From the NCBI GenBank assembly GCA_013538715.1, contig JACAFH010000005.1:1-64000 (forward strand): 64,000 nt of DNA, in the 5' to 3' direction. The DNA comes from Candidatus Nitrosothermus koennekei (GTDB lineage: Archaea > Thermoproteota > Nitrososphaeria > Nitrososphaerales > Nitrosocaldaceae). Position numbers and translations under genes: made by a program. Shown piece by piece: positions 1 to 64,000 of this stretch. The notes under the pieces were generated by a model that worked only from the letters and a program-made list of their open reading frames with translations, was not told the origin of the DNA and did no database searches. The first letter of the stretch is position 1, and the number at the start of each line of letters is the position of its first letter.

Positions 1-114
1 TCAGATAAAACTTTTTATGCGCTTTTATATTTGTTAGATCAGATAAAACTTTTTATGCGCTTTTATATTTGTTAGATCAGATAAAACTTTTTATGCGCTT
101 TTATATTTGTTAGA
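1..114. repeat. 38-bp tandem direct repeat, three copies
   Basis: Three identical 38-bp units (1-38, 39-76, 77-114) begin with TCAGATAAAACTTTTTATGC, followed by a degenerate partial unit. There are no spacers, so this is not a CRISPR array. Its place at the edge of a pPolB element, next to a second repeat, fits a terminal or replication-origin repeat. It could also be the end of an assembled contig where a longer repeat was collapsed. Confidence 0.9.
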
Positions 115-138
115 TTATATGAAACTTTTTTGTTGTTT

Positions 139-301
139 ATTTCAAAAATGTCTAAAATTTCAAAAATGTCTAAAATTTCAAAAATGTCTAAAATTTCAAA
201 AATGTTTAAAATTTCAAAAATGTTTAAAATTTCAAAAATGTCTAAAATTTCAAAAAATGTCTAAAATTTCAAAAATGTCTAAAATTTCAAAAATATTTAA
301 A
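139..301. repeat. 18-bp tandem repeat, about nine copies
   Basis: The unit ATTTCAAAAATGTCTAAA repeats with few changes. Two units have GTTT for GTCT, one unit has an extra A (near 247-265), and the last is ATATTTAAA. One reading frame gives a repeated FQKCLK peptide, but the single-base insertion shifts it, so I do not think it is coding. The array is almost purely A/T with regular phased A-tracts, which suggests bent DNA, a binding array or an origin. Confidence 0.85.
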
Positions 302-412
302 TTTTTAACATGTTTAGTATGTGAAAAGATTTCTCAAATATATAAGGTTCCTAAAACACTGAATTTCTATTAATATAGTGGTATTAAACAGTTTTATTTA
401 AATAAAAATAGA

Positions 413-422
413 TTTTTAAATA
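413..422 (+). promoter_or_regulatory. TATA-like promoter of the dTMP kinase-like gene
   Basis: TTTTTAAATA lies about 26 bases upstream of the ATG at 444. That is the spacing expected for a leaderless or near-leaderless archaeal transcript. The same layout recurs before other element genes. Confidence 0.5.
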
Positions 423-443
423 AGTATATATTTTATATAAATT

Positions 444-992
444 ATGTTGATTGCGGTTGAAGGTATTAATGGTGCAAATAAAACAAAATATGCTTTAGAA
501 TATGCTACATTTATTAAAGCAGAATATATTAAATTCCCTTGCTCGAAAGAAATGTTATTATATCTTAATAATGAATACAATCAATTAGAAGCTCAAGTTG
601 CTGAATTAAGTATATATTTACACTATTATAATTTATACAAAAATAAAGATGTCAATGTAGTATTAGAACGTGGATATTTTTCATTATATGCTTATTTTGA
701 GAATCAGTCTTTTGAGAATTTTGTAAAATCAAATATTAAACCACCAGAATTATGTATTTTATTAACAGTTAATAAATATATACCAAAAACTAGAAAATTA
801 AATAATAGATTTTTAAACGATGCAGAGTTTCAAATGAAAGTACAAGATAAAATGATAAAAGATTTTTATGAATTTTATACACCGATTATAAAAGATTATA
901 TTCATAATAATATAACGTATAAATTTGGTATAAGAAAAGATATATTTACATCAGAAGCAGAAAATATTTATAGTAAATTCATTTCAGTTTAA
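444..992 (+). CDS. Thymidylate kinase-like P-loop protein
   Basis: 182 aa. The start reads as a degenerate dTMP kinase: residues 2-16 hold the beta-1/P-loop VEGINGANKTK. A family P-loop would be GxxGxGK(S/T); here the glycine before Lys is Asn. Residues ERGYFSLYAY (about 75-84) stand where the DRY/DRx motif of dTMP kinases lies. Length is slightly short for the family (about 195-215). It would phosphorylate dTMP to dTDP if active. It faces the polymerase gene and overlaps its 3' end by nine bases. A normal dTMP kinase is encoded in the host part at 63.6 kb, so this is an element-borne paralogue. The P-loop change makes activity uncertain; another nucleotide kinase is possible. Confidence 0.6.
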   Translation: MLIAVEGINGANKTKYALEYATFIKAEYIKFPCSKEMLLYLNNEYNQLEAQVAELSIYLHYYNLYKNKDVNVVLERGYFSLYAYFENQSFENFVKSNIKPPELCILLTVNKYIPKTRKLNNRFLNDAEFQMKVQDKMIKDFYEFYTPIIKDYIHNNITYKFGIRKDIFTSEAENIYSKFISV

Positions 993-3083
993 TTGTCTTA
1001 GTTTGATATTAGAATAATATGATTTATTATAAATCTTCATAGAAGAATATAAAGGATTACTTTTACGTTCTTTCTTAATCCACATTCTTAATTTTGTGTA
1101 ATCTGAGTTTAATTGTTCAATAAAAGTTATATATTCATCAGATGTTTTCCAAAAAGGGGGCTGATGCAGATAAATATTATCTGCATCACTATATTTAATT
1201 CTTAATTTGAAATCGTCTTTAAAGATATATAAATATTTCTCTATTAACTCTTTACCAGCTAAATTAGTTAAAATTTGATTTTTAATTATTTGTTCAGCTT
1301 CTTTTAATGTTAGATTAGCTGGTAAATGTTGTATATCAGATAATGTTATTTGATAAAAATCAAGATATTTTTTTAGCATATTAATTTTACATCTTTTATG
1401 CTTTGTCATATAAAATACTTCATTCAAGTTAGATGACCAAAATTCATATGGATTATCACAAGTAATTCCAAGATGTGCTTCTTTTTTCTTATCATCAGAA
1501 ACATAACACTTTAACTTTAAAACATGTATTTTACCTTCATATTCTTTTTTCATTATTTCTGTTATATTATAATATTCTCTTATTTTAGATTGTAATTCAA
1601 GAGTATAACTAGAGTCATAATGAGATGTAAAGATAGAATCAGTTGCTAAATGATAAATGATATCTCCTCGATCTAGTACATTTCTTACAATGTTTATCAT
1701 AAATGCTCGTGCATAACTAGTTAACATACTTGCAAAAATAACATTTGTTATTTTTGTTATTCTTTTTTCTGCAAGTTTTCCATAACTGATGTTTAAAAAC
1801 AGTTTGTATATCTGACGTTCTTCACTTGATTCAGCATTATTTTTGAATGTTAATAATGTACTAAACCATTTTGTTAATGCTGTAATCTTACCATATTTAA
1901 AGACAATTGCATGAAAAACTTCTGTTATTACATAGCCATAGTTTAACAATTCTTCTAATTCATATAATGAATAGTATTGTGCCTTAACTTTTAAAGGATG
2001 ACATAACTTGTACACAAAATGATCGTTTATTTTGATACTAACAGCTTCTGCACAAATAGGTGGTTTATTATTTCGTAATTCCAAACTTACACGAACTAAT
2101 GCATTAATCTCTTTATGTTTATATTTATCCAGTAATTCATAGATATCACTTAGCTTAAGTTGTATAATTATATAATCATTTATATTTTCACTCATCTCAT
2201 TAGCAGCAACAATTCCTGCAACTGGGAATAAAGAATTAAAATCATGAACTTCACATTTTATATGTTTTGAAGTTGAGTATAAACCTAATAAATTATGAAT
2301 TATACCTCCACCACGATAACTATGTTCTTCATGTAATTTTTTTATAATTTCACGTGCTAAATTACTAATTTTGTTTGTTTTAATTTTTCGTTGTGAGACT
2401 TCAATATCACTTTCTAAAAGATATTTTTCTAATGATAAAAAACCAATTTCTTTGTCAAGTTGAGTGATAATATATGTTGCAATTCCTCCTAAACTCCAGA
2501 AATTAGTTAACGGTGGTAATTCAACGTTAAATTGTTTTTTAGCTATTTCATTTACTTTAGTGTAAAATACCATTAATGCGTTATAAGTACTTATACAATC
2601 ATCTTTATTATATTCTATGATTTGTTCTTTACTCATATCATATACATGATTATAATTTTTTAAATGTTCTTTAGGAGTTCGTCCAATAAATGTTTTACAA
2701 AAATTATCTAAATTTGTTGCGCCTGTAAGTTTTTTTACATCTTTAAGATGAAATTTAGTATTTTTATAACGAAATGTTAACATAACTGAATTTCCAATAT
2801 CTTCAATTATTTCAATATCACATTTTGACAAATCCATAGTTCCTAATTCTGCATAATTCCAAAAGGAGAACAAGTGATGTTCTTTATCTAATGTACATAG
2901 ATAATCGAGCATCTCGTAAAAATCGTAAAAATATTTATACGTTTGAATATCTGCAATATATATGCCATGTAATATTTCTTTATATTTTATAATATTTAAG
3001 TAACGTTTTTTATTAAATTTTAATTCATATTTATAAGTTTCTTCAAAGCGATTATCATATTCGGTATCATATACAACAATCAT
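984..3083 (-). CDS. Protein-primed family B DNA polymerase (pPolB)
   Basis: 699 aa, complete. Exonuclease site: YDTEYD at residues 5-10 (Exo I, D6/E8) and YNKDDCISTY at 158-167 (Exo III). YRGGG at 256-260 is the YxGG motif that links exonuclease and polymerase domains. Polymerase motifs: A HDFNSLFP (280-287), B KLFLNISYGK (427-436), C ATDS (480-483), followed by a KLKCY stretch as the KxY motif. The insert of about 145 residues between A and B has room for a TPR2 subdomain, the mark of protein-primed enzymes such as phi29. This implies a linear genome with a terminal protein, though no terminal-protein gene is recognised. It should be the element's replicase. A casposon is unlikely because no Cas1 gene is present. 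Confidence 0.93.
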   Translation of the reverse strand: MIVVYDTEYDNRFEETYKYELKFNKKRYLNIIKYKEILHGIYIADIQTYKYFYDFYEMLDYLCTLDKEHHLFSFWNYAELGTMDLSKCDIEIIEDIGNSVMLTFRYKNTKFHLKDVKKLTGATNLDNFCKTFIGRTPKEHLKNYNHVYDMSKEQIIEYNKDDCISTYNALMVFYTKVNEIAKKQFNVELPPLTNFWSLGGIATYIITQLDKEIGFLSLEKYLLESDIEVSQRKIKTNKISNLAREIIKKLHEEHSYRGGGIIHNLLGLYSTSKHIKCEVHDFNSLFPVAGIVAANEMSENINDYIIIQLKLSDIYELLDKYKHKEINALVRVSLELRNNKPPICAEAVSIKINDHFVYKLCHPLKVKAQYYSLYELEELLNYGYVITEVFHAIVFKYGKITALTKWFSTLLTFKNNAESSEERQIYKLFLNISYGKLAEKRITKITNVIFASMLTSYARAFMINIVRNVLDRGDIIYHLATDSIFTSHYDSSYTLELQSKIREYYNITEIMKKEYEGKIHVLKLKCYVSDDKKKEAHLGITCDNPYEFWSSNLNEVFYMTKHKRCKINMLKKYLDFYQITLSDIQHLPANLTLKEAEQIIKNQILTNLAGKELIEKYLYIFKDDFKLRIKYSDADNIYLHQPPFWKTSDEYITFIEQLNSDYTKLRMWIKKERKSNPLYSSMKIYNKSYYSNIKLRQLN

Positions 3084-3130
3084 ACAAAGTAATCTTACTG
3101 ATGTTTATTTATAACTTTAGAGTAGAAAAA

Positions 3131-3140
3131 AATTTAAATA
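3131..3140 (+). promoter_or_regulatory. TATA-like promoter of the first beta-helix gene
   Basis: AATTTAAATA, preceded by an A-run that could serve as BRE, is centred about 28 bases before the ATG at 3164. A leaderless transcript is likely. It lies in the 80-base divergent gap with the polymerase gene. Confidence 0.5.
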
Positions 3141-3163
3141 GATATAATACTTAATTATAACTA

Positions 3164-4723
3164 ATGCACTGGAAAATATTATTTTTAAGCTTATCTATAT
3201 TTATTATTAGTATTAGTATTGCATATAGTGCATATGTTGCTGTTCAAGTAAATAGTGATATTATTATTTACACAGATTCAGCAGGAACTTATTTTGCACA
3301 AAATGGTTATGATAATAAAATCATTACTAGCGGTAATGATTTTTCAGCTGTTATGAATACTGCTATTAGTAGTATACAACCACAAAAAACTATTTTTATT
3401 AAATCTGGAACATATGTAGTTAATTCATTAATTACTATTAATAAAAATATCAACATTGAAGGTGCTGGTAAAGAAAAAACTATTTTATCAGCTAATTCTG
3501 ATGTTTTTAATATAAATCCATCAAGTCCCAGTGTGTTAAAAATTAAAGGATTTCAAATAAGTTTTACTGGAACTAATGGTATAGGTATACAATTAAATAA
3601 TTTAGCAGAAGGAAGTGTACTTGAAGATATTAAAATATCAAAAGGAAATACAGGAATTGTAATTAATCAAGCATCGTTATCATTATTCAAAGATATATAT
3701 ATTGTAGACTTTAGTAACACAGGAATTTTCATGGACGGCGATAACGGGGCAGAAAATAGATTTGTTGATGTTACTATACAGTCTTTAAGTTCATCAAGTA
3801 ATAACCCATCGTATGGATTCAGATATATTAGAGACTCAAATTCAGCAGATATTGGTGGATTATATTTTGATCATGTTATTATTGGTGGTAATGGTAAATT
3901 AGCAAATGGAATTAGTTTAGAAAGTACATTAACAGGAGATCAAACACCAATTTATTTTTGGATGCGTGATAGTGTTATTGATGGTATAAAGACTAATGCT
4001 TTATATCTTCAAAATGTACGAGAACTTCAAATTTATGATAATTGGATAACAGCAATATCCGGAGGTATAGGTTTACATAGTAATGGAGCAGAAAAAATGT
4101 TCATTAATAACAATATTATCGTTGGTTATCCTGCAGTGAAATTAACTGGAGGTACATTTTTAACTGGACTTTCAAGATTTGTAGGAAATTGGTTTGAAAG
4201 TAATATTGCATCTAATACTTTTAAAACTGATAGCTTTGTAGCAAACAGTATTGCATTAGTTGATAATATGTTTTATCCATCTCCACCAAATATTTCTTTA
4301 CAGCAAGGTGCTGATAATTTTATTCCAATAACTAATGGTTTAACCGTTATTACTGATGCCGCTTCTCCACGTGAAACACTAAAAATTACTAATCCAACTA
4401 ATAATAATTCATTTTATTTAAGAAGTGGAACAAATGGAAAATTTGAGATATTAGATCAAACATTTTTCCCTGCATTATCAATTGCTCAAAATACATTCTT
4501 ACAAATAAGAGGTATTTATATGAATACTGTTTCTTCAAATACATTTACATTAAATCATAATTATGGTAGTACTGATTATATTGCGTTATTTAGTATAGTT
4601 ACATCTAATCCAGCAGATGGAGAATGTGTAATTAGTAATAAACAAGCTAATTCATTAACTTATACATGTACAACTTCTGCAACCAGAACATTTAACACAT
4701 TAATCTTAGGTTATCTTCCTTGA
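3164..4723 (+). CDS. Secreted pectate-lyase-like beta-helix protein
   Basis: 519 aa. A signal peptide or anchor (hydrophobic residues 4-24) is followed by a strand-rich body. NINIEGAGKEKTIL (about 101-114) and repeated short turns such as NRFVDVTIQS and MFINNNIIVG are typical of right-handed parallel beta-helices of the Pectate_lyase_3 type used by phage tailspikes. The last 100 residues form a separate small Ser/Thr/Asn-rich beta domain with two Cys (ECVIS, YTCTT). No pectate-lyase catalytic residues can be assigned. It is probably a virion-surface adhesin or glycan-binding spike. Its stop overlaps the TTG start of the next gene, so the two are probably co-translated. Confidence 0.7.
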   Translation: MHWKILFLSLSIFIISISIAYSAYVAVQVNSDIIIYTDSAGTYFAQNGYDNKIITSGNDFSAVMNTAISSIQPQKTIFIKSGTYVVNSLITINKNINIEGAGKEKTILSANSDVFNINPSSPSVLKIKGFQISFTGTNGIGIQLNNLAEGSVLEDIKISKGNTGIVINQASLSLFKDIYIVDFSNTGIFMDGDNGAENRFVDVTIQSLSSSSNNPSYGFRYIRDSNSADIGGLYFDHVIIGGNGKLANGISLESTLTGDQTPIYFWMRDSVIDGIKTNALYLQNVRELQIYDNWITAISGGIGLHSNGAEKMFINNNIIVGYPAVKLTGGTFLTGLSRFVGNWFESNIASNTFKTDSFVANSIALVDNMFYPSPPNISLQQGADNFIPITNGLTVITDAASPRETLKITNPTNNNSFYLRSGTNGKFEILDQTFFPALSIAQNTFLQIRGIYMNTVSSNTFTLNHNYGSTDYIALFSIVTSNPADGECVISNKQANSLTYTCTTSATRTFNTLILGYLP

Positions 4724-5658
4724 AACTATTATTTTTTTTACTTGTTTTGATTATACCAATTAGTTATGTGTATGCAGATCAAACTTATATATTTTTAATA
4801 CCAGAAAATAATAATTACCCATCATCTAATTGGTTAGTTGAATATACAAAACCTAATAATGTTATACAAATAGATCAACACCATGGGCAAGGTGGACAAC
4901 TATTTGATATTAAATTAAATACTGTAGTGAAAATATACCAGAACGCATCAAACACTTCACCAGATTTTTATTTTGTATTTAGTGATGGCACATCTATAAA
5001 AACATACACTTTTACTGGTAATAATGTGACTTATTTTTATAAAACAGTCTTTGGAAGCAATACATCTAATACAGGAAATAATACATCTGTAATTGGAACT
5101 AATTATTTTATTAAAGTAATTAAAAATAATCAAACTAAAAGTATAGAAGGTATTCTAGGATCTTTGTCTTTATCGAATAATCAAACATTTATGTATTCGA
5201 TATATGATTATTATAATTCTACAACATTTACCGGAAATGTAACATTAGTTAAAAACGTTTACACACCAATTTTATATGTTGGTAATAATATTTCTCATAA
5301 ATTCTTAGTAACACTTTACGATCAAAAATCTATTTATACATTTATACTTGAGGCTGATACATCTACACTAAATGCGTTAACATTTGTAACACGAATGATA
5401 ACTAATTTACTTATTCATATGTTCGGAAAAGAATCATTTTTACATACAATTATGATTATCTCGTTTTTATTTGTCGGATTAGATTTTTACTATAATAATC
5501 ATTTTGGTGTTATGTTAGCAAGTTTAATGGTTATCGTGCTAGTATTTTATAATGTTGAGTTATCACAATATAACATTTCACAACCTTCATTACCAGTAGC
5601 TGCTATTTTAAGTCTTGTAATATTTGTCGCTGTTCAATATCTTAAAAATGAAAGATAA
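4720..5658 (+). CDS. Signal-peptide membrane glycoprotein-like protein, unknown
   Basis: 312 aa, with a TTG start inside the previous stop codon. It has a signal peptide (residues 2-19, ending YVYA) and an ectodomain of about 220 residues rich in Asn and Thr with many N-x-S/T sequons. Three closely spaced hydrophobic helices sit at the C-terminus (about 243-260, 264-280, 290-307). It looks like an envelope protein anchored at its C-terminus. Coupling to the beta-helix gene suggests the two act together on the virion surface. I recognise no domain. Confidence 0.6.
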   Translation: MKLLFFLLVLIIPISYVYADQTYIFLIPENNNYPSSNWLVEYTKPNNVIQIDQHHGQGGQLFDIKLNTVVKIYQNASNTSPDFYFVFSDGTSIKTYTFTGNNVTYFYKTVFGSNTSNTGNNTSVIGTNYFIKVIKNNQTKSIEGILGSLSLSNNQTFMYSIYDYYNSTTFTGNVTLVKNVYTPILYVGNNISHKFLVTLYDQKSIYTFILEADTSTLNALTFVTRMITNLLIHMFGKESFLHTIMIISFLFVGLDFYYNNHFGVMLASLMVIVLVFYNVELSQYNISQPSLPVAAILSLVIFVAVQYLKNER

Positions 5659-6030
5659 TTACTTAAATGCTTTATATAATAAATAAAATGACATTGCAAT
5701 TAATAGAGCAACAGTAATCATAATTAATATTAATAAATCGTTATCAATGTTATAAGTAAATATATCATTTGATACAGAACTTGTTATAGTATTTGACAAA
5801 GTATTATATGTGATTTCAACAGATTTGATTTTATATATATAAGTATTGTTATATAAAAGCGATAAAGATGTTAGTACTGGTATTAATAATAAAACGAAAT
5901 AAATAAATCGTGTTTTATAAAGAACAAAAATTGTGACAGAGGATATTACAAATAATAATATTAAACTTATATTAATATCAATGACAGTTGTGTTACAAAA
6001 GATTGTTGTCGATGATTGAATGCAACTCAT
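5659..6030 (-). CDS. Small membrane protein, unknown
   Basis: 123 aa. It has two adjacent hydrophobic helices (about 20-38 and 42-60), a polar loop of about 40 residues with Asn/Thr, and a third helix near the C-terminus (about 99-118). The N-terminal 18 residues contain two Cys and N-x-T sequons, so this end may be outside the cell. It converges directly on the preceding gene with no gap. Function unknown; a structural envelope protein is possible. Confidence 0.5.
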   Translation of the reverse strand: MSCIQSSTTIFCNTTVIDINISLILLFVISSVTIFVLYKTRFIYFVLLLIPVLTSLSLLYNNTYIYKIKSVEITYNTLSNTITSSVSNDIFTYNIDNDLLILIMITVALLIAMSFYLLYKAFK

Positions 6031-6069
6031 CTAATATTCATATATTAATACTAAATAAAAAATGTTTCG

Positions 6070-6321
6070 TTAGATAACAGTAGTATAATCTTTGCCTATC
6101 AATAAAGTTTTTATTTTACATTTAGTGTTGTGTTCATCTATTATTTTACTGTTTTTATATGTTTTACATTGAATTAACAATATCTCTTTTCCTTTTATTG
6201 CAATTAAATCTAATGGTCCTTTTGATCCCGCAGATCGCAACACATAATAACCTTTTCCTTCCAAATATCTTTTAATTTTATATTCGAATGTTCTTCCTTT
6301 TAAATACGCTTTGTTAGCCAT
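6070..6321 (-). CDS. Hjc-like Holliday junction resolvase (short)
   Basis: 83 aa. It matches the core of archaeal Hjc nucleases (PD-(D/E)XK fold): KGRTFEYKIKRYLE with the N-terminal Glu, then RSAGSKGPLDLIAIKGKEIL with the metal-binding Asp, then IQCKTYK, where Q-x-K replaces the usual E-x-K. The AGSKGP-D-IA block is very characteristic. It is shorter than cellular Hjc (about 120-140 aa), ending just after the catalytic core. It would cut branched intermediates during replication or packaging. The promoter probably lies in the 38-base gap shared with the divergent gene. Confidence 0.75.
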   Translation of the reverse strand: MANKAYLKGRTFEYKIKRYLEGKGYYVLRSAGSKGPLDLIAIKGKEILLIQCKTYKNSKIIDEHNTKCKIKTLLIGKDYTTVI

Positions 6322-6359
6322 AAAAAATATTTAAGGTAAAGTATATATTATATGTTATT

Positions 6360-6569
6360 ATGAATAGGACAACTATACATCATATATTGTTTGGAATATG
6401 TGGTATGTTTTTAATTAGAATAAGTTTAATATTATTTATTAATGATTTATTTAATAATGATATTTCAATATATCTTATTTTCATTCCAATCACTTGTTTA
6501 ATTACTGGAAGTTACTTATTGTTTAAATGTTATAAATATTTTCTTCGTAAAATAATTACTAGACTATAA
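6360..6569 (+). CDS. Two-helix membrane protein, unknown
   Basis: 69 aa. Two hydrophobic helices (about 9-27 and 36-55) are followed by a short basic tail (KCYKYFLRKIITRL). It lies divergently to the resolvase gene and upstream of the large fibre gene. No family is recognised. Confidence 0.4.
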   Translation: MNRTTIHHILFGICGMFLIRISLILFINDLFNNDISIYLIFIPITCLITGSYLLFKCYKYFLRKIITRL

Positions 6570-6581
6570 TATCTTATAAAA

Positions 6582-6590
6582 GATTTAAAT
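6582..6590 (+). promoter_or_regulatory. TATA-like promoter of the large fibre gene
   Basis: GATTTAAAT lies about 31 bases upstream of the ATG at 6618, matching the layout before 444 and 3164. Confidence 0.45.
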
Positions 6591-6617
6591 GTAAGTTTTT
6601 CATAAATAATTACAAAT

Positions 6618-8681
6618 ATGAAGGAAGCGATGATCTATATTGTCACTGTGGCTATATCAGTTTATTTCTTAGTTGCATTAGTGTCGTCCTTAACAACTGG
6701 TGGAACAGCTGTACAAAGTTTGGATGATTTAGCAGATGTAATTATTAACTCTCCAACAAATTCTCAAGTATTAGCATTTATTAATGGGGCATGGAGAAAT
6801 AGTGATATTAATGGACTTATTAACAATTTACCATGGAATAAAGTTTCTAAAGTTGGTAGTACTATAAATGATATTGATAATGTAAATGCTAATCCAGCTA
6901 TTGGACAAGTCTTAGAATGGGATGGAACTCAATGGGTAGCTGGTAATGATGATACAACTAGTTTAACTGATAATAGTGTTTCTTCTAATCATATTGTAGA
7001 CAATACAATTATAAATTCAGATATTTCTTCAACAGCAAATATAGCATGGAATAAAATATCTAAAGTTGGTAGTACTATAAATGATATTGATAATGTAAAT
7101 GCTAATCCAACAGTTGGACAAGTTTTAGAGTGGGATGGAACTCAATGGGTAGCTGGTAATGATGATACAACTAGTAGTAGTGGTACTACATTAACTATGC
7201 CTGTAAGTGATGTAACATATTTAATATTTAGAAATACAACAGGATATTATGCTCGAAACACTGCAACAAATAATATAGATTACTCAGGTACAGATGCTGG
7301 AGCAGTTGTAACTAGTGCATTAAATAATGCTGGTGGAAACACAAAAATTGCTTTTGTTCCAACTACATCACATGATATATTTGTCTTTACAACACCTATT
7401 ATTATTCAATATGATAATATAGAGATAGATTGTAATGAAGCAACATTACAAGCGAATACTAATAATCTTAATATCATTTTAATAGATCCAATAGATACAG
7501 TAGCTCAACTTATTTATATACACGAATGTTCCTTTGACCTTAATAACAAACCTGGTGCTTCAGCAATTAATACAGTATTAACTTCTAGTGATCGTATATC
7601 TTGGATATATATAACACAAAATAACTTTATAAATATAGCAAGTGGAACAACTACACAATTATATATTAATTTAACAAATGAAGAAAACTTGATATCTGTT
7701 GATTCTAATAGATTTATTTCATTAGATGGTAGTAATACATTTGGTATTTTAATAGATGCTAATGGAGTAATTGGATCAAACACAAGAATCATTAATAATA
7801 TGTTTAGCGCTAAATCAAGTGCTACTGCCAGTTATCCAATTGTAATAAGACCTTCTTCAGCTACAGGTAATCAAGTTGGTAGAATTGCTATAGCATTTAA
7901 TCACTATTTTGTATTTACAAATTCACCTTCATCTGCAGACAATCCTTTTGTATTATATAATGGTGTAACTGGTACAACTAATGAACATAATAGAGGTATT
8001 GACATTTTATATAATCACTTAGAAAATTGTAATACATGTATTAAAATTATTGGAAACGGTAACGGTGGATATTTCAATATTATAGGAAATACATTTGAAT
8101 TATCACAAACATATAACTTTACAACTGGTAATAATTATGCAATTTATATAACTAATACAAGAAGTGGTGCTAAAATAATTGATAATGAATTTGATGTTAG
8201 AAGGGCTAATTATGTTGCTATACATAGTGAAAGTCCTAGACCTATCTTAATAGCAGAAAATACATATAGAACGAGAGAAGCATCCTATGCTTCTATCACA
8301 CCATATGAAATTACAGTTAATCCAGATGTTAATTTCAGATCTAGTTCATTTATTGATATAAATACAGAAACATTCATTAGAAACACAGGAAGTATTTCGT
8401 TAACAAAAGGTGTTATTAATTCACCATTTACTACAAGTGGTCTTGCGAGTATAGTGCCATGGGGAACAACTTCTACAATAACATCTGGAACAACTTATAC
8501 AGCACTATTCTTTACTTACTTTGTAAGTATCACTGGAGGTAGTGGTGTATCTATAACTATAGTTGATGCAAATAACACAACGATTGTTAGTAATGTCGCA
8601 ACTTATACTGGTATATTAAAACCAGGTTGGAAGATAACAGTAACTTATACAACTACACCAACAATAACAGTGGTAATATGA
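6618..8681 (+). CDS. Tail-fibre-like beta-helix adhesin with duplicated module
   Basis: 687 aa. It has an N-terminal signal anchor (residues 6-27). Two near-identical modules follow (about residues 73-115 and 144-186), each reading WNK(V/I)SKVGSTINDID and QVLEWDGTQWVAGNDD, joined by a linker (VDNTIINSDIS) of the kind found in phage fibre shafts. From about residue 195 on there is a long right-handed beta-helix with Asn-rich turns (NRFIS, NNMFSA, NTFELS). A Thr/Gly-rich C-terminal beta domain closes the protein. It is probably a trimeric receptor-binding fibre. Its stop overlaps the next start as ATGA. The exact module duplication suggests that shaft length varies by recombination. Confidence 0.7.
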   Translation: MKEAMIYIVTVAISVYFLVALVSSLTTGGTAVQSLDDLADVIINSPTNSQVLAFINGAWRNSDINGLINNLPWNKVSKVGSTINDIDNVNANPAIGQVLEWDGTQWVAGNDDTTSLTDNSVSSNHIVDNTIINSDISSTANIAWNKISKVGSTINDIDNVNANPTVGQVLEWDGTQWVAGNDDTTSSSGTTLTMPVSDVTYLIFRNTTGYYARNTATNNIDYSGTDAGAVVTSALNNAGGNTKIAFVPTTSHDIFVFTTPIIIQYDNIEIDCNEATLQANTNNLNIILIDPIDTVAQLIYIHECSFDLNNKPGASAINTVLTSSDRISWIYITQNNFINIASGTTTQLYINLTNEENLISVDSNRFISLDGSNTFGILIDANGVIGSNTRIINNMFSAKSSATASYPIVIRPSSATGNQVGRIAIAFNHYFVFTNSPSSADNPFVLYNGVTGTTNEHNRGIDILYNHLENCNTCIKIIGNGNGGYFNIIGNTFELSQTYNFTTGNNYAIYITNTRSGAKIIDNEFDVRRANYVAIHSESPRPILIAENTYRTREASYASITPYEITVNPDVNFRSSSFIDINTETFIRNTGSISLTKGVINSPFTTSGLASIVPWGTTSTITSGTTYTALFFTYFVSITGGSGVSITIVDANNTTIVSNVATYTGILKPGWKITVTYTTTPTITVVI
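6834..7175 (+). repeat. In-gene 129-bp direct repeat in the fibre gene
   Basis: Copies lie at 6834-6962 and 7047-7175, each 129 bp, differing at a few positions (for example AAAGTTTCT against AAAATATCT, and GCTATT against ACAGTT). They encode the two fibre modules. Near identity at DNA level in a fast-evolving gene points to recent duplication or gene conversion. Confidence 0.85.
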
Positions 8682-10354
8682 AGTATATTTTTTTTACAAT
8701 ATTCTTCATGTTCTTTTTTATTTTAGTAAATATAAAAGAGACATATGCTACTAAAATTAATATCTTAGTTGTACGAGATAATATTCCTTCAAAATTAATT
8801 GCTATCTTTAATAATTATAGACATGACTATGTAGTTGGTTTTTCAGGATTAAATACATTAAATGAGATTAACCAAATTAATACTGGTATAAAAGTCATAA
8901 ATTATTTTAATGCATCACAGATAATTCAAGAAATACCTAATTTACGAGCAAATGGTATTTCTTGGGTGTCATATGACTTAGAAAATAATTATTCTCCATC
9001 AAATGAAGTAAATGATCCGATTAATACAATAAAAAATCTATATAATAATCTTAGAGCAAATAACATGAATCTGATGTTAACTATAACTAACATACCTAAT
9101 CTTTACAATGTTACTAGACAAGTAGCAAATTATAGTCAGATATTCATAATACAAGGACAAAGTTTTCAAGCAACAAATGCAGATCAATATGCAAAAAAAG
9201 TAAAAGAGTTATATGATTATATATTAGCAGATAGTAAGAACATCAATGTTTTATATGTATCTCAGACTTCTTTACTGCAAGGCGATATATATAATACAAA
9301 GTTATCACATCATAAAACATTAACATTTTTGGATGGCGGAACATTATTTTATGATAGTAATACATCATATAATGATATTATTAGTTATTACGACTGGTTT
9401 ATGAGTAATTATAAGAAATCATCAACTACTTATTATGTTAGTACATCTGGTAATGATAATAATGACGGAAGTGAAATATCACCTTTTGCAACATTTAACA
9501 AGGCACTAAATACAGCTAAATGTGGTGATACAATAGTTATTAAACCAGGAACATATAATCAAGAATTAAATACTGTAAAAGATGCTTGTAAAGATTTTCC
9601 AATTAAAATTACTGGATATGGTGCAATAATAAAAGGGACAACAACATCAACCTATATCTCTAGAATTTATCATGATCATTATATATTAGAGGGTATGGAA
9701 TTTGATGGTACTCAAGGTAGCAATTATGTTAATAAAGGTATAAGAATTGAAAATGTGACGAATATTATCATACAAAATATAAAAATGCATAATATAGGTG
9801 ATGAAGGAATAAGGATAGTTAGATCTAGTGATATTACAATTCAAAATAACGAATTATATGATTTTGGGTTAGATCAGCTTCCAAGTGCAATAAACGGCGA
9901 AGCAATATACATAGGCACAGCACCAGAACAAAATAATGGTGTAGCAGATACAAGCAATAACATTTTAATAACATCTAACAATTGCTATGGACAAAGTACT
10001 GAATGTGTAGATGTAAAAGAGAATTCTACTAATGTATTAATACAATATAATACATTTAGAGAGTCTGACGATGCAAATTCTGGAATCATAGATATAAGAG
10101 GTAATCTTAATTTTATTATTAAAAATATTCTTAAAAATGGCTTAGGCGCTGGATTAAGGTTAGGTGGAGATACAGCAACTGATGGTATAAACAATACAAT
10201 AAAACATAATTACTTTGTTAATAATGCTATAGGCATTAAATTTATGTCACACCCACAAACCATAGTTTGTGGTAATAAATTTTCTAGTAATACACAAGAT
10301 AAATCAGGAACATATGCAAGTAACTATGATGTATACGCAATATGTCCTGCATAA
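8678..10354 (+). CDS. Secreted protein with unknown N-domain and DUF1565-like beta-helix
   Basis: Start placed at the ATG that forms an ATGA overlap with the fibre stop; an upstream in-frame ATG at 8627 would put the signal peptide internal. 558 aa. The signal peptide occupies residues 2-24 (ending TYA). Residues about 25-255 have alternating strand and helix segments (INILVVRD, GISWVSYDLENN, NMNLMLTITN, INVLYVSQTS) and could be a TIM-barrel or glycosidase-like domain. Residues about 260-558 start with YYVSTSGNDNNDGS, the usual opening of DUF1565/right-handed beta-helix proteins, and continue with NIIIQNIKMHNI-type rungs. It may bind or cut host surface glycans. Confidence 0.65.
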   Translation: MKYIFFTIFFMFFFILVNIKETYATKINILVVRDNIPSKLIAIFNNYRHDYVVGFSGLNTLNEINQINTGIKVINYFNASQIIQEIPNLRANGISWVSYDLENNYSPSNEVNDPINTIKNLYNNLRANNMNLMLTITNIPNLYNVTRQVANYSQIFIIQGQSFQATNADQYAKKVKELYDYILADSKNINVLYVSQTSLLQGDIYNTKLSHHKTLTFLDGGTLFYDSNTSYNDIISYYDWFMSNYKKSSTTYYVSTSGNDNNDGSEISPFATFNKALNTAKCGDTIVIKPGTYNQELNTVKDACKDFPIKITGYGAIIKGTTTSTYISRIYHDHYILEGMEFDGTQGSNYVNKGIRIENVTNIIIQNIKMHNIGDEGIRIVRSSDITIQNNELYDFGLDQLPSAINGEAIYIGTAPEQNNGVADTSNNILITSNNCYGQSTECVDVKENSTNVLIQYNTFRESDDANSGIIDIRGNLNFIIKNILKNGLGAGLRLGGDTATDGINNTIKHNYFVNNAIGIKFMSHPQTIVCGNKFSSNTQDKSGTYASNYDVYAICPA

Positions 10355-10386
10355 TATTTTTATTTAATTTCTTAAAATAGATAATT

Positions 10387-11100
10387 ATGGAATCTCTATG
10401 GAATCAATCATTTAAAAAAGGTAAAGGTGTTAACATAGAACCTTCATTATGTTTATACACTCCAGAACAAGTATATCATGCATTAAAACAAAATGATAAT
10501 ATCGTATCATGGCTTAATTTTATATCTAATATTTATACACCATCTAAACAATATGATATACTATTGATATATCCATGTTCTGCAGATAAACCGTATTATA
10601 AGTCGAGAAGTTATAAGGCATTATACAAAACGTTAAATTCAATAGCAGATCGTGAGAATAGAATACATTTAATAACGATCTCAGAACCTTATGCACTTAT
10701 ACCAGAAGAATTTTACTATAGCAAAACAGAATGGTATGATTGCCCAGGTTTGTTTGAGTGGTTTTGTAGAAAGCATAAACTCAATTATAATCAAGAAATT
10801 GTAGATTATTGTATTGATATATTAGCTAGTGCTATCACAAAATTTCTAAAGAGAAATATAAGTAATTATAAAACAATAATTGCATGTGTTAGAACATATA
10901 CATCACAACTTGCTTCTAAACATGATCATACACATAAAAGAATGTTAGATATTGTTAACAAAGAAGTAGATAATAAAATAGAGATTATACCTCCAGCAGA
11001 AGTTATATCAACAATAAATAAATTTGCATGGGATAGATATGGAGTATCTCATCCTATAGTTCAAAGTTATTTATACCATGAAATTATAAAAAGATTATAA
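10387..11100 (+). CDS. ArcS-like DUF5591-domain protein
   Basis: 237 aa. IYPCSADKPYYKSRSYKALY (61-80) matches the PCS-x-x-KPY-x-S signature of the DUF5591 domain of archaeosine synthase (ArcS). ISEPYALIPEEF (98-109) followed by WYDCPG (116-121) matches the later conserved blocks (P-x-x-x-VP-x-E, YD-x-P-x-x-G). ArcS adds an amino group source to preQ0 in tRNA; viral relatives occur beside DpdA-type DNA transglycosylases. The other ArcS domains (TGT-like catalytic fold, PUA) are absent. Convergent with, and overlapping by six bases, the TGT-like gene. I infer a role in making or tailoring 7-deazaguanine in element DNA. Confidence 0.7.
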   Translation: MESLWNQSFKKGKGVNIEPSLCLYTPEQVYHALKQNDNIVSWLNFISNIYTPSKQYDILLIYPCSADKPYYKSRSYKALYKTLNSIADRENRIHLITISEPYALIPEEFYYSKTEWYDCPGLFEWFCRKHKLNYNQEIVDYCIDILASAITKFLKRNISNYKTIIACVRTYTSQLASKHDHTHKRMLDIVNKEVDNKIEIIPPAEVISTINKFAWDRYGVSHPIVQSYLYHEIIKRL

Positions 11101-12114
11101 AGTAGTGTTATGTTTTAACATCTTAGCATATTTCCATAGATAATTGAATGATGATCTTGCAAATATATTATCTAGATATTTTTCATATTTATCTAATCCA
11201 GATTCTAAGTATTCCTTAGCAATTTGAGATTCCATTTTTATTGTATACTCATTATGTATAGCTCTTGCCTTAAAATCTTTCCAAAGATTTTTAAAATCAA
11301 CAGAACATACACTACATTTACACTGCAATAATTTCTCCATATCTTCTGCTCTTAAATCTCCTTTTACTCGACCAAATGTTGCTTGCATATTACCAACATA
11401 ACGTTCTCCAGTGCCTTGAAGTATAATTTTACCATAGGCTGCTTTCCGCCTATAACCAGCAGAGTCAATACTAGAGATACCAAGATAATATGCTAAATGT
11501 AGAGTTAAAGGTGATGATCCAATACCCATCATATGTACTTTAAAATCTGTAAGTTGATGAATATATTTAACCGATATATTAATCATCTCTAGTAAAGTAC
11601 GATTAAAATGTCTATCACCAAATAGATGTTTACTAGAAATAAATGTATTATCATGTATAATACTACCTATCGCAATATATTCTGCATCTGCTTTGCTTTG
11701 TAACCATTTAATATTATTTTTTAATGATTCTTTATTCCATGCATGTAATGATGGTACAAGTTTTCCGTTTAATCTAGTAGATGATTGCCAATATAAAATA
11801 TTTTCTTGCGTTTTATTCCATGAATCAATCATTTCTTTGAGTGTATGAATATACCTAGAAAAAGGATAATCTAAAGGAATTGTTTTATCAGGATTTAATT
11901 GTTCTTGAATATAAACAACTCTATCTTTATTTAATGCTTTATTATGTGTACTAGCTGTAAAAGCACCATTATCAAGAAATAATTTTAAAGGTTTATAAGA
12001 TAACTTAATATTCTTATTATTGTAATAATTTATAACTGAGTCCATAACATAATCATGAGATCTATCATATTTCACAGGATTTTTATTCTCTCCGATCCAT
12101 AATAAAGTATCCAT
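11095..12114 (-). CDS. TGT-superfamily transglycosylase, DpdA-like
   Basis: 339 aa. TGT-fold landmarks: LDNGAF at 47-52 (Asp48, equivalent of the SDSGGFQ Asp), PLDYP (80-84), MMGIGSSPL (195-203), and SIDSAGYRRKAAYG (215-228), whose Asp217 is the candidate nucleophile and is followed by the Arg-rich patch. The zinc site is C265-x-C267-x2-C270 with His287, the CxCxxC...H layout of the family. No PUA domain follows, unlike archaeal tRNA TGT. DpdA proteins of phages exchange guanine for a 7-deazaguanine in DNA and have this short form. Next to the ArcS-like gene, a DNA target is more likely than tRNA; an RNA target cannot be excluded. PreQ0 synthesis genes are not seen, so the precursor would come from the host. 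Confidence 0.75.
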   Translation of the reverse strand: MDTLLWIGENKNPVKYDRSHDYVMDSVINYYNNKNIKLSYKPLKLFLDNGAFTASTHNKALNKDRVVYIQEQLNPDKTIPLDYPFSRYIHTLKEMIDSWNKTQENILYWQSSTRLNGKLVPSLHAWNKESLKNNIKWLQSKADAEYIAIGSIIHDNTFISSKHLFGDRHFNRTLLEMINISVKYIHQLTDFKVHMMGIGSSPLTLHLAYYLGISSIDSAGYRRKAAYGKIILQGTGERYVGNMQATFGRVKGDLRAEDMEKLLQCKCSVCSVDFKNLWKDFKARAIHNEYTIKMESQIAKEYLESGLDKYEKYLDNIFARSSFNYLWKYAKMLKHNTTL

Positions 12115-12150
12115 AAATTATGTAAATTAATATATATGATATATACTTTT

Positions 12151-14377
12151 TTATTCTATATTAATTCTTTGTCTTGTTTTTTCAAGAGAAATGATATCTC
12201 TTTTTCTACCAGATTTTATTAAACGGTTATGTACAAGAGTTATAAAATCAATATATAATTGCTCTAATAAATTATTTATTTCATCTTCTGAAAATCCTAA
12301 AGCATGTAAAACAGCTATATCTAATTCTCGTCTATTTATATCATTTACTTCATTATAATATACTTGTGATTGTCTATTTAGTAGTTTATTCATATCATAA
12401 TCTATTCTATCTATTATATCTAAAGAAGGTACAGGAAAAATATTATAATCAATAACTTCACATTCACCAACTCCACCACCTAATCTTCTGCTATATAATT
12501 CCATAGTTAAATAGAAGATTGTTGAATTTAAGTATAACCATAACTTTTCAGGATTAGATGTATATACTAATATAAAACTATTATCAGAAATTATCGGTTT
12601 AACAGAAAATGGAATATAAATATGTTCACGCCAAAAATGAGGTAAAAATATATGAGCAGGTTTCATTAGATGTAACTGATACCATTTGGTTTTTTTATTA
12701 CTAAATTTATTATGATATCCAACAATTTTTTCGTGTGTAAAACGATTAATTATAACCTTATTTTCATATTCTTTAATATATTTATGAATATATTCAGATT
12801 CAGATATTATATCATCTGAAATATATAAACAATATGTTGTTAGTTTCTTTATTTGATATGAATGATTTAATTCTCTTGGTGTACGTAATATTGGTATTAA
12901 ATATTTTTTCTCAATAAAGAATTTATATTTATCTTCATTACATACATATACTAATTCATCATGATTTTTTAAAATTTTCATATAAAAAAACTTATTACCA
13001 TTTGTACGTAAACCACTACGCAACAAAACAATATCATCTAATCTATGTGTTAACTTTGATTGAATCTTATCTCATATTAATGGTAGATGTAAGTAAAACC
13101 ATTTACCGCTTTGTAACTTTAATTTGTTAATAACATAAATATTTAATATTGATAACTTCATATAATCATCAAATAGAATAAACATAATATTATCACTAAT
13201 ATCTTTTTTAGAATATAAAACAATAATCGCATTGATATCAAGATCAAAAGATCTTATTTTTTTACCATAGATAGCTATTATATATTTTTTAAGTATAGAT
13301 TGTAATGTAATTCCATAACCAGTTTCTAACCATTTATCAGAAGTGATAACACAGATAACACCATTATCATCAATTAAATCAAGAACACGAATCATAAAAT
13401 AACAATATAAATCTGATCTTGTACTTAAGTTATATTCATTATATAAATCAGCATATTCTTGTTTTTTATCCTTAGGTATATATTCATGTCGTATATAAGG
13501 AGGATTCATTAAAATTATATCGGCTTTTTTTTCGTAAATATTGTTGTATTAGATCTTTATCTTTTCTTAATAATGAATCATTTATTTTATATATGTTAAA
13601 AGGTATTTGATAATTAAAACATGAATTATTAAGTAAAAACAAGAATAACCTTAATTTAGTAATAAAAATTGCATAATCATCAATGTCAAAACCATATATA
13701 TTATAAACTAAGGTATGTATTATTTTAGTATAATCAAACTGATTATTTAAACAAAATTTACTTAATAAAGATAATATTACATTAAGCATAATAATCATTA
13801 AATTACCTGTTCCAACAGCTGGATCGAGAATAACAATATCAGATAATTTTTTTATAAGTTCATTATCAGTTAAATTATTAAATTCGTTATAAAAAATATA
13901 TTTATTATCTAATTTTTCTATTTTATCTTGTTTATTTAGATAATAAACAAGAGCCCTTTGACACATAAATATCTGTTCTTCTAATTGTGTATAATATGCT
14001 CCATTTATTGTTTTTTCATAATCTTCTTTAAAGTATTCATGTAATTGGCTAAATATTGAAGGATCAATAAATTCTTCACATTGTTTTAAAGATTCTGTAA
14101 GTGTAAAATTATAGTTATTTAAACACATACATATTTGATTAAATATATTATCATCAAGATTGACATTAAATATATAACAACGTAAATCTGGTGGTAATAA
14201 TTTTTCTAAGAATTGTATCACGTCACTATAATGAAAGCAATTTGTATTAAATTTTGATTTAAGAAAATAATATAATAATATATTCATCATAATAGCTTTT
14301 AAGTGTAATATATTATATTTTGTCATCAATGTTTGATATAGATGTTTATATTCTTTAATAAAAGTAGTATATAGCAT
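12151..14377 (-). pseudogene. Disrupted Eco57I/PglX-like N6-adenine DNA methyltransferase
   Basis: One methyltransferase split in three. Part 1 (14377-13484): helical N-domain, GAYYTQLEEQ (motif X region, residues 126-135), ILDPAVGTGNLMI (motif I, 183-195), YGFDIDDYA (motif II). Part 2 begins inside the motif IV block: ADIILMNPPYIRHEY is rebuilt if the 8-base A run at 13532-13525 loses one base. Part 3 follows an in-frame TGA at 13074-13072; the frame stays open across it through RSGLRTNGNKFFY to the target-recognition region ending at 12151. So there is one frameshift and one stop. The C-terminal HALGFSEDEI is typical of the family. Causes could be decay, phase variation at the A run, or sequencing error. 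No restriction gene is recognised nearby. Confidence 0.8.
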
Positions 14378-14410
14378 ATTAAAAAAATATAAAAAGGTAA
14401 TATATATATT

Positions 14411-14812
14411 TTATGTGGCAATAGTTCCTTGCTGGTCTAGATCTTCAATAATACCTTGTCTCTTTGCTTCATTAATATCCATTAGAATAAATCTATAATA
14501 TCGCTCATTCGGTTTTTTATCTACAACCATTAGCACTGTATCGTTTTGTTTATATCTAGTAATTTTGTCTCGTAAAGCAGCATATTGAACGTTTAATGTA
14601 TAGTATTTCTCAGATAATGAAGGATTTGACTCTATTACTTGAATATCTACAACATCTTGTGATGTTAGCATTTTTCCCGTTCTTGGTATATGTCTTACGT
14701 CACTTAACAGTTTAAACACTATCCAACCTCTGAATTCAGACAGCTTTAAGAATGGATAGAGTGTCTTTTTTACATCTATTCGATCTATGTTTATTCTCAT
14801 AATGTTATACAT
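14411..14812 (-). CDS. Hypothetical soluble protein
   Basis: 133 aa, or 129 aa if the second ATG at 14800 is used. It is a mixed alpha/beta protein without membrane segments. Short strands (RGWIVFKLL, VVDIQVIES, DTVLMVVDK, RYYRFILMD) could form a small barrel, and the C-terminus is acidic (EDLDQQG). A nucleic-acid-binding barrel is possible but not shown. It lies upstream of the broken methyltransferase on the same strand and divergent from 14883. Confidence 0.5.
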   Translation of the reverse strand: MYNIMRINIDRIDVKKTLYPFLKLSEFRGWIVFKLLSDVRHIPRTGKMLTSQDVVDIQVIESNPSLSEKYYTLNVQYAALRDKITRYKQNDTVLMVVDKKPNERYYRFILMDINEAKRQGIIEDLDQQGTIAT

Positions 14813-14882
14813 ACAATGTATATAATATATACTCTTTTTTAAACAAAACTTTTATATCTTAGTTTATAGTAATTTATGCATA

Positions 14883-15566
14883 ATGGATATTGTAGAATTA
14901 GCATTAAAATATATTCAAGAAGGTAAAAGCTACCAAGAAGCATATCAACTTGCAAAAAAAGAACTTAAAGTAGAAGTTAAACCAAAGACAGAAGATAGAA
15001 AGATCAAAAAAAGTCAGTTAATGTTATCTTTATCATTGCCAAAAATGCTATATCACTGGAAATTAATAGTTGATAATGTTCAAAATAAAGAATTACAAAC
15101 AATAGCTTATGCACTTGCTATTTATCCAGCTCGCCCGAAAAGTTTTATTATATGTGATAAATCTATAAAACAAGACAATCTTTACATTTCTATAGCTAAA
15201 ATTAAACGAAATATTAATTATATTATACTTCCAAGACCTTTACCTCTTCCTTTATCAATGAATTATTCAACCTTTAAAGTCTCTCTAGCTAAATTATATG
15301 CAAAATTAGTTAAAAATGCTGATCTAGCTACTAATGTATCTTATGTAAAAAATATATTTAGACACGCATATATTAAATATTTTTATGATGTATATAAATT
15401 TGATTTAACATATTTAGATCAAAATCTTCTGCAACATGCAAATAAAAGTAATATAAAATATTATTTTGAATTTGATATTGAAAAATTCATGAAAGAGACG
15501 TTTATTCCAAAAATGCTAGAAATGCCTGAATATAAAGCAATATGGGATGTGATAAAATATGACTAA
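14883..15566 (+). CDS. Hypothetical soluble protein, first of the ATPase gene run
   Basis: 227 aa, no signal peptide or membrane segment. The N-terminal 25 residues form an amphipathic helix (ALKYIQEGKSYQEAYQLAKK), followed by a charged linker and a mostly helical body rich in Tyr and Lys. A TATA-like ACTTTTATAT lies about 30 bases before the ATG. Its stop overlaps the next start by eight bases. It opens a run of four overlapping genes that ends with the P-loop ATPase, so a virion-assembly role is possible. No family recognised. Confidence 0.5.
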   Translation: MDIVELALKYIQEGKSYQEAYQLAKKELKVEVKPKTEDRKIKKSQLMLSLSLPKMLYHWKLIVDNVQNKELQTIAYALAIYPARPKSFIICDKSIKQDNLYISIAKIKRNINYIILPRPLPLPLSMNYSTFKVSLAKLYAKLVKNADLATNVSYVKNIFRHAYIKYFYDVYKFDLTYLDQNLLQHANKSNIKYYFEFDIEKFMKETFIPKMLEMPEYKAIWDVIKYD

Positions 15567-16047
15567 TGATAATACAGCTATTGTTGAAGGTTTAAGAAAT
15601 AGTATTTATTTTGAGACTAGTACACATATTTTAACACCACGAACGATTACATGGGCAATAAAAAGAATAGATTTAATTAATAGATTAATATCTTTTGCAG
15701 AAATAAAAGATATAACACAAACTGATAAACGCGTTAATCTTAAGGACATTGTAAAAGAGCCCCCAAAAAGAGATGATTATGAGACAGAAGAAGAATATAA
15801 TCGTGCATATAATGACTATCAAATGATACGTTCTGCTTTAAATTTAAGCGCTGGAGAACACCTTTATATTGATATTTTAGATTATGAATATATTTTAAGA
15901 TTAATTAATGAAATGAAAGAAATCTTAGCACTTGTTAGTGCTAAGAATGGAGCTAAATTACATACATTAATGACAACCAATATTCAAAGCGTTAAAAAAT
16001 TTGAGACACCATTTGCTAGACTATTTGGACACAGTGGTGAACCATGA
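15559..16047 (+). CDS. Hypothetical soluble protein, second of the ATPase gene run
   Basis: 162 aa. It is mostly helical and charged, with a central KEPPKRDDYETEEEYNRAYND segment that looks like an exposed linker between two helical regions. There are no Cys and no membrane segment. It overlaps the genes on both sides (8 and 4 bases), which suggests coupled translation. No family recognised. Confidence 0.5.
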   Translation: MTNDNTAIVEGLRNSIYFETSTHILTPRTITWAIKRIDLINRLISFAEIKDITQTDKRVNLKDIVKEPPKRDDYETEEEYNRAYNDYQMIRSALNLSAGEHLYIDILDYEYILRLINEMKEILALVSAKNGAKLHTLMTTNIQSVKKFETPFARLFGHSGEP

Positions 16048-16973
16048 TAATAGCAATTATCTATCTTATTATGCTTGGATCATTTGATAATATCATATAC
16101 AGTTATGAATTATCGAATTTAGACTGTACTAATTATACTGAAATGACTCGTTATGAAATATATAATGTATCAGATTGTATAACATATGTTAATGCTGCTA
16201 AAGTACAGTTACTTGCATATATAGCAAGTAATATGTTAACAAGTGTAGACATAGCATCCTATCTTATTCTTGTAAAAAAAGCAATAAATCCATTTATATT
16301 AAAGAATAAAAATATTGTCTTGATTATAAGTGATAAATTAGAAATAGCACTATCTGAATATGTTCCTATTATTGTTCACAAGAAAAATGCATATTTTACA
16401 CGACAATGGTATAAAGATGAACTTAGAAATAATCATTTACAAATTTATGTAAAAGGACGCTATCAACCTCTAGGTTATAAAGATAGAACAAATATTGTCA
16501 CAATTTTAAACTATAATAAATATATGATGAAAGTAAGTAAAACAAAAAGAGTAACATCATATAATATATTCAAATTAGGACATTTTAAGCGTAATTGGAT
16601 ATTAGAAATCAATCCTATTCAACATACATATATTATTCGCTCAGTAAAGAAATTAGATCCTAGTCTTCCATCATTCAAATTTGGTTTATGGAAACGACTA
16701 CAAATTATAGTACCACATTTAAATGAAACTCAAGAACTACATACTGAAAGTAGTAGTATAAATTCTATTTTAATGCAGAAAGTAAAAATTAATGTAAGAG
16801 AAGTAACATTAGATGAGAGTAGTGCATATTTATACTCTTTATTACAAGCTGTTTTAAAAGACGCTGAAGATAAACAGAAATTACTAGAAATAAGTTTTCC
16901 AATCAAGTGGATATTCATAGCGTTAATAGTATTTATAGCAATTTTCATGATGATGCTACAATGGAGTATATAA
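16044..16973 (+). CDS. Membrane protein with N-terminal signal and C-terminal anchor
   Basis: 309 aa. It has a hydrophobic N-terminus (residues 1-22) and a strong C-terminal helix (about 289-306). Between them is a domain of about 260 residues with two early Cys (DCTNY, DCITY) and several basic stretches. The layout is a type I surface protein or a signal-anchored virion protein. It starts four bases inside the previous gene and overlaps the ATPase start. Co-transcription with an ATPase suggests envelope or assembly function. No family recognised. Confidence 0.5.
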   Translation: MIIAIIYLIMLGSFDNIIYSYELSNLDCTNYTEMTRYEIYNVSDCITYVNAAKVQLLAYIASNMLTSVDIASYLILVKKAINPFILKNKNIVLIISDKLEIALSEYVPIIVHKKNAYFTRQWYKDELRNNHLQIYVKGRYQPLGYKDRTNIVTILNYNKYMMKVSKTKRVTSYNIFKLGHFKRNWILEINPIQHTYIIRSVKKLDPSLPSFKFGLWKRLQIIVPHLNETQELHTESSSINSILMQKVKINVREVTLDESSAYLYSLLQAVLKDAEDKQKLLEISFPIKWIFIALIVFIAIFMMMLQWSI

Positions 16974-17725
16974 CATCTAGAGCTTTTAATTTACTATCAA
17001 ATTATAAGAGTAAAAGTACTAACATTGAATACTTAACTTTACCCACTGTTACTAGTTTAATTTCAGATAATATCATAACAAGTCTAGAAAAGTATAATTT
17101 TTTCAGTATTTATATAGTTGGAATAATGGGTAGTGGAAAGACTACATTAACACGGTATATATCTAATGAAATACAACCATTAATGTTGCAGAAAAAATGG
17201 AAAATTAATTATATTAACGTTGAACTAAGAGATGATGAGGATAACGAAAATTATCTATCTAATATGTTAGCAATAGCATATAAAGACGGAGAACATAAAA
17301 ACGTTGATGTTCATATTGTAGTTATTGATGATGCCAGTTATTTCTTTTCCTCACCAACAAAATCAACACAAAGATCTAAACGTGATTACACATTAATAAG
17401 ACATATCTTTGAAGATAAAAAAGTACTCGTTATGATAGTTGGTCATCTTTTAACAGCAGTACCACCTATACTAAGAGCTTCAAATATATCATTATATACT
17501 ACACCGCCTATTAGTTATGCACAAGAATTATCTAAATTAATCATTGCACCATTAAAACAACAATTTAATTTTAAATTAAATATGTTTCAAAAAATAGTTA
17601 CGGACGGTAAATACGAAAGAGAAGAAAACAATACTAAGAAAATCATAGTATTAAAGTCAGATGAACGTCCTGTTCTTCTTGTAAAAACAGATGCTGTTAA
17701 TGTATGTAAGTTTATGAAAATATAA
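16961..17725 (+). CDS. P-loop ATPase, candidate assembly or packaging motor
   Basis: 254 aa from the ATG at 16961, chosen over 16907 because it cuts the overlap with the previous gene to 13 bases. YIVGIMGSGKTTLTRYIS is a clean Walker A; HIVVIDDASYFF about 110 residues later is the Walker B. A polar segment (IVGHLLTAVPP) after it could hold the sensor residue. Size and motif spacing fit the small FtsK/HerA-like or Zot-like ATPases of archaeal viruses, but the arginine finger is not obvious. No membrane segment. It is followed by a palindromic terminator and the convergent capsid-like gene. DNA packaging or virion budding is the likely role by context. Confidence 0.7.
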   Translation: MEYITSRAFNLLSNYKSKSTNIEYLTLPTVTSLISDNIITSLEKYNFFSIYIVGIMGSGKTTLTRYISNEIQPLMLQKKWKINYINVELRDDEDNENYLSNMLAIAYKDGEHKNVDVHIVVIDDASYFFSSPTKSTQRSKRDYTLIRHIFEDKKVLVMIVGHLLTAVPPILRASNISLYTTPPISYAQELSKLIIAPLKQQFNFKLNMFQKIVTDGKYEREENNTKKIIVLKSDERPVLLVKTDAVNVCKFMKI

Positions 17726-17751
17726 AAAAAATATTATATTTTTTATATTTT
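17717..17751. terminator. Bidirectional terminator between convergent genes
   Basis: A perfect 13-bp inverted repeat (AAAATATAAAAAA at 17717-17729 and TTTTTTATATTTT at 17739-17751) has a 9-base loop. It covers the ATPase stop and the capsid-like stop and gives a T-run on either strand, as archaeal termination needs. Confidence 0.6.
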
Positions 17752-18013
17752 AACTCGACCAGTTTCTGACGTAAGCGAATAAGATTGTTGCTGCTGCTAA
17801 AATAGGCAATATAATTATAAGTATGCCACCAAATTTACTGAATATATCACATCCTTGTCTCAATGCTTGTTGTATACTATTTTCATTTGTACCTTGTGCT
17901 GGACAAGCAAAGTTTGATCCCATGATATTATATAGTTGTGCTAGTATAGTTACTGCAACAATAATGGCGACAGAGACGATCACTACAGTCATGACACTTT
18001 GCATTGTGACCAT
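17750..18013 (-). CDS. Candidate major capsid protein, two-helix spindle-virus type
   Basis: 87 aa. Two long hydrophobic helices (about residues 5-30 and 58-82) flank a polar loop of about 28 residues with two Cys (FACPAQ, GCDIF). Spindle-shaped viruses (Fuselloviridae, Halspiviridae, Thaspiviridae) use small capsid proteins with exactly this two-hairpin-helix layout. It sits between the ATPase and the large virion-like gene, where a highly expressed structural gene would be expected. Helix content is rich in Ile/Val/Ala as in that group. An ATG at residue 4 is an alternative start. A holin or pilin-like protein is the main alternative. Confidence 0.6.
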   Translation of the reverse strand: MVTMQSVMTVVIVSVAIIVAVTILAQLYNIMGSNFACPAQGTNENSIQQALRQGCDIFSKFGGILIIILPILAAATILFAYVRNWSS

Positions 18014-18073
18014 ATATTAGTATTATATATGTATTTCTTCTATTTATATATTTAGATAAAATTTAATAAAAAG

Positions 18074-18214
18074 TTAAAAAAGCAATTCAAATTTAGGTTT
18101 GTTTTCTTGTGTTAACTTATATTTTCTTCTATGTTTTTTATACGGTCCACGTGGACCTCGTCTTTTCTTCAAGAGTAGAATCGTCGGATCTTTTAATGAC
18201 CAAATTTCACCCAT
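18074..18214 (-). CDS. 46-aa basic protein
   Basis: It begins MGEIWSLKDPTILLLKKRRG and has a strongly basic centre (KKRRGPRGPYKKHRRKYK), so nucleic-acid binding is likely. It ends in KPKFELLF, similar to the EFLF end of the 874-aa protein encoded just upstream. A TATA-like TATTTAAAT precedes it by about 25-30 bases. It may be a DNA-condensing virion protein, comparable in role to the small basic VP2 of SSV1, with no sequence claim made. Confidence 0.55.
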   Translation of the reverse strand: MGEIWSLKDPTILLLKKRRGPRGPYKKHRRKYKLTQENKPKFELLF

Positions 18215-18253
18215 TTAAATATATTATATAATAATACATTTAAATACTTTTCT

Positions 18254-20878
18254 TTAAAATAAAAATTCTGCTCCTCTTCTGCCTAATTTGCGTGTTTTTT
18301 TCTTTCTCCTACGTCTAGTAGAGCCATCGTTTCCAGAACTATCACTTGAAATGATAGGTGGTGGTTTAAATTTAGGTTGAGATTTAAATGGTGAACTATC
18401 TGGTATTTTTAAAGCCGATTTTAGAATTCTTGAATCTGATGTTTTATATGTTGGTTTGGTTAAATCTGTAACTGCTGGTAATGATGGTGATACACGAAAT
18501 TCTTGTATTTTTGCCTTCTTAATAACAGGTTTTGATTTAATCATATCTGTTTGGTTAACCAGTGACTTTAATGATTCTTGAGATTTTCGTCTTGTTTTTA
18601 TTATTTGTATAGGTGATATTTTCAATGAAATATCTTGTTTAGATTTTAATTTTTGTTTAGGTTTTGGTTCTTGTTTTGGTAATAATACTAATACTTGTGA
18701 TGTTCCAATAATAGAATGAAACTGGTTTTTATCAGATAATTGTTTACGTCCTTTCTGTTGAGATGATTTTTTAGTTTGTTGTGGTAATAATTCTTGCATT
18801 AATCCCTTGTTAGTTTGTAATGTATTAGATCTATTATTTTTAGGAAATATATTTTTGAAGAATTTATTAGATACATTACTTACACGTGATACAGGTTTTT
18901 TAACTGTTTGTACATTTTTATTTAATAAAGCATTTTGTTGTGAATGTTTAAAACTTAATTTTATTGCTCTGCTAAATAAATAAGGATTTGTGAAAGAATT
19001 CATCTTTAGATTTTTAATAATATCTTGTTTTGTAGTAGTTGTTTTACTTCTAATTCGTTGTTTAGTTGTATTTATTGTTGATGTTACATCTCGTGACAAT
19101 TGTTTCATCTCTAGTTTTAAGCTTCTAGTTAACATATATGGATTAGTTACTGGATTTAATTTAGTTTCTTGTATCAATGTATTTTTAGCATTATTTATAG
19201 ATTGTCTTGTTTTTTGAGGCATTTGAGAAATAGTATGTACTTTTTGGATTGTATTACGCTTAATATTTTGTATGTTATATTGAATAACATCTTTAATTGA
19301 TGGTTGTACTCCTTTTTCTAATGAAATACTAGATGTTTTAGATACTTCTGGTCTTTGTGTTTTTATTCTAAAAGAACGTTGTACTTGTTTAATATTATAT
19401 TTTACTTGATCTGAAATAGTAGGTTTCAGTATATCTGGAGATACATCAATCTTTGGTTTAACATTTATATTATTTGATGAGATTTTTATATTAGATATAT
19501 CTGATGGTGGTTTTGGTTTTCCTTTACCAAAAAATTTACTTAAAGAACTTCCAGTTTTTAATATACCTTGAGTAGTAAAATGAATAAGAGCAGTACCAGT
19601 AATCCAATCTGCAACAAAACCACCAGCAGCACCAATACTATAATATGGATCTTGTATATTTCTGATAAATTTTTGATTTACAGTTACACCTTCTTTACCT
19701 ATATCTATAGGTGTACTACCACTTGTGTCAATATATGGAACCTTTAATTGTTCTGCAACAATTCCAGCAATTGTAAAGTGTTCAATAAATCCTTTACTAA
19801 CTTTTTCTAAAGGATTAGAAGGCATATCGGCATTCTGTAAAGATTTAATAGTCTTTTCATATCTTTGTTCATAATATTTCATAACTTTATCTGGATCTTC
19901 TCCTGATTTCAACTTAAGATATGTTTCATATTCTAATAATATTGTAGGATCTTTTTTAAGAACAGTACCTATATCACCTTTTTTCAGATCGTTTTGTATT
20001 GCATTATAACGTTCAACCACTTTTGCGTCTTCTAATTGTTTAAGATAAAATTCACGCTTAGCTTCTGTAATTTCAGTATTATATGTTGTGATCGGATCAG
20101 TAGACAATACAATTTTATTGATTATTTGTGTTTTTTTGTCATAAGATAATCCTTCACTCTGTTCTATACTTTCAGTTAACGCTTTTTTTATCAAATTTAT
20201 ATTAGTTAAATATTCTTTAGCAGGATCCTCACTAAATTCAATATTATGTATCATAACATCTCTAGTTTTAGGATCCATACCTAAACGTGTAGCTTGTTCA
20301 TATACTTCTAGTTTATATGCTTCTTTTTCCCAAAAAGATGATGGTTGTGATATATCAGGTTTAATATATCCTTTATTTACCCATTTTTCTACAATAGGAT
20401 TATTGATATTACTCATCGAAGAAACAGACATTCTATATTTATATTCTGGGTGATCGTAATAAGCTACTTGTTCTTGTGTAGAACTAATATCATTAGCTTG
20501 TACTAATGAATTATTTGAAGAATTGTTCGTTGATGTGTTTATTAATTTACTAGAACTAATTTTATTAGAGTTAAAAGATTTAATAGTAGAACCATTAGGC
20601 ATGTCTAAATCAAACCATTGTTTAGCATTATCACTAACTGATGTAGGTTCCAATGTAATACTTTGCATAGCTTCTTTAAATGAACTTTGAGGTGATGTTG
20701 TACTTGTATATGGTTTTTTATCACTTTCATTTAACATCTCAATATATGACTTACTAGAATTTTGTGTGTTAGTTACTGTTTTTTCAGGAGGAGTATAATT
20801 TGGATCTTTTTCTTTAAAATATTTAACAAATAAATTAAATGCCTCATTACTAGACGATGAACTCATATTACTGGACAT
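18254..20878 (-). CDS. Large Ser/Lys-rich virion-like protein
   Basis: 874 aa. The first 150 residues are Ser/Asn/Thr-rich and disordered. Residues 155-350 are helical and charged. Two hydrophobic stretches (about 366-382 and 411-447) could contact membrane. Then comes a long basic, Gln/Lys/Ser-rich tail. The tail has two internal repeat pairs: PTISDQVKYNIKQVQRSF (485-503) with PSIKDVIQYNIQNIKRNT (526-543), and NPVTNPYMLTRSLKLEMK with NSFTNPYLFSRAIKLSFK. The C-terminus is very basic (STRRRRKKKTRKLGRR) and ends EFLF. It is the longest gene of the element and lies beside the capsid candidate. A minor virion or DNA-associated protein is likely; family not recognised. Confidence 0.6.
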   Translation of the reverse strand: MSSNMSSSSSNEAFNLFVKYFKEKDPNYTPPEKTVTNTQNSSKSYIEMLNESDKKPYTSTTSPQSSFKEAMQSITLEPTSVSDNAKQWFDLDMPNGSTIKSFNSNKISSSKLINTSTNNSSNNSLVQANDISSTQEQVAYYDHPEYKYRMSVSSMSNINNPIVEKWVNKGYIKPDISQPSSFWEKEAYKLEVYEQATRLGMDPKTRDVMIHNIEFSEDPAKEYLTNINLIKKALTESIEQSEGLSYDKKTQIINKIVLSTDPITTYNTEITEAKREFYLKQLEDAKVVERYNAIQNDLKKGDIGTVLKKDPTILLEYETYLKLKSGEDPDKVMKYYEQRYEKTIKSLQNADMPSNPLEKVSKGFIEHFTIAGIVAEQLKVPYIDTSGSTPIDIGKEGVTVNQKFIRNIQDPYYSIGAAGGFVADWITGTALIHFTTQGILKTGSSLSKFFGKGKPKPPSDISNIKISSNNINVKPKIDVSPDILKPTISDQVKYNIKQVQRSFRIKTQRPEVSKTSSISLEKGVQPSIKDVIQYNIQNIKRNTIQKVHTISQMPQKTRQSINNAKNTLIQETKLNPVTNPYMLTRSLKLEMKQLSRDVTSTINTTKQRIRSKTTTTKQDIIKNLKMNSFTNPYLFSRAIKLSFKHSQQNALLNKNVQTVKKPVSRVSNVSNKFFKNIFPKNNRSNTLQTNKGLMQELLPQQTKKSSQQKGRKQLSDKNQFHSIIGTSQVLVLLPKQEPKPKQKLKSKQDISLKISPIQIIKTRRKSQESLKSLVNQTDMIKSKPVIKKAKIQEFRVSPSLPAVTDLTKPTYKTSDSRILKSALKIPDSSPFKSQPKFKPPPIISSDSSGNDGSTRRRRKKKTRKLGRRGAEFLF

Positions 20879-20915
20879 AAATATATATAGGATTATCTCA
20901 TATATAAAAATAAAT

Positions 20916-21206
20916 ATGTCTGGATTTCATATAACAGTATTCTTAGAAGTACTAAACTTATATCGACTACATATGTCACAAGGAGATAGTAAAGCTGCAA
21001 TTATTATTTTAAATACATATGTTAATCAATATCTTAAAAATAATATAGTTATCAATAATCTAATGCCTGAACATGAAAAGCTTGAAAAACTGTTTTCAGC
21101 CTTATTTAGTACATTACGAGATATAACATCATCATATGCTCGCTCTGATGAAAAGAAACTAGATAGTATTGATGAAATAAAAATTAAAGATGTTTATAAT
21201 GCGTAA
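20916..21206 (+). CDS. Small helical protein, unknown
   Basis: 96 aa, predicted almost all helical, with Leu-rich heptads in the first 50 residues and a charged C-terminus (ARSDEKKLDSIDEIKIKD). It shares a 37-base AT-rich divergent promoter region with the 874-aa gene and overlaps the next, convergent gene by 13 bases. It could be a dimeric regulator or a scaffold; neither is shown. Confidence 0.5.
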   Translation: MSGFHITVFLEVLNLYRLHMSQGDSKAAIIILNTYVNQYLKNNIVINNLMPEHEKLEKLFSALFSTLRDITSSYARSDEKKLDSIDEIKIKDVYNA

Positions 21207-21583
21207 CCGAGAATATGAAAGACAGCCATATCAATTTTATTTCTTTCATGGGCTGCATAATCTAAAGATAGAAGTAACATGTCTATAGGCACGGGTTCAG
21301 AGTGAAACAGATCAATAAAGTTACATTGATTATAGTACCTAAGGTAAGAATATATCGTAGGTTTCTGAAAATCGAATATTGATGCTGTTGCTGTTTTGTA
21401 ATCAATTACATACTCCTTATCGTTTATCGCATTTATTAATGTTTCTCCTACAAATGTTGTAATATTATAAGATAATGTTACTGGCTGAAAAGATAATTTT
21501 AAATCAAACTGTTCATCATTCATTACACGCTGATAACCTTCGGATGTAAACGCATAATTAATTACTTCTTGTATTGTTGCCAT
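21194..21583 (-). CDS. Hypothetical soluble protein
   Basis: 129 aa without membrane segments. A short N-terminal helix (IQEVINYAFTSEGYQRVM) is followed by strand-rich sequence, then a helical end (DMLLLSLDYAAHERNKIDMAVFHIL). The latter recalls the helical end of the broken methyltransferase (DIAVLHALGF) only superficially. It is the most downstream gene of the minus-strand membrane cassette. No family recognised. Confidence 0.45.
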   Translation of the reverse strand: MATIQEVINYAFTSEGYQRVMNDEQFDLKLSFQPVTLSYNITTFVGETLINAINDKEYVIDYKTATASIFDFQKPTIYSYLRYYNQCNFIDLFHSEPVPIDMLLLSLDYAAHERNKIDMAVFHILGYAL

Positions 21584-21609
21584 AAATATACATGGTTGTT
21601 ATGTTATAT

Positions 21610-21897
21610 TTAAAACTTACTATTGAAATGATATGATGATCTAATAAACACTTTAACTATGTAAATAGTTAAAATAGCTATAGTTGCTAATATAATTAGC
21701 ATTATAGGATCCGGAAAAATTAAACATAATGTTTCTACGCTATGCAAATTTCCAAATAAACTTTCATAAAATTGAATAAATCCAGGAGAACAATAAGATG
21801 AAATATTTTCTACTGGAAATATATAAATTATTAAAGTTACAAATGTTATTATTACAAATAAATTAACAAAAAAGCTTAAGAGTGTTCTCATATCCAC
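21610..21897 (-). CDS. Two-helix membrane protein
   Basis: 95 aa. Hydrophobic helices lie at about residues 8-26 and 62-83, with a loop of about 35 residues that carries two Cys (SSYCSPG, ETLCLIF), possibly an extracellular disulphide. The C-terminus is short and polar. It overlaps the upstream gene by ten bases, as part of a tight cassette of membrane genes. Role unknown; likely envelope or lysis and egress. Confidence 0.5.
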   Translation of the reverse strand: MDMRTLLSFFVNLFVIITFVTLIIYIFPVENISSYCSPGFIQFYESLFGNLHSVETLCLIFPDPIMLIILATIAILTIYIVKVFIRSSYHFNSKF

Positions 21898-22256
21898 CTA
21901 TTAGCAATCCAACTAGCTATACCAGCAACAGTTATTACAATATAAACAACTCTTACTATCAATGTTAACCATGATGGTAAAAATCCTAGTAATGCAGCTA
22001 TTGAATTACCAGTAATAATATCTAAAAATATCTCTAAGCCAGTACTAAAATCTCCAAAATCACTAGTACTATTATAACTTGAAGTTGAATTATATGTCAA
22101 ATGTAACTTTGATAGCCAATTATTTAAAGGTTGATTTGTTTTTAAAATCTCATCTAATTGTTCATCTGTTAAATTACTAGAAGCATATATAATACCAACA
22201 ATTGTAATCATTGTACTTACTAAATATAAAAATAATGATGCACGTACTAAACTCAT
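21888..22256 (-). CDS. Membrane protein of the small-membrane-gene cassette
   Basis: 122 aa. An N-terminal hydrophobic segment (about 7-25) may be a signal anchor. It is followed by a Ser/Thr/Asn-rich loop of about 50 residues with sequons and two C-terminal hydrophobic helices (about 78-94 and 97-116). It overlaps the upstream gene by four bases (ATGA). No family recognised. Confidence 0.5.
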   Translation of the reverse strand: MSLVRASLFLYLVSTMITIVGIIYASSNLTDEQLDEILKTNQPLNNWLSKLHLTYNSTSSYNSTSDFGDFSTGLEIFLDIITGNSIAALLGFLPSWLTLIVRVVYIVITVAGIASWIANRWI

Positions 22257-22480
22257 GCTATAGACCTCATAATTCTAAAAGCAGCCAACGCTATAACAAC
22301 TGAAATAGCTAAAATTGTTATATTCGTTAATTCTGCTGTACTAGTAATAAACATATTATATGCATTTAACGCAATAAATACTAAACTACCATATAACATA
22401 TATAAAGCAATATTAGCGAGATTACCATGTTTAATATACCATCTTAAACCAATTAGACCCCAAACAATAAATAATATCAT
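22253..22480 (-). CDS. Three-helix membrane protein
   Basis: 75 aa, almost entirely hydrophobic: helices at about 1-14, 23-42 and 50-68. The reading frame stays open for 27 codons upstream of its ATG, back to the TAG stop of the preceding gene in the same frame, so a readthrough fusion is conceivable. Otherwise it is an independent small membrane protein translated from the 22480 ATG. Confidence 0.45.
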   Translation of the reverse strand: MILFIVWGLIGLRWYIKHGNLANIALYMLYGSLVFIALNAYNMFITSTAELTNITILAISVVIALAAFRIMRSIA

Positions 22481-22561
22481 ATTAACATCTAAATTTAAAG
22501 AAGTAAAGATATCATAGATGCTATTATATTGTGTCCAACAACTAAAATCTAAACAGATATC

Positions 22562-22855
22562 CTAATCACCTCTAACACTATAATATAATAAGAAAGCACC
22601 AGCTACAAGCAGCATAGCAATCCAAAAATAATTACCAATAATAAAATTAGCAAAATTCTTCCATAGAGTAAACGTATTTGCATATGGATTTGATGAATCT
22701 GAAGGTAATTGTAATAATAAGCGTTGTATTACATTATTATAGAACGGTAATGTTAAAATATTTACTAAAATGATAAGCAAAATACCAATAATCAATGTCG
22801 CAATTAATCGTATCATAGAATTATATAATAAGACTTCATAAATAAATCTTATCAT
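22562..22855 (-). CDS. Two-helix membrane protein, first of the cassette
   Basis: 97 aa from the ATG at 22855. The longer reading from 22924 would overlap the divergent reductase gene and its promoter, so I rejected it. Hydrophobic helices lie at about 15-33 and 73-90, and the protein ends in VRGD. A polar loop (LPSDSSNPYANTFTLWKN) lies between them. It ends in TAG. It heads four membrane genes that run 22855 to 21610. Confidence 0.45.
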   Translation of the reverse strand: MIRFIYEVLLYNSMIRLIATLIIGILLIILVNILTLPFYNNVIQRLLLQLPSDSSNPYANTFTLWKNFANFIIGNYFWIAMLLVAGAFLLYYSVRGD

Positions 22856-22912
22856 TATTAAATATTTTGTATTAAGAAATATTTTAATATCATTACAACT
22901 AATAATCTCTTC

Positions 22913-25447
22913 ATGGACACACAACTACTTATCAAGAAACGCGATAACACTCTAGTCCCATTCAATGACCAAAAGATTACTAATGCGATATACAAGGCAT
23001 TATTAGCAACAAATTATGGTGATTATCAATTAGCATATAAATTAACTCAAGAAGTGATTGCTTCATTAAAATCAAAAACAGAAATAAGTGTAGAAGATAT
23101 ACAGAATGAAGTTGAAAATATCTTAATTAAAAATCAGTTAACTGATACTGCGAAAGCTTATATCTTATACAGACAAGAACGAAATAATATTCGAGAAATA
23201 AAGAAAAAAATCTTACAGAAAAACACTTTAGATGAAGTTGATAAAAAACTAGATATTGATGCTTTAACTGTACTAGCATCTCGTTATTTATTAAGAGATG
23301 AAAATAACAATATTATTGAAGGACCAAAACAGTTATTTGAAAGAGTTGCTATAACTATTACATTAACTGATATTTTATATGATAGACGAATATATGGCAT
23401 ATCAAAAATACAACATAAATATACTTATAGATATGAAGAAATAGCAATAGGAAAATATAAATTAAATAAATATCATTTCGAAACATTACGAGATTTATAC
23501 AATAATCTAAACGAACAAAAACAAATGTTACTGTCTTTTACTGAATTAATAGAGAAAATTAAAAATCATGAATTTGATCAGTATGAAGAAAATATAAAGA
23601 TATATTATAATTTAATGGTAAATTTAGACTTTCTTCCAAATTCCCCAACATTAATGAATGCTGGAACTAGAAGTAGACAACTCAGTGCATGTTTTGTACT
23701 TGATATGGAAGATGATTTAAGCTATATAATGAATACAATTAGTGTATTAGCAATGATATTTAAATCCGGAGGTGGTGTTGGGATTAACTACTCAAATATC
23801 AGACCAGAAGGAGATATAGTTGCTTCTACTAGTGGTGTAGCATCTGGACCATTGTCCTTTATGAGAATTGTTGATACTGTAACAGATGTAATTAAACAAG
23901 GAGGTAAACGCAGAGGCGCTAATATGGGTATATTAGAATCATGGCATCCTGATATAGAGAAATTTATAACAATCAAAACAAAACCAGGTATTTTAGAGAA
24001 TTTTAATATAAGTGTGGCTTTAGATAAAGCATTTTGGGACGCATATATTAATAATACAAAATATAAATTAATAAATCCACGAACTGGAAATACAGTTAAA
24101 ACAATTGATCCAAATCAATTATTAGATTTAATAGCTGTTTCAGCATGGGATAGTGCTGAACCTGGTGTATTATTCTTAGACAATATTAATAAATACGAAC
24201 CTTTAAAATATAAATTAGGAGAATTAAGAGCTACAAATCCTTGTGGTGAACAGAGTTTATACCCATATGAATCATGCAATCTTGGTAGTATCAACTTATC
24301 TAATATGGTAAAACGACGTATAAATGGAGATTATGAATTTGATTGGGAAAAATATGAAAAAACTATAAGAATTGCTACAAGATTTTTAGATAATATCATT
24401 GATGTTAATAAATATCCAACTAAAGAGATTGAAACAGCAACTAAATATACACGCAGAATTGGCTTAGGTGTTATGGGTTTAGCAGATTTACTTTTTAAAT
24501 TAAAAATAGCATATAACAGCAAAGAAGGTTATGAGTTTATGAATAGACTAGCAGAGGCATTAACATATTACAGTATTGATGAAAGTATTCATATCGCTAA
24601 AGAACGTGGACCATGTACTGCTTATTCAGGTATTGAACCAGATATAAATATATTACATGAATCAATTAAAACTAATAAAATACCGATAAATACTAATAAT
24701 GGAACATTTGATTGGAAACACCTTAATGCTAAATTGGCAATTTATGGAGTAAGAAATTCACATACAACAACTGTTGCACCAACTGGAAGTATTTCAATGA
24801 TAGCAGGTTGTTCTAGTGGTATCGAGCCTTTATTCGCATTAGTTTTCGAAAAAAACATTACTGTTGGGAAATTTGTATACACTAATAAAATTTTCGAAGA
24901 AGAATTAAAGAAACATAAATTATACAACGATGATCTCTTAAATAAAATTGCTAATAACTATGGTAGTATTAAAGGATTAGAGTTACCTTTTGAAGATATA
25001 TTTGTAACTGCAATGGATATGCACTGGACAGATCATATAATAGCTCAAGCTATATGGCAAAAATGGATAAGTAATGCTATTGCTAAAACTATAAATATGC
25101 CTAATGACGCAACTGTTGAAGATGTTAAATCATCGTATCTACTTGCATATGCATTAGGTTTAAAAGGTATTACTGTATATAGAGACGGTTCTAGAAATCA
25201 ACAAGTTTTAAATGTTGTTGCTAAAAATAAAAATTACCAAATTCAGCCATCAGAGTATGCTGTACAATATATTAAAGATAATGTTAACAATGTATTCTTG
25301 AAAGACATAGAAAAATCATTTAAATTAATGTACTCAAATAATACACCAAAAATACAGAAGTGTCATATATGTAATAATCCATTAGTAAATATTGAAGGTT
25401 GTAAGTGCTGTTATAGATGCGGATTAAGCTATTGTGCATCTTCATAA
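22913..25447 (+). CDS. nrdJ: Adenosylcobalamin-dependent (class II) ribonucleotide reductase
   Basis: 844 aa, complete. An N-terminal ATP-cone lies at residues about 4-95 ([19 protein letters not shown]). The catalytic barrel has [10 protein letters not shown], Cys260 in [22 protein letters not shown] with Asn442, Cys444 (thiyl site) and Glu446, redox partner Cys455 in [11 protein letters not shown], then [19 protein letters not shown]. The C-terminus has CHIC and CKCCYRCG, the Cys-rich zinc-ribbon tail common in class II enzymes. It reduces ribonucleotides to dNTPs using B12 and a thiol donor. No NrdB gene is adjacent, as expected for class II. Base composition matches the element, not the host side. 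Its ATG lies only 57 bases from the divergent membrane gene start. Confidence 0.93.
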
Positions 25448-25454
25448 ATATTTT

Positions 25455-25658
25455 TTACTGATAAATAGAATCATTTATAACAGCCTTTGTTAATGCTAAG
25501 TTTTTAAATGCAACATTTATACTTGCTAAATTATTTAGCTCAATATTAGTAGTCTGATTTTGTTGACTAGTATTAAAATTATAAGCATTTATTAAGATAT
25601 ATATTGACACAGCTAAAATTATACTAAGTACAATTATATATCCAATTATTTCAAGCAT
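25455..25658 (-). CDS. Single-helix membrane protein at the element edge
   Basis: 67 aa. An N-terminal hydrophobic helix (about 4-25) is followed by a Gln/Asn/Thr-rich domain of about 40 residues. It is pilin- or anchor-like in layout, but no prepilin cleavage site is clear. It is convergent with the reductase gene and starts two bases from the thyX stop. AT-rich like the element. Confidence 0.45.
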   Translation of the reverse strand: MLEIIGYIIVLSIILAVSIYILINAYNFNTSQQNQTTNIELNNLASINVAFKNLALTKAVINDSIYQ

Positions 25659-25659
25659 A

Positions 25660-27264
25660 TTAATAATTATAGTTTTTGTTATTTAAATATTTATTTAACT
25701 TTTCTTCTTTTCTTTTTTCAGATTCAAATCTTGATAATTCATAATCATTCATGTCTACAAACATATTTTTTACTAAATTCTTATGTACATTATATATTAA
25801 TTTATACATATCTTGAGCAATTTTTCTATAATATGGATGACCTTGTTTAGATGTCCTTAATTCTATTAAATGATACGCTTCTCTAAGATTAAGTTTAATG
25901 AAATAAGCATATTTATAAGCAAATGATACAGCATATTGTGCTAGATATCTATCTTCACTTGCTATTACTTCATATGCTTTGTTAGATGCATCCATACACT
26001 CTTTAAACTCCTTCTCTGCATCTATCATAATAAATTCTTTTGGTAGTATATATCCTAACCTTGTATTTAGTAATTGTCTAGATAATGTAAGTATTCTATG
26101 TCTATGTAGGTCTCTAAATATACCATAATCTGTTACTAGGTCAAATGTGTAATATGCTAGTTCAAAAGCTCTACCAACTCTATGTCTTCTATTCTTTCTA
26201 TGTTTTAGATAAGCATCTATTATCTCTATTCTTTCTTCCACACTTAACCTTTTAGCAATCTTTAATAATTGTGATAATGAATGATTGTTAGCATATTGAT
26301 AAAGGATTCCAGATATTATCTTTATCTCTGCATCATCATCATAATCAATTAGTTTGATACCATCTCTCATCTCTGGCTCTTCATCTATATACTTTGCAAT
26401 ATTTGTATCCCTTCTATTAATGATATATTGTTGTAACTCTAATCCAAACTTGCTATTAACACGCTTAAAGAATGCTGGAAGATAAGAGTTCAACTCATCA
26501 TAAAGCATGCTAGCAATTCTCTTCTCTTCATCTAGTTTAGATGCATATAATATTATAAGCAGATACTCAAAAGCTCTAGCATTACCAGAGATAGCAAGGT
26601 TTGAGAGTGTTGATGCTGGAAGAAGGTATCTTAATCTATCTAATGATGATGCTTTTATACTTGCTTCATAGATCCTCTCTGCTGCTTTTATAGCTTCTTT
26701 ATCTTTAAGCATATCAAACCTCTTCTCTATACCATCACTATCTTTAAATTGCATCTCATCTATTCTAATAGATTCTTTTAGATAACTAACCATACTATCA
26801 AAAAGTTTAGAGTATGTCTCAAATGCTAAATTACATGCTTCTTCATATTCTCTATATTTACTTAATCTATCATCAATATAATATTGAAATCTTCCATTAA
26901 TCTTCTGATCAAATCTTACATATCTAGTAGACTTTTCTAGATATGATAAGCCTATCCTTCTATCTTCTATACTCTTGATTGCTATGTTAGAGATGCCTTC
27001 TATACCAACTTGTAATAATCCAAGTTCTGCTACTGAATCATCACCATACTCTATTAGCACTCTTTCATAGAATTCTGCACCTCTATTAGGATTGTTAAGG
27101 AATTCATCAAGAAATATTCTCCTCATACTTTTACTCGATCTGCTATATCTACTCATCAATGCACCTCGATCTATCTGTTTTGGTGTAGTAATAATGAATA
27201 CTTGTTTATCTACATTAGAGAAATGTTCTTTCAGTATCTTCTTCTCTTCTTCTGTAAATTCCAT
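25660..27264 (-). CDS. thyX: FAD-dependent thymidylate synthase, long two-domain ThyX form
   Basis: 534 aa, about twice the classical ThyX length (220-260). The two halves each carry a ThyX-like block: [16 protein letters not shown] (100-115) in the first, and [19 protein letters not shown] (384-402) in the second, which holds the RHR part (388-390) of the ThyX signature. [10 protein letters not shown] (73-82) in the first half and [10 protein letters not shown] (226-235) are further ThyX-like segments. Methylates dUMP to dTMP with methylene-THF and NADPH via FAD. FolD downstream could supply the methylene-THF pool. Neither half has the full RHRxxSxxExSxRY signature, so activity is likely but not certain. 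The last residues ([11 protein letters not shown]) are more AT-rich than the rest and touch the element boundary. Confidence 0.8.
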
Positions 27265-27335
27265 ACCATCAATAAAATCTTCAAGCTATTTGTTGATTAC
27301 GATGAGTATTAATATAAGGAAGAGAGAGCAAGTAT

Positions 27336-28325
27336 ATGGCAAAGATATGGAAAGATGAAGATGTTAAGCTTGATGCTATCAAAGATCAAGTAGTAGCAGT
27401 TATGGGTTATGGAATACAAGGACATGCACAGGCAAACAATCTAAGGGATTCTGGTATAAAGGTTGTAGTTGGATTGAAGAAGGATGGTAAGAGTTGGAAT
27501 AGAGCAAAAGATGATGGACATGATGTAATGAGTGTAAGTGAAGCTACCAAGATTGCAGATATAATTCATATTCTAATTCCAGATATGGAGCAAGCAAGAG
27601 TATATAATGAAGAGATAAAGCCATATCTAAGAGATGGCAATGCATTAAGTTTCTCTCATGGTGCTGCTATACATTGGCAATGGATAATTCCTCCTAAAAA
27701 TGTTGATGTTATAATGGTTGCACCAAAAGCTCCAGGACAAAGGGTTAGAGAATTATATCTAGAGAATTTTGGCACACCAGCAATAGTAGCAGTAGAGCAG
27801 GATTATACAAAGAAGGCATGGGATAGATGTTTAGCATTAGCAAAAGGTATAGGGTGCACAAGAGCAGGAGTTATAGAGACTACGTTTAAAGAAGAGACAG
27901 AGACTGATTGGTTTGGAGAGCAAGTAGATCTTTGTGGCGGAGTACATGCTTTAATACTTAATGCTTTTGAGACGTTAGTTGAGGCAGGATATAAGCCAGA
28001 GATAGCATATTTTGAATGCTTGCACGAATTAAAGCTTATAACAGATTTAATACAAAGGAATGGAATTAGTGGTATGTATGAGAGGGTAAGTGAGACTGCT
28101 AGATATGGAGGTTTGACTCGTGGTCCTAGAGTAATAGATAAGAATGTAAAGAGGAGAATGAAGGAAGTGCTAGAAGAGATACAGAGTGGTAAGTTTGCAG
28201 AAGAATGGTTTAGTATTTATGAGAAAGAGGGTAAACAGGCATTTGAGAAGTATATGAAGGAATTAAGGGAACATGAAATAGAGAAGGTTGGAAGTAAGGT
28301 TAGGAGCCTTATATGGAGAGATTAA
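27336..28325 (+). CDS. ilvC: Ketol-acid reductoisomerase (class I)
   Basis: 329 aa, the usual length of short class I KARI. VMGYGIQGHAQANNLRDSG (22-40) is the Rossmann dinucleotide loop; the following KKDGKSW is the NADPH-selecting region. APKAPGQRVRELY is the family signature, EETETDWFGEQVDLCGG and the later ECLHELKLI hold the acidic metal ligands, and RYGGLTRGPRVID is typical of the C-domain. It makes 2,3-dihydroxy-isovalerate in valine and leucine synthesis. No other ilv gene is nearby. It runs divergently from thyX and its end overlaps the Nip7-like gene by 17 bases. Confidence 0.95.
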   Translation: MAKIWKDEDVKLDAIKDQVVAVMGYGIQGHAQANNLRDSGIKVVVGLKKDGKSWNRAKDDGHDVMSVSEATKIADIIHILIPDMEQARVYNEEIKPYLRDGNALSFSHGAAIHWQWIIPPKNVDVIMVAPKAPGQRVRELYLENFGTPAIVAVEQDYTKKAWDRCLALAKGIGCTRAGVIETTFKEETETDWFGEQVDLCGGVHALILNAFETLVEAGYKPEIAYFECLHELKLITDLIQRNGISGMYERVSETARYGGLTRGPRVIDKNVKRRMKEVLEEIQSGKFAEEWFSIYEKEGKQAFEKYMKELREHEIEKVGSKVRSLIWRD

Positions 28326-28809
28326 GCGTATCCTCTTCTCTCAAATAAGCTCCTAGATCTACTAAATTATTTATGGTTATTTTATTAATATTTATTTTAG
28401 TATGATCATATCTAGCCCTTCCAATCCCTAATGCATCTCTATGCTTATTAATAATAATAACCTCATCATTTGCAATAAAATCTGCTGTATGTTCTATTAT
28501 AGATGAACCAAGTATATCTCTTCCATAAAGGAATAATTGTTCTGCATGATCATTAATCATAATCTGCTTACTGCATCTATTATCTACAAATAGTTGAAGT
28601 ATTGATAGTGAAGGGTGTAAATGTTTTCTTATCTTACAAACCTCTATACCAGCATACAATGGATTAAGAGTTGTAGTAAAGCTATCATTAATCATGTATA
28701 TACTATCACCATTAGTTAAAAATCTCTTCTTACTAAAATGATCAAATACATCCCAATATGATAAGAAACTGTTAAGTTTAGTCCTTTCTCTTCTGGTTAA
28801 TTCTCTCAT
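28309..28809 (-). CDS. Nip7-like pre-PUA/PUA RNA-binding protein
   Basis: 166 aa. The C-terminal half is a PUA domain: CSKQIMINDHAEQLFLYGRD followed by ANDEVIIINKHRDALGIGRA. The AEQLFLYGRDI block plus the N-terminal pre-PUA domain fits the archaeal relatives of ribosome-biogenesis factor Nip7. The expected role is pre-rRNA binding during large-subunit assembly, in the cytoplasm. Alternatives are other PUA proteins of unknown target. Convergent with ilvC. Confidence 0.7.
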   Translation of the reverse strand: MRELTRRERTKLNSFLSYWDVFDHFSKKRFLTNGDSIYMINDSFTTTLNPLYAGIEVCKIRKHLHPSLSILQLFVDNRCSKQIMINDHAEQLFLYGRDILGSSIIEHTADFIANDEVIIINKHRDALGIGRARYDHTKININKITINNLVDLGAYLREEDTLNLSI

Positions 28810-28885
28810 AATATTATTCCTAAGATAAGAGATAAATCTCTTTTGTTGAAGATATATTAATAGAAGGAGGAAAAGAGAGGTTAGA

Positions 28886-29737
28886 TTGATAATAATAGAT
28901 GGTAAACTAGTAGCAAATCATGTAAAAGAGGATGTAAAGATAGCAGTAAAAAAGTTAAAGGAGAAAGGAGTAGAACCATGTCTAGCAACTGTATTAGCAA
29001 GTGATGATCCAGCATCTGCTACATATGTAAAGATGAAGAGGAATGCGTGTAGAGAGGTTGGTATAAAGACCATAGACCATGAACCAAAGAACTACACAAA
29101 TGAGCAGATGATAGAATTGATTACTATGCTTAATGCTGATCCAAAGGTTCATGGTATATTGATACAACTTCCATTACCAAAGAACATGAATGAGTTCATT
29201 ATTACTGGTACTATAGCACCTAATAAGGATGTTGATGGTTTAACTCCGTTTAATGCTGGTATGTTAGAGTATGATCAAGGAATGCTTAAACCTTGTACAC
29301 CAGCAGGGATAATGGAGCTATTAAGGTATTATAACATAGATGTTAAAGGTAAGGATGTGCTCATAATAAATAGAAGTATGCTAGTAGGTAAGCCATTAGC
29401 AATGATGATGCTTAATAACGATGCAACGGTAACTATATGTCATTCAAAAACAAAAGGTTTAGAAGAGAAATGTAGAGGTGCTGATATACTTGTTACTGCT
29501 GTAGGGAATAATATATTTAGAGTAAGGAAGGATATGGTTAAAGATAATGCTGTAGTAATAGATGTTGCTATAAATAGGGTAGATGGGAAGTTAGTTGGTG
29601 ATGTTATATTTGATGAGGTTAAGGAGAAAGCAGCATATATAACCCCTGTGCCCGGTGGAGTAGGTCCAATGACCGTAGCAATGCTATTAAAGAATACTGT
29701 ATTAGCAGCTTCATTAAATAATGGGATTGAGATATAA
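28886..29737 (+). CDS. folD: Methylene-THF dehydrogenase/cyclohydrolase FolD
   Basis: 283 aa, TTG start with GGAGG about 15 bases upstream. ATYVKMKRNACREVGI holds the catalytic Tyr and Lys; VHGILIQLPLP, KDVDGLTPFNAG, and INRSMLVGKPLAMMM are the folate and NADP segments; TPVPGGVGPMTVAMLLKNT closes the family signature. Interconverts methylene-, methenyl- and formyl-THF. Overlaps the cyclo-ligase gene by 17 bases, so both act in one folate operon. This implies tetrahydrofolate as C1 carrier. Confidence 0.95.
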   Translation: MIIIDGKLVANHVKEDVKIAVKKLKEKGVEPCLATVLASDDPASATYVKMKRNACREVGIKTIDHEPKNYTNEQMIELITMLNADPKVHGILIQLPLPKNMNEFIITGTIAPNKDVDGLTPFNAGMLEYDQGMLKPCTPAGIMELLRYYNIDVKGKDVLIINRSMLVGKPLAMMMLNNDATVTICHSKTKGLEEKCRGADILVTAVGNNIFRVRKDMVKDNAVVIDVAINRVDGKLVGDVIFDEVKEKAAYITPVPGGVGPMTVAMLLKNTVLAASLNNGIEI

Positions 29738-30269
29738 GGATTCGTTAAGAAAGATAGTGTTAGAGACAAGGAATATGTTATCCAGTAATATGCTAGCATC
29801 TCTAAGTGATATGATTCAATATAGAATTATATCGCTTAATGAATTTAATAGTGCTGATATAATAGGAGCGTATTATTCAATAGGTTCTGAAGTAAAGACT
29901 GACAAGATAATAGAGTATGCTTTAAAACATAAAAGATTAGCTTTGCCTAGAGTTGAAGGTTCGATTGTATTTGCTCAGGTTAAGAGTATGAATGAACTAG
30001 TTAAAGGAAGATATAATATAATGGAGCCTAATGAATATTCTACTATTATAGAACCAGATCTTGTAATCGTACCTGGAATTGTATTTGATGAGAACGGATA
30101 TAGAATTGGATATGGTAAGGGATACTATGATAGATATCTAGCAGATAGAGATATTAAGAAGATAGGTTTAGCCTATGATTTTCAGGTATTTCCTTACATA
30201 CAGCATGAGAAGCATGATATTAGATTAGATAAGATAGTGACAGATAAAAGAATAATAGTAATTAAATAG
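29721..30269 (+). CDS. 5-formyltetrahydrofolate cyclo-ligase family protein
   Basis: 182 aa. The family hallmark GIVFDENGYRIGYGKGYYDR (114-133) is intact, and ALPRVEG and GAYYSIGSEV match the substrate and ATP regions. It returns 5-formyl-THF to 5,10-methenyl-THF with ATP. Translationally coupled to folD (ATG inside the folD end). Archaeal members sometimes have uncertain substrates, so the exact reaction is family-level. Confidence 0.85.
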   Translation: MGLRYKDSLRKIVLETRNMLSSNMLASLSDMIQYRIISLNEFNSADIIGAYYSIGSEVKTDKIIEYALKHKRLALPRVEGSIVFAQVKSMNELVKGRYNIMEPNEYSTIIEPDLVIVPGIVFDENGYRIGYGKGYYDRYLADRDIKKIGLAYDFQVFPYIQHEKHDIRLDKIVTDKRIIVIK

Positions 30270-31124
30270 CATGAGATTTTGGATAGATATCTGTTTTATC
30301 TATTGTATTGTTTTGAAATAAGTGTTATATGCTAGAAAGTAGATATCTATGCTAAAGATACTAATTATTGTATAGTAGGAGAAACAAAGACTAAAGCAGT
30401 AAAGAAAGCAATATTACAGATAGAGAAGGATATCGATAGATTATAAGTATTCTCAATATATTAGAGGCAAGTTAATAATAATATATGCTATTAAAGCAAT
30501 GCCAGATGCTATAGAAGAGGCAAAGATATATGGTTAGTAACAGCTAAAGTTACTGAACTTAAATTATAACTTTCTGATAATACTATTATCTCTATTTAAT
30601 ATATTGATAGTTTGTGTTGATAATATTATCTTATTAATGTAACTAACATATACCTTACCATTCTAATATACTCTAATCTTCTTGAAATGTAATAAAAATA
30701 GCATCAAATAGTAAATAGATAGGTGAGTTATATTGCTTTGAGAAATCTAATAAAAATCGTCATTAATGCAATTTATTTATTAGTACATATAGTTATTAAT
30801 CAACCTCATTGCTCATAAGATAATACAAAGAATAATAGATAAGAAAATCAGTGTAAGAGGAGAAGCAAAAAGTATAGAATATTCAATTTCTTTAGTTTAA
30901 TCAATTATCTATTGATATATTAGAGTAAAAAATTAATAAACTATATGATGCTATGTTATAGGTTACAACAACAACTCTTTGTAATCTCAAGGTGAAGACA
31001 TAAAAACTAGACCGTGTTTAGTAAACTTTATTAGTGAAGTTCGAGAAACTATTGGTTATTCATTATAGGATTAGTAGGTTAATAATGAAAATACATTAAA
31101 AATTGAAGAAAATTAATGTATGAA
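30270..31124. other. Gene-poor stretch with possible decayed coding sequence
   Basis: No ORF of useful length on either strand. Short open pieces such as VGETKTKAVKKAILQIEKDI (about 30378-30437, + strand) and AIKAMPDAIEEAKIYG (about 30490-30537) look protein-like but are broken by stops and frame changes. This suggests remnants of a lost gene. No tRNA or other RNA gene recognised. Confidence 0.4.
31091..31121. terminator. Inverted repeat after the coiled-coil gene
   Basis: ATACATTAA (31091-31099) and TTAATGTAT (31113-31121) pair as a 9-bp stem around a 13-base loop. It lies just past the 3' end of the minus-strand gene ending at 31125. It may help termination, but there is no strong T-run. 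Confidence 0.35.
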
Positions 31125-31541
31125 TTATATGTTGTTAGGTTTTGGCTTAAACACTATTTGTAACGATGGTGATGATGAAATCGTTAATGTTATCTCTTCT
31201 ATCTTAAATAAATTTGCAAATTTATTTATAATACTTAGGCATTGTGTATAGAATTGTTTTAATATGTCGAGTATCTTAGTAGGTAAGTGCTTAACTTTTT
31301 CAATTAGAGCATTAACATATGTTGTGGTTATTGTTAATGTTGATAACAATCTAGCATTTAATTCACTAACAATTACATCTTCTTCACCTGAAAGCATTTC
31401 TCTTGAGAGTAGTCTAATGCCTTTATATCTTATTGTTGCCTTTTCTAGTTCACTCTCGATCTCTTTTAATTCATTAAGTTGCTGAGTTAGAAATTCTGTT
31501 ATATCTTTGAGTTCACTCTGTGATAAGTCATTAGTAGACAT
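31125..31541 (-). CDS. Hypothetical coiled-coil protein
   Basis: 138 aa. The first half is a charged helix with heptad-like Leu/Ile spacing (FLTQQLNELKEIESELEKA). A second long helix is Leu/Thr rich, and the last 25 residues look strand-like (TLTISSSPSLQIVFKPK). No membrane segment. Isolated between two decayed stretches, so it may be a foreign or degenerating gene. No family recognised. Confidence 0.5.
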   Translation of the reverse strand: MSTNDLSQSELKDITEFLTQQLNELKEIESELEKATIRYKGIRLLSREMLSGEEDVIVSELNARLLSTLTITTTYVNALIEKVKHLPTKILDILKQFYTQCLSIINKFANLFKIEEITLTISSSPSLQIVFKPKPNNI

Positions 31542-32146
31542 TATATTAGTATATTATCCATTCTATATAAATATATTATAAAAGAAATTATGTAGAAAAG
31601 CAGGGGCTTGTTATAATTTGACATAATAAGATTCTGATTACTAGATTAATAATTGGAGTAATATAACGAAGCATGAGATTCTATTGATATTTAGTTAAAA
31701 TAAATAAACTATTCATAATCATAGTTACAATAGTTCATGTATATGCCTTCATATAGGTAGTTAGAGAGATTCACTATTATGAGTTGATTATATAAGCATA
31801 GAGAAATAGGATGGATTAAGATTGATGATTAGATCCAGATGATACCAGAGCACAAGTTTTCATGACAGAAGATGGTATTATTGATAAACAAATAATGAAA
31901 TTTTATGTAAAGGTGATTGTAATGGAGCATATAATACAAGAAGAAACTTTCTAAATAATAAAAGAATAAAGAAAATGCATGGTTAGTAGGGCAGATAGAA
32001 GATCTCATGCAAAGTAGAATAATAGATATGGATATAAATTGGTAGCATAATTTACTATCATCATTCAACTGTATTCTAATGAGTTATAAAGAATATGATT
32101 AAAGAGCTCGAGATCTACTGGTACAGTAATTATTTGCTACATGTAA
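31542..32146. other. Gene-poor stretch, possible mobile-gene remnant
   Basis: About 600 bases without a credible gene. Short pieces such as GDCNGAYNTRRNFL (about 31913-31954, + strand) have the look of a protein end. A 79-codon minus-strand reading at 31829-32068 is rich in Cys, Phe and His and does not look real. I can only call it decayed sequence. Confidence 0.35.
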
Positions 32147-32157
32147 TTTTTAAATAA
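32147..32157 (+). promoter_or_regulatory. TATA-like promoter of the nucleotidyltransferase operon
   Basis: TTTTTAAATAA lies about 36 bases before the ATG at 32189, giving a leader of roughly ten bases. It is the only strong TATA candidate ahead of the four-gene run to 35126. Confidence 0.5.
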
Positions 32158-32188
32158 CTTTTTATAATACATAATATCTTTCTTAATT

Positions 32189-32854
32189 ATGCAAGCGATA
32201 ATACTTGCTGGAGGTTTTGGTAAGAGGCTTAAACCGTTAACAGATGAGATACCAAAACCTATGATAATGATTAATAATAAACCTATAATTCATAGACAGA
32301 TAGAATGGTTAAAAAGTAATGGAATAGATGAGATTATAATAGCAGCAGGTTATAAACATGAGCATATCATAAATTATCTTACTAATCATGATCTTAAAGT
32401 AAGCTATGCTATAGAAGATAAACCTCTAGATACGGGTGGAGGCATAAAGAATGCAATGAGTATGATAGATGATAATTACTTTATTGCAATCAATGGCGAT
32501 ATATTAACAGATATTAGGTTAGATGCTCTCTTTAATAGTATAGATGATAGTATAGCAAGTATAGCCTTAGTTACACTTCCTAGTCCATTTGGTATAGTTG
32601 AGGTTGATAGTAATTGCAATGTAAATGGATTCGTAGAGAAGCCAAAGATTAAAGATTATTGGATAAATGCTGGAGTATACTACCTCTCCAATAAGATAAG
32701 AGATTACTTACCAGATGTAGGTAGTATAGAGAGGGATACATTTCCTCTATTAGTAAAGAAGCATATGTTAAAAGCAGTAAAATATAATGACGTATATTGG
32801 AGATCTATAGATTCTCATAAGGATATAGAAGAAGCCTCTAAAGAATTGAGATAA
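32189..32854 (+). CDS. Sugar-phosphate nucleotidyltransferase
   Basis: 221 aa. AIILAGGFGKRLKPLTDEIP (3-22) is the nucleotide-binding signature, followed by KPMIMINNKPII; INGDILTD (96-103) holds the catalytic metal Asp; GFVEKPK and NAGVYYLS complete the RmlA/ManC/GlmU-N pattern. No acyltransferase or phosphatase domain follows, so it is the bare pyrophosphorylase domain. It makes an NDP-sugar from a sugar-1-phosphate; the sugar cannot be read from sequence. First gene of an operon. Confidence 0.85.
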   Translation: MQAIILAGGFGKRLKPLTDEIPKPMIMINNKPIIHRQIEWLKSNGIDEIIIAAGYKHEHIINYLTNHDLKVSYAIEDKPLDTGGGIKNAMSMIDDNYFIAINGDILTDIRLDALFNSIDDSIASIALVTLPSPFGIVEVDSNCNVNGFVEKPKIKDYWINAGVYYLSNKIRDYLPDVGSIERDTFPLLVKKHMLKAVKYNDVYWRSIDSHKDIEEASKELR

Positions 32855-32858
32855 GCAT

Positions 32859-33800
32859 ATGAGATTTGGTATAGCGTTAGGAACTTTATTAAGACATGAA
32901 GATATCATCAAATCTGCATCTATGGCTGATAATGCAGATCTAATACTCATTCCAGAATCATGGGGAAGAGATGCATTTGTAACTTTAGGAATGTTATCTT
33001 CTCTTACTAAATATGCAACACTTGGGAGCGCAATAGTAAATATATACTCACGAACTCCAGCCAATATTGCGATGGCTGCTGCTACTCTTGATGTATACTC
33101 TAACAAAAGGGCACTCATAGGATTAGGTGCTAGTAGTAAAGCAATTGTTGAGAATTGGCATGGTTTAGAGTTTAAAGATACTTTAGTTAGGATGAGAGAA
33201 TATGTTGAGAGTATTAGATACATACTTACTGGCAATAAAGTTAATTATTCAGGCAAGATAGTAAGGATTAACAACTTTAGATTAGGATTTAAACCACTTA
33301 GAGATAGAATACCTATCTACATAGCAGCAATCAGAGATAAGATGCTTAAATTAGCACTTGAGATAGGCGATGGATTGATACTTTATCTCTATCCAGATCA
33401 TGAAGTTAGAAGGATTAGATGTAGAGAAGGCTATGAGATACTATATCTGATAATAACGGCAATATCTGATGATATGGAGAAGGCTATTGAGAGGGTAAAG
33501 AAGACACTAGCGTTTTATATAGCTGTAGGGGATATATATGCAGATTTCCTCTCTACTCATGGATATAAGGAAGAGGTAGAGAGTATAAGGGAAGAGTATC
33601 TAAGACATGGATTGATTAACATTCATGAGTATGTATCAGAGAGGATGCTTAATTCACTAGCAATATATGGTGATAAGGAAGAGTGTAAGAAGAGGTTTAA
33701 TAGATTTGCTAGTATGAATGTAACACCAATTCTACATATAAATCCAGTTTATGATGTAGAGAAATCGTTAATAGATCTATTATCGATCATCAAAGCATGA
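32859..33800 (+). CDS. LLM-class flavin/F420-dependent oxidoreductase
   Basis: 313 aa. Bacterial luciferase-like (beta/alpha)8 barrel: FGIALGTLLRHEDI start, LILIPESWGRDAF, LGSAIVNIYSRTPANIAM (54-71) with the conserved ARG/R-T-P-type coenzyme contact, LIGLGASSKA. It is close in layout to F420-dependent enzymes such as methylene-H4MPT reductase (Mer), but the substrate is unknown. It overlaps the thiolase start by four bases, suggesting a shared pathway, possibly acyl-CoA chemistry. Confidence 0.75.
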   Translation: MRFGIALGTLLRHEDIIKSASMADNADLILIPESWGRDAFVTLGMLSSLTKYATLGSAIVNIYSRTPANIAMAAATLDVYSNKRALIGLGASSKAIVENWHGLEFKDTLVRMREYVESIRYILTGNKVNYSGKIVRINNFRLGFKPLRDRIPIYIAAIRDKMLKLALEIGDGLILYLYPDHEVRRIRCREGYEILYLIITAISDDMEKAIERVKKTLAFYIAVGDIYADFLSTHGYKEEVESIREEYLRHGLINIHEYVSERMLNSLAIYGDKEECKKRFNRFASMNVTPILHINPVYDVEKSLIDLLSIIKA

Positions 33801-34897
33801 GTGTATATGCTAAAGCTTATGGTTTGACAAAATTTAGGAAGAATGATGATTCAATCTATAAACTTGCACTAGATTCTGCTATTGATCTCATCAAACGATT
33901 TAAGATTAACAAGGATGAGATAGATGGAATTATAATCTCAACCTCGTCTTCTGAACCATACATGGCAAGTATAATAGCAGAAATGCTTGGAATCAAGCCT
34001 AAAATAGCAAATAAACTTGAACAGATGTGCAGTTCAGGTTCTAGTGCAATTATTGATGCGTATTCGTATCTCTTATCTGGATTATGTAAGAATATACTTA
34101 TCATAGGAGTTGATAAATATGATACTAAGGCTAATCAACTAGAGTGGGATGCTAATAGAGGAGATTTTAAGCACCCAGCACATTGGGCAGCGTTATTTGC
34201 TAAAGCTCATATGAGAGAGTATAATACAAGTGAGGACGATCTAGCACTTGTTACAGTAAAGAATAGAAGATATGCTTGTAAGAATGAATATGCTTATTTT
34301 AATAACGAGGTTAGTATTGAAGAGGTTAAGAATAGCAGGCTTATAGTAGAACCATTAAGATTGTATCATTGTTCATATCCTTGTAATGGTGCTTCCTCTA
34401 TACTCCTTACTAACGAACCCGATGAGAAACCTGTAAAGATAATTGGCATAGGGGCAAAGAGTGTTGGAGCTAGTATAGCGAGTATAGATGATCTAAGAAG
34501 CATAACATCAAGTAGAGTAGCAGCAAGAGAGGCATACTCTATGGCATCTATAGACGCTAAGATGGTAGATATTGCAGAGATGCATGATGCATTTAGTATA
34601 TGTGAGATTATGTTGTATGAAGATCTTGGATTTGTTGAGAAAGGCAAGGGTGGGGTATTTGTGAGAGAAGTATTTGATGAGAAGAGTAAAGTTAAGGTAA
34701 ATACTAGAGGAGGGTTGCTAGGGTGCGGTCATCCAGTTGGTGCAAGTGGTATATCTCAAACTGTTGAGATTGTTATGCAATTGAGAGAGGAAGCAGGGAT
34801 GAGACAAATAAAGGATTGTAAGATAGGAATGGTTCATAATATGTCTGCTGCAGGAACTACATCAAATGTAATAATAATGGAGAAGGATTATGGGTAA
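33797..34897 (+). CDS. Thiolase-like acyl-CoA acetyltransferase
   Basis: 366 aa. EQMCSSGSSAIIDAY (about 75-89) carries the nucleophilic Cys78. EMHDAFSICE has the family His, and GGLLGCGHPVGASGISQ (307-323) has the second Cys and the HPxGA motif. This is the archaeal thiolase/SCP2-thiolase type, usually paired with a DUF35 protein and often with HMG-CoA synthase for mevalonate synthesis; HMG-CoA synthase is not in the window. Followed with an eight-base overlap by a DUF35-like gene, which supports a thiolase-DUF35 complex. Confidence 0.88.
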   Translation: MSVYAKAYGLTKFRKNDDSIYKLALDSAIDLIKRFKINKDEIDGIIISTSSSEPYMASIIAEMLGIKPKIANKLEQMCSSGSSAIIDAYSYLLSGLCKNILIIGVDKYDTKANQLEWDANRGDFKHPAHWAALFAKAHMREYNTSEDDLALVTVKNRRYACKNEYAYFNNEVSIEEVKNSRLIVEPLRLYHCSYPCNGASSILLTNEPDEKPVKIIGIGAKSVGASIASIDDLRSITSSRVAAREAYSMASIDAKMVDIAEMHDAFSICEIMLYEDLGFVEKGKGGVFVREVFDEKSKVKVNTRGGLLGCGHPVGASGISQTVEIVMQLREEAGMRQIKDCKIGMVHNMSAAGTTSNVIIMEKDYG

Positions 34898-35126
34898 GAT
34901 AAGACTTTATATATGCAATAAGTGTAAAACTATGAGTATTGCTAATAACATATGCAGCAAATGTTTAGATAGCATAGATGCTATTGAGGTAAATAGCGAG
35001 GAGGTTGAGATGAGAATTATAGAGAGTTCTTATTCATCCATAAATAATACAAGATTTGGTTTGATAGAGATCAGATTCAATGGAATGAGCGAGAAGATAA
35101 TGAAGATGCTTGATACTAACCCTTAA
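34890..35126 (+). CDS. Short DUF35-like zinc-ribbon/OB protein
   Basis: 78 aa. A zinc ribbon CNKCKTM...CSKC (residues 9-26) is followed by a short beta segment (FGLIEIRFNG) that fits the start of an OB fold. Usual DUF35 partners of thiolases are about 120-140 aa, so this one is shortened. Its position right behind the thiolase suggests it is the acyl-CoA-shuttling subunit of that complex. Confidence 0.65.
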   Translation: MGKIRLYICNKCKTMSIANNICSKCLDSIDAIEVNSEEVEMRIIESSYSSINNTRFGLIEIRFNGMSEKIMKMLDTNP

Positions 35127-36162
35127 ATGCATAAAGTATACCATCTCTTGATGCAACAAATAACATATTATTTGAGATACATGGTGAGGAATCGATCATA
35201 TCCATAGTTGGAAATTTCCAAACTATACTACCATTCTTTATATTAAGCATGTAAATGCTAGCATCAAGTGATGATATTACAACATATCTATCTGTAACAG
35301 CTGGAGATGCCCAGAACTGATTATTTGAAGTAAATTGCCATAGTTTATTACCACTCTCATTAAAACAATATACATTATTATCAGAAGTTGCAAATATTAT
35401 ATACTCATTAGAATATGCAGGAGATGCTAGTATTGATTTAGCACTCTTCTTTACCCATTTAATATTTATATCGTGATCTAAAGAATATATCATGCCATCA
35501 AAAGTTCCTATCAATATAGAGTTAGGAGTAATACAAGGAGTGCATGATCTAATCTTAGAATCCAATCTTGTTCTTTGAATAATCTCTCCATTCTTATCTA
35601 TTTTATAGAGATAATTGTCATCAGAACCTATAACTATACAATCGTCTAACATTGATGGCGAAGACCATACAGCATCGTTAGTATGAATAGTAACTTTAAT
35701 CTCACCATTTGAAGGATCTAATGTGTATATGTTACCATCCAATGAGCCTATGAAGAGAGTATCATCTATTATTAATGGCGAGGCAAATATATCTCCATTT
35801 ATACTTTGCTTCCATCTAACTCTACCTTCTTCAGCATTTAACGCTATTATATAATTTGTATCCTTGAATCTCATTCCTTTTATCCATGTATTGAATGTTG
35901 CTAGATAGATTGTATTATTATGAATTATTGGTGATGATACTATTGGTATCCTTAACTCACTCCTCCATATTATATTGCTAGTATTGATATCTATAGCATA
36001 AACAATACCAAACATATTAGCAATGTATAGTACATTATCACTTACTATTGGAGAGGATACACATTCATCAATCTTCTTAATCCATGCTAATCTCAACTCT
36101 CCTAACTCTTCTGGAGAGTATCCTTTCCTTGTAGGATCTGCTCTAAACATACTCCATCTCAT
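35116..36162 (-). CDS. PQQ-like beta-propeller repeat protein
   Basis: 348 aa. At least seven repeats of a PQQ/BamB-type blade: SSPIVSDNVLYIANMFGIVY, SSPIIHNNTIYLATFN, ASPLIIDDTLFIGSLDGNIY, SSPSMLDDCIVIGSDDN and so on, each followed by AID/TLD and a Trp near the end. No signal peptide, and the first residues (MRWSMFRADPTRKGYSPEEL) match the usual opening of such proteins. Probably a cytoplasmic scaffold or sensor. PQQ cofactor binding cannot be inferred. Convergent with the DUF35 gene, overlapping by 11 bases. Confidence 0.8.
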   Translation of the reverse strand: MRWSMFRADPTRKGYSPEELGELRLAWIKKIDECVSSPIVSDNVLYIANMFGIVYAIDINTSNIIWRSELRIPIVSSPIIHNNTIYLATFNTWIKGMRFKDTNYIIALNAEEGRVRWKQSINGDIFASPLIIDDTLFIGSLDGNIYTLDPSNGEIKVTIHTNDAVWSSPSMLDDCIVIGSDDNYLYKIDKNGEIIQRTRLDSKIRSCTPCITPNSILIGTFDGMIYSLDHDINIKWVKKSAKSILASPAYSNEYIIFATSDNNVYCFNESGNKLWQFTSNNQFWASPAVTDRYVVISSLDASIYMLNIKNGSIVWKFPTMDMIDSSPCISNNMLFVASRDGILYAFKG

Positions 36163-36227
36163 AAACTATCTATTCTTCACTAATTATTATGTCTAATTTG
36201 TATATAAGCTTAAAAAAATTATATGAA

Positions 36228-36773
36228 CTATAGTCTATTTCTAGCCTTCTTTATTATTGATACTAACTCATCTAATTGTATATCTCCATGCTCTATATTA
36301 TGTGCTATATTGTTATCATCTATACTAAATTTACCCTGATAGCCTAGATAAAGATAGGTATCTCCATATATATTACTAGACTCATCAGCATGATCTAAGA
36401 AGAGTAATACTCTACCTTTCGATTTTGTCTCGTTTAATAACTCCTCATATTCATTAGAGATATACTTCTCATTGCCAATTACACTAACCTTTATCTTACT
36501 GCTATTATAATTGCTATCAATTACTCTTTCTATATCGACTATAAAATGTGTTATAGGATAGCTAACTTTATCAGTCTTATGTTGAGTAGTAGAGTCTATA
36601 CCTTCAACTCTACCTATAACTATAACATCACTACTATTTGCTAATTGTTCTACTGTTAATGGTACATATGATGTATGTATTCTTCCGTGTGGTTCACTAT
36701 TTAGCACTATAATTATACTTGCTATCAATACTGCAATTCCTATACTAGATATTATTATCTTCTTCATGTTCAT
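36228..36773 (-). CDS. Membrane-anchored extracytoplasmic protein, unknown
   Basis: 181 aa from the ATG at 36773, chosen because the longer reading from 36809 extends deeper into the protease gene. An N-terminal anchor (MKKIIISSIGIAVLIASIII) is followed by an ectodomain of about 155 residues with strands VIVIGRVEGI and FIVDIERVI and a YLYLGYQGKFSID segment. This resembles proteins found next to secreted metalloproteases. Overlaps the protease gene by 29 bases, so they are likely co-transcribed. Function unknown; a protease partner or inhibitor is possible. Confidence 0.55.
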   Translation of the reverse strand: MNMKKIIISSIGIAVLIASIIIVLNSEPHGRIHTSYVPLTVEQLANSSDVIVIGRVEGIDSTTQHKTDKVSYPITHFIVDIERVIDSNYNSSKIKVSVIGNEKYISNEYEELLNETKSKGRVLLFLDHADESSNIYGDTYLYLGYQGKFSIDDNNIAHNIEHGDIQLDELVSIIKKARNRL

Positions 36774-37350
36774 CACCCATATATATACTAGTAAGGCTAG
36801 AACTATCATGAGACTTTATACTGTTCCATTTATCACAATTATAGGAAGGATACATAACTGTATTCTCTGGATAATCCTTGAACTCTACATAATGTCCAAA
36901 CTCATGTCTTGCTACATAATCTAGTATATATTTACTATTCACATAATCATTAAGACAGTTAGTTGAAGATGTTATATACTTATATTTGGAATTGATTATC
37001 ATATCAGAATCTACTATATATCCTGCTTGAGTAGTTTGAACTACCTTACCAAACCAATTAGTATCATGATATTCTCCAGTAATCCAGTTATTACAACTAC
37101 TAACTCTATTTAAAGTGAATCGAGAGGGTAGAGCATTCCAATCATTTCTTGCTTGATCTAATTCACTTGCTACCTTACTAAATCGATTAGTGCTACCATC
37201 TATGTTAACATTCTTTAGAGAAGATGAGTCATAACATACGTTTATGCTAGATGATAACCATCTCGTACCAGTATAATAGTGTGTAGCATATACTTGCATT
37301 ACTGTTTGAGTTATTAACAATGCTATACTTGCTATCATCATTGCCTTCAT
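36745..37350 (-). CDS. Secreted metzincin-type metalloprotease
   Basis: 201 aa. A signal peptide (residues 2-22) is followed by the zinc motif HEFGHYVEFKD (about 149-159), i.e. HExGHxxxxxD, and a likely Met-turn in NTVMYPSYN. The upstream QARNDWNALPSRF matches the beta-strand/helix opening of matrixin-like peptidases. Asp in place of the third His is seen in some metzincin groups. Six Cys outside the signal suggest disulphides, so it acts outside the cell. ATGs at residues 4 and 5 are alternative starts. Substrate unknown. Confidence 0.75.
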   Translation of the reverse strand: MKAMMIASIALLITQTVMQVYATHYYTGTRWLSSSINVCYDSSSLKNVNIDGSTNRFSKVASELDQARNDWNALPSRFTLNRVSSCNNWITGEYHDTNWFGKVVQTTQAGYIVDSDMIINSKYKYITSSTNCLNDYVNSKYILDYVARHEFGHYVEFKDYPENTVMYPSYNCDKWNSIKSHDSSSLTSIYMGDEHEEDNNI

Positions 37351-37929
37351 TATCTATCTTAACTAATAAGGGATATATATATATCGAAATTTAAGGCATG
37401 ATTTATCCATTATCTATCTATATTAAATATATCATCATTAATTAGATAAAAATTATGAGATTATCTTATTATCTTTAATTCTCACTAATCTCATATATTT
37501 AGTATCTATCTCTCCATTCTTTATGCAATACTTCTAATCTCTAAAAATCTTCTTTATTGCTAAGGATTGATTATACACTATACACATACTGCTCATATAC
37601 CTTAATAATTATATAGAATATGTATATAGAAGAATGAGTATTGCTATCTTAAAATGCTAGATATATAAAACCATAAATCTCTTAATCTTTATATTTATTT
37701 AATAATCAATAATAAAAGCTGTTATACTTCATATATTATCAAAACCAATTATTATAATTTAATGATTTATCATAGTAATTTTCTATCTTATTTTTATTAT
37801 TCAATATAATTAAGTAATGTTTATTTGAAGTACAATTAAACATAATTATTAATATATTCCATAATATTTATAGTATGTCTTTCATAAACATCGTAAACTC
37901 TATATTATTTACTTTTATGAATTATAATC
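37351..37929. other. AT-rich intergenic region
   Basis: About 580 bases between divergent genes, with many stop codons in all frames. I see no ORF, RNA gene or repeat. It must contain the promoters of the protease pair and of the Nudix gene. Confidence 0.5.
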
Positions 37930-38340
37930 ATGGAAGAGAGATCAGCAGGTGCGGTATTATTTAGAGAGAATGATAAAAGGTTCTATTTATTACTACACTA
38001 CCAAGCAAATCACTGGGATTTTCCAAAAGGGAATATAGAAGAAGGTGAAAGAGAGGTTGATACTGTAAGAAGAGAAGTAAGAGAAGAGAGTAGTATAGAT
38101 GATATAGAACTCATAGATGGTTTTAGAATGATAAGTGAGTATTATTATAAACGCAGTAACAAGATTATACATAAACAAGTTGTATTCTATCTTGCAAAGA
38201 CTAAGCAAGTAGAAGTGAAGTTATCTCATGAGCATACTGATTATGCATGGTTAACGTATAAAGAAGCGTTAGATAGACTTACATTTGTTAATTCTAAAAA
38301 GATATTACAAGAAGCTGAAGAGTTCCTCAAAAATTATTAG
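37930..38340 (+). CDS. Nudix hydrolase, Ap4A-type
   Basis: 136 aa. The Nudix box GNIEEGEREVDTVRREVREE (38-57) has the G-x5-E-x7-R-E-x2-EE pattern in full. SAGAVLF start and HWDFPKGN before the box, then TDYAWLTYKEA after, match the asymmetrical diadenosine tetraphosphate hydrolase branch. Probably clears dinucleoside polyphosphates or other nucleotide pyrophosphates in the cytoplasm. Followed 13 bases later by a small helical gene on the same strand. Confidence 0.85.
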   Translation: MEERSAGAVLFRENDKRFYLLLHYQANHWDFPKGNIEEGEREVDTVRREVREESSIDDIELIDGFRMISEYYYKRSNKIIHKQVVFYLAKTKQVEVKLSHEHTDYAWLTYKEALDRLTFVNSKKILQEAEEFLKNY

Positions 38341-38353
38341 ATAGAACATTATA

Positions 38354-38641
38354 ATGGCTATTATGGATGAAAGGATTAAAGAAGTTATATATACAAAGAT
38401 GAATGAAGCAATAAGCAAAGAAGGGATAGAAGAGATATATCAAATCCTTGATACTCTTCCATTTATTAAAGATAAAGGAGAATTAGCGTTAGGTATCATC
38501 ATAGGCAGAGTGTATAACTCTTTCCACTATCAAAGCAGAAGGATATTAAAGAGAGATGCAAGTAATGAAGAGTTTAAAGAGTTTATATCATTATTATCTA
38601 ATAATATAGAGAGTATTAAATATGCTATATCTAAAATTTAG
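38354..38641 (+). CDS. Small helical protein, unknown
   Basis: 95 aa (92 aa from the ATG at residue 4). All-helical and charged, with a helix-glycine-helix core (KGELALGIIIGRVYNSFHYQ). No Cys, no membrane segment. It lies just behind the Nudix gene, so it is likely in the same transcript. No family recognised. Confidence 0.55.
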   Translation: MAIMDERIKEVIYTKMNEAISKEGIEEIYQILDTLPFIKDKGELALGIIIGRVYNSFHYQSRRILKRDASNEEFKEFISLLSNNIESIKYAISKI

Positions 38642-38667
38642 TAACTCTCTCATATCCCATTTATGAA

Positions 38668-39129
38668 TTAATTATAGCCTGATAAGCTATTTAGAGAACA
38701 TTTTATATCATTAACTATCTTATCTCTTATCTCTTCTAAATTTACTTCTAATTCTTTAGATAAACCTTTACCTATATTAAAATCTGCAGCCTCTATAGCA
38801 TAAAGAGTTATCTTTGGTATTGCTCTTATGCTCTTTAACATCTTAAGTATATCTACTACATTTAAAGAGTGTGTTGATGTAAGATATTCTGTATCAAAAT
38901 TAAACACTTCTTCATCCTCAAATTTATGAATAGTTCCTACTTTACTCTTAACCCTCATTGCGTCTATAATTATAACCTTATCATATCTATCAATAACTTC
39001 TAATATTGATGATGGTTCACTAGATTCTATAACATCAAGATCTAATCTCTCTTTAATCTGCTTAGCAATTATAATACCTATTGCATCGTCTCTTCTATAT
39101 GTATTACCTATACCTATTACCCCAATCAT
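38668..39129 (-). CDS. Hydrogenase maturation protease (HybD/HycI family)
   Basis: 153 aa. [18 protein letters not shown] (2-19) is the family opening with the first nickel-sensing Asp; VIIIDAMRVKSKVGT has the second Asp; a His lies in TSTHSLN, the usual third ligand. It cuts the C-terminal tail of the hydrogenase large subunit after nickel insertion. Its start overlaps the end of that subunit's gene by four bases, so it is the last gene of the operon. Confidence 0.9.
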   Translation of the reverse strand: MIGVIGIGNTYRRDDAIGIIIAKQIKERLDLDVIESSEPSSILEVIDRYDKVIIIDAMRVKSKVGTIHKFEDEEVFNFDTEYLTSTHSLNVVDILKMLKSIRAIPKITLYAIEAADFNIGKGLSKELEVNLEEIRDKIVNDIKCSLNSLSGYN

Positions 39130-40421
39130 TCTCTCTCTATCTTTGCATTAAGGAAGTGAGTTGCACATGATATACACGGATCATAATTTCTTATGGCTTG
39201 CTCACATCTCCAAATTAGTTTATTATCTGGCAACTCTATATGCTTTTTAACAAAATGGTAAAGATCTTCTTCTATTATCTTCTGATTTTGTGATGTTGGT
39301 GGTATTATTCTTGCTTCATTTATGATACCATCTTCATTAATATCATATCTGTGATAAAGTATTCCTCTAGGGGCTTCTGTGCACCCATATCCTCTTGCAT
39401 CTCTTACTACAAAATCTACATATGGCTCATCTGGCATCTTATAATGTTCTATTATCCTTAATGCCTCAGTAAATGCATATAGTATCTCTATGCTTCTAAC
39501 CAATATACTCTTGAATGGATTCTTACAATACTCTAAACCTATTTCCCTTGCTATACTCTTAACATATTGTGGTAATCTATCAAAATTTAGATTATATCTA
39601 GCCATTGGACCAACAAAATATGCTCCCCTATCCTTTAAACGGGCATGTAATGCATTTGAATACTCTACATGCTCCTCTATTATGTTATCTTCAAACTCTC
39701 TAACTAATATATTTAGCCCCTTATTAGATACAATCCTACCCTCATTAAAGGGATATTCATCCTCATTCCTTAATCCTATAAATTCATAATCTCTCTCAAA
39801 CTCATAATACTCTAACTTTGTTAACCATCTTATAGCATCTATACACTTATCCCTTGCAGCTTCTATCTTATCTATTATGCTTCTTAACTCTTCCTCTTTA
39901 GGCACTTTATAGAATCCTCCTACTCTTGCATTTATAGGATGAACTTCTCTTCCTCCTAATAAAGATACGATCTCATTACCAACCTTCTTTATAAATAATC
40001 CATCTTTTACTATAGTTGGATGAGCCTTTGCAAGTTCTATAGCATTATTATAACCTAGAAAATCTGGTAGGTGAAGCATGAATACATGTAATGCGTGACT
40101 CTCTACCCATTCTCCACAATATATCAATCTCCTTAACTCTCTAATCATGCCCTTAATACTTATCTTTGCTGCATTCTCCATTGCATGAATAGAGCTCATT
40201 TGATATGCTATTGGACATATGCCACAAATTCTTGCAGTTATATCTGGGGCTTCAGAGAATCTTCTTCCTCTTAAGAATGCCTCAAAGAATCTTGGAGGTT
40301 CATATATCTTTAACTTTACATCTTTCACTTCATTATCTGAGATCTTTAAATACATTGCTCCTTCTCCTTCAACTCTTGCAAGATAATCTACTTTAAAGGT
40401 TCTACTCTTATGCTCGTTCAT
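39126..40421 (-). CDS. hydA: [NiFe] hydrogenase group 3b large (alpha) subunit
   Basis: 431 aa. N-terminal nickel ligands [10 protein letters not shown] (Cys66, Cys69); C-terminal DPCISCATH (Cys416, Cys419, His422) followed by a nine-residue tail FLNAKIERE that the protease should remove. Length and the [18 protein letters not shown] block fit the cytoplasmic bidirectional NADP-linked group 3 (sulfhydrogenase) enzymes rather than membrane uptake types. It cycles H2 with NADP(H) through the other subunits. It overlaps the delta subunit gene by 14 bases. Confidence 0.93.
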
Positions 40422-41175
40422 TATCTATCACCCTAAATGATTTAGAATATGAATTAAACATCCTAAATGATCTAATTATCGAACTATCGTCCATACCTAT
40501 ATCCCTAAACTTATTTGATAATGATTTTATATTAGGAGATTCATGGGGACCAAAACAACTATAACATCCTCTATTATACGATGGACAGATTGCATTACAT
40601 CCAGCATTAGTAACTGGGCCTAAACATGGTATGTTATTAGATACTAATATGCATACATTTCCCTTCCTTTTACACTCCATACACACACTATACGAATGTA
40701 TGTTAGGCTTCTTATTATTGAGGAATGATGATATTACTTCTAATAATTGATACTTACTAACAGGACATCCTTGTAATTCAAGATCTACATTTACATGATC
40801 TGAGATAGGGGTAGAATGATCCAGTGTCTTGATATACTCTGGCCTTGCATATACTATGCTTATAAACTCTTTAATATTACTAAAATTTCTTAATGCTTGT
40901 ATTCCTCCAGAAGTAGCACATGCTCCTATAGCAACTAGATATTTTGAGGCTTTTCTAATTGCTTTTATCCTCTTTATATCATCCTCTGTAGTTATTGAAC
41001 CTTCTACTAATGATATATGATATGGTCCTTTTATTACAGCCTTTGAGGCTTCTAAAAAGTATGCAATATTTACCCTATCTGCTAATGATAAAAACTCATC
41101 CTCTAAATCTAAAAGGCTTAATTGGCATCCATCACATGAAGCAAATTTCCATACTGCTAATTTTGGTACTCTCAT
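40408..41175 (-). CDS. hydD: [NiFe] hydrogenase small (delta) subunit
   Basis: 255 aa. [13 protein letters not shown] (13-25) is the proximal 4Fe-4S site; GACATSGG and [14 protein letters not shown] continue it. The second half has C-x2-C and C-x5-C groups ([34 protein letters not shown]) for the medial and distal clusters. No Tat signal is present, so the enzyme is cytoplasmic. It links the nickel site to the gamma and beta subunits. It sits directly downstream of the gamma gene. Confidence 0.92.
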
Positions 41176-41176
41176 A

Positions 41177-41986
41177 TTAAACCTCCTTTATTGTTAATAA
41201 TCTCTCAACCCTCTTATAATTAAATACAGGACCGTCTTTACATATGAACTCTTTCCCAAACTGACAATGGCCACAAAGTCCAAGAGCGCATTTCATATTC
41301 CTCTCCATTGAGATGAATATATTACTTGCATCTATCTTAAGATTCAATAGTTCTCTTGCACTAAAATGCATCATAATCTCTGGACCACAAATGAATGCTG
41401 CTGTATATGATGGATCTATATCCATCGTAGAGAATAATGATGTTACTATACCTACCTTCCCCTTCCATCTCTCATCTGCTTTACTTACTATCACCTCTAG
41501 ATCAAGATCAAATCTTCCTCTCCATCTCATCAATTCTCTCTTATACAAAAATGAGGCTGGATCCTTTACACCATAACGTAATATTATTCTCCCATACTTC
41601 TCTCTATTTGCTAATAGATAATAGATTAATGGTCTTAGTGGTGCTAATCCTAAACCACCTGCTATTACAACTATATCATATCCTTCATAGTCATTAATTG
41701 GCCATGGATTTCCAAATGGTCCTCTAACTCCTATACTATCACCTTTTCTTAAATTGGTTATAGCATGAGTTACATGCCCAACATCACGTATAGTATGAAT
41801 TATTGTTGGCTTAGTAGGATCTCCACTGATAGAGATAGGAACCTCTCCTACACCAAATACATAAAGCATATTAAATTGTCCAGGTAAGAATCTCTCCTCG
41901 CCTTCTATCTCTATTGTAACTGTATTATATATCTCTCTAATTACCTTCCTTATACTAAATATTGTTGGAATGTATGGATTATTCAC
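41177..41986 (-). CDS. hydG: Hydrogenase FAD/NAD(P)-binding gamma subunit
   Basis: 269 aa. FAD domain ([34 protein letters not shown]), NAD(P) domain ([20 protein letters not shown]), [17 protein letters not shown], and a C-terminal 2Fe-2S motif [19 protein letters not shown]. Same architecture as the gamma subunit of Pyrococcus sulfhydrogenase. It exchanges electrons with NADP(H). Starts four bases inside the end of the cNMP-binding gene. Confidence 0.92.
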
Positions 41987-42432
41987 ATCTCTTCCATCTC
42001 TAGTAATTGTATTCTAACTGCTTGTAAGCGTTTCATTATTATACTAGCGAGACCTTTCATAATAACATAACCTAATCTATTATCCTCTTCACAATTCTTT
42101 ATCATTAGATTGGCATCTACCTTTATAGCTCTCGTTAATTCTATTGCACGTGCATCAAAATGCCATTTATATGGAGGGAATAACCATGAGATTCCTAACA
42201 CTTCATCCTTTCCTATAGTTTGTATTATTATCTTACCCTTATGTGCTGTAGATAATTCTAGTGCTACTCTCCCATGTGTTATAAAGTATATAGAATCTGC
42301 TTTATCACCTTCTCTAAATATAATCTCACCCTCTTTAAATATGGTTAGAGTAGAGTAGTTTGCTATGCTAGAGATGTCAACATCTATACCCTTAAAGAAT
42401 GCATGATTCTTTATGTTATATTCTATGCTCAT
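41983..42432 (-). CDS. Cyclic-nucleotide-binding-domain protein in hydrogenase operon
   Basis: 149 aa. It has one cNMP-binding fold: IFKEGEIIFREGDKADSIYF (32-51), GRVALEL, TIGKDEVLGISWLF. The phosphate-binding cassette is degenerate: no clear RxxA Arg, so cyclic nucleotide binding is doubtful. A C-terminal helix follows, but there is no helix-turn-helix, so it is not a CRP-type regulator. It lies between the beta and gamma genes with four-base overlaps on both sides. Similar proteins occur in other group 3b operons. It may be a regulatory or structural subunit. Confidence 0.75.
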   Translation of the reverse strand: MSIEYNIKNHAFFKGIDVDISSIANYSTLTIFKEGEIIFREGDKADSIYFITHGRVALELSTAHKGKIIIQTIGKDEVLGISWLFPPYKWHFDARAIELTRAIKVDANLMIKNCEEDNRLGYVIMKGLASIIMKRLQAVRIQLLEMEEM

Positions 42433-43529
42433 CTTTTACTCCTCAATGCTCTTATCTCTTCTGTAATATCTATACCTACTGGACACCAGGTTATACATCT
42501 TCCACATCCTACACAACCAGAGGAACCAAACTGGTCTATCCATGTAGCAAGTTTATGAGTTATCCAATGTCTATATTTTGCTGCAGTAGAACTCCTAATG
42601 GTATTTCCATGAATATATGTAAACTCATTTGTAAAGCATGAATCCCATACTCTCCACCTCTCACTAGATTCACCTTTGAGATCTGTTACATCCTCTACAT
42701 TGTTACAGAAGCACGTTGGACATACCATTGTACAATTAGTACATGATAAACATCTCTTTGCAACATCGTTCCAATACTCGCTCTCATAATTGGAGTATAA
42801 TAACTCTTTTATATCTGATGTATCGATGCTCCTCTTCATGCTTTTAGCAGTATTATTTACAACCTCTTCCGCTTTCTTAATCTCATCGTTATTTGCTTCC
42901 CTATGTCTAACATTCTTAAGTATCTCTTCTCCTAACTTACTTCCCACATCTATTATGAAGTAATGATTAGGTTCTATTACTTCAGTTAGTGCAAGATCAT
43001 ATCCAAATGTAACCTTTGGTCCAGTATTCATTGATACACAAAAACATGTATTAGATGCAGTTATGCAATTAACAGCAAATATAAATATGTTATCTCTCCT
43101 CTTCTTATATACTGGATCTATAAATTTGCCATCCAAAAATACCTTATCTTGAATATATATAGCATGAATCTCACATGCTCTCACACCTATAAATGCTAAC
43201 TTCTTTCCATCATAATCATTCTCTATTATTTTAATACCATCCTTCTTTGTAATCTCAAAGAGTTTTATAGATGGAGGAAAGAGATACCTCTTCCATGAGT
43301 ATGGACTTAGAGCATATCCAAATAATGCTTTGTCATTCCTCTTCTTTAATCTATAAGCGCTTCTCTCTTGCTCATCTGTTATCCCTATAGGAAGTTCGTT
43401 AAATGAGCCGAGTCTCTCATATATTATAGCATTATCTCTAACAGTAGGTCCAATTACCTCATATCCCTTCTCCTTTAATACATCAAAGAATGATTTGAAA
43501 TCATCTAATTCCACAACATATCTAAACAT
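42429..43529 (-). CDS. hydB: Hydrogenase 4Fe-4S (beta) subunit
   Basis: 366 aa. The N-terminal 220 residues form the sulfhydrogenase beta-type domain (RACEIHAIYIQDKVF). Two ferredoxin-like clusters lie in the C-terminal third: CLSCTNCTMVCPTCFC and CVGCGRCITWCPVGIDI. First gene of the operon, order beta, cNMP protein, gamma, delta, alpha, protease. It can serve as the site for external acceptors (ferredoxin or polysulfide). The start lies 24-26 bases from a TATA-like box in the divergent gap. Confidence 0.92.
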   Translation of the reverse strand: MFRYVVELDDFKSFFDVLKEKGYEVIGPTVRDNAIIYERLGSFNELPIGITDEQERSAYRLKKRNDKALFGYALSPYSWKRYLFPPSIKLFEITKKDGIKIIENDYDGKKLAFIGVRACEIHAIYIQDKVFLDGKFIDPVYKKRRDNIFIFAVNCITASNTCFCVSMNTGPKVTFGYDLALTEVIEPNHYFIIDVGSKLGEEILKNVRHREANNDEIKKAEEVVNNTAKSMKRSIDTSDIKELLYSNYESEYWNDVAKRCLSCTNCTMVCPTCFCNNVEDVTDLKGESSERWRVWDSCFTNEFTYIHGNTIRSSTAAKYRHWITHKLATWIDQFGSSGCVGCGRCITWCPVGIDITEEIRALRSKR

Positions 43530-43546
43530 GAAGATATTTAATGCTA

Positions 43547-43568
43547 ATATTATTTAAACTTTAAATAG
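43547..43568. promoter_or_regulatory. Divergent TATA boxes for hydrogenase operon and 43588 gene
   Basis: On the minus strand AGTTTAAATAATAT lies about 25 bases before the hydB ATG. On the plus strand CTTTAAATAG (43559-43568) lies about 25 bases before the ATG at 43588. The two boxes overlap, so the two promoters may compete. Confidence 0.5.
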
Positions 43569-43587
43569 TGATATAAATATTACAAAA

Positions 43588-43851
43588 TTGATGAAGTTTC
43601 TAGTTATATGGTCTTTTAGAGTTACGTCCATTACATCTGATGTTATAAAGAATATATTCTCTCTTAGAGAATATGCTAAATCTTTAAAGGAGAAAGGTAA
43701 GTTGGAGATGTATTATCACATAGTTGGTAAGCATGGAGGTGCATGGATATTTAATGTAGAGTCTAATGAAGAGTTAGAGAACCTTATAGCTGCTATGCCT
43801 GTCTATAACCTTGTAGAGTATGAGATATATCCCTTAACTGAGATGCATTGA
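43588..43851 (+). CDS. Small ferredoxin-fold-like protein, unknown
   Basis: 87 aa, starting at one of two adjacent ATGs. The pattern strand (FLVIWSFRV), helix, strand (MYYHIVGKHGGAWIFNV), helix (ESNEELENLIAAMP), strand (VEYEIYPL) matches a dimeric alpha/beta-barrel, as in muconolactone isomerase or DUF3303-like proteins. No catalytic residues can be named. Upstream of hypF by 22 bases, so likely in one transcript with it. Confidence 0.6.
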   Translation: MMKFLVIWSFRVTSITSDVIKNIFSLREYAKSLKEKGKLEMYYHIVGKHGGAWIFNVESNEELENLIAAMPVYNLVEYEIYPLTEMH

Positions 43852-43873
43852 CAAATTTAGGTAGATGTAAGAG

Positions 43874-46108
43874 TTGCTAAGAATAATTGTAGAAGGAAGA
43901 GTTCAGGGTATAGGTTTTAGACCTTTTGTATATAAAATTGCTAAAGAGAATAATTTGAATGGCTATGTAAGAAATATGAGTAATGGCACAGTTGAGATAG
44001 TTATAGAGGGAGATGAGTCTAACATCAAGAATTTCATTATGGCATTAAAAGATAAGAGTCCAAAGTTAAGTGTCTATAATGCAATAAAAATTGAGGAACT
44101 TCAAGATCATGGCTTTGATAAATTCTCTATCATAGAGAGTGGAGATAGTTCGTCATCAAAAGAGTTCTCTATAGCACCTGATCTATCTATATGTGATGAA
44201 TGTATTAAAGAGATGTTTAATGCTAGTAATAGAAGATATGCCTACTTCTTTATAACATGCACAAACTGTGGACCTAGATTTACTATGATTGAAGCTTTAC
44301 CTTATGATAGAATAAGAACAAGCATGAACGAGTTTGCAATGTGTAAAGAGTGTTATAAGGAATATAGTGATGTATATGATAGAAGGTTTCATGCAGAGAG
44401 TATAGCGTGTAAAGAGTGTGGTCCTAAACTAACCCTAATGGGTAGGGATGGTAAGATAATAGATGGAGATCCTATAGTGAATACAGCAGAATTGATAGAT
44501 AAAGGATATATAATTGCAATTAAGGGTATAGGAGGATTTCATATAGCTGTATCTGCTATAGATTCTAGTGCAATAGCAAGACTAAGGAAAGGTAAAGATA
44601 GAGATGCAAAACCTTTTGCAGTAATGGCTAAAGATGTTAATACTATTAAAGAGTTTGCAATTGTTAATGAATTAGAAGAAGAGGTTCTTACATCATATAT
44701 AAAACCCATAGTTATATTAAGGAAGAGTGAATCATATTATCTCTCTCCATTAATATCAGAACTCCATACAGTAGGAGTCATGCTTCCTTATACAGGCTTA
44801 CATTATCTCTTATTTGATAAATTAAGGAGTAAAGTAATTGTCATGACAAGTGCTAATCTTTATGGTCCAATAATGATTGATGAGGATAGTGTAAGAAAGT
44901 TATATTTCGTAGATTACATACTCTCTCATAATAGAAGAATAGTAAATAGGTGTGATGATTCAGTAGTTAAGGTTAATGATGATTATGTTTCAATTATAAG
45001 AAGATCTAGAGGATATACTCCATTACCTATAGAGGTCAATGAATATGCAGAAGAGCCTATACTAGCTATTGGTGCTCATATGAATCTTACAGTATCATTA
45101 TATTATAAGAATAAGATATTTGTATCTCAACATATAGGGGATATGGATAATATCGAGAATTATATGAATCTAAATGATACAATTCGTTATATGTGTAATA
45201 TTCTTAATATCAAACCAAAGATAATAGCGTGTGATATGCACCCATCTTTACCAACTAACAGAGTTGTAGATGACTTTGCAAGAGAGTTTAGTGCTAGAAT
45301 AGTAAAGGTACAGCATCATAATGCACATCTATCAACACTCATGTTAGAGAGTGAGGAAGAGATGATAGGAATAATATGCGATGGAGTAGGTTATGGATAT
45401 GATGGTAACATCTGGGGAGGAGAGATAATTCTTAGCGATGGATTCAAGAGGATTGCACATCTCTCTGAGCAACCTATGATTGGCGGAGATCTAGCAACTA
45501 TCTATCCATATAGAATGGTTGCTTCTATTTTGTATGATGTACCAGAAGTATATGAGTATTTAAGTAAAAGATGCAATGCTAAAGAGATCGACATGATAAT
45601 CTCAAAGGTAAGAAGAGGTTCATATATAAAGACAAGTAGCATGGGAAGGGTATTAGATACTGCAGCATATATCTTAGAGATAGTTGAGAAGAATAGATAT
45701 GAGGGAGAGGCCGCGATGATGTTAGAAGCAGTAGCAATTAATGGTAACGATCTATTAAGATTAGAGCCCAAAATAGATGATAATAAATTGGATACTAGAT
45801 ACATATTAGAGCAAGTATTCTATAATAAGGGTAGAATAGCAAGAAAAGATCTAGCATACTCTGTACACTCATATTTAGCAAGAGGGTTATCATATCTAGC
45901 AATCTTTCATGCAAAACAGTATGGTATAGAGAGGATAGGATTCTCTGGGGGAGTAGCATATAATAGCATAATAACAACTATATTAAAGAGAGAGATTGAA
46001 AAGAGAGGATTATCCATGATTTATAATACTAGAGTTCCTGCAGGAGATGCTGGATTATCTATAGGACAAGCATATTATGCAAACAATAATAAACATTTGC
46101 TCTTCTAA
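43874..46108 (+). CDS. hypF: Carbamoyltransferase HypF
   Basis: 744 aa, TTG start. Domains in order: acylphosphatase (VEGRVQGIGFRPFVYKIA, 6-23), two zinc fingers (CDECIKE...CTNCGPRF, CKECYKE...CKECGPK), YrdC-like domain (IAIKGIGGFHIAVSA, RRSRGYTPLPIEV), and Kae1-like domain (VQHHNAHLSTLMLE, SGGVAYNSII). It makes thiocarbamate on HypE, the source of the cyanide ligands of the nickel-iron site. Other hyp genes are not in the window. It runs away from the hydrogenase operon it serves. Confidence 0.93.
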   Translation: MLRIIVEGRVQGIGFRPFVYKIAKENNLNGYVRNMSNGTVEIVIEGDESNIKNFIMALKDKSPKLSVYNAIKIEELQDHGFDKFSIIESGDSSSSKEFSIAPDLSICDECIKEMFNASNRRYAYFFITCTNCGPRFTMIEALPYDRIRTSMNEFAMCKECYKEYSDVYDRRFHAESIACKECGPKLTLMGRDGKIIDGDPIVNTAELIDKGYIIAIKGIGGFHIAVSAIDSSAIARLRKGKDRDAKPFAVMAKDVNTIKEFAIVNELEEEVLTSYIKPIVILRKSESYYLSPLISELHTVGVMLPYTGLHYLLFDKLRSKVIVMTSANLYGPIMIDEDSVRKLYFVDYILSHNRRIVNRCDDSVVKVNDDYVSIIRRSRGYTPLPIEVNEYAEEPILAIGAHMNLTVSLYYKNKIFVSQHIGDMDNIENYMNLNDTIRYMCNILNIKPKIIACDMHPSLPTNRVVDDFAREFSARIVKVQHHNAHLSTLMLESEEEMIGIICDGVGYGYDGNIWGGEIILSDGFKRIAHLSEQPMIGGDLATIYPYRMVASILYDVPEVYEYLSKRCNAKEIDMIISKVRRGSYIKTSSMGRVLDTAAYILEIVEKNRYEGEAAMMLEAVAINGNDLLRLEPKIDDNKLDTRYILEQVFYNKGRIARKDLAYSVHSYLARGLSYLAIFHAKQYGIERIGFSGGVAYNSIITTILKREIEKRGLSMIYNTRVPAGDAGLSIGQAYYANNNKHLLF

Positions 46109-47423
46109 TGATAGTGTGCTAGAACGTTATATTAATGAATATAAAGCAAGAACTAAAAGATCAAGAGAATTATTTGATAATGCAAAGATGGTATTCGCTG
46201 GTGGAGTTAGTCATAATATAAGATATTTTAAACCATATCCATTCTTTACTACTAAAGCAGAAGGTAAGTATCTACATGATGTAGATGGCAATGTATATAT
46301 AGATTATTGGATGGGTCACTGGAGTCTCATTCTAGGTCACTCGCATCCTTTTGTAGCAGAGAGAGTGATTGAGCAAGCATCAAATGGTTTCATTTATGGT
46401 ACAGTAAATAAGATTAGTTTAGAATTAGCATCTATTATAACTAAACTAATACCAAGGATAGAGATGTTACGATTTGCAAATACTGGAGCAGAGGCTACTA
46501 TGTATGCTATTAGATTAGCAAGGGCATATACAAAGAAGAGAGTAGTAGCAAAGATAGAAGGAGGTTGGCATGGTTTCAATACAGAATTGTTACATTCTGT
46601 AAACTATCCATTTGGTAACGAAGGTTTAGGATTGATAGATGATAAATATCTTATAAGCATACCATTTAACGATCTATCCTCAATAGATATACTTGATAAG
46701 GTTAAAGATGATTTAGCATGTATAATAGTTGAACCTTTTATGGGTGGTGCTGGTGCCATAGTAGGAGATAAGGGGTATCTAAAGGGATTAGAAGAGTATA
46801 GTAAGAAGAATAATGCTCTCTTTATATTAGATGAGATAGTAACAGCGTTTAGGTTCAAATGCTCATCTATGCATGATATTCTGGGTTTAGAACCAGATCT
46901 AATTACACTTGGTAAGATAATAGGAGGGGGGTTACCTATTGGTGCAATCGGAGGTAAGAAGGAGATAATATCATTAGCATCGCCAGAATTTAAAAAGGAT
47001 GAGAGGTGCAATATTGGTGGGGGAACGTTCTCTGCCAATCCATTAACTATGACGGCAGGATTAGCAACGCTTGAATACCTTAAGAATCATACTTATCTAT
47101 ATGATGAATTGAATAGACTTGGTGATATTGCTAGAAGGGAGATAGATAAGGTTATGAGGAGTTATAGTGTAAAGACTTGCACAACTGGTTTAGGTTCGCT
47201 CTTCTTAACTCACTTCTTAAATGATAATGATGAGGTAAGGAATGCTAGAGATGCTTCTCTATGTAATATAGAGTTACAGAAATTATATCATTTAGCATTG
47301 ATGGTTCATGGAATATTCTTTCTGCCAAGTAAGCTTGGTGCTATCTCTATAATGCATAATGAGAATGATATAAAACAATTGATTGAAGTAACTGAAAAGA
47401 TCGCATCTGAGATTCATTTATAA
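46077..47423 (+). CDS. Glutamate-1-semialdehyde aminomutase-like class III aminotransferase
   Basis: 448 aa (435 aa if the GTG at 46116 is used, which removes the overlap with hypF). ARTKRSRELFDNAKMVFAGG start, FANTGAEATMYAIRLARAYT, GGWHGF, EPFMGGAG, LDEIVTAFRF and PLP Lys in LGKIIGGGLPIGAIGG are class III aminotransferase motifs closest to HemL. GSA aminomutase makes 5-aminolevulinate for haem or B12, but paralogues act on other substrates, and the RF-x-CSSMHDI stretch differs from the usual. A role in cobalamin supply is possible. Confidence 0.78.
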   Translation: MQTIINICSSNDSVLERYINEYKARTKRSRELFDNAKMVFAGGVSHNIRYFKPYPFFTTKAEGKYLHDVDGNVYIDYWMGHWSLILGHSHPFVAERVIEQASNGFIYGTVNKISLELASIITKLIPRIEMLRFANTGAEATMYAIRLARAYTKKRVVAKIEGGWHGFNTELLHSVNYPFGNEGLGLIDDKYLISIPFNDLSSIDILDKVKDDLACIIVEPFMGGAGAIVGDKGYLKGLEEYSKKNNALFILDEIVTAFRFKCSSMHDILGLEPDLITLGKIIGGGLPIGAIGGKKEIISLASPEFKKDERCNIGGGTFSANPLTMTAGLATLEYLKNHTYLYDELNRLGDIARREIDKVMRSYSVKTCTTGLGSLFLTHFLNDNDEVRNARDASLCNIELQKLYHLALMVHGIFFLPSKLGAISIMHNENDIKQLIEVTEKIASEIHL

Positions 47424-47578
47424 TCGTTAAGCACGTCTTTATATCTCTCATCAGTATATGCTAATATCCTAACGTATTCTCCATAGGTAACGTCTAGCAA
47501 ACAATTCTTACAACATACTCTTGAGAAGTTATCCTCTAAGATAGCTATAGATTTACATCTAGGGCATCTTACATGCAT
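47414..47578 (-). CDS. 54-aa zinc-ribbon protein
   Basis: Begins MHVRCPRCKSIAILEDNFSR and continues CCKNC, so CPRC and C(C)KNC form one zinc ribbon (residues 5-8 and 22-26). The rest (EYVRILAYTDERYKDVL) is a helix. It ends ten bases inside the 3' end of the aminotransferase gene on the other strand. Archaeal genomes carry many such small ribbons of unknown role; a transcription or RNA-binding function is possible. It lies 46 bases downstream of the herA stop on the same strand. Confidence 0.65.
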   Translation of the reverse strand: MHVRCPRCKSIAILEDNFSRVCCKNCLLDVTYGEYVRILAYTDERYKDVLNDYK

Positions 47579-47624
47579 ATAATATATTTGACAATCATAC
47601 TTAATAAATATTAGTTCTAAGAAT

Positions 47625-49097
47625 TTATATAATCATCTCATCATAACTCTCTTCTCTCTTTTTGCTCCATTCATTTACTGCATCAATATCTGATCCTCCT
47701 AATTTCTCATTTACCTTTTCTATCTTTACTAATGATGGAATAGTTATCCATTGACCAGTTAAGAGCATCTCTCCAGGATTTAATGATGGCAAATGCTCTA
47801 ATAACTCATTTGGTATATTCTCTGTAACTTCAAATATGTAGTGTTGATCATTTGGTTGTATTATTCTTGAGATAGCTAACGAACCCATCTGACTCAATAC
47901 ATCTTGATTTATCTTACGTGGACGCTGACTTATTATTATTAATCCAACACCAAATTTTCTACCCTCCCTCGCAATCTTTGATATTATCTCTGCTGCCTCG
48001 TTTTTATCATTCTTATCAGAAGGTATAAAGGCGTGAGCCTCTTCAATAGCTATTAAAACAGGGGCTGATAGTCTTCCACTACGTCTCTTCCTATCATTTA
48101 ATATCCTCTTTAGATAATGTGAGATTACTATTATAGCCTGTCTCTCATTAAGATCGGTCATATCTATTATATTGGTCTTATTCTCTCGTATCTGATCTAA
48201 AGTATCTTCAATATCTTCGTCAAATATACTTTGTAGATTTTCTTGTGCCATTCTTATTATCTCCCCTACTCTAACTGTAACGTCATTTTTTTCATCTGTA
48301 TTTAATTCTCTTAATAATCTACTCCATATATCGTCTTTCTCTTCTCTATTCTCTTTTACCTTTCTAAATGCTTCACTTAGAGTCGTTCTCTGCCTATCAG
48401 CATTCTCTCTTATACCTATCATATCAGCAAATTCATCTGATGTAAGATGATATGGATTTATATGCGGATTTATAGCATGTATATTTCTCTTATTATCTTC
48501 ATATCTATACTCCCCATGATAATCAAACAATATCATTGTACCATTGATATCTGCTAAACGATCTATAATCAATGCTAAAAAGTTTGATTTTCCACTCCCA
48601 GTTGTTGCTAATATTGCTAGATGTCTAGATGCCACTTTATTTATATTAACATACACATCTGTAGTTCCTCTAAGAAGGTTACCTACTCTTATCCATTCTT
48701 TACCATCCTTTATGAATATCTTCTTTAAGATCTCTTCATTAGCGTTATAGATCTCTGTTCCTGGATCTGGAGGAAGAGAAGGCATAGTCCTTTTATTATT
48801 CTCAAAGTCATCTACAAGCCCTAAAACATTGATTGATGCTACCATGCATTTATCTCTCTCATTCTTACCTGCTATCATCTTTGCCTCTATGGCTGCATGG
48901 TAATTTGTTATCTTCTCGTCATTAAATAATTTGCTATTAACTCTACTATCTTTAACAAATCCTAATGCTTTACCTTCTGGTGTCTCAAATGTAACCAATT
49001 CACCTATCCTTATACTCCTCTCTGCTATAAACTCGAATTCGTAAGGTTTTGCTGCATTTATAACCATACCTAATGGTTTATTATCTCTAATACTCAA
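47625..49097 (-). CDS. herA: DNA-translocating ATPase HerA
   Basis: 490 aa. N-terminal HAS barrel (GMVINAAKPYEFEFIAERSI), Walker A AILATTGSGKSNFLALII (residues about 163-180), Walker B PVLIAIEEAHAFIP, sensor IIISQRPRKINQDVLSQ and Arg-finger region AISRI. HerA hexamers drive NurA in end resection with Mre11-Rad50. Mre11 and Rad50 are not in the window. Overlaps nurA by 11 bases, the standard archaeal pair. Confidence 0.94.
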   Translation of the reverse strand: MSIRDNKPLGMVINAAKPYEFEFIAERSIRIGELVTFETPEGKALGFVKDSRVNSKLFNDEKITNYHAAIEAKMIAGKNERDKCMVASINVLGLVDDFENNKRTMPSLPPDPGTEIYNANEEILKKIFIKDGKEWIRVGNLLRGTTDVYVNINKVASRHLAILATTGSGKSNFLALIIDRLADINGTMILFDYHGEYRYEDNKRNIHAINPHINPYHLTSDEFADMIGIRENADRQRTTLSEAFRKVKENREEKDDIWSRLLRELNTDEKNDVTVRVGEIIRMAQENLQSIFDEDIEDTLDQIRENKTNIIDMTDLNERQAIIVISHYLKRILNDRKRRSGRLSAPVLIAIEEAHAFIPSDKNDKNEAAEIISKIAREGRKFGVGLIIISQRPRKINQDVLSQMGSLAISRIIQPNDQHYIFEVTENIPNELLEHLPSLNPGEMLLTGQWITIPSLVKIEKVNEKLGGSDIDAVNEWSKKREESYDEMII

Positions 49098-49971
49098 GCA
49101 CTTCTCTACCTCCTATCTCAATCTCTAATCCCAATATACTCTCTATGGTCCTTATATCATCATTGCTTATCTTACATCTCTCATGTGCTAGATAGAGAAC
49201 GTATGGATATCCATTTATACATTCTTCTTTTATTGATAGTAATCTATCCTCTATTAGATCTTTATCTATATTCATGCCAAACTCTACCTTTAGACATGGA
49301 GTATAATCTGTAAATCTAGCATATACAATAGTAATATCCTTCTTCTTATCATAATAAGGAGATGAATAGCCACTCTTCGTTGTTGCATGATCAAAATAAT
49401 ATATATCAGCAGCGTTACCATTTAATATGTTCCTACTATCGGATCTCTTTGATATAAAGATTATATCATCTCTTCTAAATACACTCCTATCATAAGTATA
49501 AAACTCTATCATCGCTTTCCTTCTATAATCATACATCCTTGCTTGTAATGAACCATCTACTAATATAATATCACATTTATTACTCTCCTTGCTCCCTTTT
49601 ATTAACTCATGTTCAAACTCCATCCCTTTACTCTCAAGAGCAATTGCAGGATTATATATTATCTTACCACTCTCTTCAACTGCTAGTGACTCTATATTAA
49701 TATCATCCTTCTTTCCTAATATAGTCTCATCGCTCATTATAGAGATAGCATCTACAATGTAGAGATAAAAGCCATGATATGGTTTAAGATTCCAACTACT
49801 GTCTATCCCAGCAAGTAATCTATCATCGCCTTTAAATTCATTCTTCTCTTTAAATTCATTCCACCAATCATCTCTTACTTTTCTCTTTATCTTTTCTGTA
49901 GTATCCTTATCAATGAGTTTAAGAATTTCTTCACGTTTGTTTATAGCATGATCATAAACTGACATTAACAT
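49087..49971 (-). CDS. nurA: 5'-3' nuclease NurA
   Basis: 294 aa. GIDSSWNLKPYHGFYLYIVD has the first catalytic Asp, DIILVDGSLQARM the second (typical DGS), and the DHATTKSGYSSPYY and LYLAHERCKIS segments the later motifs. Partner of HerA in recombination; translationally coupled to herA. A plausible start is the ATG at residue 3 (49965). Confidence 0.9.
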   Translation of the reverse strand: MLMSVYDHAINKREEILKLIDKDTTEKIKRKVRDDWWNEFKEKNEFKGDDRLLAGIDSSWNLKPYHGFYLYIVDAISIMSDETILGKKDDINIESLAVEESGKIIYNPAIALESKGMEFEHELIKGSKESNKCDIILVDGSLQARMYDYRRKAMIEFYTYDRSVFRRDDIIFISKRSDSRNILNGNAADIYYFDHATTKSGYSSPYYDKKKDITIVYARFTDYTPCLKVEFGMNIDKDLIEDRLLSIKEECINGYPYVLYLAHERCKISNDDIRTIESILGLEIEIGGREVLEY

Positions 49972-50078
49972 ATAGGTATAATTTATTCTTATTCTAATAA
50001 AGGTTTGTCACATATTAATATTTACTATTCTCAACATATTCTTATAAATATAAAATTATAAATATTAAAAATAGGGTT

Positions 50079-50354
50079 TTAGCCCTTTGTTATATCTATC
50101 TCTATTGTACTTACGTTTCTGCTCTTACCATCTTGAGACTGCATAGTCTCATTACCTATTCTAACATTCTTCACCTTGTAACCCATGTTACTCATCCTCT
50201 TCTCTACTATCTGTGCTACGTCAACAGCCTTTACTATGCTCTTTCCTCTAGCCTTTACTGTTACAAGGTTCTCGTTGGCTAACTGCACTAATGTTGCTGT
50301 AACATATGTCATTACCGGCTTTTTACCAATGAATATAACGTTCGTCGCACTCAT
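50079..50354 (-). CDS. albA: Chromatin protein Alba
   Basis: 91 aa. NVIFIGKKPVMTYVTATLVQ (5-24) with the DNA-contact lysines 11-12, ARGKSIVKAVDVAQIVEKRM and EIDITKG are the Alba signature. It coats DNA and RNA; the lysine is the acetylation target in Sulfolobus. A strong TATA box lies about 30 bases upstream of the ATG. It is likely a highly expressed gene. Confidence 0.96.
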   Translation of the reverse strand: MSATNVIFIGKKPVMTYVTATLVQLANENLVTVKARGKSIVKAVDVAQIVEKRMSNMGYKVKNVRIGNETMQSQDGKSRNVSTIEIDITKG

Positions 50355-50379
50355 ACTCTTTTACATACTTATATGGTAT

Positions 50380-50391
50380 ATATATATTTAA
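50380..50391 (-). promoter_or_regulatory. Alba promoter, TATA-like
   Basis: On the minus strand TTAAATATATAT lies about 26-37 bases before the alba ATG, the expected archaeal TATA position. Confidence 0.5.
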
Positions 50392-50441
50392 TAGAATGTA
50401 TACGATAATCTATTAATAAGATATATGATTCTTAATTATGC

Positions 50442-50765
50442 ATGAAGGTATATTACTATGAAAGGTGCAAGACATGTAAAAATGTCATAGAGAGATTGAA
50501 GAGTGAGGGACAAACTATTGAATTAAGAGAATTCTTTAAGGATAGACTAAGTAAGGAAGAGATTAAAGAATTATTAAGATTAGCAAATATATCTGCTAAA
50601 GACGCATTAAGAAAAAGAGATAAACTATACAAAGAGCTTGAATTAGATAAGAAAGATTATTCTGAAGATGAGTTAATAGATTTAATGTTTAAACATCCTT
50701 CTTTAATAGCTAGACCAATAATATTGAAGGATGGTAAAGCATTCATAAGGGAGATTAAATCATGA
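50442..50765 (+). CDS. ArsC/Spx-family thioredoxin-fold protein
   Basis: 107 aa. YYERCKTCKNVIERL (5-19) has Cys9-x2-Cys12, followed by IELREFFKDRLSKEEI and the PSLIARPIIL motif with the cis-Pro and Arg of the ArsC/Spx/YffB family. It is likely an oxidoreductase using glutaredoxin-like chemistry. True arsenate reductase is only one possibility, since no ars genes are near. Four bases before cysS. Confidence 0.8.
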   Translation: MKVYYYERCKTCKNVIERLKSEGQTIELREFFKDRLSKEEIKELLRLANISAKDALRKRDKLYKELELDKKDYSEDELIDLMFKHPSLIARPIILKDGKAFIREIKS

Positions 50766-50768
50766 TCT

Positions 50769-52148
50769 ATGTTGAGATTATACAATACGTTAAGTAGGAA
50801 AGTAGAAGAGTTAGAGAGAAACGATGTTAATATATACCTATGCGGTGTTACTGTATATGATTATTCCCATCTAGGACATGCGAGAACTATAATAGTATTT
50901 GATACACTACGTAGATACCTAATCTATAAGGGATATAATGTTAGATTTGTACAGAATTTTACTGATATAGATGATAAGATAATAAATGCAGCAAGAGAGA
51001 AGGGTATAAAAGCATCAGAATTAGCATCAAGATTCATAGAACAATACTTTATAGACTTTGATAAACTTAATGTATTAAGAGCAGATAATTACCCAAAAGC
51101 AACTGAGCATATAAATGAGATGATAGAGTTTATTGAGAAGTTAATAGATAAGGGTTATGCATACGTAACAAGCAAAGGTGTGTATTTTGACGTAACAAAA
51201 GATGAAGATTATGGCAAATTATCAAATAAGAATATAAATGAATTGATCGCAGGTGCAAGAGTAGAGATAGATCCTGAGAAGAAGAATCCATTGGATTTTG
51301 CTTTATGGAAGTTTTATGATGAAGAACCTAATTGGAATAGTCCATGGGGTAAAGGTAGACCAGGATGGCATATAGAATGTTCCGCTATGAGCCTAAAGTA
51401 TCTAGAGCGTGTAGATATTCATGGAGGAGGTGAAGATCTCATATTTCCACATCATGAGAATGAGATTGCACAATCTGAATCATATACAAATAAACAATTT
51501 GGGAGGATCTGGATGCATGTAGGAATGCTGACAACTAAAGGAGAGAAGATGAGCAAATCATTAAAGAATATAGAGCCTATTTACAATGTATTAAAGAGAT
51601 ATGGTGCAAATGCTATAAGATTATACTCATTATCATCACATTATAGAAAACAATTAGAGTATAATGATGGGCTGTTAGAACAGGCACTTATTAGATGGAG
51701 AGATATAGAGCATGCTGCTTATGAACTTATATTTGCTGAAGGTGAGAGTGAGTATGATGATGCTATGAAGATTGCAGAGAAGAGCATGAATGAGTTTATA
51801 GATGCAATGAATAATGATCTAGATACCAATAATGCTATTAATTCTCTAACAGAACTTGTTAAGTATATCAATAAACATGCTTCAAACGATACTCTTACTA
51901 AGAGTATAGCAGATGCTGTAAGGAGAGAGTTTAATGACATGATGAACATACTTGGATTAAGGATTGTAACTATTAATGATAATTATGAGATTGAAAGATT
52001 GATAGAAGAGAGGAATAGATTAAGGAAGGAGAAGAGATTTAAAGAGGCTGATATGATTAGAGAAGAGTTAAGGAAGAAAGGTATAGAGCTTATAGATCAT
52101 AAAGGAAGGACTATATGGAAGTGTCTAGATAGAGGTGAATTGTACTAA
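50769..52148 (+). CDS. cysS: Cysteinyl-tRNA synthetase
   Basis: 459 aa. Class Ia: CGVTVYDYSHLGHAR (25-39) with zinc Cys25 and the HIGH variant HLGH (34-37), WHIECSAM, HGGGEDLIFPHHENEIAQSE, and GEKMSKSLKN (KMSKS). Charges tRNA-Cys directly, so the SepRS pathway is not needed. Full length. Its stop overlaps the aRF1 stop region by four bases. Confidence 0.96.
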   Translation: MLRLYNTLSRKVEELERNDVNIYLCGVTVYDYSHLGHARTIIVFDTLRRYLIYKGYNVRFVQNFTDIDDKIINAAREKGIKASELASRFIEQYFIDFDKLNVLRADNYPKATEHINEMIEFIEKLIDKGYAYVTSKGVYFDVTKDEDYGKLSNKNINELIAGARVEIDPEKKNPLDFALWKFYDEEPNWNSPWGKGRPGWHIECSAMSLKYLERVDIHGGGEDLIFPHHENEIAQSESYTNKQFGRIWMHVGMLTTKGEKMSKSLKNIEPIYNVLKRYGANAIRLYSLSSHYRKQLEYNDGLLEQALIRWRDIEHAAYELIFAEGESEYDDAMKIAEKSMNEFIDAMNNDLDTNNAINSLTELVKYINKHASNDTLTKSIADAVRREFNDMMNILGLRIVTINDNYEIERLIEERNRLRKEKRFKEADMIREELRKKGIELIDHKGRTIWKCLDRGELY

Positions 52149-53389
52149 TTAATCTTGTATCTTAATATGGAAGCTATCTTTCCTAAACTATCTAACATCA
52201 TACCATGCTCACTCTTTGATGATATGATTTCTATCTTTGCTCCACTATTAATTGCCAACTCTTCTAGATAATCTATTATATCCTCTTCTTTAATCTCTAT
52301 GTCTTGTGCATTACACACACTACATTGCTTGCTCATCTCTGTTTTTTTCTCTATAGCTTTTGGTAACTCTACTATCTCTTCTCTCTTTGTATTACATCTC
52401 TTACACGTTGCTATTATCCTAACAGTGTTTATGCTATCATTTACAAGAACCAATTCAGCACTCCCTATCTCTAATGCTTTAATAACTGACTTTAATCCAT
52501 ATGTTACTAGTCCTTTTGGAGAGTTTATCTCTTTAAATAACTTCTCAACTAATTTCTTCTCAACTATTAATCTATACTCTTTTAATACATCTTCTGCTTT
52601 CTCCATTGCTTCTCTAACACCTTCTATACCAGAGTATGATGTATCAATAGTTGCCAAGATATTATTCTGTAATCTATAATCAAGATAATTATCCTTAATA
52701 AAAGTCTCCTTTGTAGGACCTGGACCACCTATTATTAACCCTTTAACATTATAAGTGTCTATAAAATATGATTTTGCATGTTCCGCAACTCGATTAAAGT
52801 AGTATGTTAACTCCATATCTCTAAGCCTTTCAAACCTTCTTGCTGACTGTCCTCCAGATCTATGCTTTCCTCCAACTCCAGAATGAAAAGTATCTAATAT
52901 ATCCAATCTATCACCAATTATAACTCCCAATCCTGCTTCTGTACTATCTATTGTTAGTATTCCTATAGCATTTTCCTCTTTTAACATTGATTTAAGTATA
53001 TCTGTATGAAAGTGATCGTCGCATCTGTATAGATAGGTTGTTAATTCTTTAGGAGGAATTATCTCATGTATACGAACCACTTCACTTCCTGGTCCATTTG
53101 TTGGCAACGCACCACAGAATACAACTAATCCAGTCTCTGGTACTTGATTATATAGTTTTAGACGCTGTATTACTCTTGTTAACGCATCCAATACATGATT
53201 TCTAGTTGTATCTGATTTTATGTTTGTTGCAGTTCCATACTCTTCTCTTAAAGATGCTATTACTTCATGTATAGACTTCTTAGGAGGTATATACAATGTG
53301 ATGAGTTCTGTTCCTCGCCCTACTATTTGTGAAAGCTCGTTTATAAGCTTTCTAATCCTATATAATGTAACTGAATCGTACTTGCTCAT
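52145..53389 (-). CDS. prf1: Archaeal peptide chain release factor aRF1
   Basis: 414 aa. TNIKS (55-59) is the stop-codon recognition loop, KHRSGGQSARRFERLRD holds the GGQ motif that triggers peptidyl hydrolysis, and CKRCN with CSVCN form the zinc site of domain 3. Reads all three stop codons. It shows that TAG and TGA should be stops here, which bears on the interrupted element genes. Confidence 0.96.
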   Translation of the reverse strand: MSKYDSVTLYRIRKLINELSQIVGRGTELITLYIPPKKSIHEVIASLREEYGTATNIKSDTTRNHVLDALTRVIQRLKLYNQVPETGLVVFCGALPTNGPGSEVVRIHEIIPPKELTTYLYRCDDHFHTDILKSMLKEENAIGILTIDSTEAGLGVIIGDRLDILDTFHSGVGGKHRSGGQSARRFERLRDMELTYYFNRVAEHAKSYFIDTYNVKGLIIGGPGPTKETFIKDNYLDYRLQNNILATIDTSYSGIEGVREAMEKAEDVLKEYRLIVEKKLVEKLFKEINSPKGLVTYGLKSVIKALEIGSAELVLVNDSINTVRIIATCKRCNTKREEIVELPKAIEKKTEMSKQCSVCNAQDIEIKEEDIIDYLEELAINSGAKIEIISSKSEHGMMLDSLGKIASILRYKIN

Positions 53390-53627
53390 TACACAATTGA
53401 TTGATTAATGAATATAAATATTATTAGACTTCATCTATAATGATAAATAGCATGTGGTGATATAATGCTCTATTGTCATTAATATAAATTATACATTAGA
53501 TTAATTGTAAGAATGTATAATAAGAGCTGATATATTGCTCATAATATTTAGTTTATTACTGTAATTGAAATATATTAAATAAAAGCTCTTAATAACAGAT
53601 TATAATTACAGAAATAATGATAGCTCT

Positions 53628-54449
53628 TCAATACTCTGCCTTTCTATCTATTATACCTAATTCTCTAGCTCTATTATCAGCATGATTGAAGAGCATAATT
53701 GATATCACTATAGTTATTGAAGTTGTAATTATCATATTAATAAGAGGAGAGAGAGCAAATGAACCATTTAATGATACTCTAACAAGTTCTAAGAAATGAG
53801 TAGTTGGAAATGAGTAAGAGAATAGATAGAGAGGTTCTGGTAACATGGTAGGAGGAAATACAACACCCGAGAAGAGGAATAATATGCCAGAAGAGTATTC
53901 GCTTAAAGAGAATTGTAGTTTATTTGTCAATAGATTTATTGATGTTAATATCATACCCATAAAAGAGAATGCTACTATACCCAATATCAAAGATATAATT
54001 AATAAAAGGTAATTTATAATATCTAATTCTAGATCTAATCCTAAACCAAAATTTGAGAATATAAATCCTCCTACTACGATAGAGATTATAACAGATACAC
54101 TCGCATTTATTGCTGACGCTAAAGCCCTTCCTATTATATAGAATTTTATAGCATTTGGTGCAATATATATATTCTTTAATACTTCATACTTTGCTCTATC
54201 TTCATGTATGAGATATCCCAAAGAGATAATCATAGTTAAAGGATAGATAAAGAATACTGCACCAATAAATGAATATGAGAAGTATTCATTATTTACTACT
54301 TCGCTACCTATTAAGAATATTAGCCCAATTATGATAACATATGCAAGAGGTTTTACTATTATATATGAGAAGAAGATAAATGGATCTGTCCAATTTGACT
54401 CTATCTTCCATCCTATCCATATGCTCTCTTTTATTATTCTCATTGCCAT
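53628..54449 (-). CDS. ABC-2 type transporter permease
   Basis: 273 aa with six hydrophobic helices, starting IGWKIESNWTDPFIFFSYII and ending NMIITTSITIVISIMLF. The ABC-2 pattern GVVFPPTMLPEPLYLFSYSFPTTHF is the conserved loop after helix 5. It is the second of two permeases in a four-component export operon and overlaps the first permease gene by ten bases. The substrate is unknown. Confidence 0.85.
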   Translation of the reverse strand: MAMRIIKESIWIGWKIESNWTDPFIFFSYIIVKPLAYVIIIGLIFLIGSEVVNNEYFSYSFIGAVFFIYPLTMIISLGYLIHEDRAKYEVLKNIYIAPNAIKFYIIGRALASAINASVSVIISIVVGGFIFSNFGLGLDLELDIINYLLLIISLILGIVAFSFMGMILTSINLLTNKLQFSLSEYSSGILFLFSGVVFPPTMLPEPLYLFSYSFPTTHFLELVRVSLNGSFALSPLINMIITTSITIVISIMLFNHADNRARELGIIDRKAEY

Positions 54450-55246
54450 CGCAATGTCAACCTTCCTTCCTTCTTACTAATCTCTTCCAATTTATGTAAT
54501 GCTTTACGTGCTAATGGCAGTAATATTGCTACTAATATACTTAAACCTATTATATGCATGGTAACATCCTCAAATCTTCCATTCAATACCAATAATATCC
54601 TTAAACCATCTATTGCCAATGTTAAAGGTATGATACTAGCAGCCATTTTGACGATATCAGGTATAAATCTATTATTAAATATAGGATAATATAAACCAGA
54701 TAACAAAAATATAGGTTCTTGTAATAGATCTGCTATATGACTCGCTTCTCTGCCATATAATAAGAAGAGTGAAGCAAATAACATGCCTAATCCATACAAT
54801 GCAGATATAGAGAGGATAAAGATTATTACTAATGCAAATGGATCTATTAATGATAGTTGTATAGGAAACAACAACATACCTATAAAGATTATTGAACATG
54901 CTCTAAGAGTAGTATTTAGCATTCCACCAATAGCCATTCCTACTAATATAGCCATACGAGAGATTGGTGCAACCATGTATTGTGTTAGATTACCTGTCTC
55001 TTTCTCCCAATAAAATTGACTAGACATGCCCCAAAGAACATTACTCCAAAATGCTAGCATGGCACCGCCAATAGCAACAAACGCAAGAAGATGATCTGCT
55101 GCGTTCATAGCTTCATACATATAAATATATGCAGAGATAGATAGAAGAGGTATTATTACTTCTGCTATACTCCAATGAGGTTCTCTAATCAAGCCCTTAA
55201 GTCTAACATACGCTCTTGCATATACAACTCTAAGATCATTGATCAT
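54440..55246 (-). CDS. ABC-2 type transporter permease
   Basis: 268 aa, six hydrophobic helices. EKETGNLTQYMVAPISR is the inside loop and LSGLYYPIFNNRFIPDIVK the ABC-2 loop. Forms a heterodimer with the 53628 permease. Overlaps the ATPase gene by 11 bases. Drug, lipid or glycan export are all possible. Confidence 0.85.
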   Translation of the reverse strand: MINDLRVVYARAYVRLKGLIREPHWSIAEVIIPLLSISAYIYMYEAMNAADHLLAFVAIGGAMLAFWSNVLWGMSSQFYWEKETGNLTQYMVAPISRMAILVGMAIGGMLNTTLRACSIIFIGMLLFPIQLSLIDPFALVIIFILSISALYGLGMLFASLFLLYGREASHIADLLQEPIFLLSGLYYPIFNNRFIPDIVKMAASIIPLTLAIDGLRILLVLNGRFEDVTMHIIGLSILVAILLPLARKALHKLEEISKKEGRLTLRWQ

Positions 55247-56186
55247 TCATATTCAACCCAACATACTTTATATATACATCTTCTAATGTTGGCTCATATA
55301 ATTTGATTGATAATATATTATAACCATGGGAATCAAGATATGATACAACTCTTGCTATACTAGATTGTTCATCAAGCAATATTCTAATCCTAGTAATACC
55401 ATTGTTATACTCTACCTTTGCTGGCATACCATATATATTATCTAGCATTAGAGTGGAGTTAACTTCAACTACGGCAGAGGTTACATTAGAGACTGACTCT
55501 TTCAATCTCTTTGGTGTATCATATGCTATTATCTTTCCTTTAAATATTATTGCTATCTTATCACAAATCTCATCTGCCTCTGACATATAATGCGTAGTCA
55601 ATAATATACTCTTATCTTTATTGTTCTTAACCCACTCCTTAATGTATCTTCTTATATGCTTTGCATTTAATACATCTAAACCAAGTGTAGGTTCATCTAA
55701 AAACAATACTTTAGGATCGTTTATAAATCCTCTTGCTATATTCAATCTCTGTTTATAACCTGTTGATAACTTATGCATCCTAACATTCTCATACTCCTCA
55801 AGCTCCATATCTTTAATCAATTCGTCTATCCTTTCTCTAGCAAGTGAATTTGATAATCCATAGATCTGTGAGAAGAACCAGAGATTCTCTCTAACTGTTA
55901 ATATACCATAGCCTGGAGTCTCTCCTCCACTCACCAGATTTATAATTCTTCTAACATCATTAGACTCTTTAATAACATTATAGCCATAAACATATGCATT
56001 ACCTTCTGAAGGGAGTAAAAGAGTTGTTAATATCTTTATTAGAGTAGTCTTTCCTGCTCCATTTGCACCCAATAAACCAAATATCTCTCCTTTCTCTATT
56101 GATAATGTAACATTATCTAATGCCTTTATTACATTATCGTTCCTCTTGAAGACTCTGCTTACCTTCTCAACATCTATAGCATTCAT
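55236..56186 (-). CDS. ABC transporter ATPase
   Basis: 316 aa. Walker A LLGANGAGKTTLIKILTTLL (34-53), signature LSTGYKQRLNIARGFI, Walker B VLFLDEPTLGLDV, H-loop LLTTHYMSEADEI. A C-terminal strand-rich extension of about 80 residues is of the DUF4162 type found in drug exporters. Drives the two permeases encoded downstream; the last base is shared with the tatA stop. Confidence 0.93.
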   Translation of the reverse strand: MNAIDVEKVSRVFKRNDNVIKALDNVTLSIEKGEIFGLLGANGAGKTTLIKILTTLLLPSEGNAYVYGYNVIKESNDVRRIINLVSGGETPGYGILTVRENLWFFSQIYGLSNSLARERIDELIKDMELEEYENVRMHKLSTGYKQRLNIARGFINDPKVLFLDEPTLGLDVLNAKHIRRYIKEWVKNNKDKSILLTTHYMSEADEICDKIAIIFKGKIIAYDTPKRLKESVSNVTSAVVEVNSTLMLDNIYGMPAKVEYNNGITRIRILLDEQSSIARVVSYLDSHGYNILSIKLYEPTLEDVYIKYVGLNMNDQ

Positions 56187-56476
56187 TACGACTTCTTTAT
56201 AGCCTTCTCTATCTCTTCCCTTAACTCTTCATCACTCTTATTTATATAATCTATACCAAGCGACCTTGCAATATCTTCTAACTTTTCTCTATTTACAGTA
56301 CCTTTGTATTTAATTAGTTCTTTCTCTGCCTCCAATCTTGCTTTTTCATATTCTGCAGTTGCTTTACCCATAGATCTAGCCAATTCTGGTATCTTTTTTG
56401 CACCAAATAATACTATCCCAACAATAACTAATATCCATAACCATTCTGCCCCTGCTATGAAGAGAGATATATCCAT
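56186..56476 (-). CDS. tatA: Twin-arginine translocase TatA
   Basis: 96 aa. A short N-terminal helix (AEWLWILVIVGIVLF, 10-24) is followed by FGAKKIPELARSMGKA, the FG-x-x-K(I/L)PEL-x-R-x-G hinge, and an amphipathic helix. The tail has a second conserved-looking helix (LEDIARSLGIDYINK). Forms the Tat pore with TatC. Directly upstream of the ABC ATPase. Confidence 0.92.
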   Translation of the reverse strand: MDISLFIAGAEWLWILVIVGIVLFGAKKIPELARSMGKATAEYEKARLEAEKELIKYKGTVNREKLEDIARSLGIDYINKSDEELREEIEKAIKKS

Positions 56477-56507
56477 GTGCTATCTTTCACTTAAAACCAA
56501 TTTAAAC

Positions 56508-57284
56508 CTAACCTATGACATTTTTAGTTACTAATATTCCTATTAGATAAAGAATGATCATTGGTAATGCTATAAACCACATTGTTATACCACTTCCATC
56601 AGGTGTTATTATAGCTCCAAAGATTATAAATATTATAACTGCATATCTAAAATTATTCTTCCAGAATTGCACTTCAACTATCTCAGCCTTTGTTAATGTA
56701 TACATGATTATTGGCAATTGGAATGAGATACCAAATGATATAGTGAAATAGAGAATAAATGTAACAAATTCTACAATATTCAATAGGGTAAGTAATCCAA
56801 GAAATGCACCATATTCATATAAGAAGTTTAACATAAATGGTATAACGAGTATATATGCAAATAAAGCTCCGCTAATGAATAGTAATATTGTTGGTATCAT
56901 GATCTTTGATGCTATCCTTTTCTCATGAGTATATAATGCTGGTGCTATAAAGGCTGTTATCTCTCTTACTATTAAAGGCATAGAAAATATTATAGATAAG
57001 AGTACAGAGACATATAATTGAGCAAAAAATGCCTCTCCAGGTTTAGTCTGTATAAGTTCAACGTTTGATGGAAGCAAAGATCTCTCTAAGAACTTTATAG
57101 ATTGGATAGATACACTATTAGTAGGATCTGGATATAGCACGAATAGTTTGAATCCTAGATCGTATTCTTTAATTCCAAATGTTACAAATATTATTGACGC
57201 TATTAATATAGTAAGAGTTACTCTAATTATTCTTCTTCGTAATTCTTCTAGATGTTCATAAAATGTATACTCTTTCTCCTCCAT
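56508..57284 (-). CDS. tatC: Twin-arginine translocase TatC
   Basis: 258 aa, six hydrophobic helices. FYEHLEELRRRIIRVTLTIL (8-27) is the cytoplasmic E-x-L-R-x-R site; KPGEAFFAQLYVSVLLSI and FEYGAFLGL-like loops follow. Receptor for RR signal peptides. Upstream of tatA by 31 bases. Confidence 0.93.
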   Translation of the reverse strand: MEEKEYTFYEHLEELRRRIIRVTLTILIASIIFVTFGIKEYDLGFKLFVLYPDPTNSVSIQSIKFLERSLLPSNVELIQTKPGEAFFAQLYVSVLLSIIFSMPLIVREITAFIAPALYTHEKRIASKIMIPTILLFISGALFAYILVIPFMLNFLYEYGAFLGLLTLLNIVEFVTFILYFTISFGISFQLPIIMYTLTKAEIVEVQFWKNNFRYAVIIFIIFGAIITPDGSGITMWFIALPMIILYLIGILVTKNVIG

Positions 57285-57404
57285 CTATTTATCCTTAGCT
57301 TTGCTTATATATCATTCTTAACAAGATATTAAATGAGATGCTAATCTAAAATATATTAGTAATATTGATTATAAATTAGTATATATTATGTTATGAAGGT
57401 TAGA

Positions 57405-57848
57405 TTATTTATTTATTATCAACGGTTTATTGAATAGTTTTTTGGCATAATTCTCGTCTATGTTATCAAACTCTAGCCATATCTCACTTCTATAACCGAG
57501 TTCATTACTTACTTTTGTTGCAAGTTCTGAAATGAACTTATTATCTATCCTTATATTACATTTATCAAGGAATATTCTATGTGAGCGTACAAGTATATCT
57601 CCTCCTAACTCTTTGTGTAATATATCTTTTATATGCTCAACTAGATTATGTTCTACTTCATATCCATACATAGCTATTCCATTTATAGGCTCTTTATCAA
57701 ACGGTATCCCATCTCTAAACCAATATATACTAAGATGAGACTCTTTATTTATTATAGTCCTTATCTCCCAATGTATTAGTTTATCTGTAGGGTATTCTCT
57801 ATTCTTCACATCGTCTATTGTGAGATGCCAATAGAGTATCTTTGCCAT
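57405..57848 (-). CDS. Hypothetical soluble protein
   Basis: 147 aa, strand-rich first half (YWHLTIDDV, HWEIRTIIN, LSIYWFRDG), helix HNLVEHIKDILHKELGG, then a strand-helix repeat (CNIRIDNKFISELATKVSNEL, EIWLEFDNID). A ferredoxin-like or KH-like fold is possible. No membrane segment, one Cys. No family recognised. Confidence 0.5.
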   Translation of the reverse strand: MAKILYWHLTIDDVKNREYPTDKLIHWEIRTIINKESHLSIYWFRDGIPFDKEPINGIAMYGYEVEHNLVEHIKDILHKELGGDILVRSHRIFLDKCNIRIDNKFISELATKVSNELGYRSEIWLEFDNIDENYAKKLFNKPLIINK

Positions 57849-57992
57849 ACAATCTAATTACTCATACATAAATATAACCTCTTCTCTATAACATGATTCA
57901 TAATGTGTATACACTCAATAATTAATGCTATATTATAGAGATTGAGACAGTTTATAACATTTTAGACTAAGATTCTATATAAACAATTACTA

Positions 57993-59348
57993 TCATGATA
58001 CATACCTACCATAACCTTCTTTACCAACGATAGCCCCATCTTCCATAATTATCTCCCCTCTTACCATAGTTAAAATAGGCCAGCCTTTGAGTGTAATTCC
58101 ATCATATATTGTATAATCTGAATATGAGTTAAGTATCTCTGGCGTGACCTTTACTTCCTTCTCAAGATCTATAATTACTAGATCTGCATCGTATCCTATC
58201 TCTAGATTACCTTTGCATTTCAATGAAAATATACGTGAAGCGTTATAACTTATTAGTCTTGTCAGATCTTTTAAATCTATACGACCTTTATTAACTCCCT
58301 CACTTAACATAACTGGCAATATAGTTGCTATTCCAGGAAATCCTGCAAGAGCGTTCCATACTGTATTATCTGCAATCTTATCTTTCAATCTATTTGCTAC
58401 ATGATCTGAACCAATACAATCTATCATGCCATTCCTTATAGCATTCCATAATGCTGCTTGATCATCTTTGCTTCTTAGTGGTGGAGTGACTTTACCCCTA
58501 AGATCAAACTCCATAGTATGAGTTAGATAGTGGGGACATGTCTCTATATATACTCTAGATAACCTTTTAGCACTTATTGCTTCTTCTAATCCTTCCTTAG
58601 AACCTATATGAGGTAGATATAATTGGCATCTATTATTTATAAAATTTGTAAGAAATGATATAGATTTCTTCTCGTTAATACCTGCTCTTGCATCACTCCA
58701 TGCAGCAAGATCATTCCTCTTCATCTCTCTCATTCTCTTAATTCCCTCTATGCACATATCTGGATCTTCAGCATGTATGATTGCTATAGCATTATTCTTT
58801 ATTATACCTTCTATAGCATCATTCATAAATTCATAAGTATTAACATAACCCTCTATCAATTTATTATTATAAGGTTCCATATCCATGTATATCCTTCCTA
58901 TCTCATCTTTTAGATTCATGTATAGTTTAAATGCTCTTATACCATGCTCTTTACAATAACCTATCTCTTCTATATGAGTTCTTAAGAGTATAGAAGCATG
59001 ATATACATAGTCTATTAGATGTGTATTTACTGTTAGATGCTTTAAGAGATCCTTCTTATATGAACTATATAATCTTAACATTCTCATCATACATGTTACA
59101 CCCCCAATGGCTGCTGATCTGGATTCATGTGCAGCTGCTCTCTCTATAGGTTCAAACACTCCATAATGTACATGTGGATCTATAACACCTGGTATGACAT
59201 ATCGACCTTTTGCATCTATAACCTTATTAGCGCTTACTTTATCATTAGTTAATATAGCAACCTTACCATCCTTTATACCTAAATCTTTTCTTACTATGCC
59301 TATAGTTGGAAGTACTATTGAAGCATTGGTTATTAGTGTATCTAGCAC
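57993..59348 (-). CDS. Cyclic amidohydrolase (dihydropyrimidinase/dihydroorotase family)
   Basis: 451 aa. GVIDPHVHYGVF (54-65) is the HxH metal site; Lys in AFKLYMNL is the candidate carbamylated ligand; IIHAEDP, YLPHIGSKEG and CIGSDHVANR give the other metal ligands. Similar to hydantoinase/dihydropyrimidinase and allantoinase as well as type I dihydroorotase. Since pyr genes other than pyrH are absent, the substrate is open: ring opening of dihydroorotate, dihydropyrimidine or allantoin. Confidence 0.82.
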   Translation of the reverse strand: MLDTLITNASIVLPTIGIVRKDLGIKDGKVAILTNDKVSANKVIDAKGRYVIPGVIDPHVHYGVFEPIERAAAHESRSAAIGGVTCMMRMLRLYSSYKKDLLKHLTVNTHLIDYVYHASILLRTHIEEIGYCKEHGIRAFKLYMNLKDEIGRIYMDMEPYNNKLIEGYVNTYEFMNDAIEGIIKNNAIAIIHAEDPDMCIEGIKRMREMKRNDLAAWSDARAGINEKKSISFLTNFINNRCQLYLPHIGSKEGLEEAISAKRLSRVYIETCPHYLTHTMEFDLRGKVTPPLRSKDDQAALWNAIRNGMIDCIGSDHVANRLKDKIADNTVWNALAGFPGIATILPVMLSEGVNKGRIDLKDLTRLISYNASRIFSLKCKGNLEIGYDADLVIIDLEKEVKVTPEILNSYSDYTIYDGITLKGWPILTMVRGEIIMEDGAIVGKEGYGRYVS

Positions 59349-59396
59349 ATTATCTTCTCTTTATAGTATATATAAAAGTCTATCAGAATAAGTGAT

Positions 59397-60245
59397 ATGA
59401 ATTTAAAGAATAGACTAAAGAGTGATGGAATAATAATAATGCCTGGAGTATATGATGCTTTAACAGCAAAGATAGCAGAAGATGTAGGTTTTGAAGTTAT
59501 ATTTCAATCTGGATATAGCATAGCAGCATCACTTCTTGCAATGCCTGATTATGGTTTTATAAATGCTGGAGATACATTGGAACAGGCACGAAGAATAGTT
59601 AAGGCGACTAAATTACCTCTTATAGTTGATATAGATACTGGTTATGGAAATCCGTTAAATGTATGGAAGATCATTAAGGATCTTCAAAGTAATAATGTTG
59701 CTGGTGTATTCCTAGAAGATCAAGTATGGCCTAAACGGTGTGGACATATGCAAGGTAAGCAGGTTATAGATAGTAATGAGTATCTTCAAAAACTAAAAGC
59801 TGCTATTGATGCAAAGAGTGGAGATTTTATAATAGTTGCAAGAACAGACGCACTTGAACCATTAGGTATAGACGAGGCTATTAGAAGAGGCAGGTTGTAT
59901 AAGGATATGGGAGCTGATGTTATATTTATAGAAGCACCAAAGAGTATAGAAGAGATGAAAAAGATAACAAACTCCATAGATGCACCTCTAGTAGCAAATA
60001 TGATAGAAGGGGGAAGAACTCCGTTGTTATCAGCAAAAGAGTTAGAAGAGATAGGATTCAAGATAGCAGTATTTCCATTATCTGCATTATTAGCATCTTC
60101 TTATGCAGTTAGATATATCTTTAAGAAGTTAAAGGATGATGGGATAACTACACTTGATGGAATTATACAATTTGAAGAGTTTAATAGATTAGTAAGATTA
60201 GATGAATACAAGAAGCTTGAGAATAGATATAAAATAATTGATTAG
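59397..60245 (+). CDS. Isocitrate lyase/PEP mutase family enzyme
   Basis: 282 aa. MPGVYDALTAKIAEDVGFEV start, QSGYSIAASLL, LIVDIDTGYGNPLNVW (metal Asp), FLEDQVWPKRCGHMQGK (the KxCGH Cys motif present as KRCGH), VARTDALEPLGIDEAI and EAPKSIEEM. The Cys-loop favours a C-C lyase such as 2-methylisocitrate lyase over oxaloacetate decarboxylase or PEP mutase. A methylcitrate cycle is not otherwise visible here. Confidence 0.82.
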   Translation: MNLKNRLKSDGIIIMPGVYDALTAKIAEDVGFEVIFQSGYSIAASLLAMPDYGFINAGDTLEQARRIVKATKLPLIVDIDTGYGNPLNVWKIIKDLQSNNVAGVFLEDQVWPKRCGHMQGKQVIDSNEYLQKLKAAIDAKSGDFIIVARTDALEPLGIDEAIRRGRLYKDMGADVIFIEAPKSIEEMKKITNSIDAPLVANMIEGGRTPLLSAKELEEIGFKIAVFPLSALLASSYAVRYIFKKLKDDGITTLDGIIQFEEFNRLVRLDEYKKLENRYKIID

Positions 60246-60796
60246 GGTTTTGTAATATATTCGTTGAAAATACCATCCAATACCTCTAATTCTCTATTAA
60301 TCTGCATCTCATCTTCATCGCCGTAACTTATAAGTAATTTATCTAGATCCTTAAATACATACTTATCATATTCATAATTTCTTTCGCCATTAACATAGAA
60401 TTTTAGTGTTTTATTACCGTTGTTACAATAACTCATATCATCATTTAATTTTAAACAATTAGAATTAAACTCCATTCCTAAAGTCTTAAATAGATAACCT
60501 AGATTTACATTAGTAGCATGCATATGAACTTTATAACCGTTCTTATATTCAAAATGTATGTAAGGTGATTTTAATTGATAATCATCTTGAGAAAAATCGA
60601 TTACTTGTTTACCGTCTGCCATTATTAACATTATTGAATGTATATGAGTAGAACCAACGGCACCAAATTTTGATGTCTCTGGAGGGTTCTGAATATATGC
60701 ATATACTCCAACTCCTATACCAATTACTATAGCTGCTAATATACCAATAAATATATAGTGACCTCTAGTTAGTTTTTCTTCTTTCTTCTTTGGCAT
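60242..60796 (-). CDS. Membrane-anchored His-rich ectodomain protein
   Basis: 184 aa. A basic start (PKKKEEKLTRG) precedes one helix (14-33). The ectodomain has GSTHIHSIMLIM, YIHFEYKNGYKVHMHATNV with several His, and a Cys pair (NCLK, SYCN). The H-x-H clusters suggest a metal (copper) site. I recall similar proteins as common in Nitrososphaeria, but no specific function is established to me. Paired with the next gene on the same strand. Confidence 0.6.
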   Translation of the reverse strand: MPKKKEEKLTRGHYIFIGILAAIVIGIGVGVYAYIQNPPETSKFGAVGSTHIHSIMLIMADGKQVIDFSQDDYQLKSPYIHFEYKNGYKVHMHATNVNLGYLFKTLGMEFNSNCLKLNDDMSYCNNGNKTLKFYVNGERNYEYDKYVFKDLDKLLISYGDEDEMQINRELEVLDGIFNEYITKP

Positions 60797-60844
60797 ATCT
60801 TTAAACCTACTAATTCTAATTTAAATATATGTATGGAATATATG

Positions 60845-61336
60845 TTATTGAGATAGGAAAAGATCGAATGTATATTCTTTACCACTCTCACGTTGTGGTT
60901 CAATTACAACATAGTTACCTTTAATTCTCCATTTTGATTTATCACTAAATACATCATCTATAGTTGCTTTCTCTATCTCATCCAATGAGATTCCTGGAGG
61001 TAAGATGTATGTCTTACCACTTGAAGAAAATAATCCCTCAAGTTTCTCTCCTATACTACCAAATGCTACTCTCTTATCATCTACATATAATTCGTAATTT
61101 AGTGTTTCAAGTATCAAAGTCCTTGTATTTGGGTTCATAAAAGAGAAAGTTATTGATACCTCTGTAATATTTTCACTCTTACTTATAATGAAATCTTTAA
61201 CGTTAAATTCGATATCCTTAAGAATTATCTCCTCTGGTTCTGGTCTATCAATAGCAAAAAAGAGTATTGATACTATTGCTACCATACCTATGCCACCACC
61301 AATTATTGCAAGTTTAAGCATGTTAAGACTATTCAT
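60845..61336 (-). CDS. Membrane-anchored LEA14/WHy-like protein
   Basis: 163 aa. One helix (8-28), then an all-beta domain: LKDIEFNVKDFIISKSENIT, SITFSFMNPNTRTLILETLN, YELYVDDKRVAFGSIGE, TYILPPGISLDEI. The NPN-T and Y-x-L-Y-VD patterns are typical of the WHy/LEA14 fold. It faces outside the membrane. Function unknown; LEA14-type domains are linked to stress tolerance. Confidence 0.65.
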   Translation of the reverse strand: MNSLNMLKLAIIGGGIGMVAIVSILFFAIDRPEPEEIILKDIEFNVKDFIISKSENITEVSITFSFMNPNTRTLILETLNYELYVDDKRVAFGSIGEKLEGLFSSSGKTYILPPGISLDEIEKATIDDVFSDKSKWRIKGNYVVIEPQRESGKEYTFDLFLSQ

Positions 61337-61408
61337 GCTAACTTCTCCTACCTTTATGCATTTAAATCTTCATAATGCTTATAGATAGAATTATTGATAG
61401 TTAATAAT

Positions 61409-61726
61409 ATGCAATATCATCAAGCATCTATAATAGGCCAAAAGAGGTCTAGAGAAGCTCAACATAAACTCTTTGCTTATTCTGGTTTTGCATATCTTAC
61501 AAAGACTGTAAAGAAGAAAGGTAATGAATTTGAACCAGTTGGTGATGAGGAGTTTGTTGCTATTGATATTATTAATGATGAGGCAATAATAGTAATATGT
61601 GATGCTGATGGTTATGCAAAGGCTCAAACTAAGGCGTTAAAGATTAGTGAGGCTGAAGTTATAATTAATAAAATGATTGCTGATGGATTCAAGAAATATG
61701 ATGGGGATGTAGAATTGGTTAGATAA
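61409..61726 (+). CDS. Small conserved-looking soluble protein
   Basis: 105 aa from the ATG at 61409; an upstream TTG at 61394 would add five residues. Alternating helix and strand: QKRSREAQHKLFAYSGFAYL, EEFVAIDIINDEAIIVICDA, ISEAEVIINKMIADGF. No membrane segment; one Cys. Convergent with pyrH, overlapping by eight bases. No family recognised. Confidence 0.55.
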   Translation: MQYHQASIIGQKRSREAQHKLFAYSGFAYLTKTVKKKGNEFEPVGDEEFVAIDIINDEAIIVICDADGYAKAQTKALKISEAEVIINKMIADGFKKYDGDVELVR

Positions 61727-62387
61727 TTATCTTTGTGCCTAGATCATAATTTATAGCATCCCTTATTATACGTGGATCCGCTTTTAGCACACGAGTGTTT
61801 ATCTTTGATCTCTCTATTATCTTTAATGCTACTAGATCCATGAGATCGTATTCTCCAGCAGCGCTACTTTGATCTATAAGCATCTTACGAAGATCTTTTA
61901 CACTTATCTTATCAAGTAACTTTGCATTCTTATCCTTTCTTGGATCTGCGGTGTATATTCCATCAACATCAGTTGCGTTTATGAACATACCTGCATTAAC
62001 CTTTTCTGCTATTATTGCAGCAGTAGCATTAGTACTTTGTCCTACATGTAAACCTCCAATAACTATAATCTTCTTACTATCAAGAGATTTGACTAGTTGA
62101 TCAAGATTCTCTGGTACACTTACATAAGCGTTATTATTTAACGCTGCTATAAGCAATCTAGCATTAAGCCTAGATACAATTATACCAAGTTCGTCTAGAC
62201 TTGCTTCATCATATCCTAACTCTCTTCCAAGATTTATGTATAACCTTGCTATTGGTCCTCCTCCAGTAATTACTATAGGCTGAAATTCTCTTTTATATAT
62301 ATATAAAAGTGCGTCTGCATACTCTTTCAACGATTCTTTAGTTGGATGATCAAATACCTTCCCACTAAGTTTTATTACTACTCTCAT
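61719..62387 (-). CDS. pyrH: Uridylate kinase
   Basis: 222 aa, the short archaeal type. VVIKLSGKVFDHP start, VITGGGPIARLYINLGRELG, LDELGIIVSRLNARLLI, TDVDGIYTADPRKDKNAKLL, and DLVALKIIERSKI are the amino-acid-kinase-fold motifs of UMP kinase. Makes UDP from UMP. Upstream are an HD phosphohydrolase and dTMP kinase, so this is a pyrimidine-nucleotide cluster. Confidence 0.94.
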   Translation of the reverse strand: MRVVIKLSGKVFDHPTKESLKEYADALLYIYKREFQPIVITGGGPIARLYINLGRELGYDEASLDELGIIVSRLNARLLIAALNNNAYVSVPENLDQLVKSLDSKKIIVIGGLHVGQSTNATAAIIAEKVNAGMFINATDVDGIYTADPRKDKNAKLLDKISVKDLRKMLIDQSSAAGEYDLMDLVALKIIERSKINTRVLKADPRIIRDAINYDLGTKIII

Positions 62388-62396
62388 TCTTTATTA

Positions 62397-63614
62397 TTAT
62401 ATAAATATAGCATTAAATACTTTGTTTGATGCCTCCTCAACAATATCTCTATACTTTACTGGTGTATATACTCTTATCATGTTCATATATCCTAATATAG
62501 AATTTATTAATGGTAAATCCTCTAACCCTATTATCTCATAAGTCCTCTCAGGACCCTTCTTAACCAATATTAATGAGGAAGGTTTATCTTTACTAGAGGT
62601 TAGTGATAGAGATGGTGCCTTTGAGATATCAAGATATATATCATCTTCACTAAGATCTGCTTCTCTTGCTATCTCTTCCTTTAAAGATGATGATTCATAA
62701 CTTAACTTATCTCTACTCTGTATTATATGCTCAAACACACACTTTAAGAGTCTTCTATCTAGGTAATCCATAGCAAGGGAAGAGGATCTTTTGTTGGAGT
62801 TTAGAAGCATATTTAGCATAGAGTCATCTGTTAATGAAAGATATTCATCTATATTTCTAACTTTAGATCTTATGTTTAACTCCTTTGCCTCTATCATAGC
62901 ATGTAAAAGCATTACTTCTGCTGCCCTAACACTCTTATGAAAGTAAACTGCTTTAAACATTTGATAGCGTGAAATCATTAACGACTCTAATGAATATAAT
63001 GCTGATTTATCTATTGCTAAATCTCCATCGTACACATCATAGGATTTTATTATCCTCTCAGCATCTATTCTTGCATGTTCAGCGCCAGTAAAGTAAGAGT
63101 CTCTCTGAAGATAATCCATTGCATCTACACTTAATATCCCAGAGATTATATCGTTAAGAAACTTTTTATTAGAGTTACCAATAGAGAGTTCCGCTATCTC
63201 TCTAGCAGAATAACCATGTTTATTTAAAATCTCATCTAATTTTATTCTAATTATATTTGAGCCAATCTCTTCATGTGATATCTCTTCCATCTCGATAACC
63301 TCTTCAAATAGATGAGAGAATGGACCGTGCCCAATATCATGAAGTAATGCTGCTAGTCTTAGCAGCTCTATTAAATCATCGTCTATCAATCCTTTTGAGT
63401 ATAATGTCTCAGCAGCTATACCTGCAAGATGCATAGTGCCTAACGAATGTTCAAATCGAGTATGATGAGCACTAGGATATGTTAGATGTGCTCCAGCAAG
63501 TTGTCTAATCCTTCTTAGCCTTTGAAATACTGGGGTATCTATCACATCTCTCTCTACTTCTGTAAGATATACATAATGATGTATAGGATCACTTATCTCT
63601 GCTATATATCTCAT
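62397..63614 (-). CDS. HD-domain phosphohydrolase, dNTPase-like
   Basis: 405 aa. TRFEHSLGTMHLAGIAAETL (52-71) and LLHDIGHGPFSHLFEEV (90-106) hold H...HD metal ligands, with a later Asp in SVDAMDYLQRDSY. This is the HDc architecture of SAMHD1/Dgt-like dNTP triphosphohydrolases. The C-terminal part is a ferredoxin-like region. Between pyrH and tmk it fits a role in dNTP balance; the substrate is not proven. Confidence 0.85.
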   Translation of the reverse strand: MRYIAEISDPIHHYVYLTEVERDVIDTPVFQRLRRIRQLAGAHLTYPSAHHTRFEHSLGTMHLAGIAAETLYSKGLIDDDLIELLRLAALLHDIGHGPFSHLFEEVIEMEEISHEEIGSNIIRIKLDEILNKHGYSAREIAELSIGNSNKKFLNDIISGILSVDAMDYLQRDSYFTGAEHARIDAERIIKSYDVYDGDLAIDKSALYSLESLMISRYQMFKAVYFHKSVRAAEVMLLHAMIEAKELNIRSKVRNIDEYLSLTDDSMLNMLLNSNKRSSSLAMDYLDRRLLKCVFEHIIQSRDKLSYESSSLKEEIAREADLSEDDIYLDISKAPSLSLTSSKDKPSSLILVKKGPERTYEIIGLEDLPLINSILGYMNMIRVYTPVKYRDIVEEASNKVFNAIFI

Positions 63615-63620
63615 AGTATA

Positions 63621-64000
63621 TTACAGATGATGTTTATTTATAAATGATCTTACTATCTTCATTATATCCTTATGAACTTCATCCTTACTCTTCTCCCCAT
63701 TTATTATATTCCATCCATACCTCCCCACTAATTCTCTATATACTCTTATTACATTCCTCATCTTTGTTAAATCACTCTCAAATATATCTGGTTTACTAAT
63801 TCTAGCAAGAAATGTATCTATGCTTATGTCAATGATTATAGTTAGGTCCTCCTTTGGTAAACCTTTATCTAACATCTCTAACCAATCTAATGGAAGATCA
63901 TTTGCTAATCCATACACTATATTTGATTGATAATATCTATTAAGTATTAGAATGTCATTACTGGAAAGTAGAGACTCTAATCTATCCTTATTCTCCCATC
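63621..64000 (-). CDS. tmk: Thymidylate kinase, 3' part
   Basis: Partial: the 5' end is beyond the right edge. The readable 126 residues begin WENKDRLESLLSSNDILILN and go on through RYYQSNIVYGLANDLPLDW (the DRY-type motif and thymidine loop) to GLPKEDLTIIIDI. The order W-x-x-x..NRYYxS..Y..A..LPLDW..GLPKPD is that of dTMP kinase. Makes dTDP from dTMP made by ThyX. Seven bases upstream of the HD gene. Confidence 0.88.
   Translation of the reverse strand, partial: WENKDRLESLLSSNDILILNRYYQSNIVYGLANDLPLDWLEMLDKGLPKEDLTIIIDISIDTFLARISKPDIFESDLTKMRNVIRVYRELVGRYGWNIINGEKSKDEVHKDIMKIVRSFINKHHL

What the first reader, a model, noticed from the sequence alone, without database searches (positions are those of the whole stretch)
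10387..12114. Two-gene module suggesting 7-deazaguanine modification of viral DNA
An ArcS-like DUF5591 protein (PCS-x-x-KPY and YDCPG blocks) sits tail to tail with a short TGT-family enzyme that keeps Asp48, Asp217 and the CxCxxC...H zinc site but lacks a PUA domain. Known phages use DpdA plus ArcS/Gat-QueC type enzymes to put preQ0 derivatives into DNA and escape restriction. A minimal DpdA-ArcS pair in a spindle-type archaeal virus would be new to my knowledge. The host must supply preQ0.
Basis: partly seen in the sequence, partly recalled or inferred. Interest (0 to 1): 0.8.

Follow-up and report, generated by a model that had tools for sequence, protein, structure and literature searches.

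The report
Viral gene pair for modified guanine
A virus-like element in the genome of an archaeon carries two enzymes that probably swap guanines in its DNA for a chemically altered base made by the host; the same two-gene pair was already present in known Sulfolobus spindle viruses, but this version is closest to genes found inside what look like archaeal defence clusters.

Summary
Window 11095-12114(-) encodes a 339-aa TGT-fold enzyme and 10387-11100(+) a 237-aa ArcS-core (DUF5591) protein, tail to tail, inside an AT-rich virus-like element (about 1-25.6 kb).

The DNA-modification reading is supported by inference. The enzyme matches the phage DpdA family best (phrog_887), has the DpdA-type His124 where every tRNA TGT aligned here has Gln, and lies outside the arcTGT clade. 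The host already has its own arcTGT and a complete-looking preQ0 pathway.

The novelty claim fails as stated: spindle viruses STSV1, STSV2 and STSV4 already carry adjacent DpdA-ArcS genes, and all 10 sampled loci of one archaeal family (Sulfolobaceae by inference) carry both genes close together.

What is new here is where this version belongs. It sits in a six-member clade of DpdA that keeps the TGT zinc site. In all five non-viral members the DpdA gene is followed directly by a PCNA-like sliding-clamp gene. Two then carry ArcS and HerA genes. Two others carry DpdJ-like helicase and DpdK-like PLD genes, resembling the bacterial Dpd restriction system. The element thus appears to hold only the modification half.

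Product and DNA substrate are untested; spindle morphology is unconfirmed.

The parts
11095..12114 (-). DpdA-like transglycosylase, 339 aa, zinc-bearing clade; general-acid D48, nucleophile D217, DpdA-type H124, Zn ligands C265 C267 C270 H287
10387..11100 (+). ArcS catalytic-core (DUF5591) protein, 237 aa, motif P63-C64-x3-K68-P69-Y70-x2-S73-x2-Y76, YDCPG block
12151..14377 (-). Eco57I/MmeI-like DNA methyltransferase directly upstream of and co-directional with the DpdA gene, interrupted in this assembly (ORFs 14377-13484, 13509-13072 and 13026-12151: a frame change and several in-frame stops); possible partner or decayed neighbour
1..25600 (.). AT-rich virus-like element that carries the pair: PolB-like ORF 984-3083(-), beta-helix proteins, AAA ATPase 16907-17725(+), small two-TM protein 17750-18013(-), ribonucleotide reductase 22913-25447(+); left end is the contig end, with tandem repeats; right boundary approximate

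Best explanation
The two genes are the modification half of a 7-deazaguanine DNA-modification system carried by an archaeal virus-like element. The host makes preQ0. The DpdA-like enzyme uses the TGT chemistry (Asp217 attacks the sugar, guanine leaves, preQ0 enters, Asp48 assists) but on DNA. The ArcS-core protein then acts on the nitrile of the inserted preQ0, giving a lysine adduct or archaeosine-like amidine. The modified DNA resists host nucleases, possibly including host clusters of the same family that use a clamp-bound DpdA to mark self. Shown: the genes, the motifs, the family placement, the kin in clamp-, HerA- and DpdJ/DpdK-containing clusters, and the host preQ0 genes. Inferred: the DNA substrate, the order of reactions, the chemical product and the protective role.
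For: Best profile match is the phage DpdA family phrog_887, a family that matches phages 9g, CAjan and 7-11, STSV1 and SIRV10 and none of 14 control genomes. H124 is shared with phage and archaeal DpdA, while all 14 arcTGTs and E. coli TGT have Gln there. The host has a separate full-length arcTGT and QueC, FolE, QueD-like and QueE-like genes. All 5 nearest kin have a PCNA-like gene right after DpdA, and phages 9g, MMDA13 and Ssp-JY38 have a beta-clamp-type gene next to DpdA (annotated in the latter two; read from sequence for 9g): two different clamp families beside DpdA point to DNA. Two kin add DpdJ-like helicase (E down to 5e-43) and DpdK-like PLD (E=2e-10). ArcS and DpdA occur together in 30 of 38 small-ArcS genomes; of the other 360 genomes 40 have DpdA (genomes not independent). 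The closest ArcS kin (40-42% identity) lie in DpdA-PCNA-ArcS-HerA operons. T. kodakarensis ArcS accepts a free preQ0 nucleoside, so tRNA is not required (PMC11298593).
Against: No measurement of modified bases exists for this element. The element has no PCNA-like gene and no RaSEA was noticed in it; the host has only two sub-cut-off RaSEA-like matches, and T. kodakarensis ArcS is inactive without RaSEA. The final His of the ArcS motif is Tyr here. The position of the zinc clade between arcTGT and the other DpdAs is unresolved: holding the window protein with arcTGT is not rejected (AU p=0.064). PADLOC Dpd models do not detect the enzyme or its kin. Structure models are poor (pLDDT 50 and 65).
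Confidence: 0.7

Rival explanations
1. The pair modifies RNA: the short TGT inserts preQ0 in a tRNA or rRNA site of the host and the ArcS core completes it, helping viral translation.
For: The TGT fold and zinc site are those of tRNA enzymes; the NCBIfam arcTGT model matches (E=3e-7, far below cut-off); archaeosine chemistry is native to archaeal tRNA; small ArcS proteins also sit beside RaSEA genes in other archaea of this order, a setting that fits tRNA archaeosine synthesis; the tree does not exclude a position next to arcTGT.
Against: DpdA-type His124 instead of Gln; no tRNA-binding C-terminal domains; host arcTGT already present; kin sit with PCNA-like, HerA, DpdJ-like and DpdK-like genes; S. 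acidocaldarius, one of three species whose tRNAs were mapped in a study that treats G+15 as a hallmark of archaeal tRNAs (PMC7668247), rings for neither phrog_887 nor DUF5591.
Confidence: 0.17
2. The genes are cargo that no longer works: captured from a host defence cluster and decaying, like the interrupted methyltransferase next to them.
For: The neighbouring Eco57I-like gene is broken by a frame change and in-frame stops; the clamp, HerA and helicase genes of the source cluster are missing.
Against: Both ORFs are full length with all catalytic residues seen in kin and have the codon composition of the element (third-position GC 0.13-0.14 against 0.25 in a host gene), so they have been resident and kept open.
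Confidence: 0.08
3. The pair belongs to a host defence island that happens to lie inside the contig next to viral genes, not to the virus.
For: All five nearest kin are non-viral records, in clusters with defence-like genes; the element has no detectable viral relatives.
Against: The pair is in the middle of the AT-rich block between viral-type genes, shares its third-position GC, lacks the restriction genes, and no other sampled genome of the host order has this enzyme (250 genomes); STSV and SIRV viruses carry homologues as viral genes.
Confidence: 0.05

Closest known systems
STSV1 ORF18-ORF19, STSV2_15-16 and STSV4 ORF10-ORF9 (large Sulfolobus spindle viruses)
   Same: Adjacent DpdA-like enzyme (266-291 aa annotated) and small ArcS-core protein (185-190 aa) with the PC-x3-KPY motif, in archaeal spindle viruses
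   Different: Same strand and overlapping, not tail to tail; no zinc site in the enzyme; only about 25% identity to the window enzyme; they branch with the chromosomal enzymes of one archaeal family, Sulfolobaceae by inference
Phage DpdA (Enterobacteria phage 9g, CAjan, MMDA13; phrog_887)
   Same: Catalytic aspartates, the DpdA-type histidine, overall size of about 300 aa, best profile match
   Different: About 20% identity; no zinc site in the phage enzymes; these phages encode the preQ0 pathway themselves
Bacterial Dpd restriction-modification system (DpdA-DpdK)
   Same: Kin clusters in archaea have DpdJ-like helicase and DpdK-like PLD genes beside the enzyme
   Different: The window has only the modification genes; PADLOC Dpd models do not detect the enzyme; the archaeal clusters have a PCNA-like clamp gene
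Archaeosine synthase ArcS (with RaSEA) of tRNA
   Same: DUF5591 core with PC-x3-KPY; profile matches NF053620 and NF040592
   Different: Only the core (237 aa against 515-575 model positions), no RaSEA gene noticed in the element, Tyr in place of the motif's last His
Archaeal tRNA transglycosylase arcTGT (TgtA)
   Same: Fold, two aspartates, CxCxxC...H zinc site
   Different: No C-terminal domains, Gln replaced by His124, separate clade

Membership tests
DpdA (phage type, phrog_887) | Profile match better than to tRNA TGT families | tested here: met
   phrog_887 E=2.1e-11, 44 bits, against Pfam TGT 30 bits and NCBIfam arcTGT 29 bits
DpdA (phage type, phrog_887) | Catalytic aspartates and the DpdA-type conserved histidine (a conserved His, numbered 196, is noted for DpdA in PMC6884629; identity with H124 is my inference) | tested here: met
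   D48, D217, H124 aligned with 9g, CAjan, STSV, SIRV
DpdA (phage type, phrog_887) | Clade separate from arcTGT | tested here: met
   arcTGT one side of a branch 100/100, window in a 6-row zinc clade 99/99; forcing it with arcTGT p-AU 0.064, so not decisive alone
DpdA (phage type, phrog_887) | Inserts a 7-deazaguanine into DNA | not testable with these tools
   needs LC-MS/MS or in vitro exchange
tRNA TGT / arcTGT | VQGG-type Gln in the substrate pocket and, for arcTGT, the C-terminal region with PUA | tested here: not met
   VPSLHAW at 120-126; 339 aa, no C-terminal domains
ArcS (archaeosine synthase) | DUF5591 core with PC-x3-KPY-x2-S-x2-H (motif recalled from the ArcS literature) | tested here: inconclusive
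   PCSADKPYYKSRSY: all but the last His, which is Tyr here and in the two nearest kin
ArcS (archaeosine synthase) | Full-length match to the ArcS equivalog models | tested here: not met
   49 bits against a cut-off of 600, and 46 against 440; core only
Bacterial Dpd system | DpdA with DpdB/C and restriction genes DpdD-DpdK in one cluster | tested here: not met
   No such genes seen beside the window pair; DpdJ- and DpdK-like genes only in kin L111/L132 and L129
Spindle-shaped virus (Thaspiviridae or Bicaudaviridae) | Homologous capsid or replication genes | tested here: inconclusive
   No tblastn match of PolB-like, AAA or small TM protein in phage records

The most novel reading that the evidence does not exclude
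Thermoproteota carry an undescribed DNA-marking and restriction system in which a zinc-bearing DpdA acts with its own PCNA-like clamp (and, in one form, ArcS and HerA; in another, DpdJ-like helicase and DpdK-like PLD nuclease). This virus-like element carries its modification half, without clamp or RaSEA, so that its DNA bears a preQ0-lysine or other new deazaguanine and passes as self.
Probability: 0.3. Interest if true: 0.82.

Novelty: new variant of a known kind. Interest (0 to 1): 0.6.

Why it matters
Deazaguanine DNA marking is known from phages, a haloarchaeal virus and bacterial Dpd clusters. The evidence here suggests a separate archaeal branch: a DpdA that still keeps the tRNA-enzyme zinc site, encoded next to a dedicated sliding clamp in chromosomes, and without the clamp in a virus-like element. 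It gives a testable account of how a virus could borrow the self mark of a host restriction system. It also makes a concrete question testable: what does an ArcS do on DNA when no RaSEA is nearby? A preQ0-lysine DNA base would be new as far as I know.

Tried and rejected
Novelty of the pair in spindle viruses: rejected after STSV1/2/4. SIRV10 as a second tail-to-tail pair: rejected, its ORF44 is not an ArcS. PCNA-like gene inside the element: sought, not found (best E=0.03). Relatives in IMG/VR by protein or alignment: none. Relatives of the enzyme in the host order: only arcTGTs. PADLOC hit for bacterial DpdA: none. STSV methyltransferase as homologue of the broken methyltransferase: no similarity. 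Structure prediction: low confidence; Foldseek finds only TGTs among the 50 best for P0001, but with E above 0.001, and nothing useful for P0002. Papers: the STSV1 paper and the 2023 phage deazaguanine paper are not held; no held paper has DpdA, PCNA and archaea together.

Full report
1. What is there. The window is the first 64 kb of a 116.6-kb contig of a 1.46-Mb archaeal genome. The first 25-26 kb are 22-28% GC and carry virus-type genes; beyond that GC rises to about 32% with ordinary host genes. In the AT-rich block, 11095-12114(-) and 10387-11100(+) encode the two proteins named in the finding. Both ORFs are intact, overlap by 6 bp at their 3' ends, and have the third-position GC of the element (0.14 and 0.13; PolB-like ORF 0.14; host gene 0.25).

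2. The enzyme. P0001 matches Pfam TGT (E=2.9e-7), but its best match is PHROG 887 (E=2.1e-11), which also matches DpdA of phages 9g, CAjan and 7-11 and the enzymes of STSV1 and SIRV10, and none of 14 control genomes. An alignment shows D48 and D217 at the two catalytic aspartates. At the position where E. coli TGT and all 14 archaeal arcTGTs have Gln, P0001 and the phage and archaeal DpdAs have His (H124); only two remote chromosomal proteins lack it. It keeps CxCxxC...H, which the phage 9g, STSV and SIRV enzymes lack. A tree of the core without the zinc columns puts it in a clade of six zinc-bearing enzymes (99/99), with arcTGTs on one side of another branch (100/100). The order of the deep branches is open: holding the window enzyme with arcTGT is not rejected (p-AU 0.064).

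3. The partner. P0002 is an ArcS core: DUF5591 E=1.4e-12 and partial matches to the archaeosine synthase models. It has PC-x3-KPY-x2-S. The last His of the motif, as I recall it from the ArcS literature, is Tyr in P0002 and in its two closest kin, whereas STSV and Sulfolobaceae-type partners keep His. T. kodakarensis ArcS transfers lysine to preQ0 even in a free nucleoside but needs RaSEA to be active, while M. jannaschii ArcS is reported to use ammonium, Asn or Gln (PMC11298593). So the product here may be a lysine adduct or an amidine; this is open.

4. The pair is not new to spindle viruses. STSV1 ORF18/19, STSV2_15/16 and STSV4 ORF10/9 are adjacent DpdA-ArcS pairs. Hutinet et al. 2019 (PMC6884629) list 2 Bicaudaviridae and 12 Ligamenvirales among viruses with such genes and suggest host-supplied precursors. 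From memory, not checked (paper not held), the STSV1 report (Xiang 2005) describes its DNA as unusually modified.

In one family, Sulfolobaceae by inference, all 10 sampled loci have ArcS near DpdA, three with HerA next; in another family six sampled loci have DpdA beside HerA (L098, L099, L100, L106, L121, L122). Small ArcS genes occur in 38 of the 398 genomes, 30 of them with DpdA, while 40 of the other 360 genomes have DpdA (Fisher p=9e-19, uncorrected for relatedness; small = open frame under 300 aa, from the listed matches). Some small ArcS genes sit beside RaSEA instead, so the domain also serves other pathways.

6. The nearest kin. Five loci have enzymes 48-53% identical. In every one the next gene encodes a PCNA-like protein (Pfam PCNA_N above cut-off for L111, L119 and L129; weak Hus1/Rad9/PCNA matches for L130; L113 only by a profile built here that includes it, i.e. 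by similarity to the others). L113/L131 and L130 continue with ArcS (40-42% identical to P0002) and HerA. L111/L132 and L129 continue with an AAA protein, an unknown, a DpdJ-like helicase (E 2e-41 and 5e-43), a further gene (with an MrfA Zn-binding match in L129) and a DpdK-like PLD protein. L119/L133 has AAA and HerA genes. L129 is titled Thaumarchaeota archaeon Centralia_MAG_53 and L130 Desulfurococcales archaeon AUK150. In phages 9g, MMDA13 and Ssp-JY38, DpdA lies beside a beta-clamp-type gene. A clamp next to DpdA in both worlds, from different clamp families, is the strongest hint that the substrate is DNA. BRIGADE, a Dpd-like class with a predicted deazaguanine cluster, is described only from haloarchaea (PMC12458937); no PCNA is mentioned in that text.

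7. Host supply. The host has QueC-QueE-FolE genes in a row at contig 30, about 64.5-66.5 kb, and QueD with a second QueC and an asparagine-synthase-like gene on contig 18; QueC and FolE pass curated cut-offs, QueE and QueD are best matches below NCBIfam cut-offs. It has one full-length arcTGT, no QueF, and two RaSEA matches below cut-off.

8. Limits. The host order lacks close relatives of the enzyme and of the PolB-like gene, and no viral contig relative was found, so there is no comparison of elements with and without the pair. Morphology is unknown. The methyltransferase upstream is broken in this assembly; it was not mended. All chemistry is inference.

Noticed in passing
window 12151-14377: Eco57I/MmeI-like methyltransferase in three ORFs: a frame change near an A-run at about 13500 and several in-frame stops at 13026-13072. 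Decay or assembly error.
   Followed up: partly
window 1-330: The contig begins with about three copies of a 38-bp repeat followed by a tandem repeat of about 18 bp (TTTCAAAAATGTCTAAAA type); may be the true end of the element or an assembly stop.
   Followed up: partly
window 984-3083: 699-aa ORF with polymerase-B-like motifs read by eye (DFNSLFP, KLFLNISYGKL, ATDSIF) but no Pfam, PHROG, PDB, phage, IMG/VR or host-order relative.
   Followed up: partly
window 3164-4723, 6618-8681, 8627-10354: Large proteins, two with beta-helix or pectate-lyase-like matches, perhaps virion surface or host-glycan acting proteins.
   Followed up: no
window 22913-25447: Complete ribonucleotide reductase large chain at the right end of the AT-rich block, with an element-like third-position GC.
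   Followed up: no
L049:6616-9159: Host QueD beside a second QueC and an asparagine-synthase-like gene: possible split Gat-QueC type archaeosine synthesis in a host without QueF.
   Followed up: partly
L017:1315-2789 and similar loci of family f13: A 247-aa ArcS core overlapping a 244-aa RaSEA-like gene: a minimal two-gene archaeosine synthase in relatives of the host.
   Followed up: partly
L111:6499-7560, L119:6256-7293, L129:9983-11014: C-termini of the zinc DpdAs end in RISQLLF, RISQVLF or RISEYLV, which might be a clamp-binding motif; the window enzyme ends without it.
   Followed up: no
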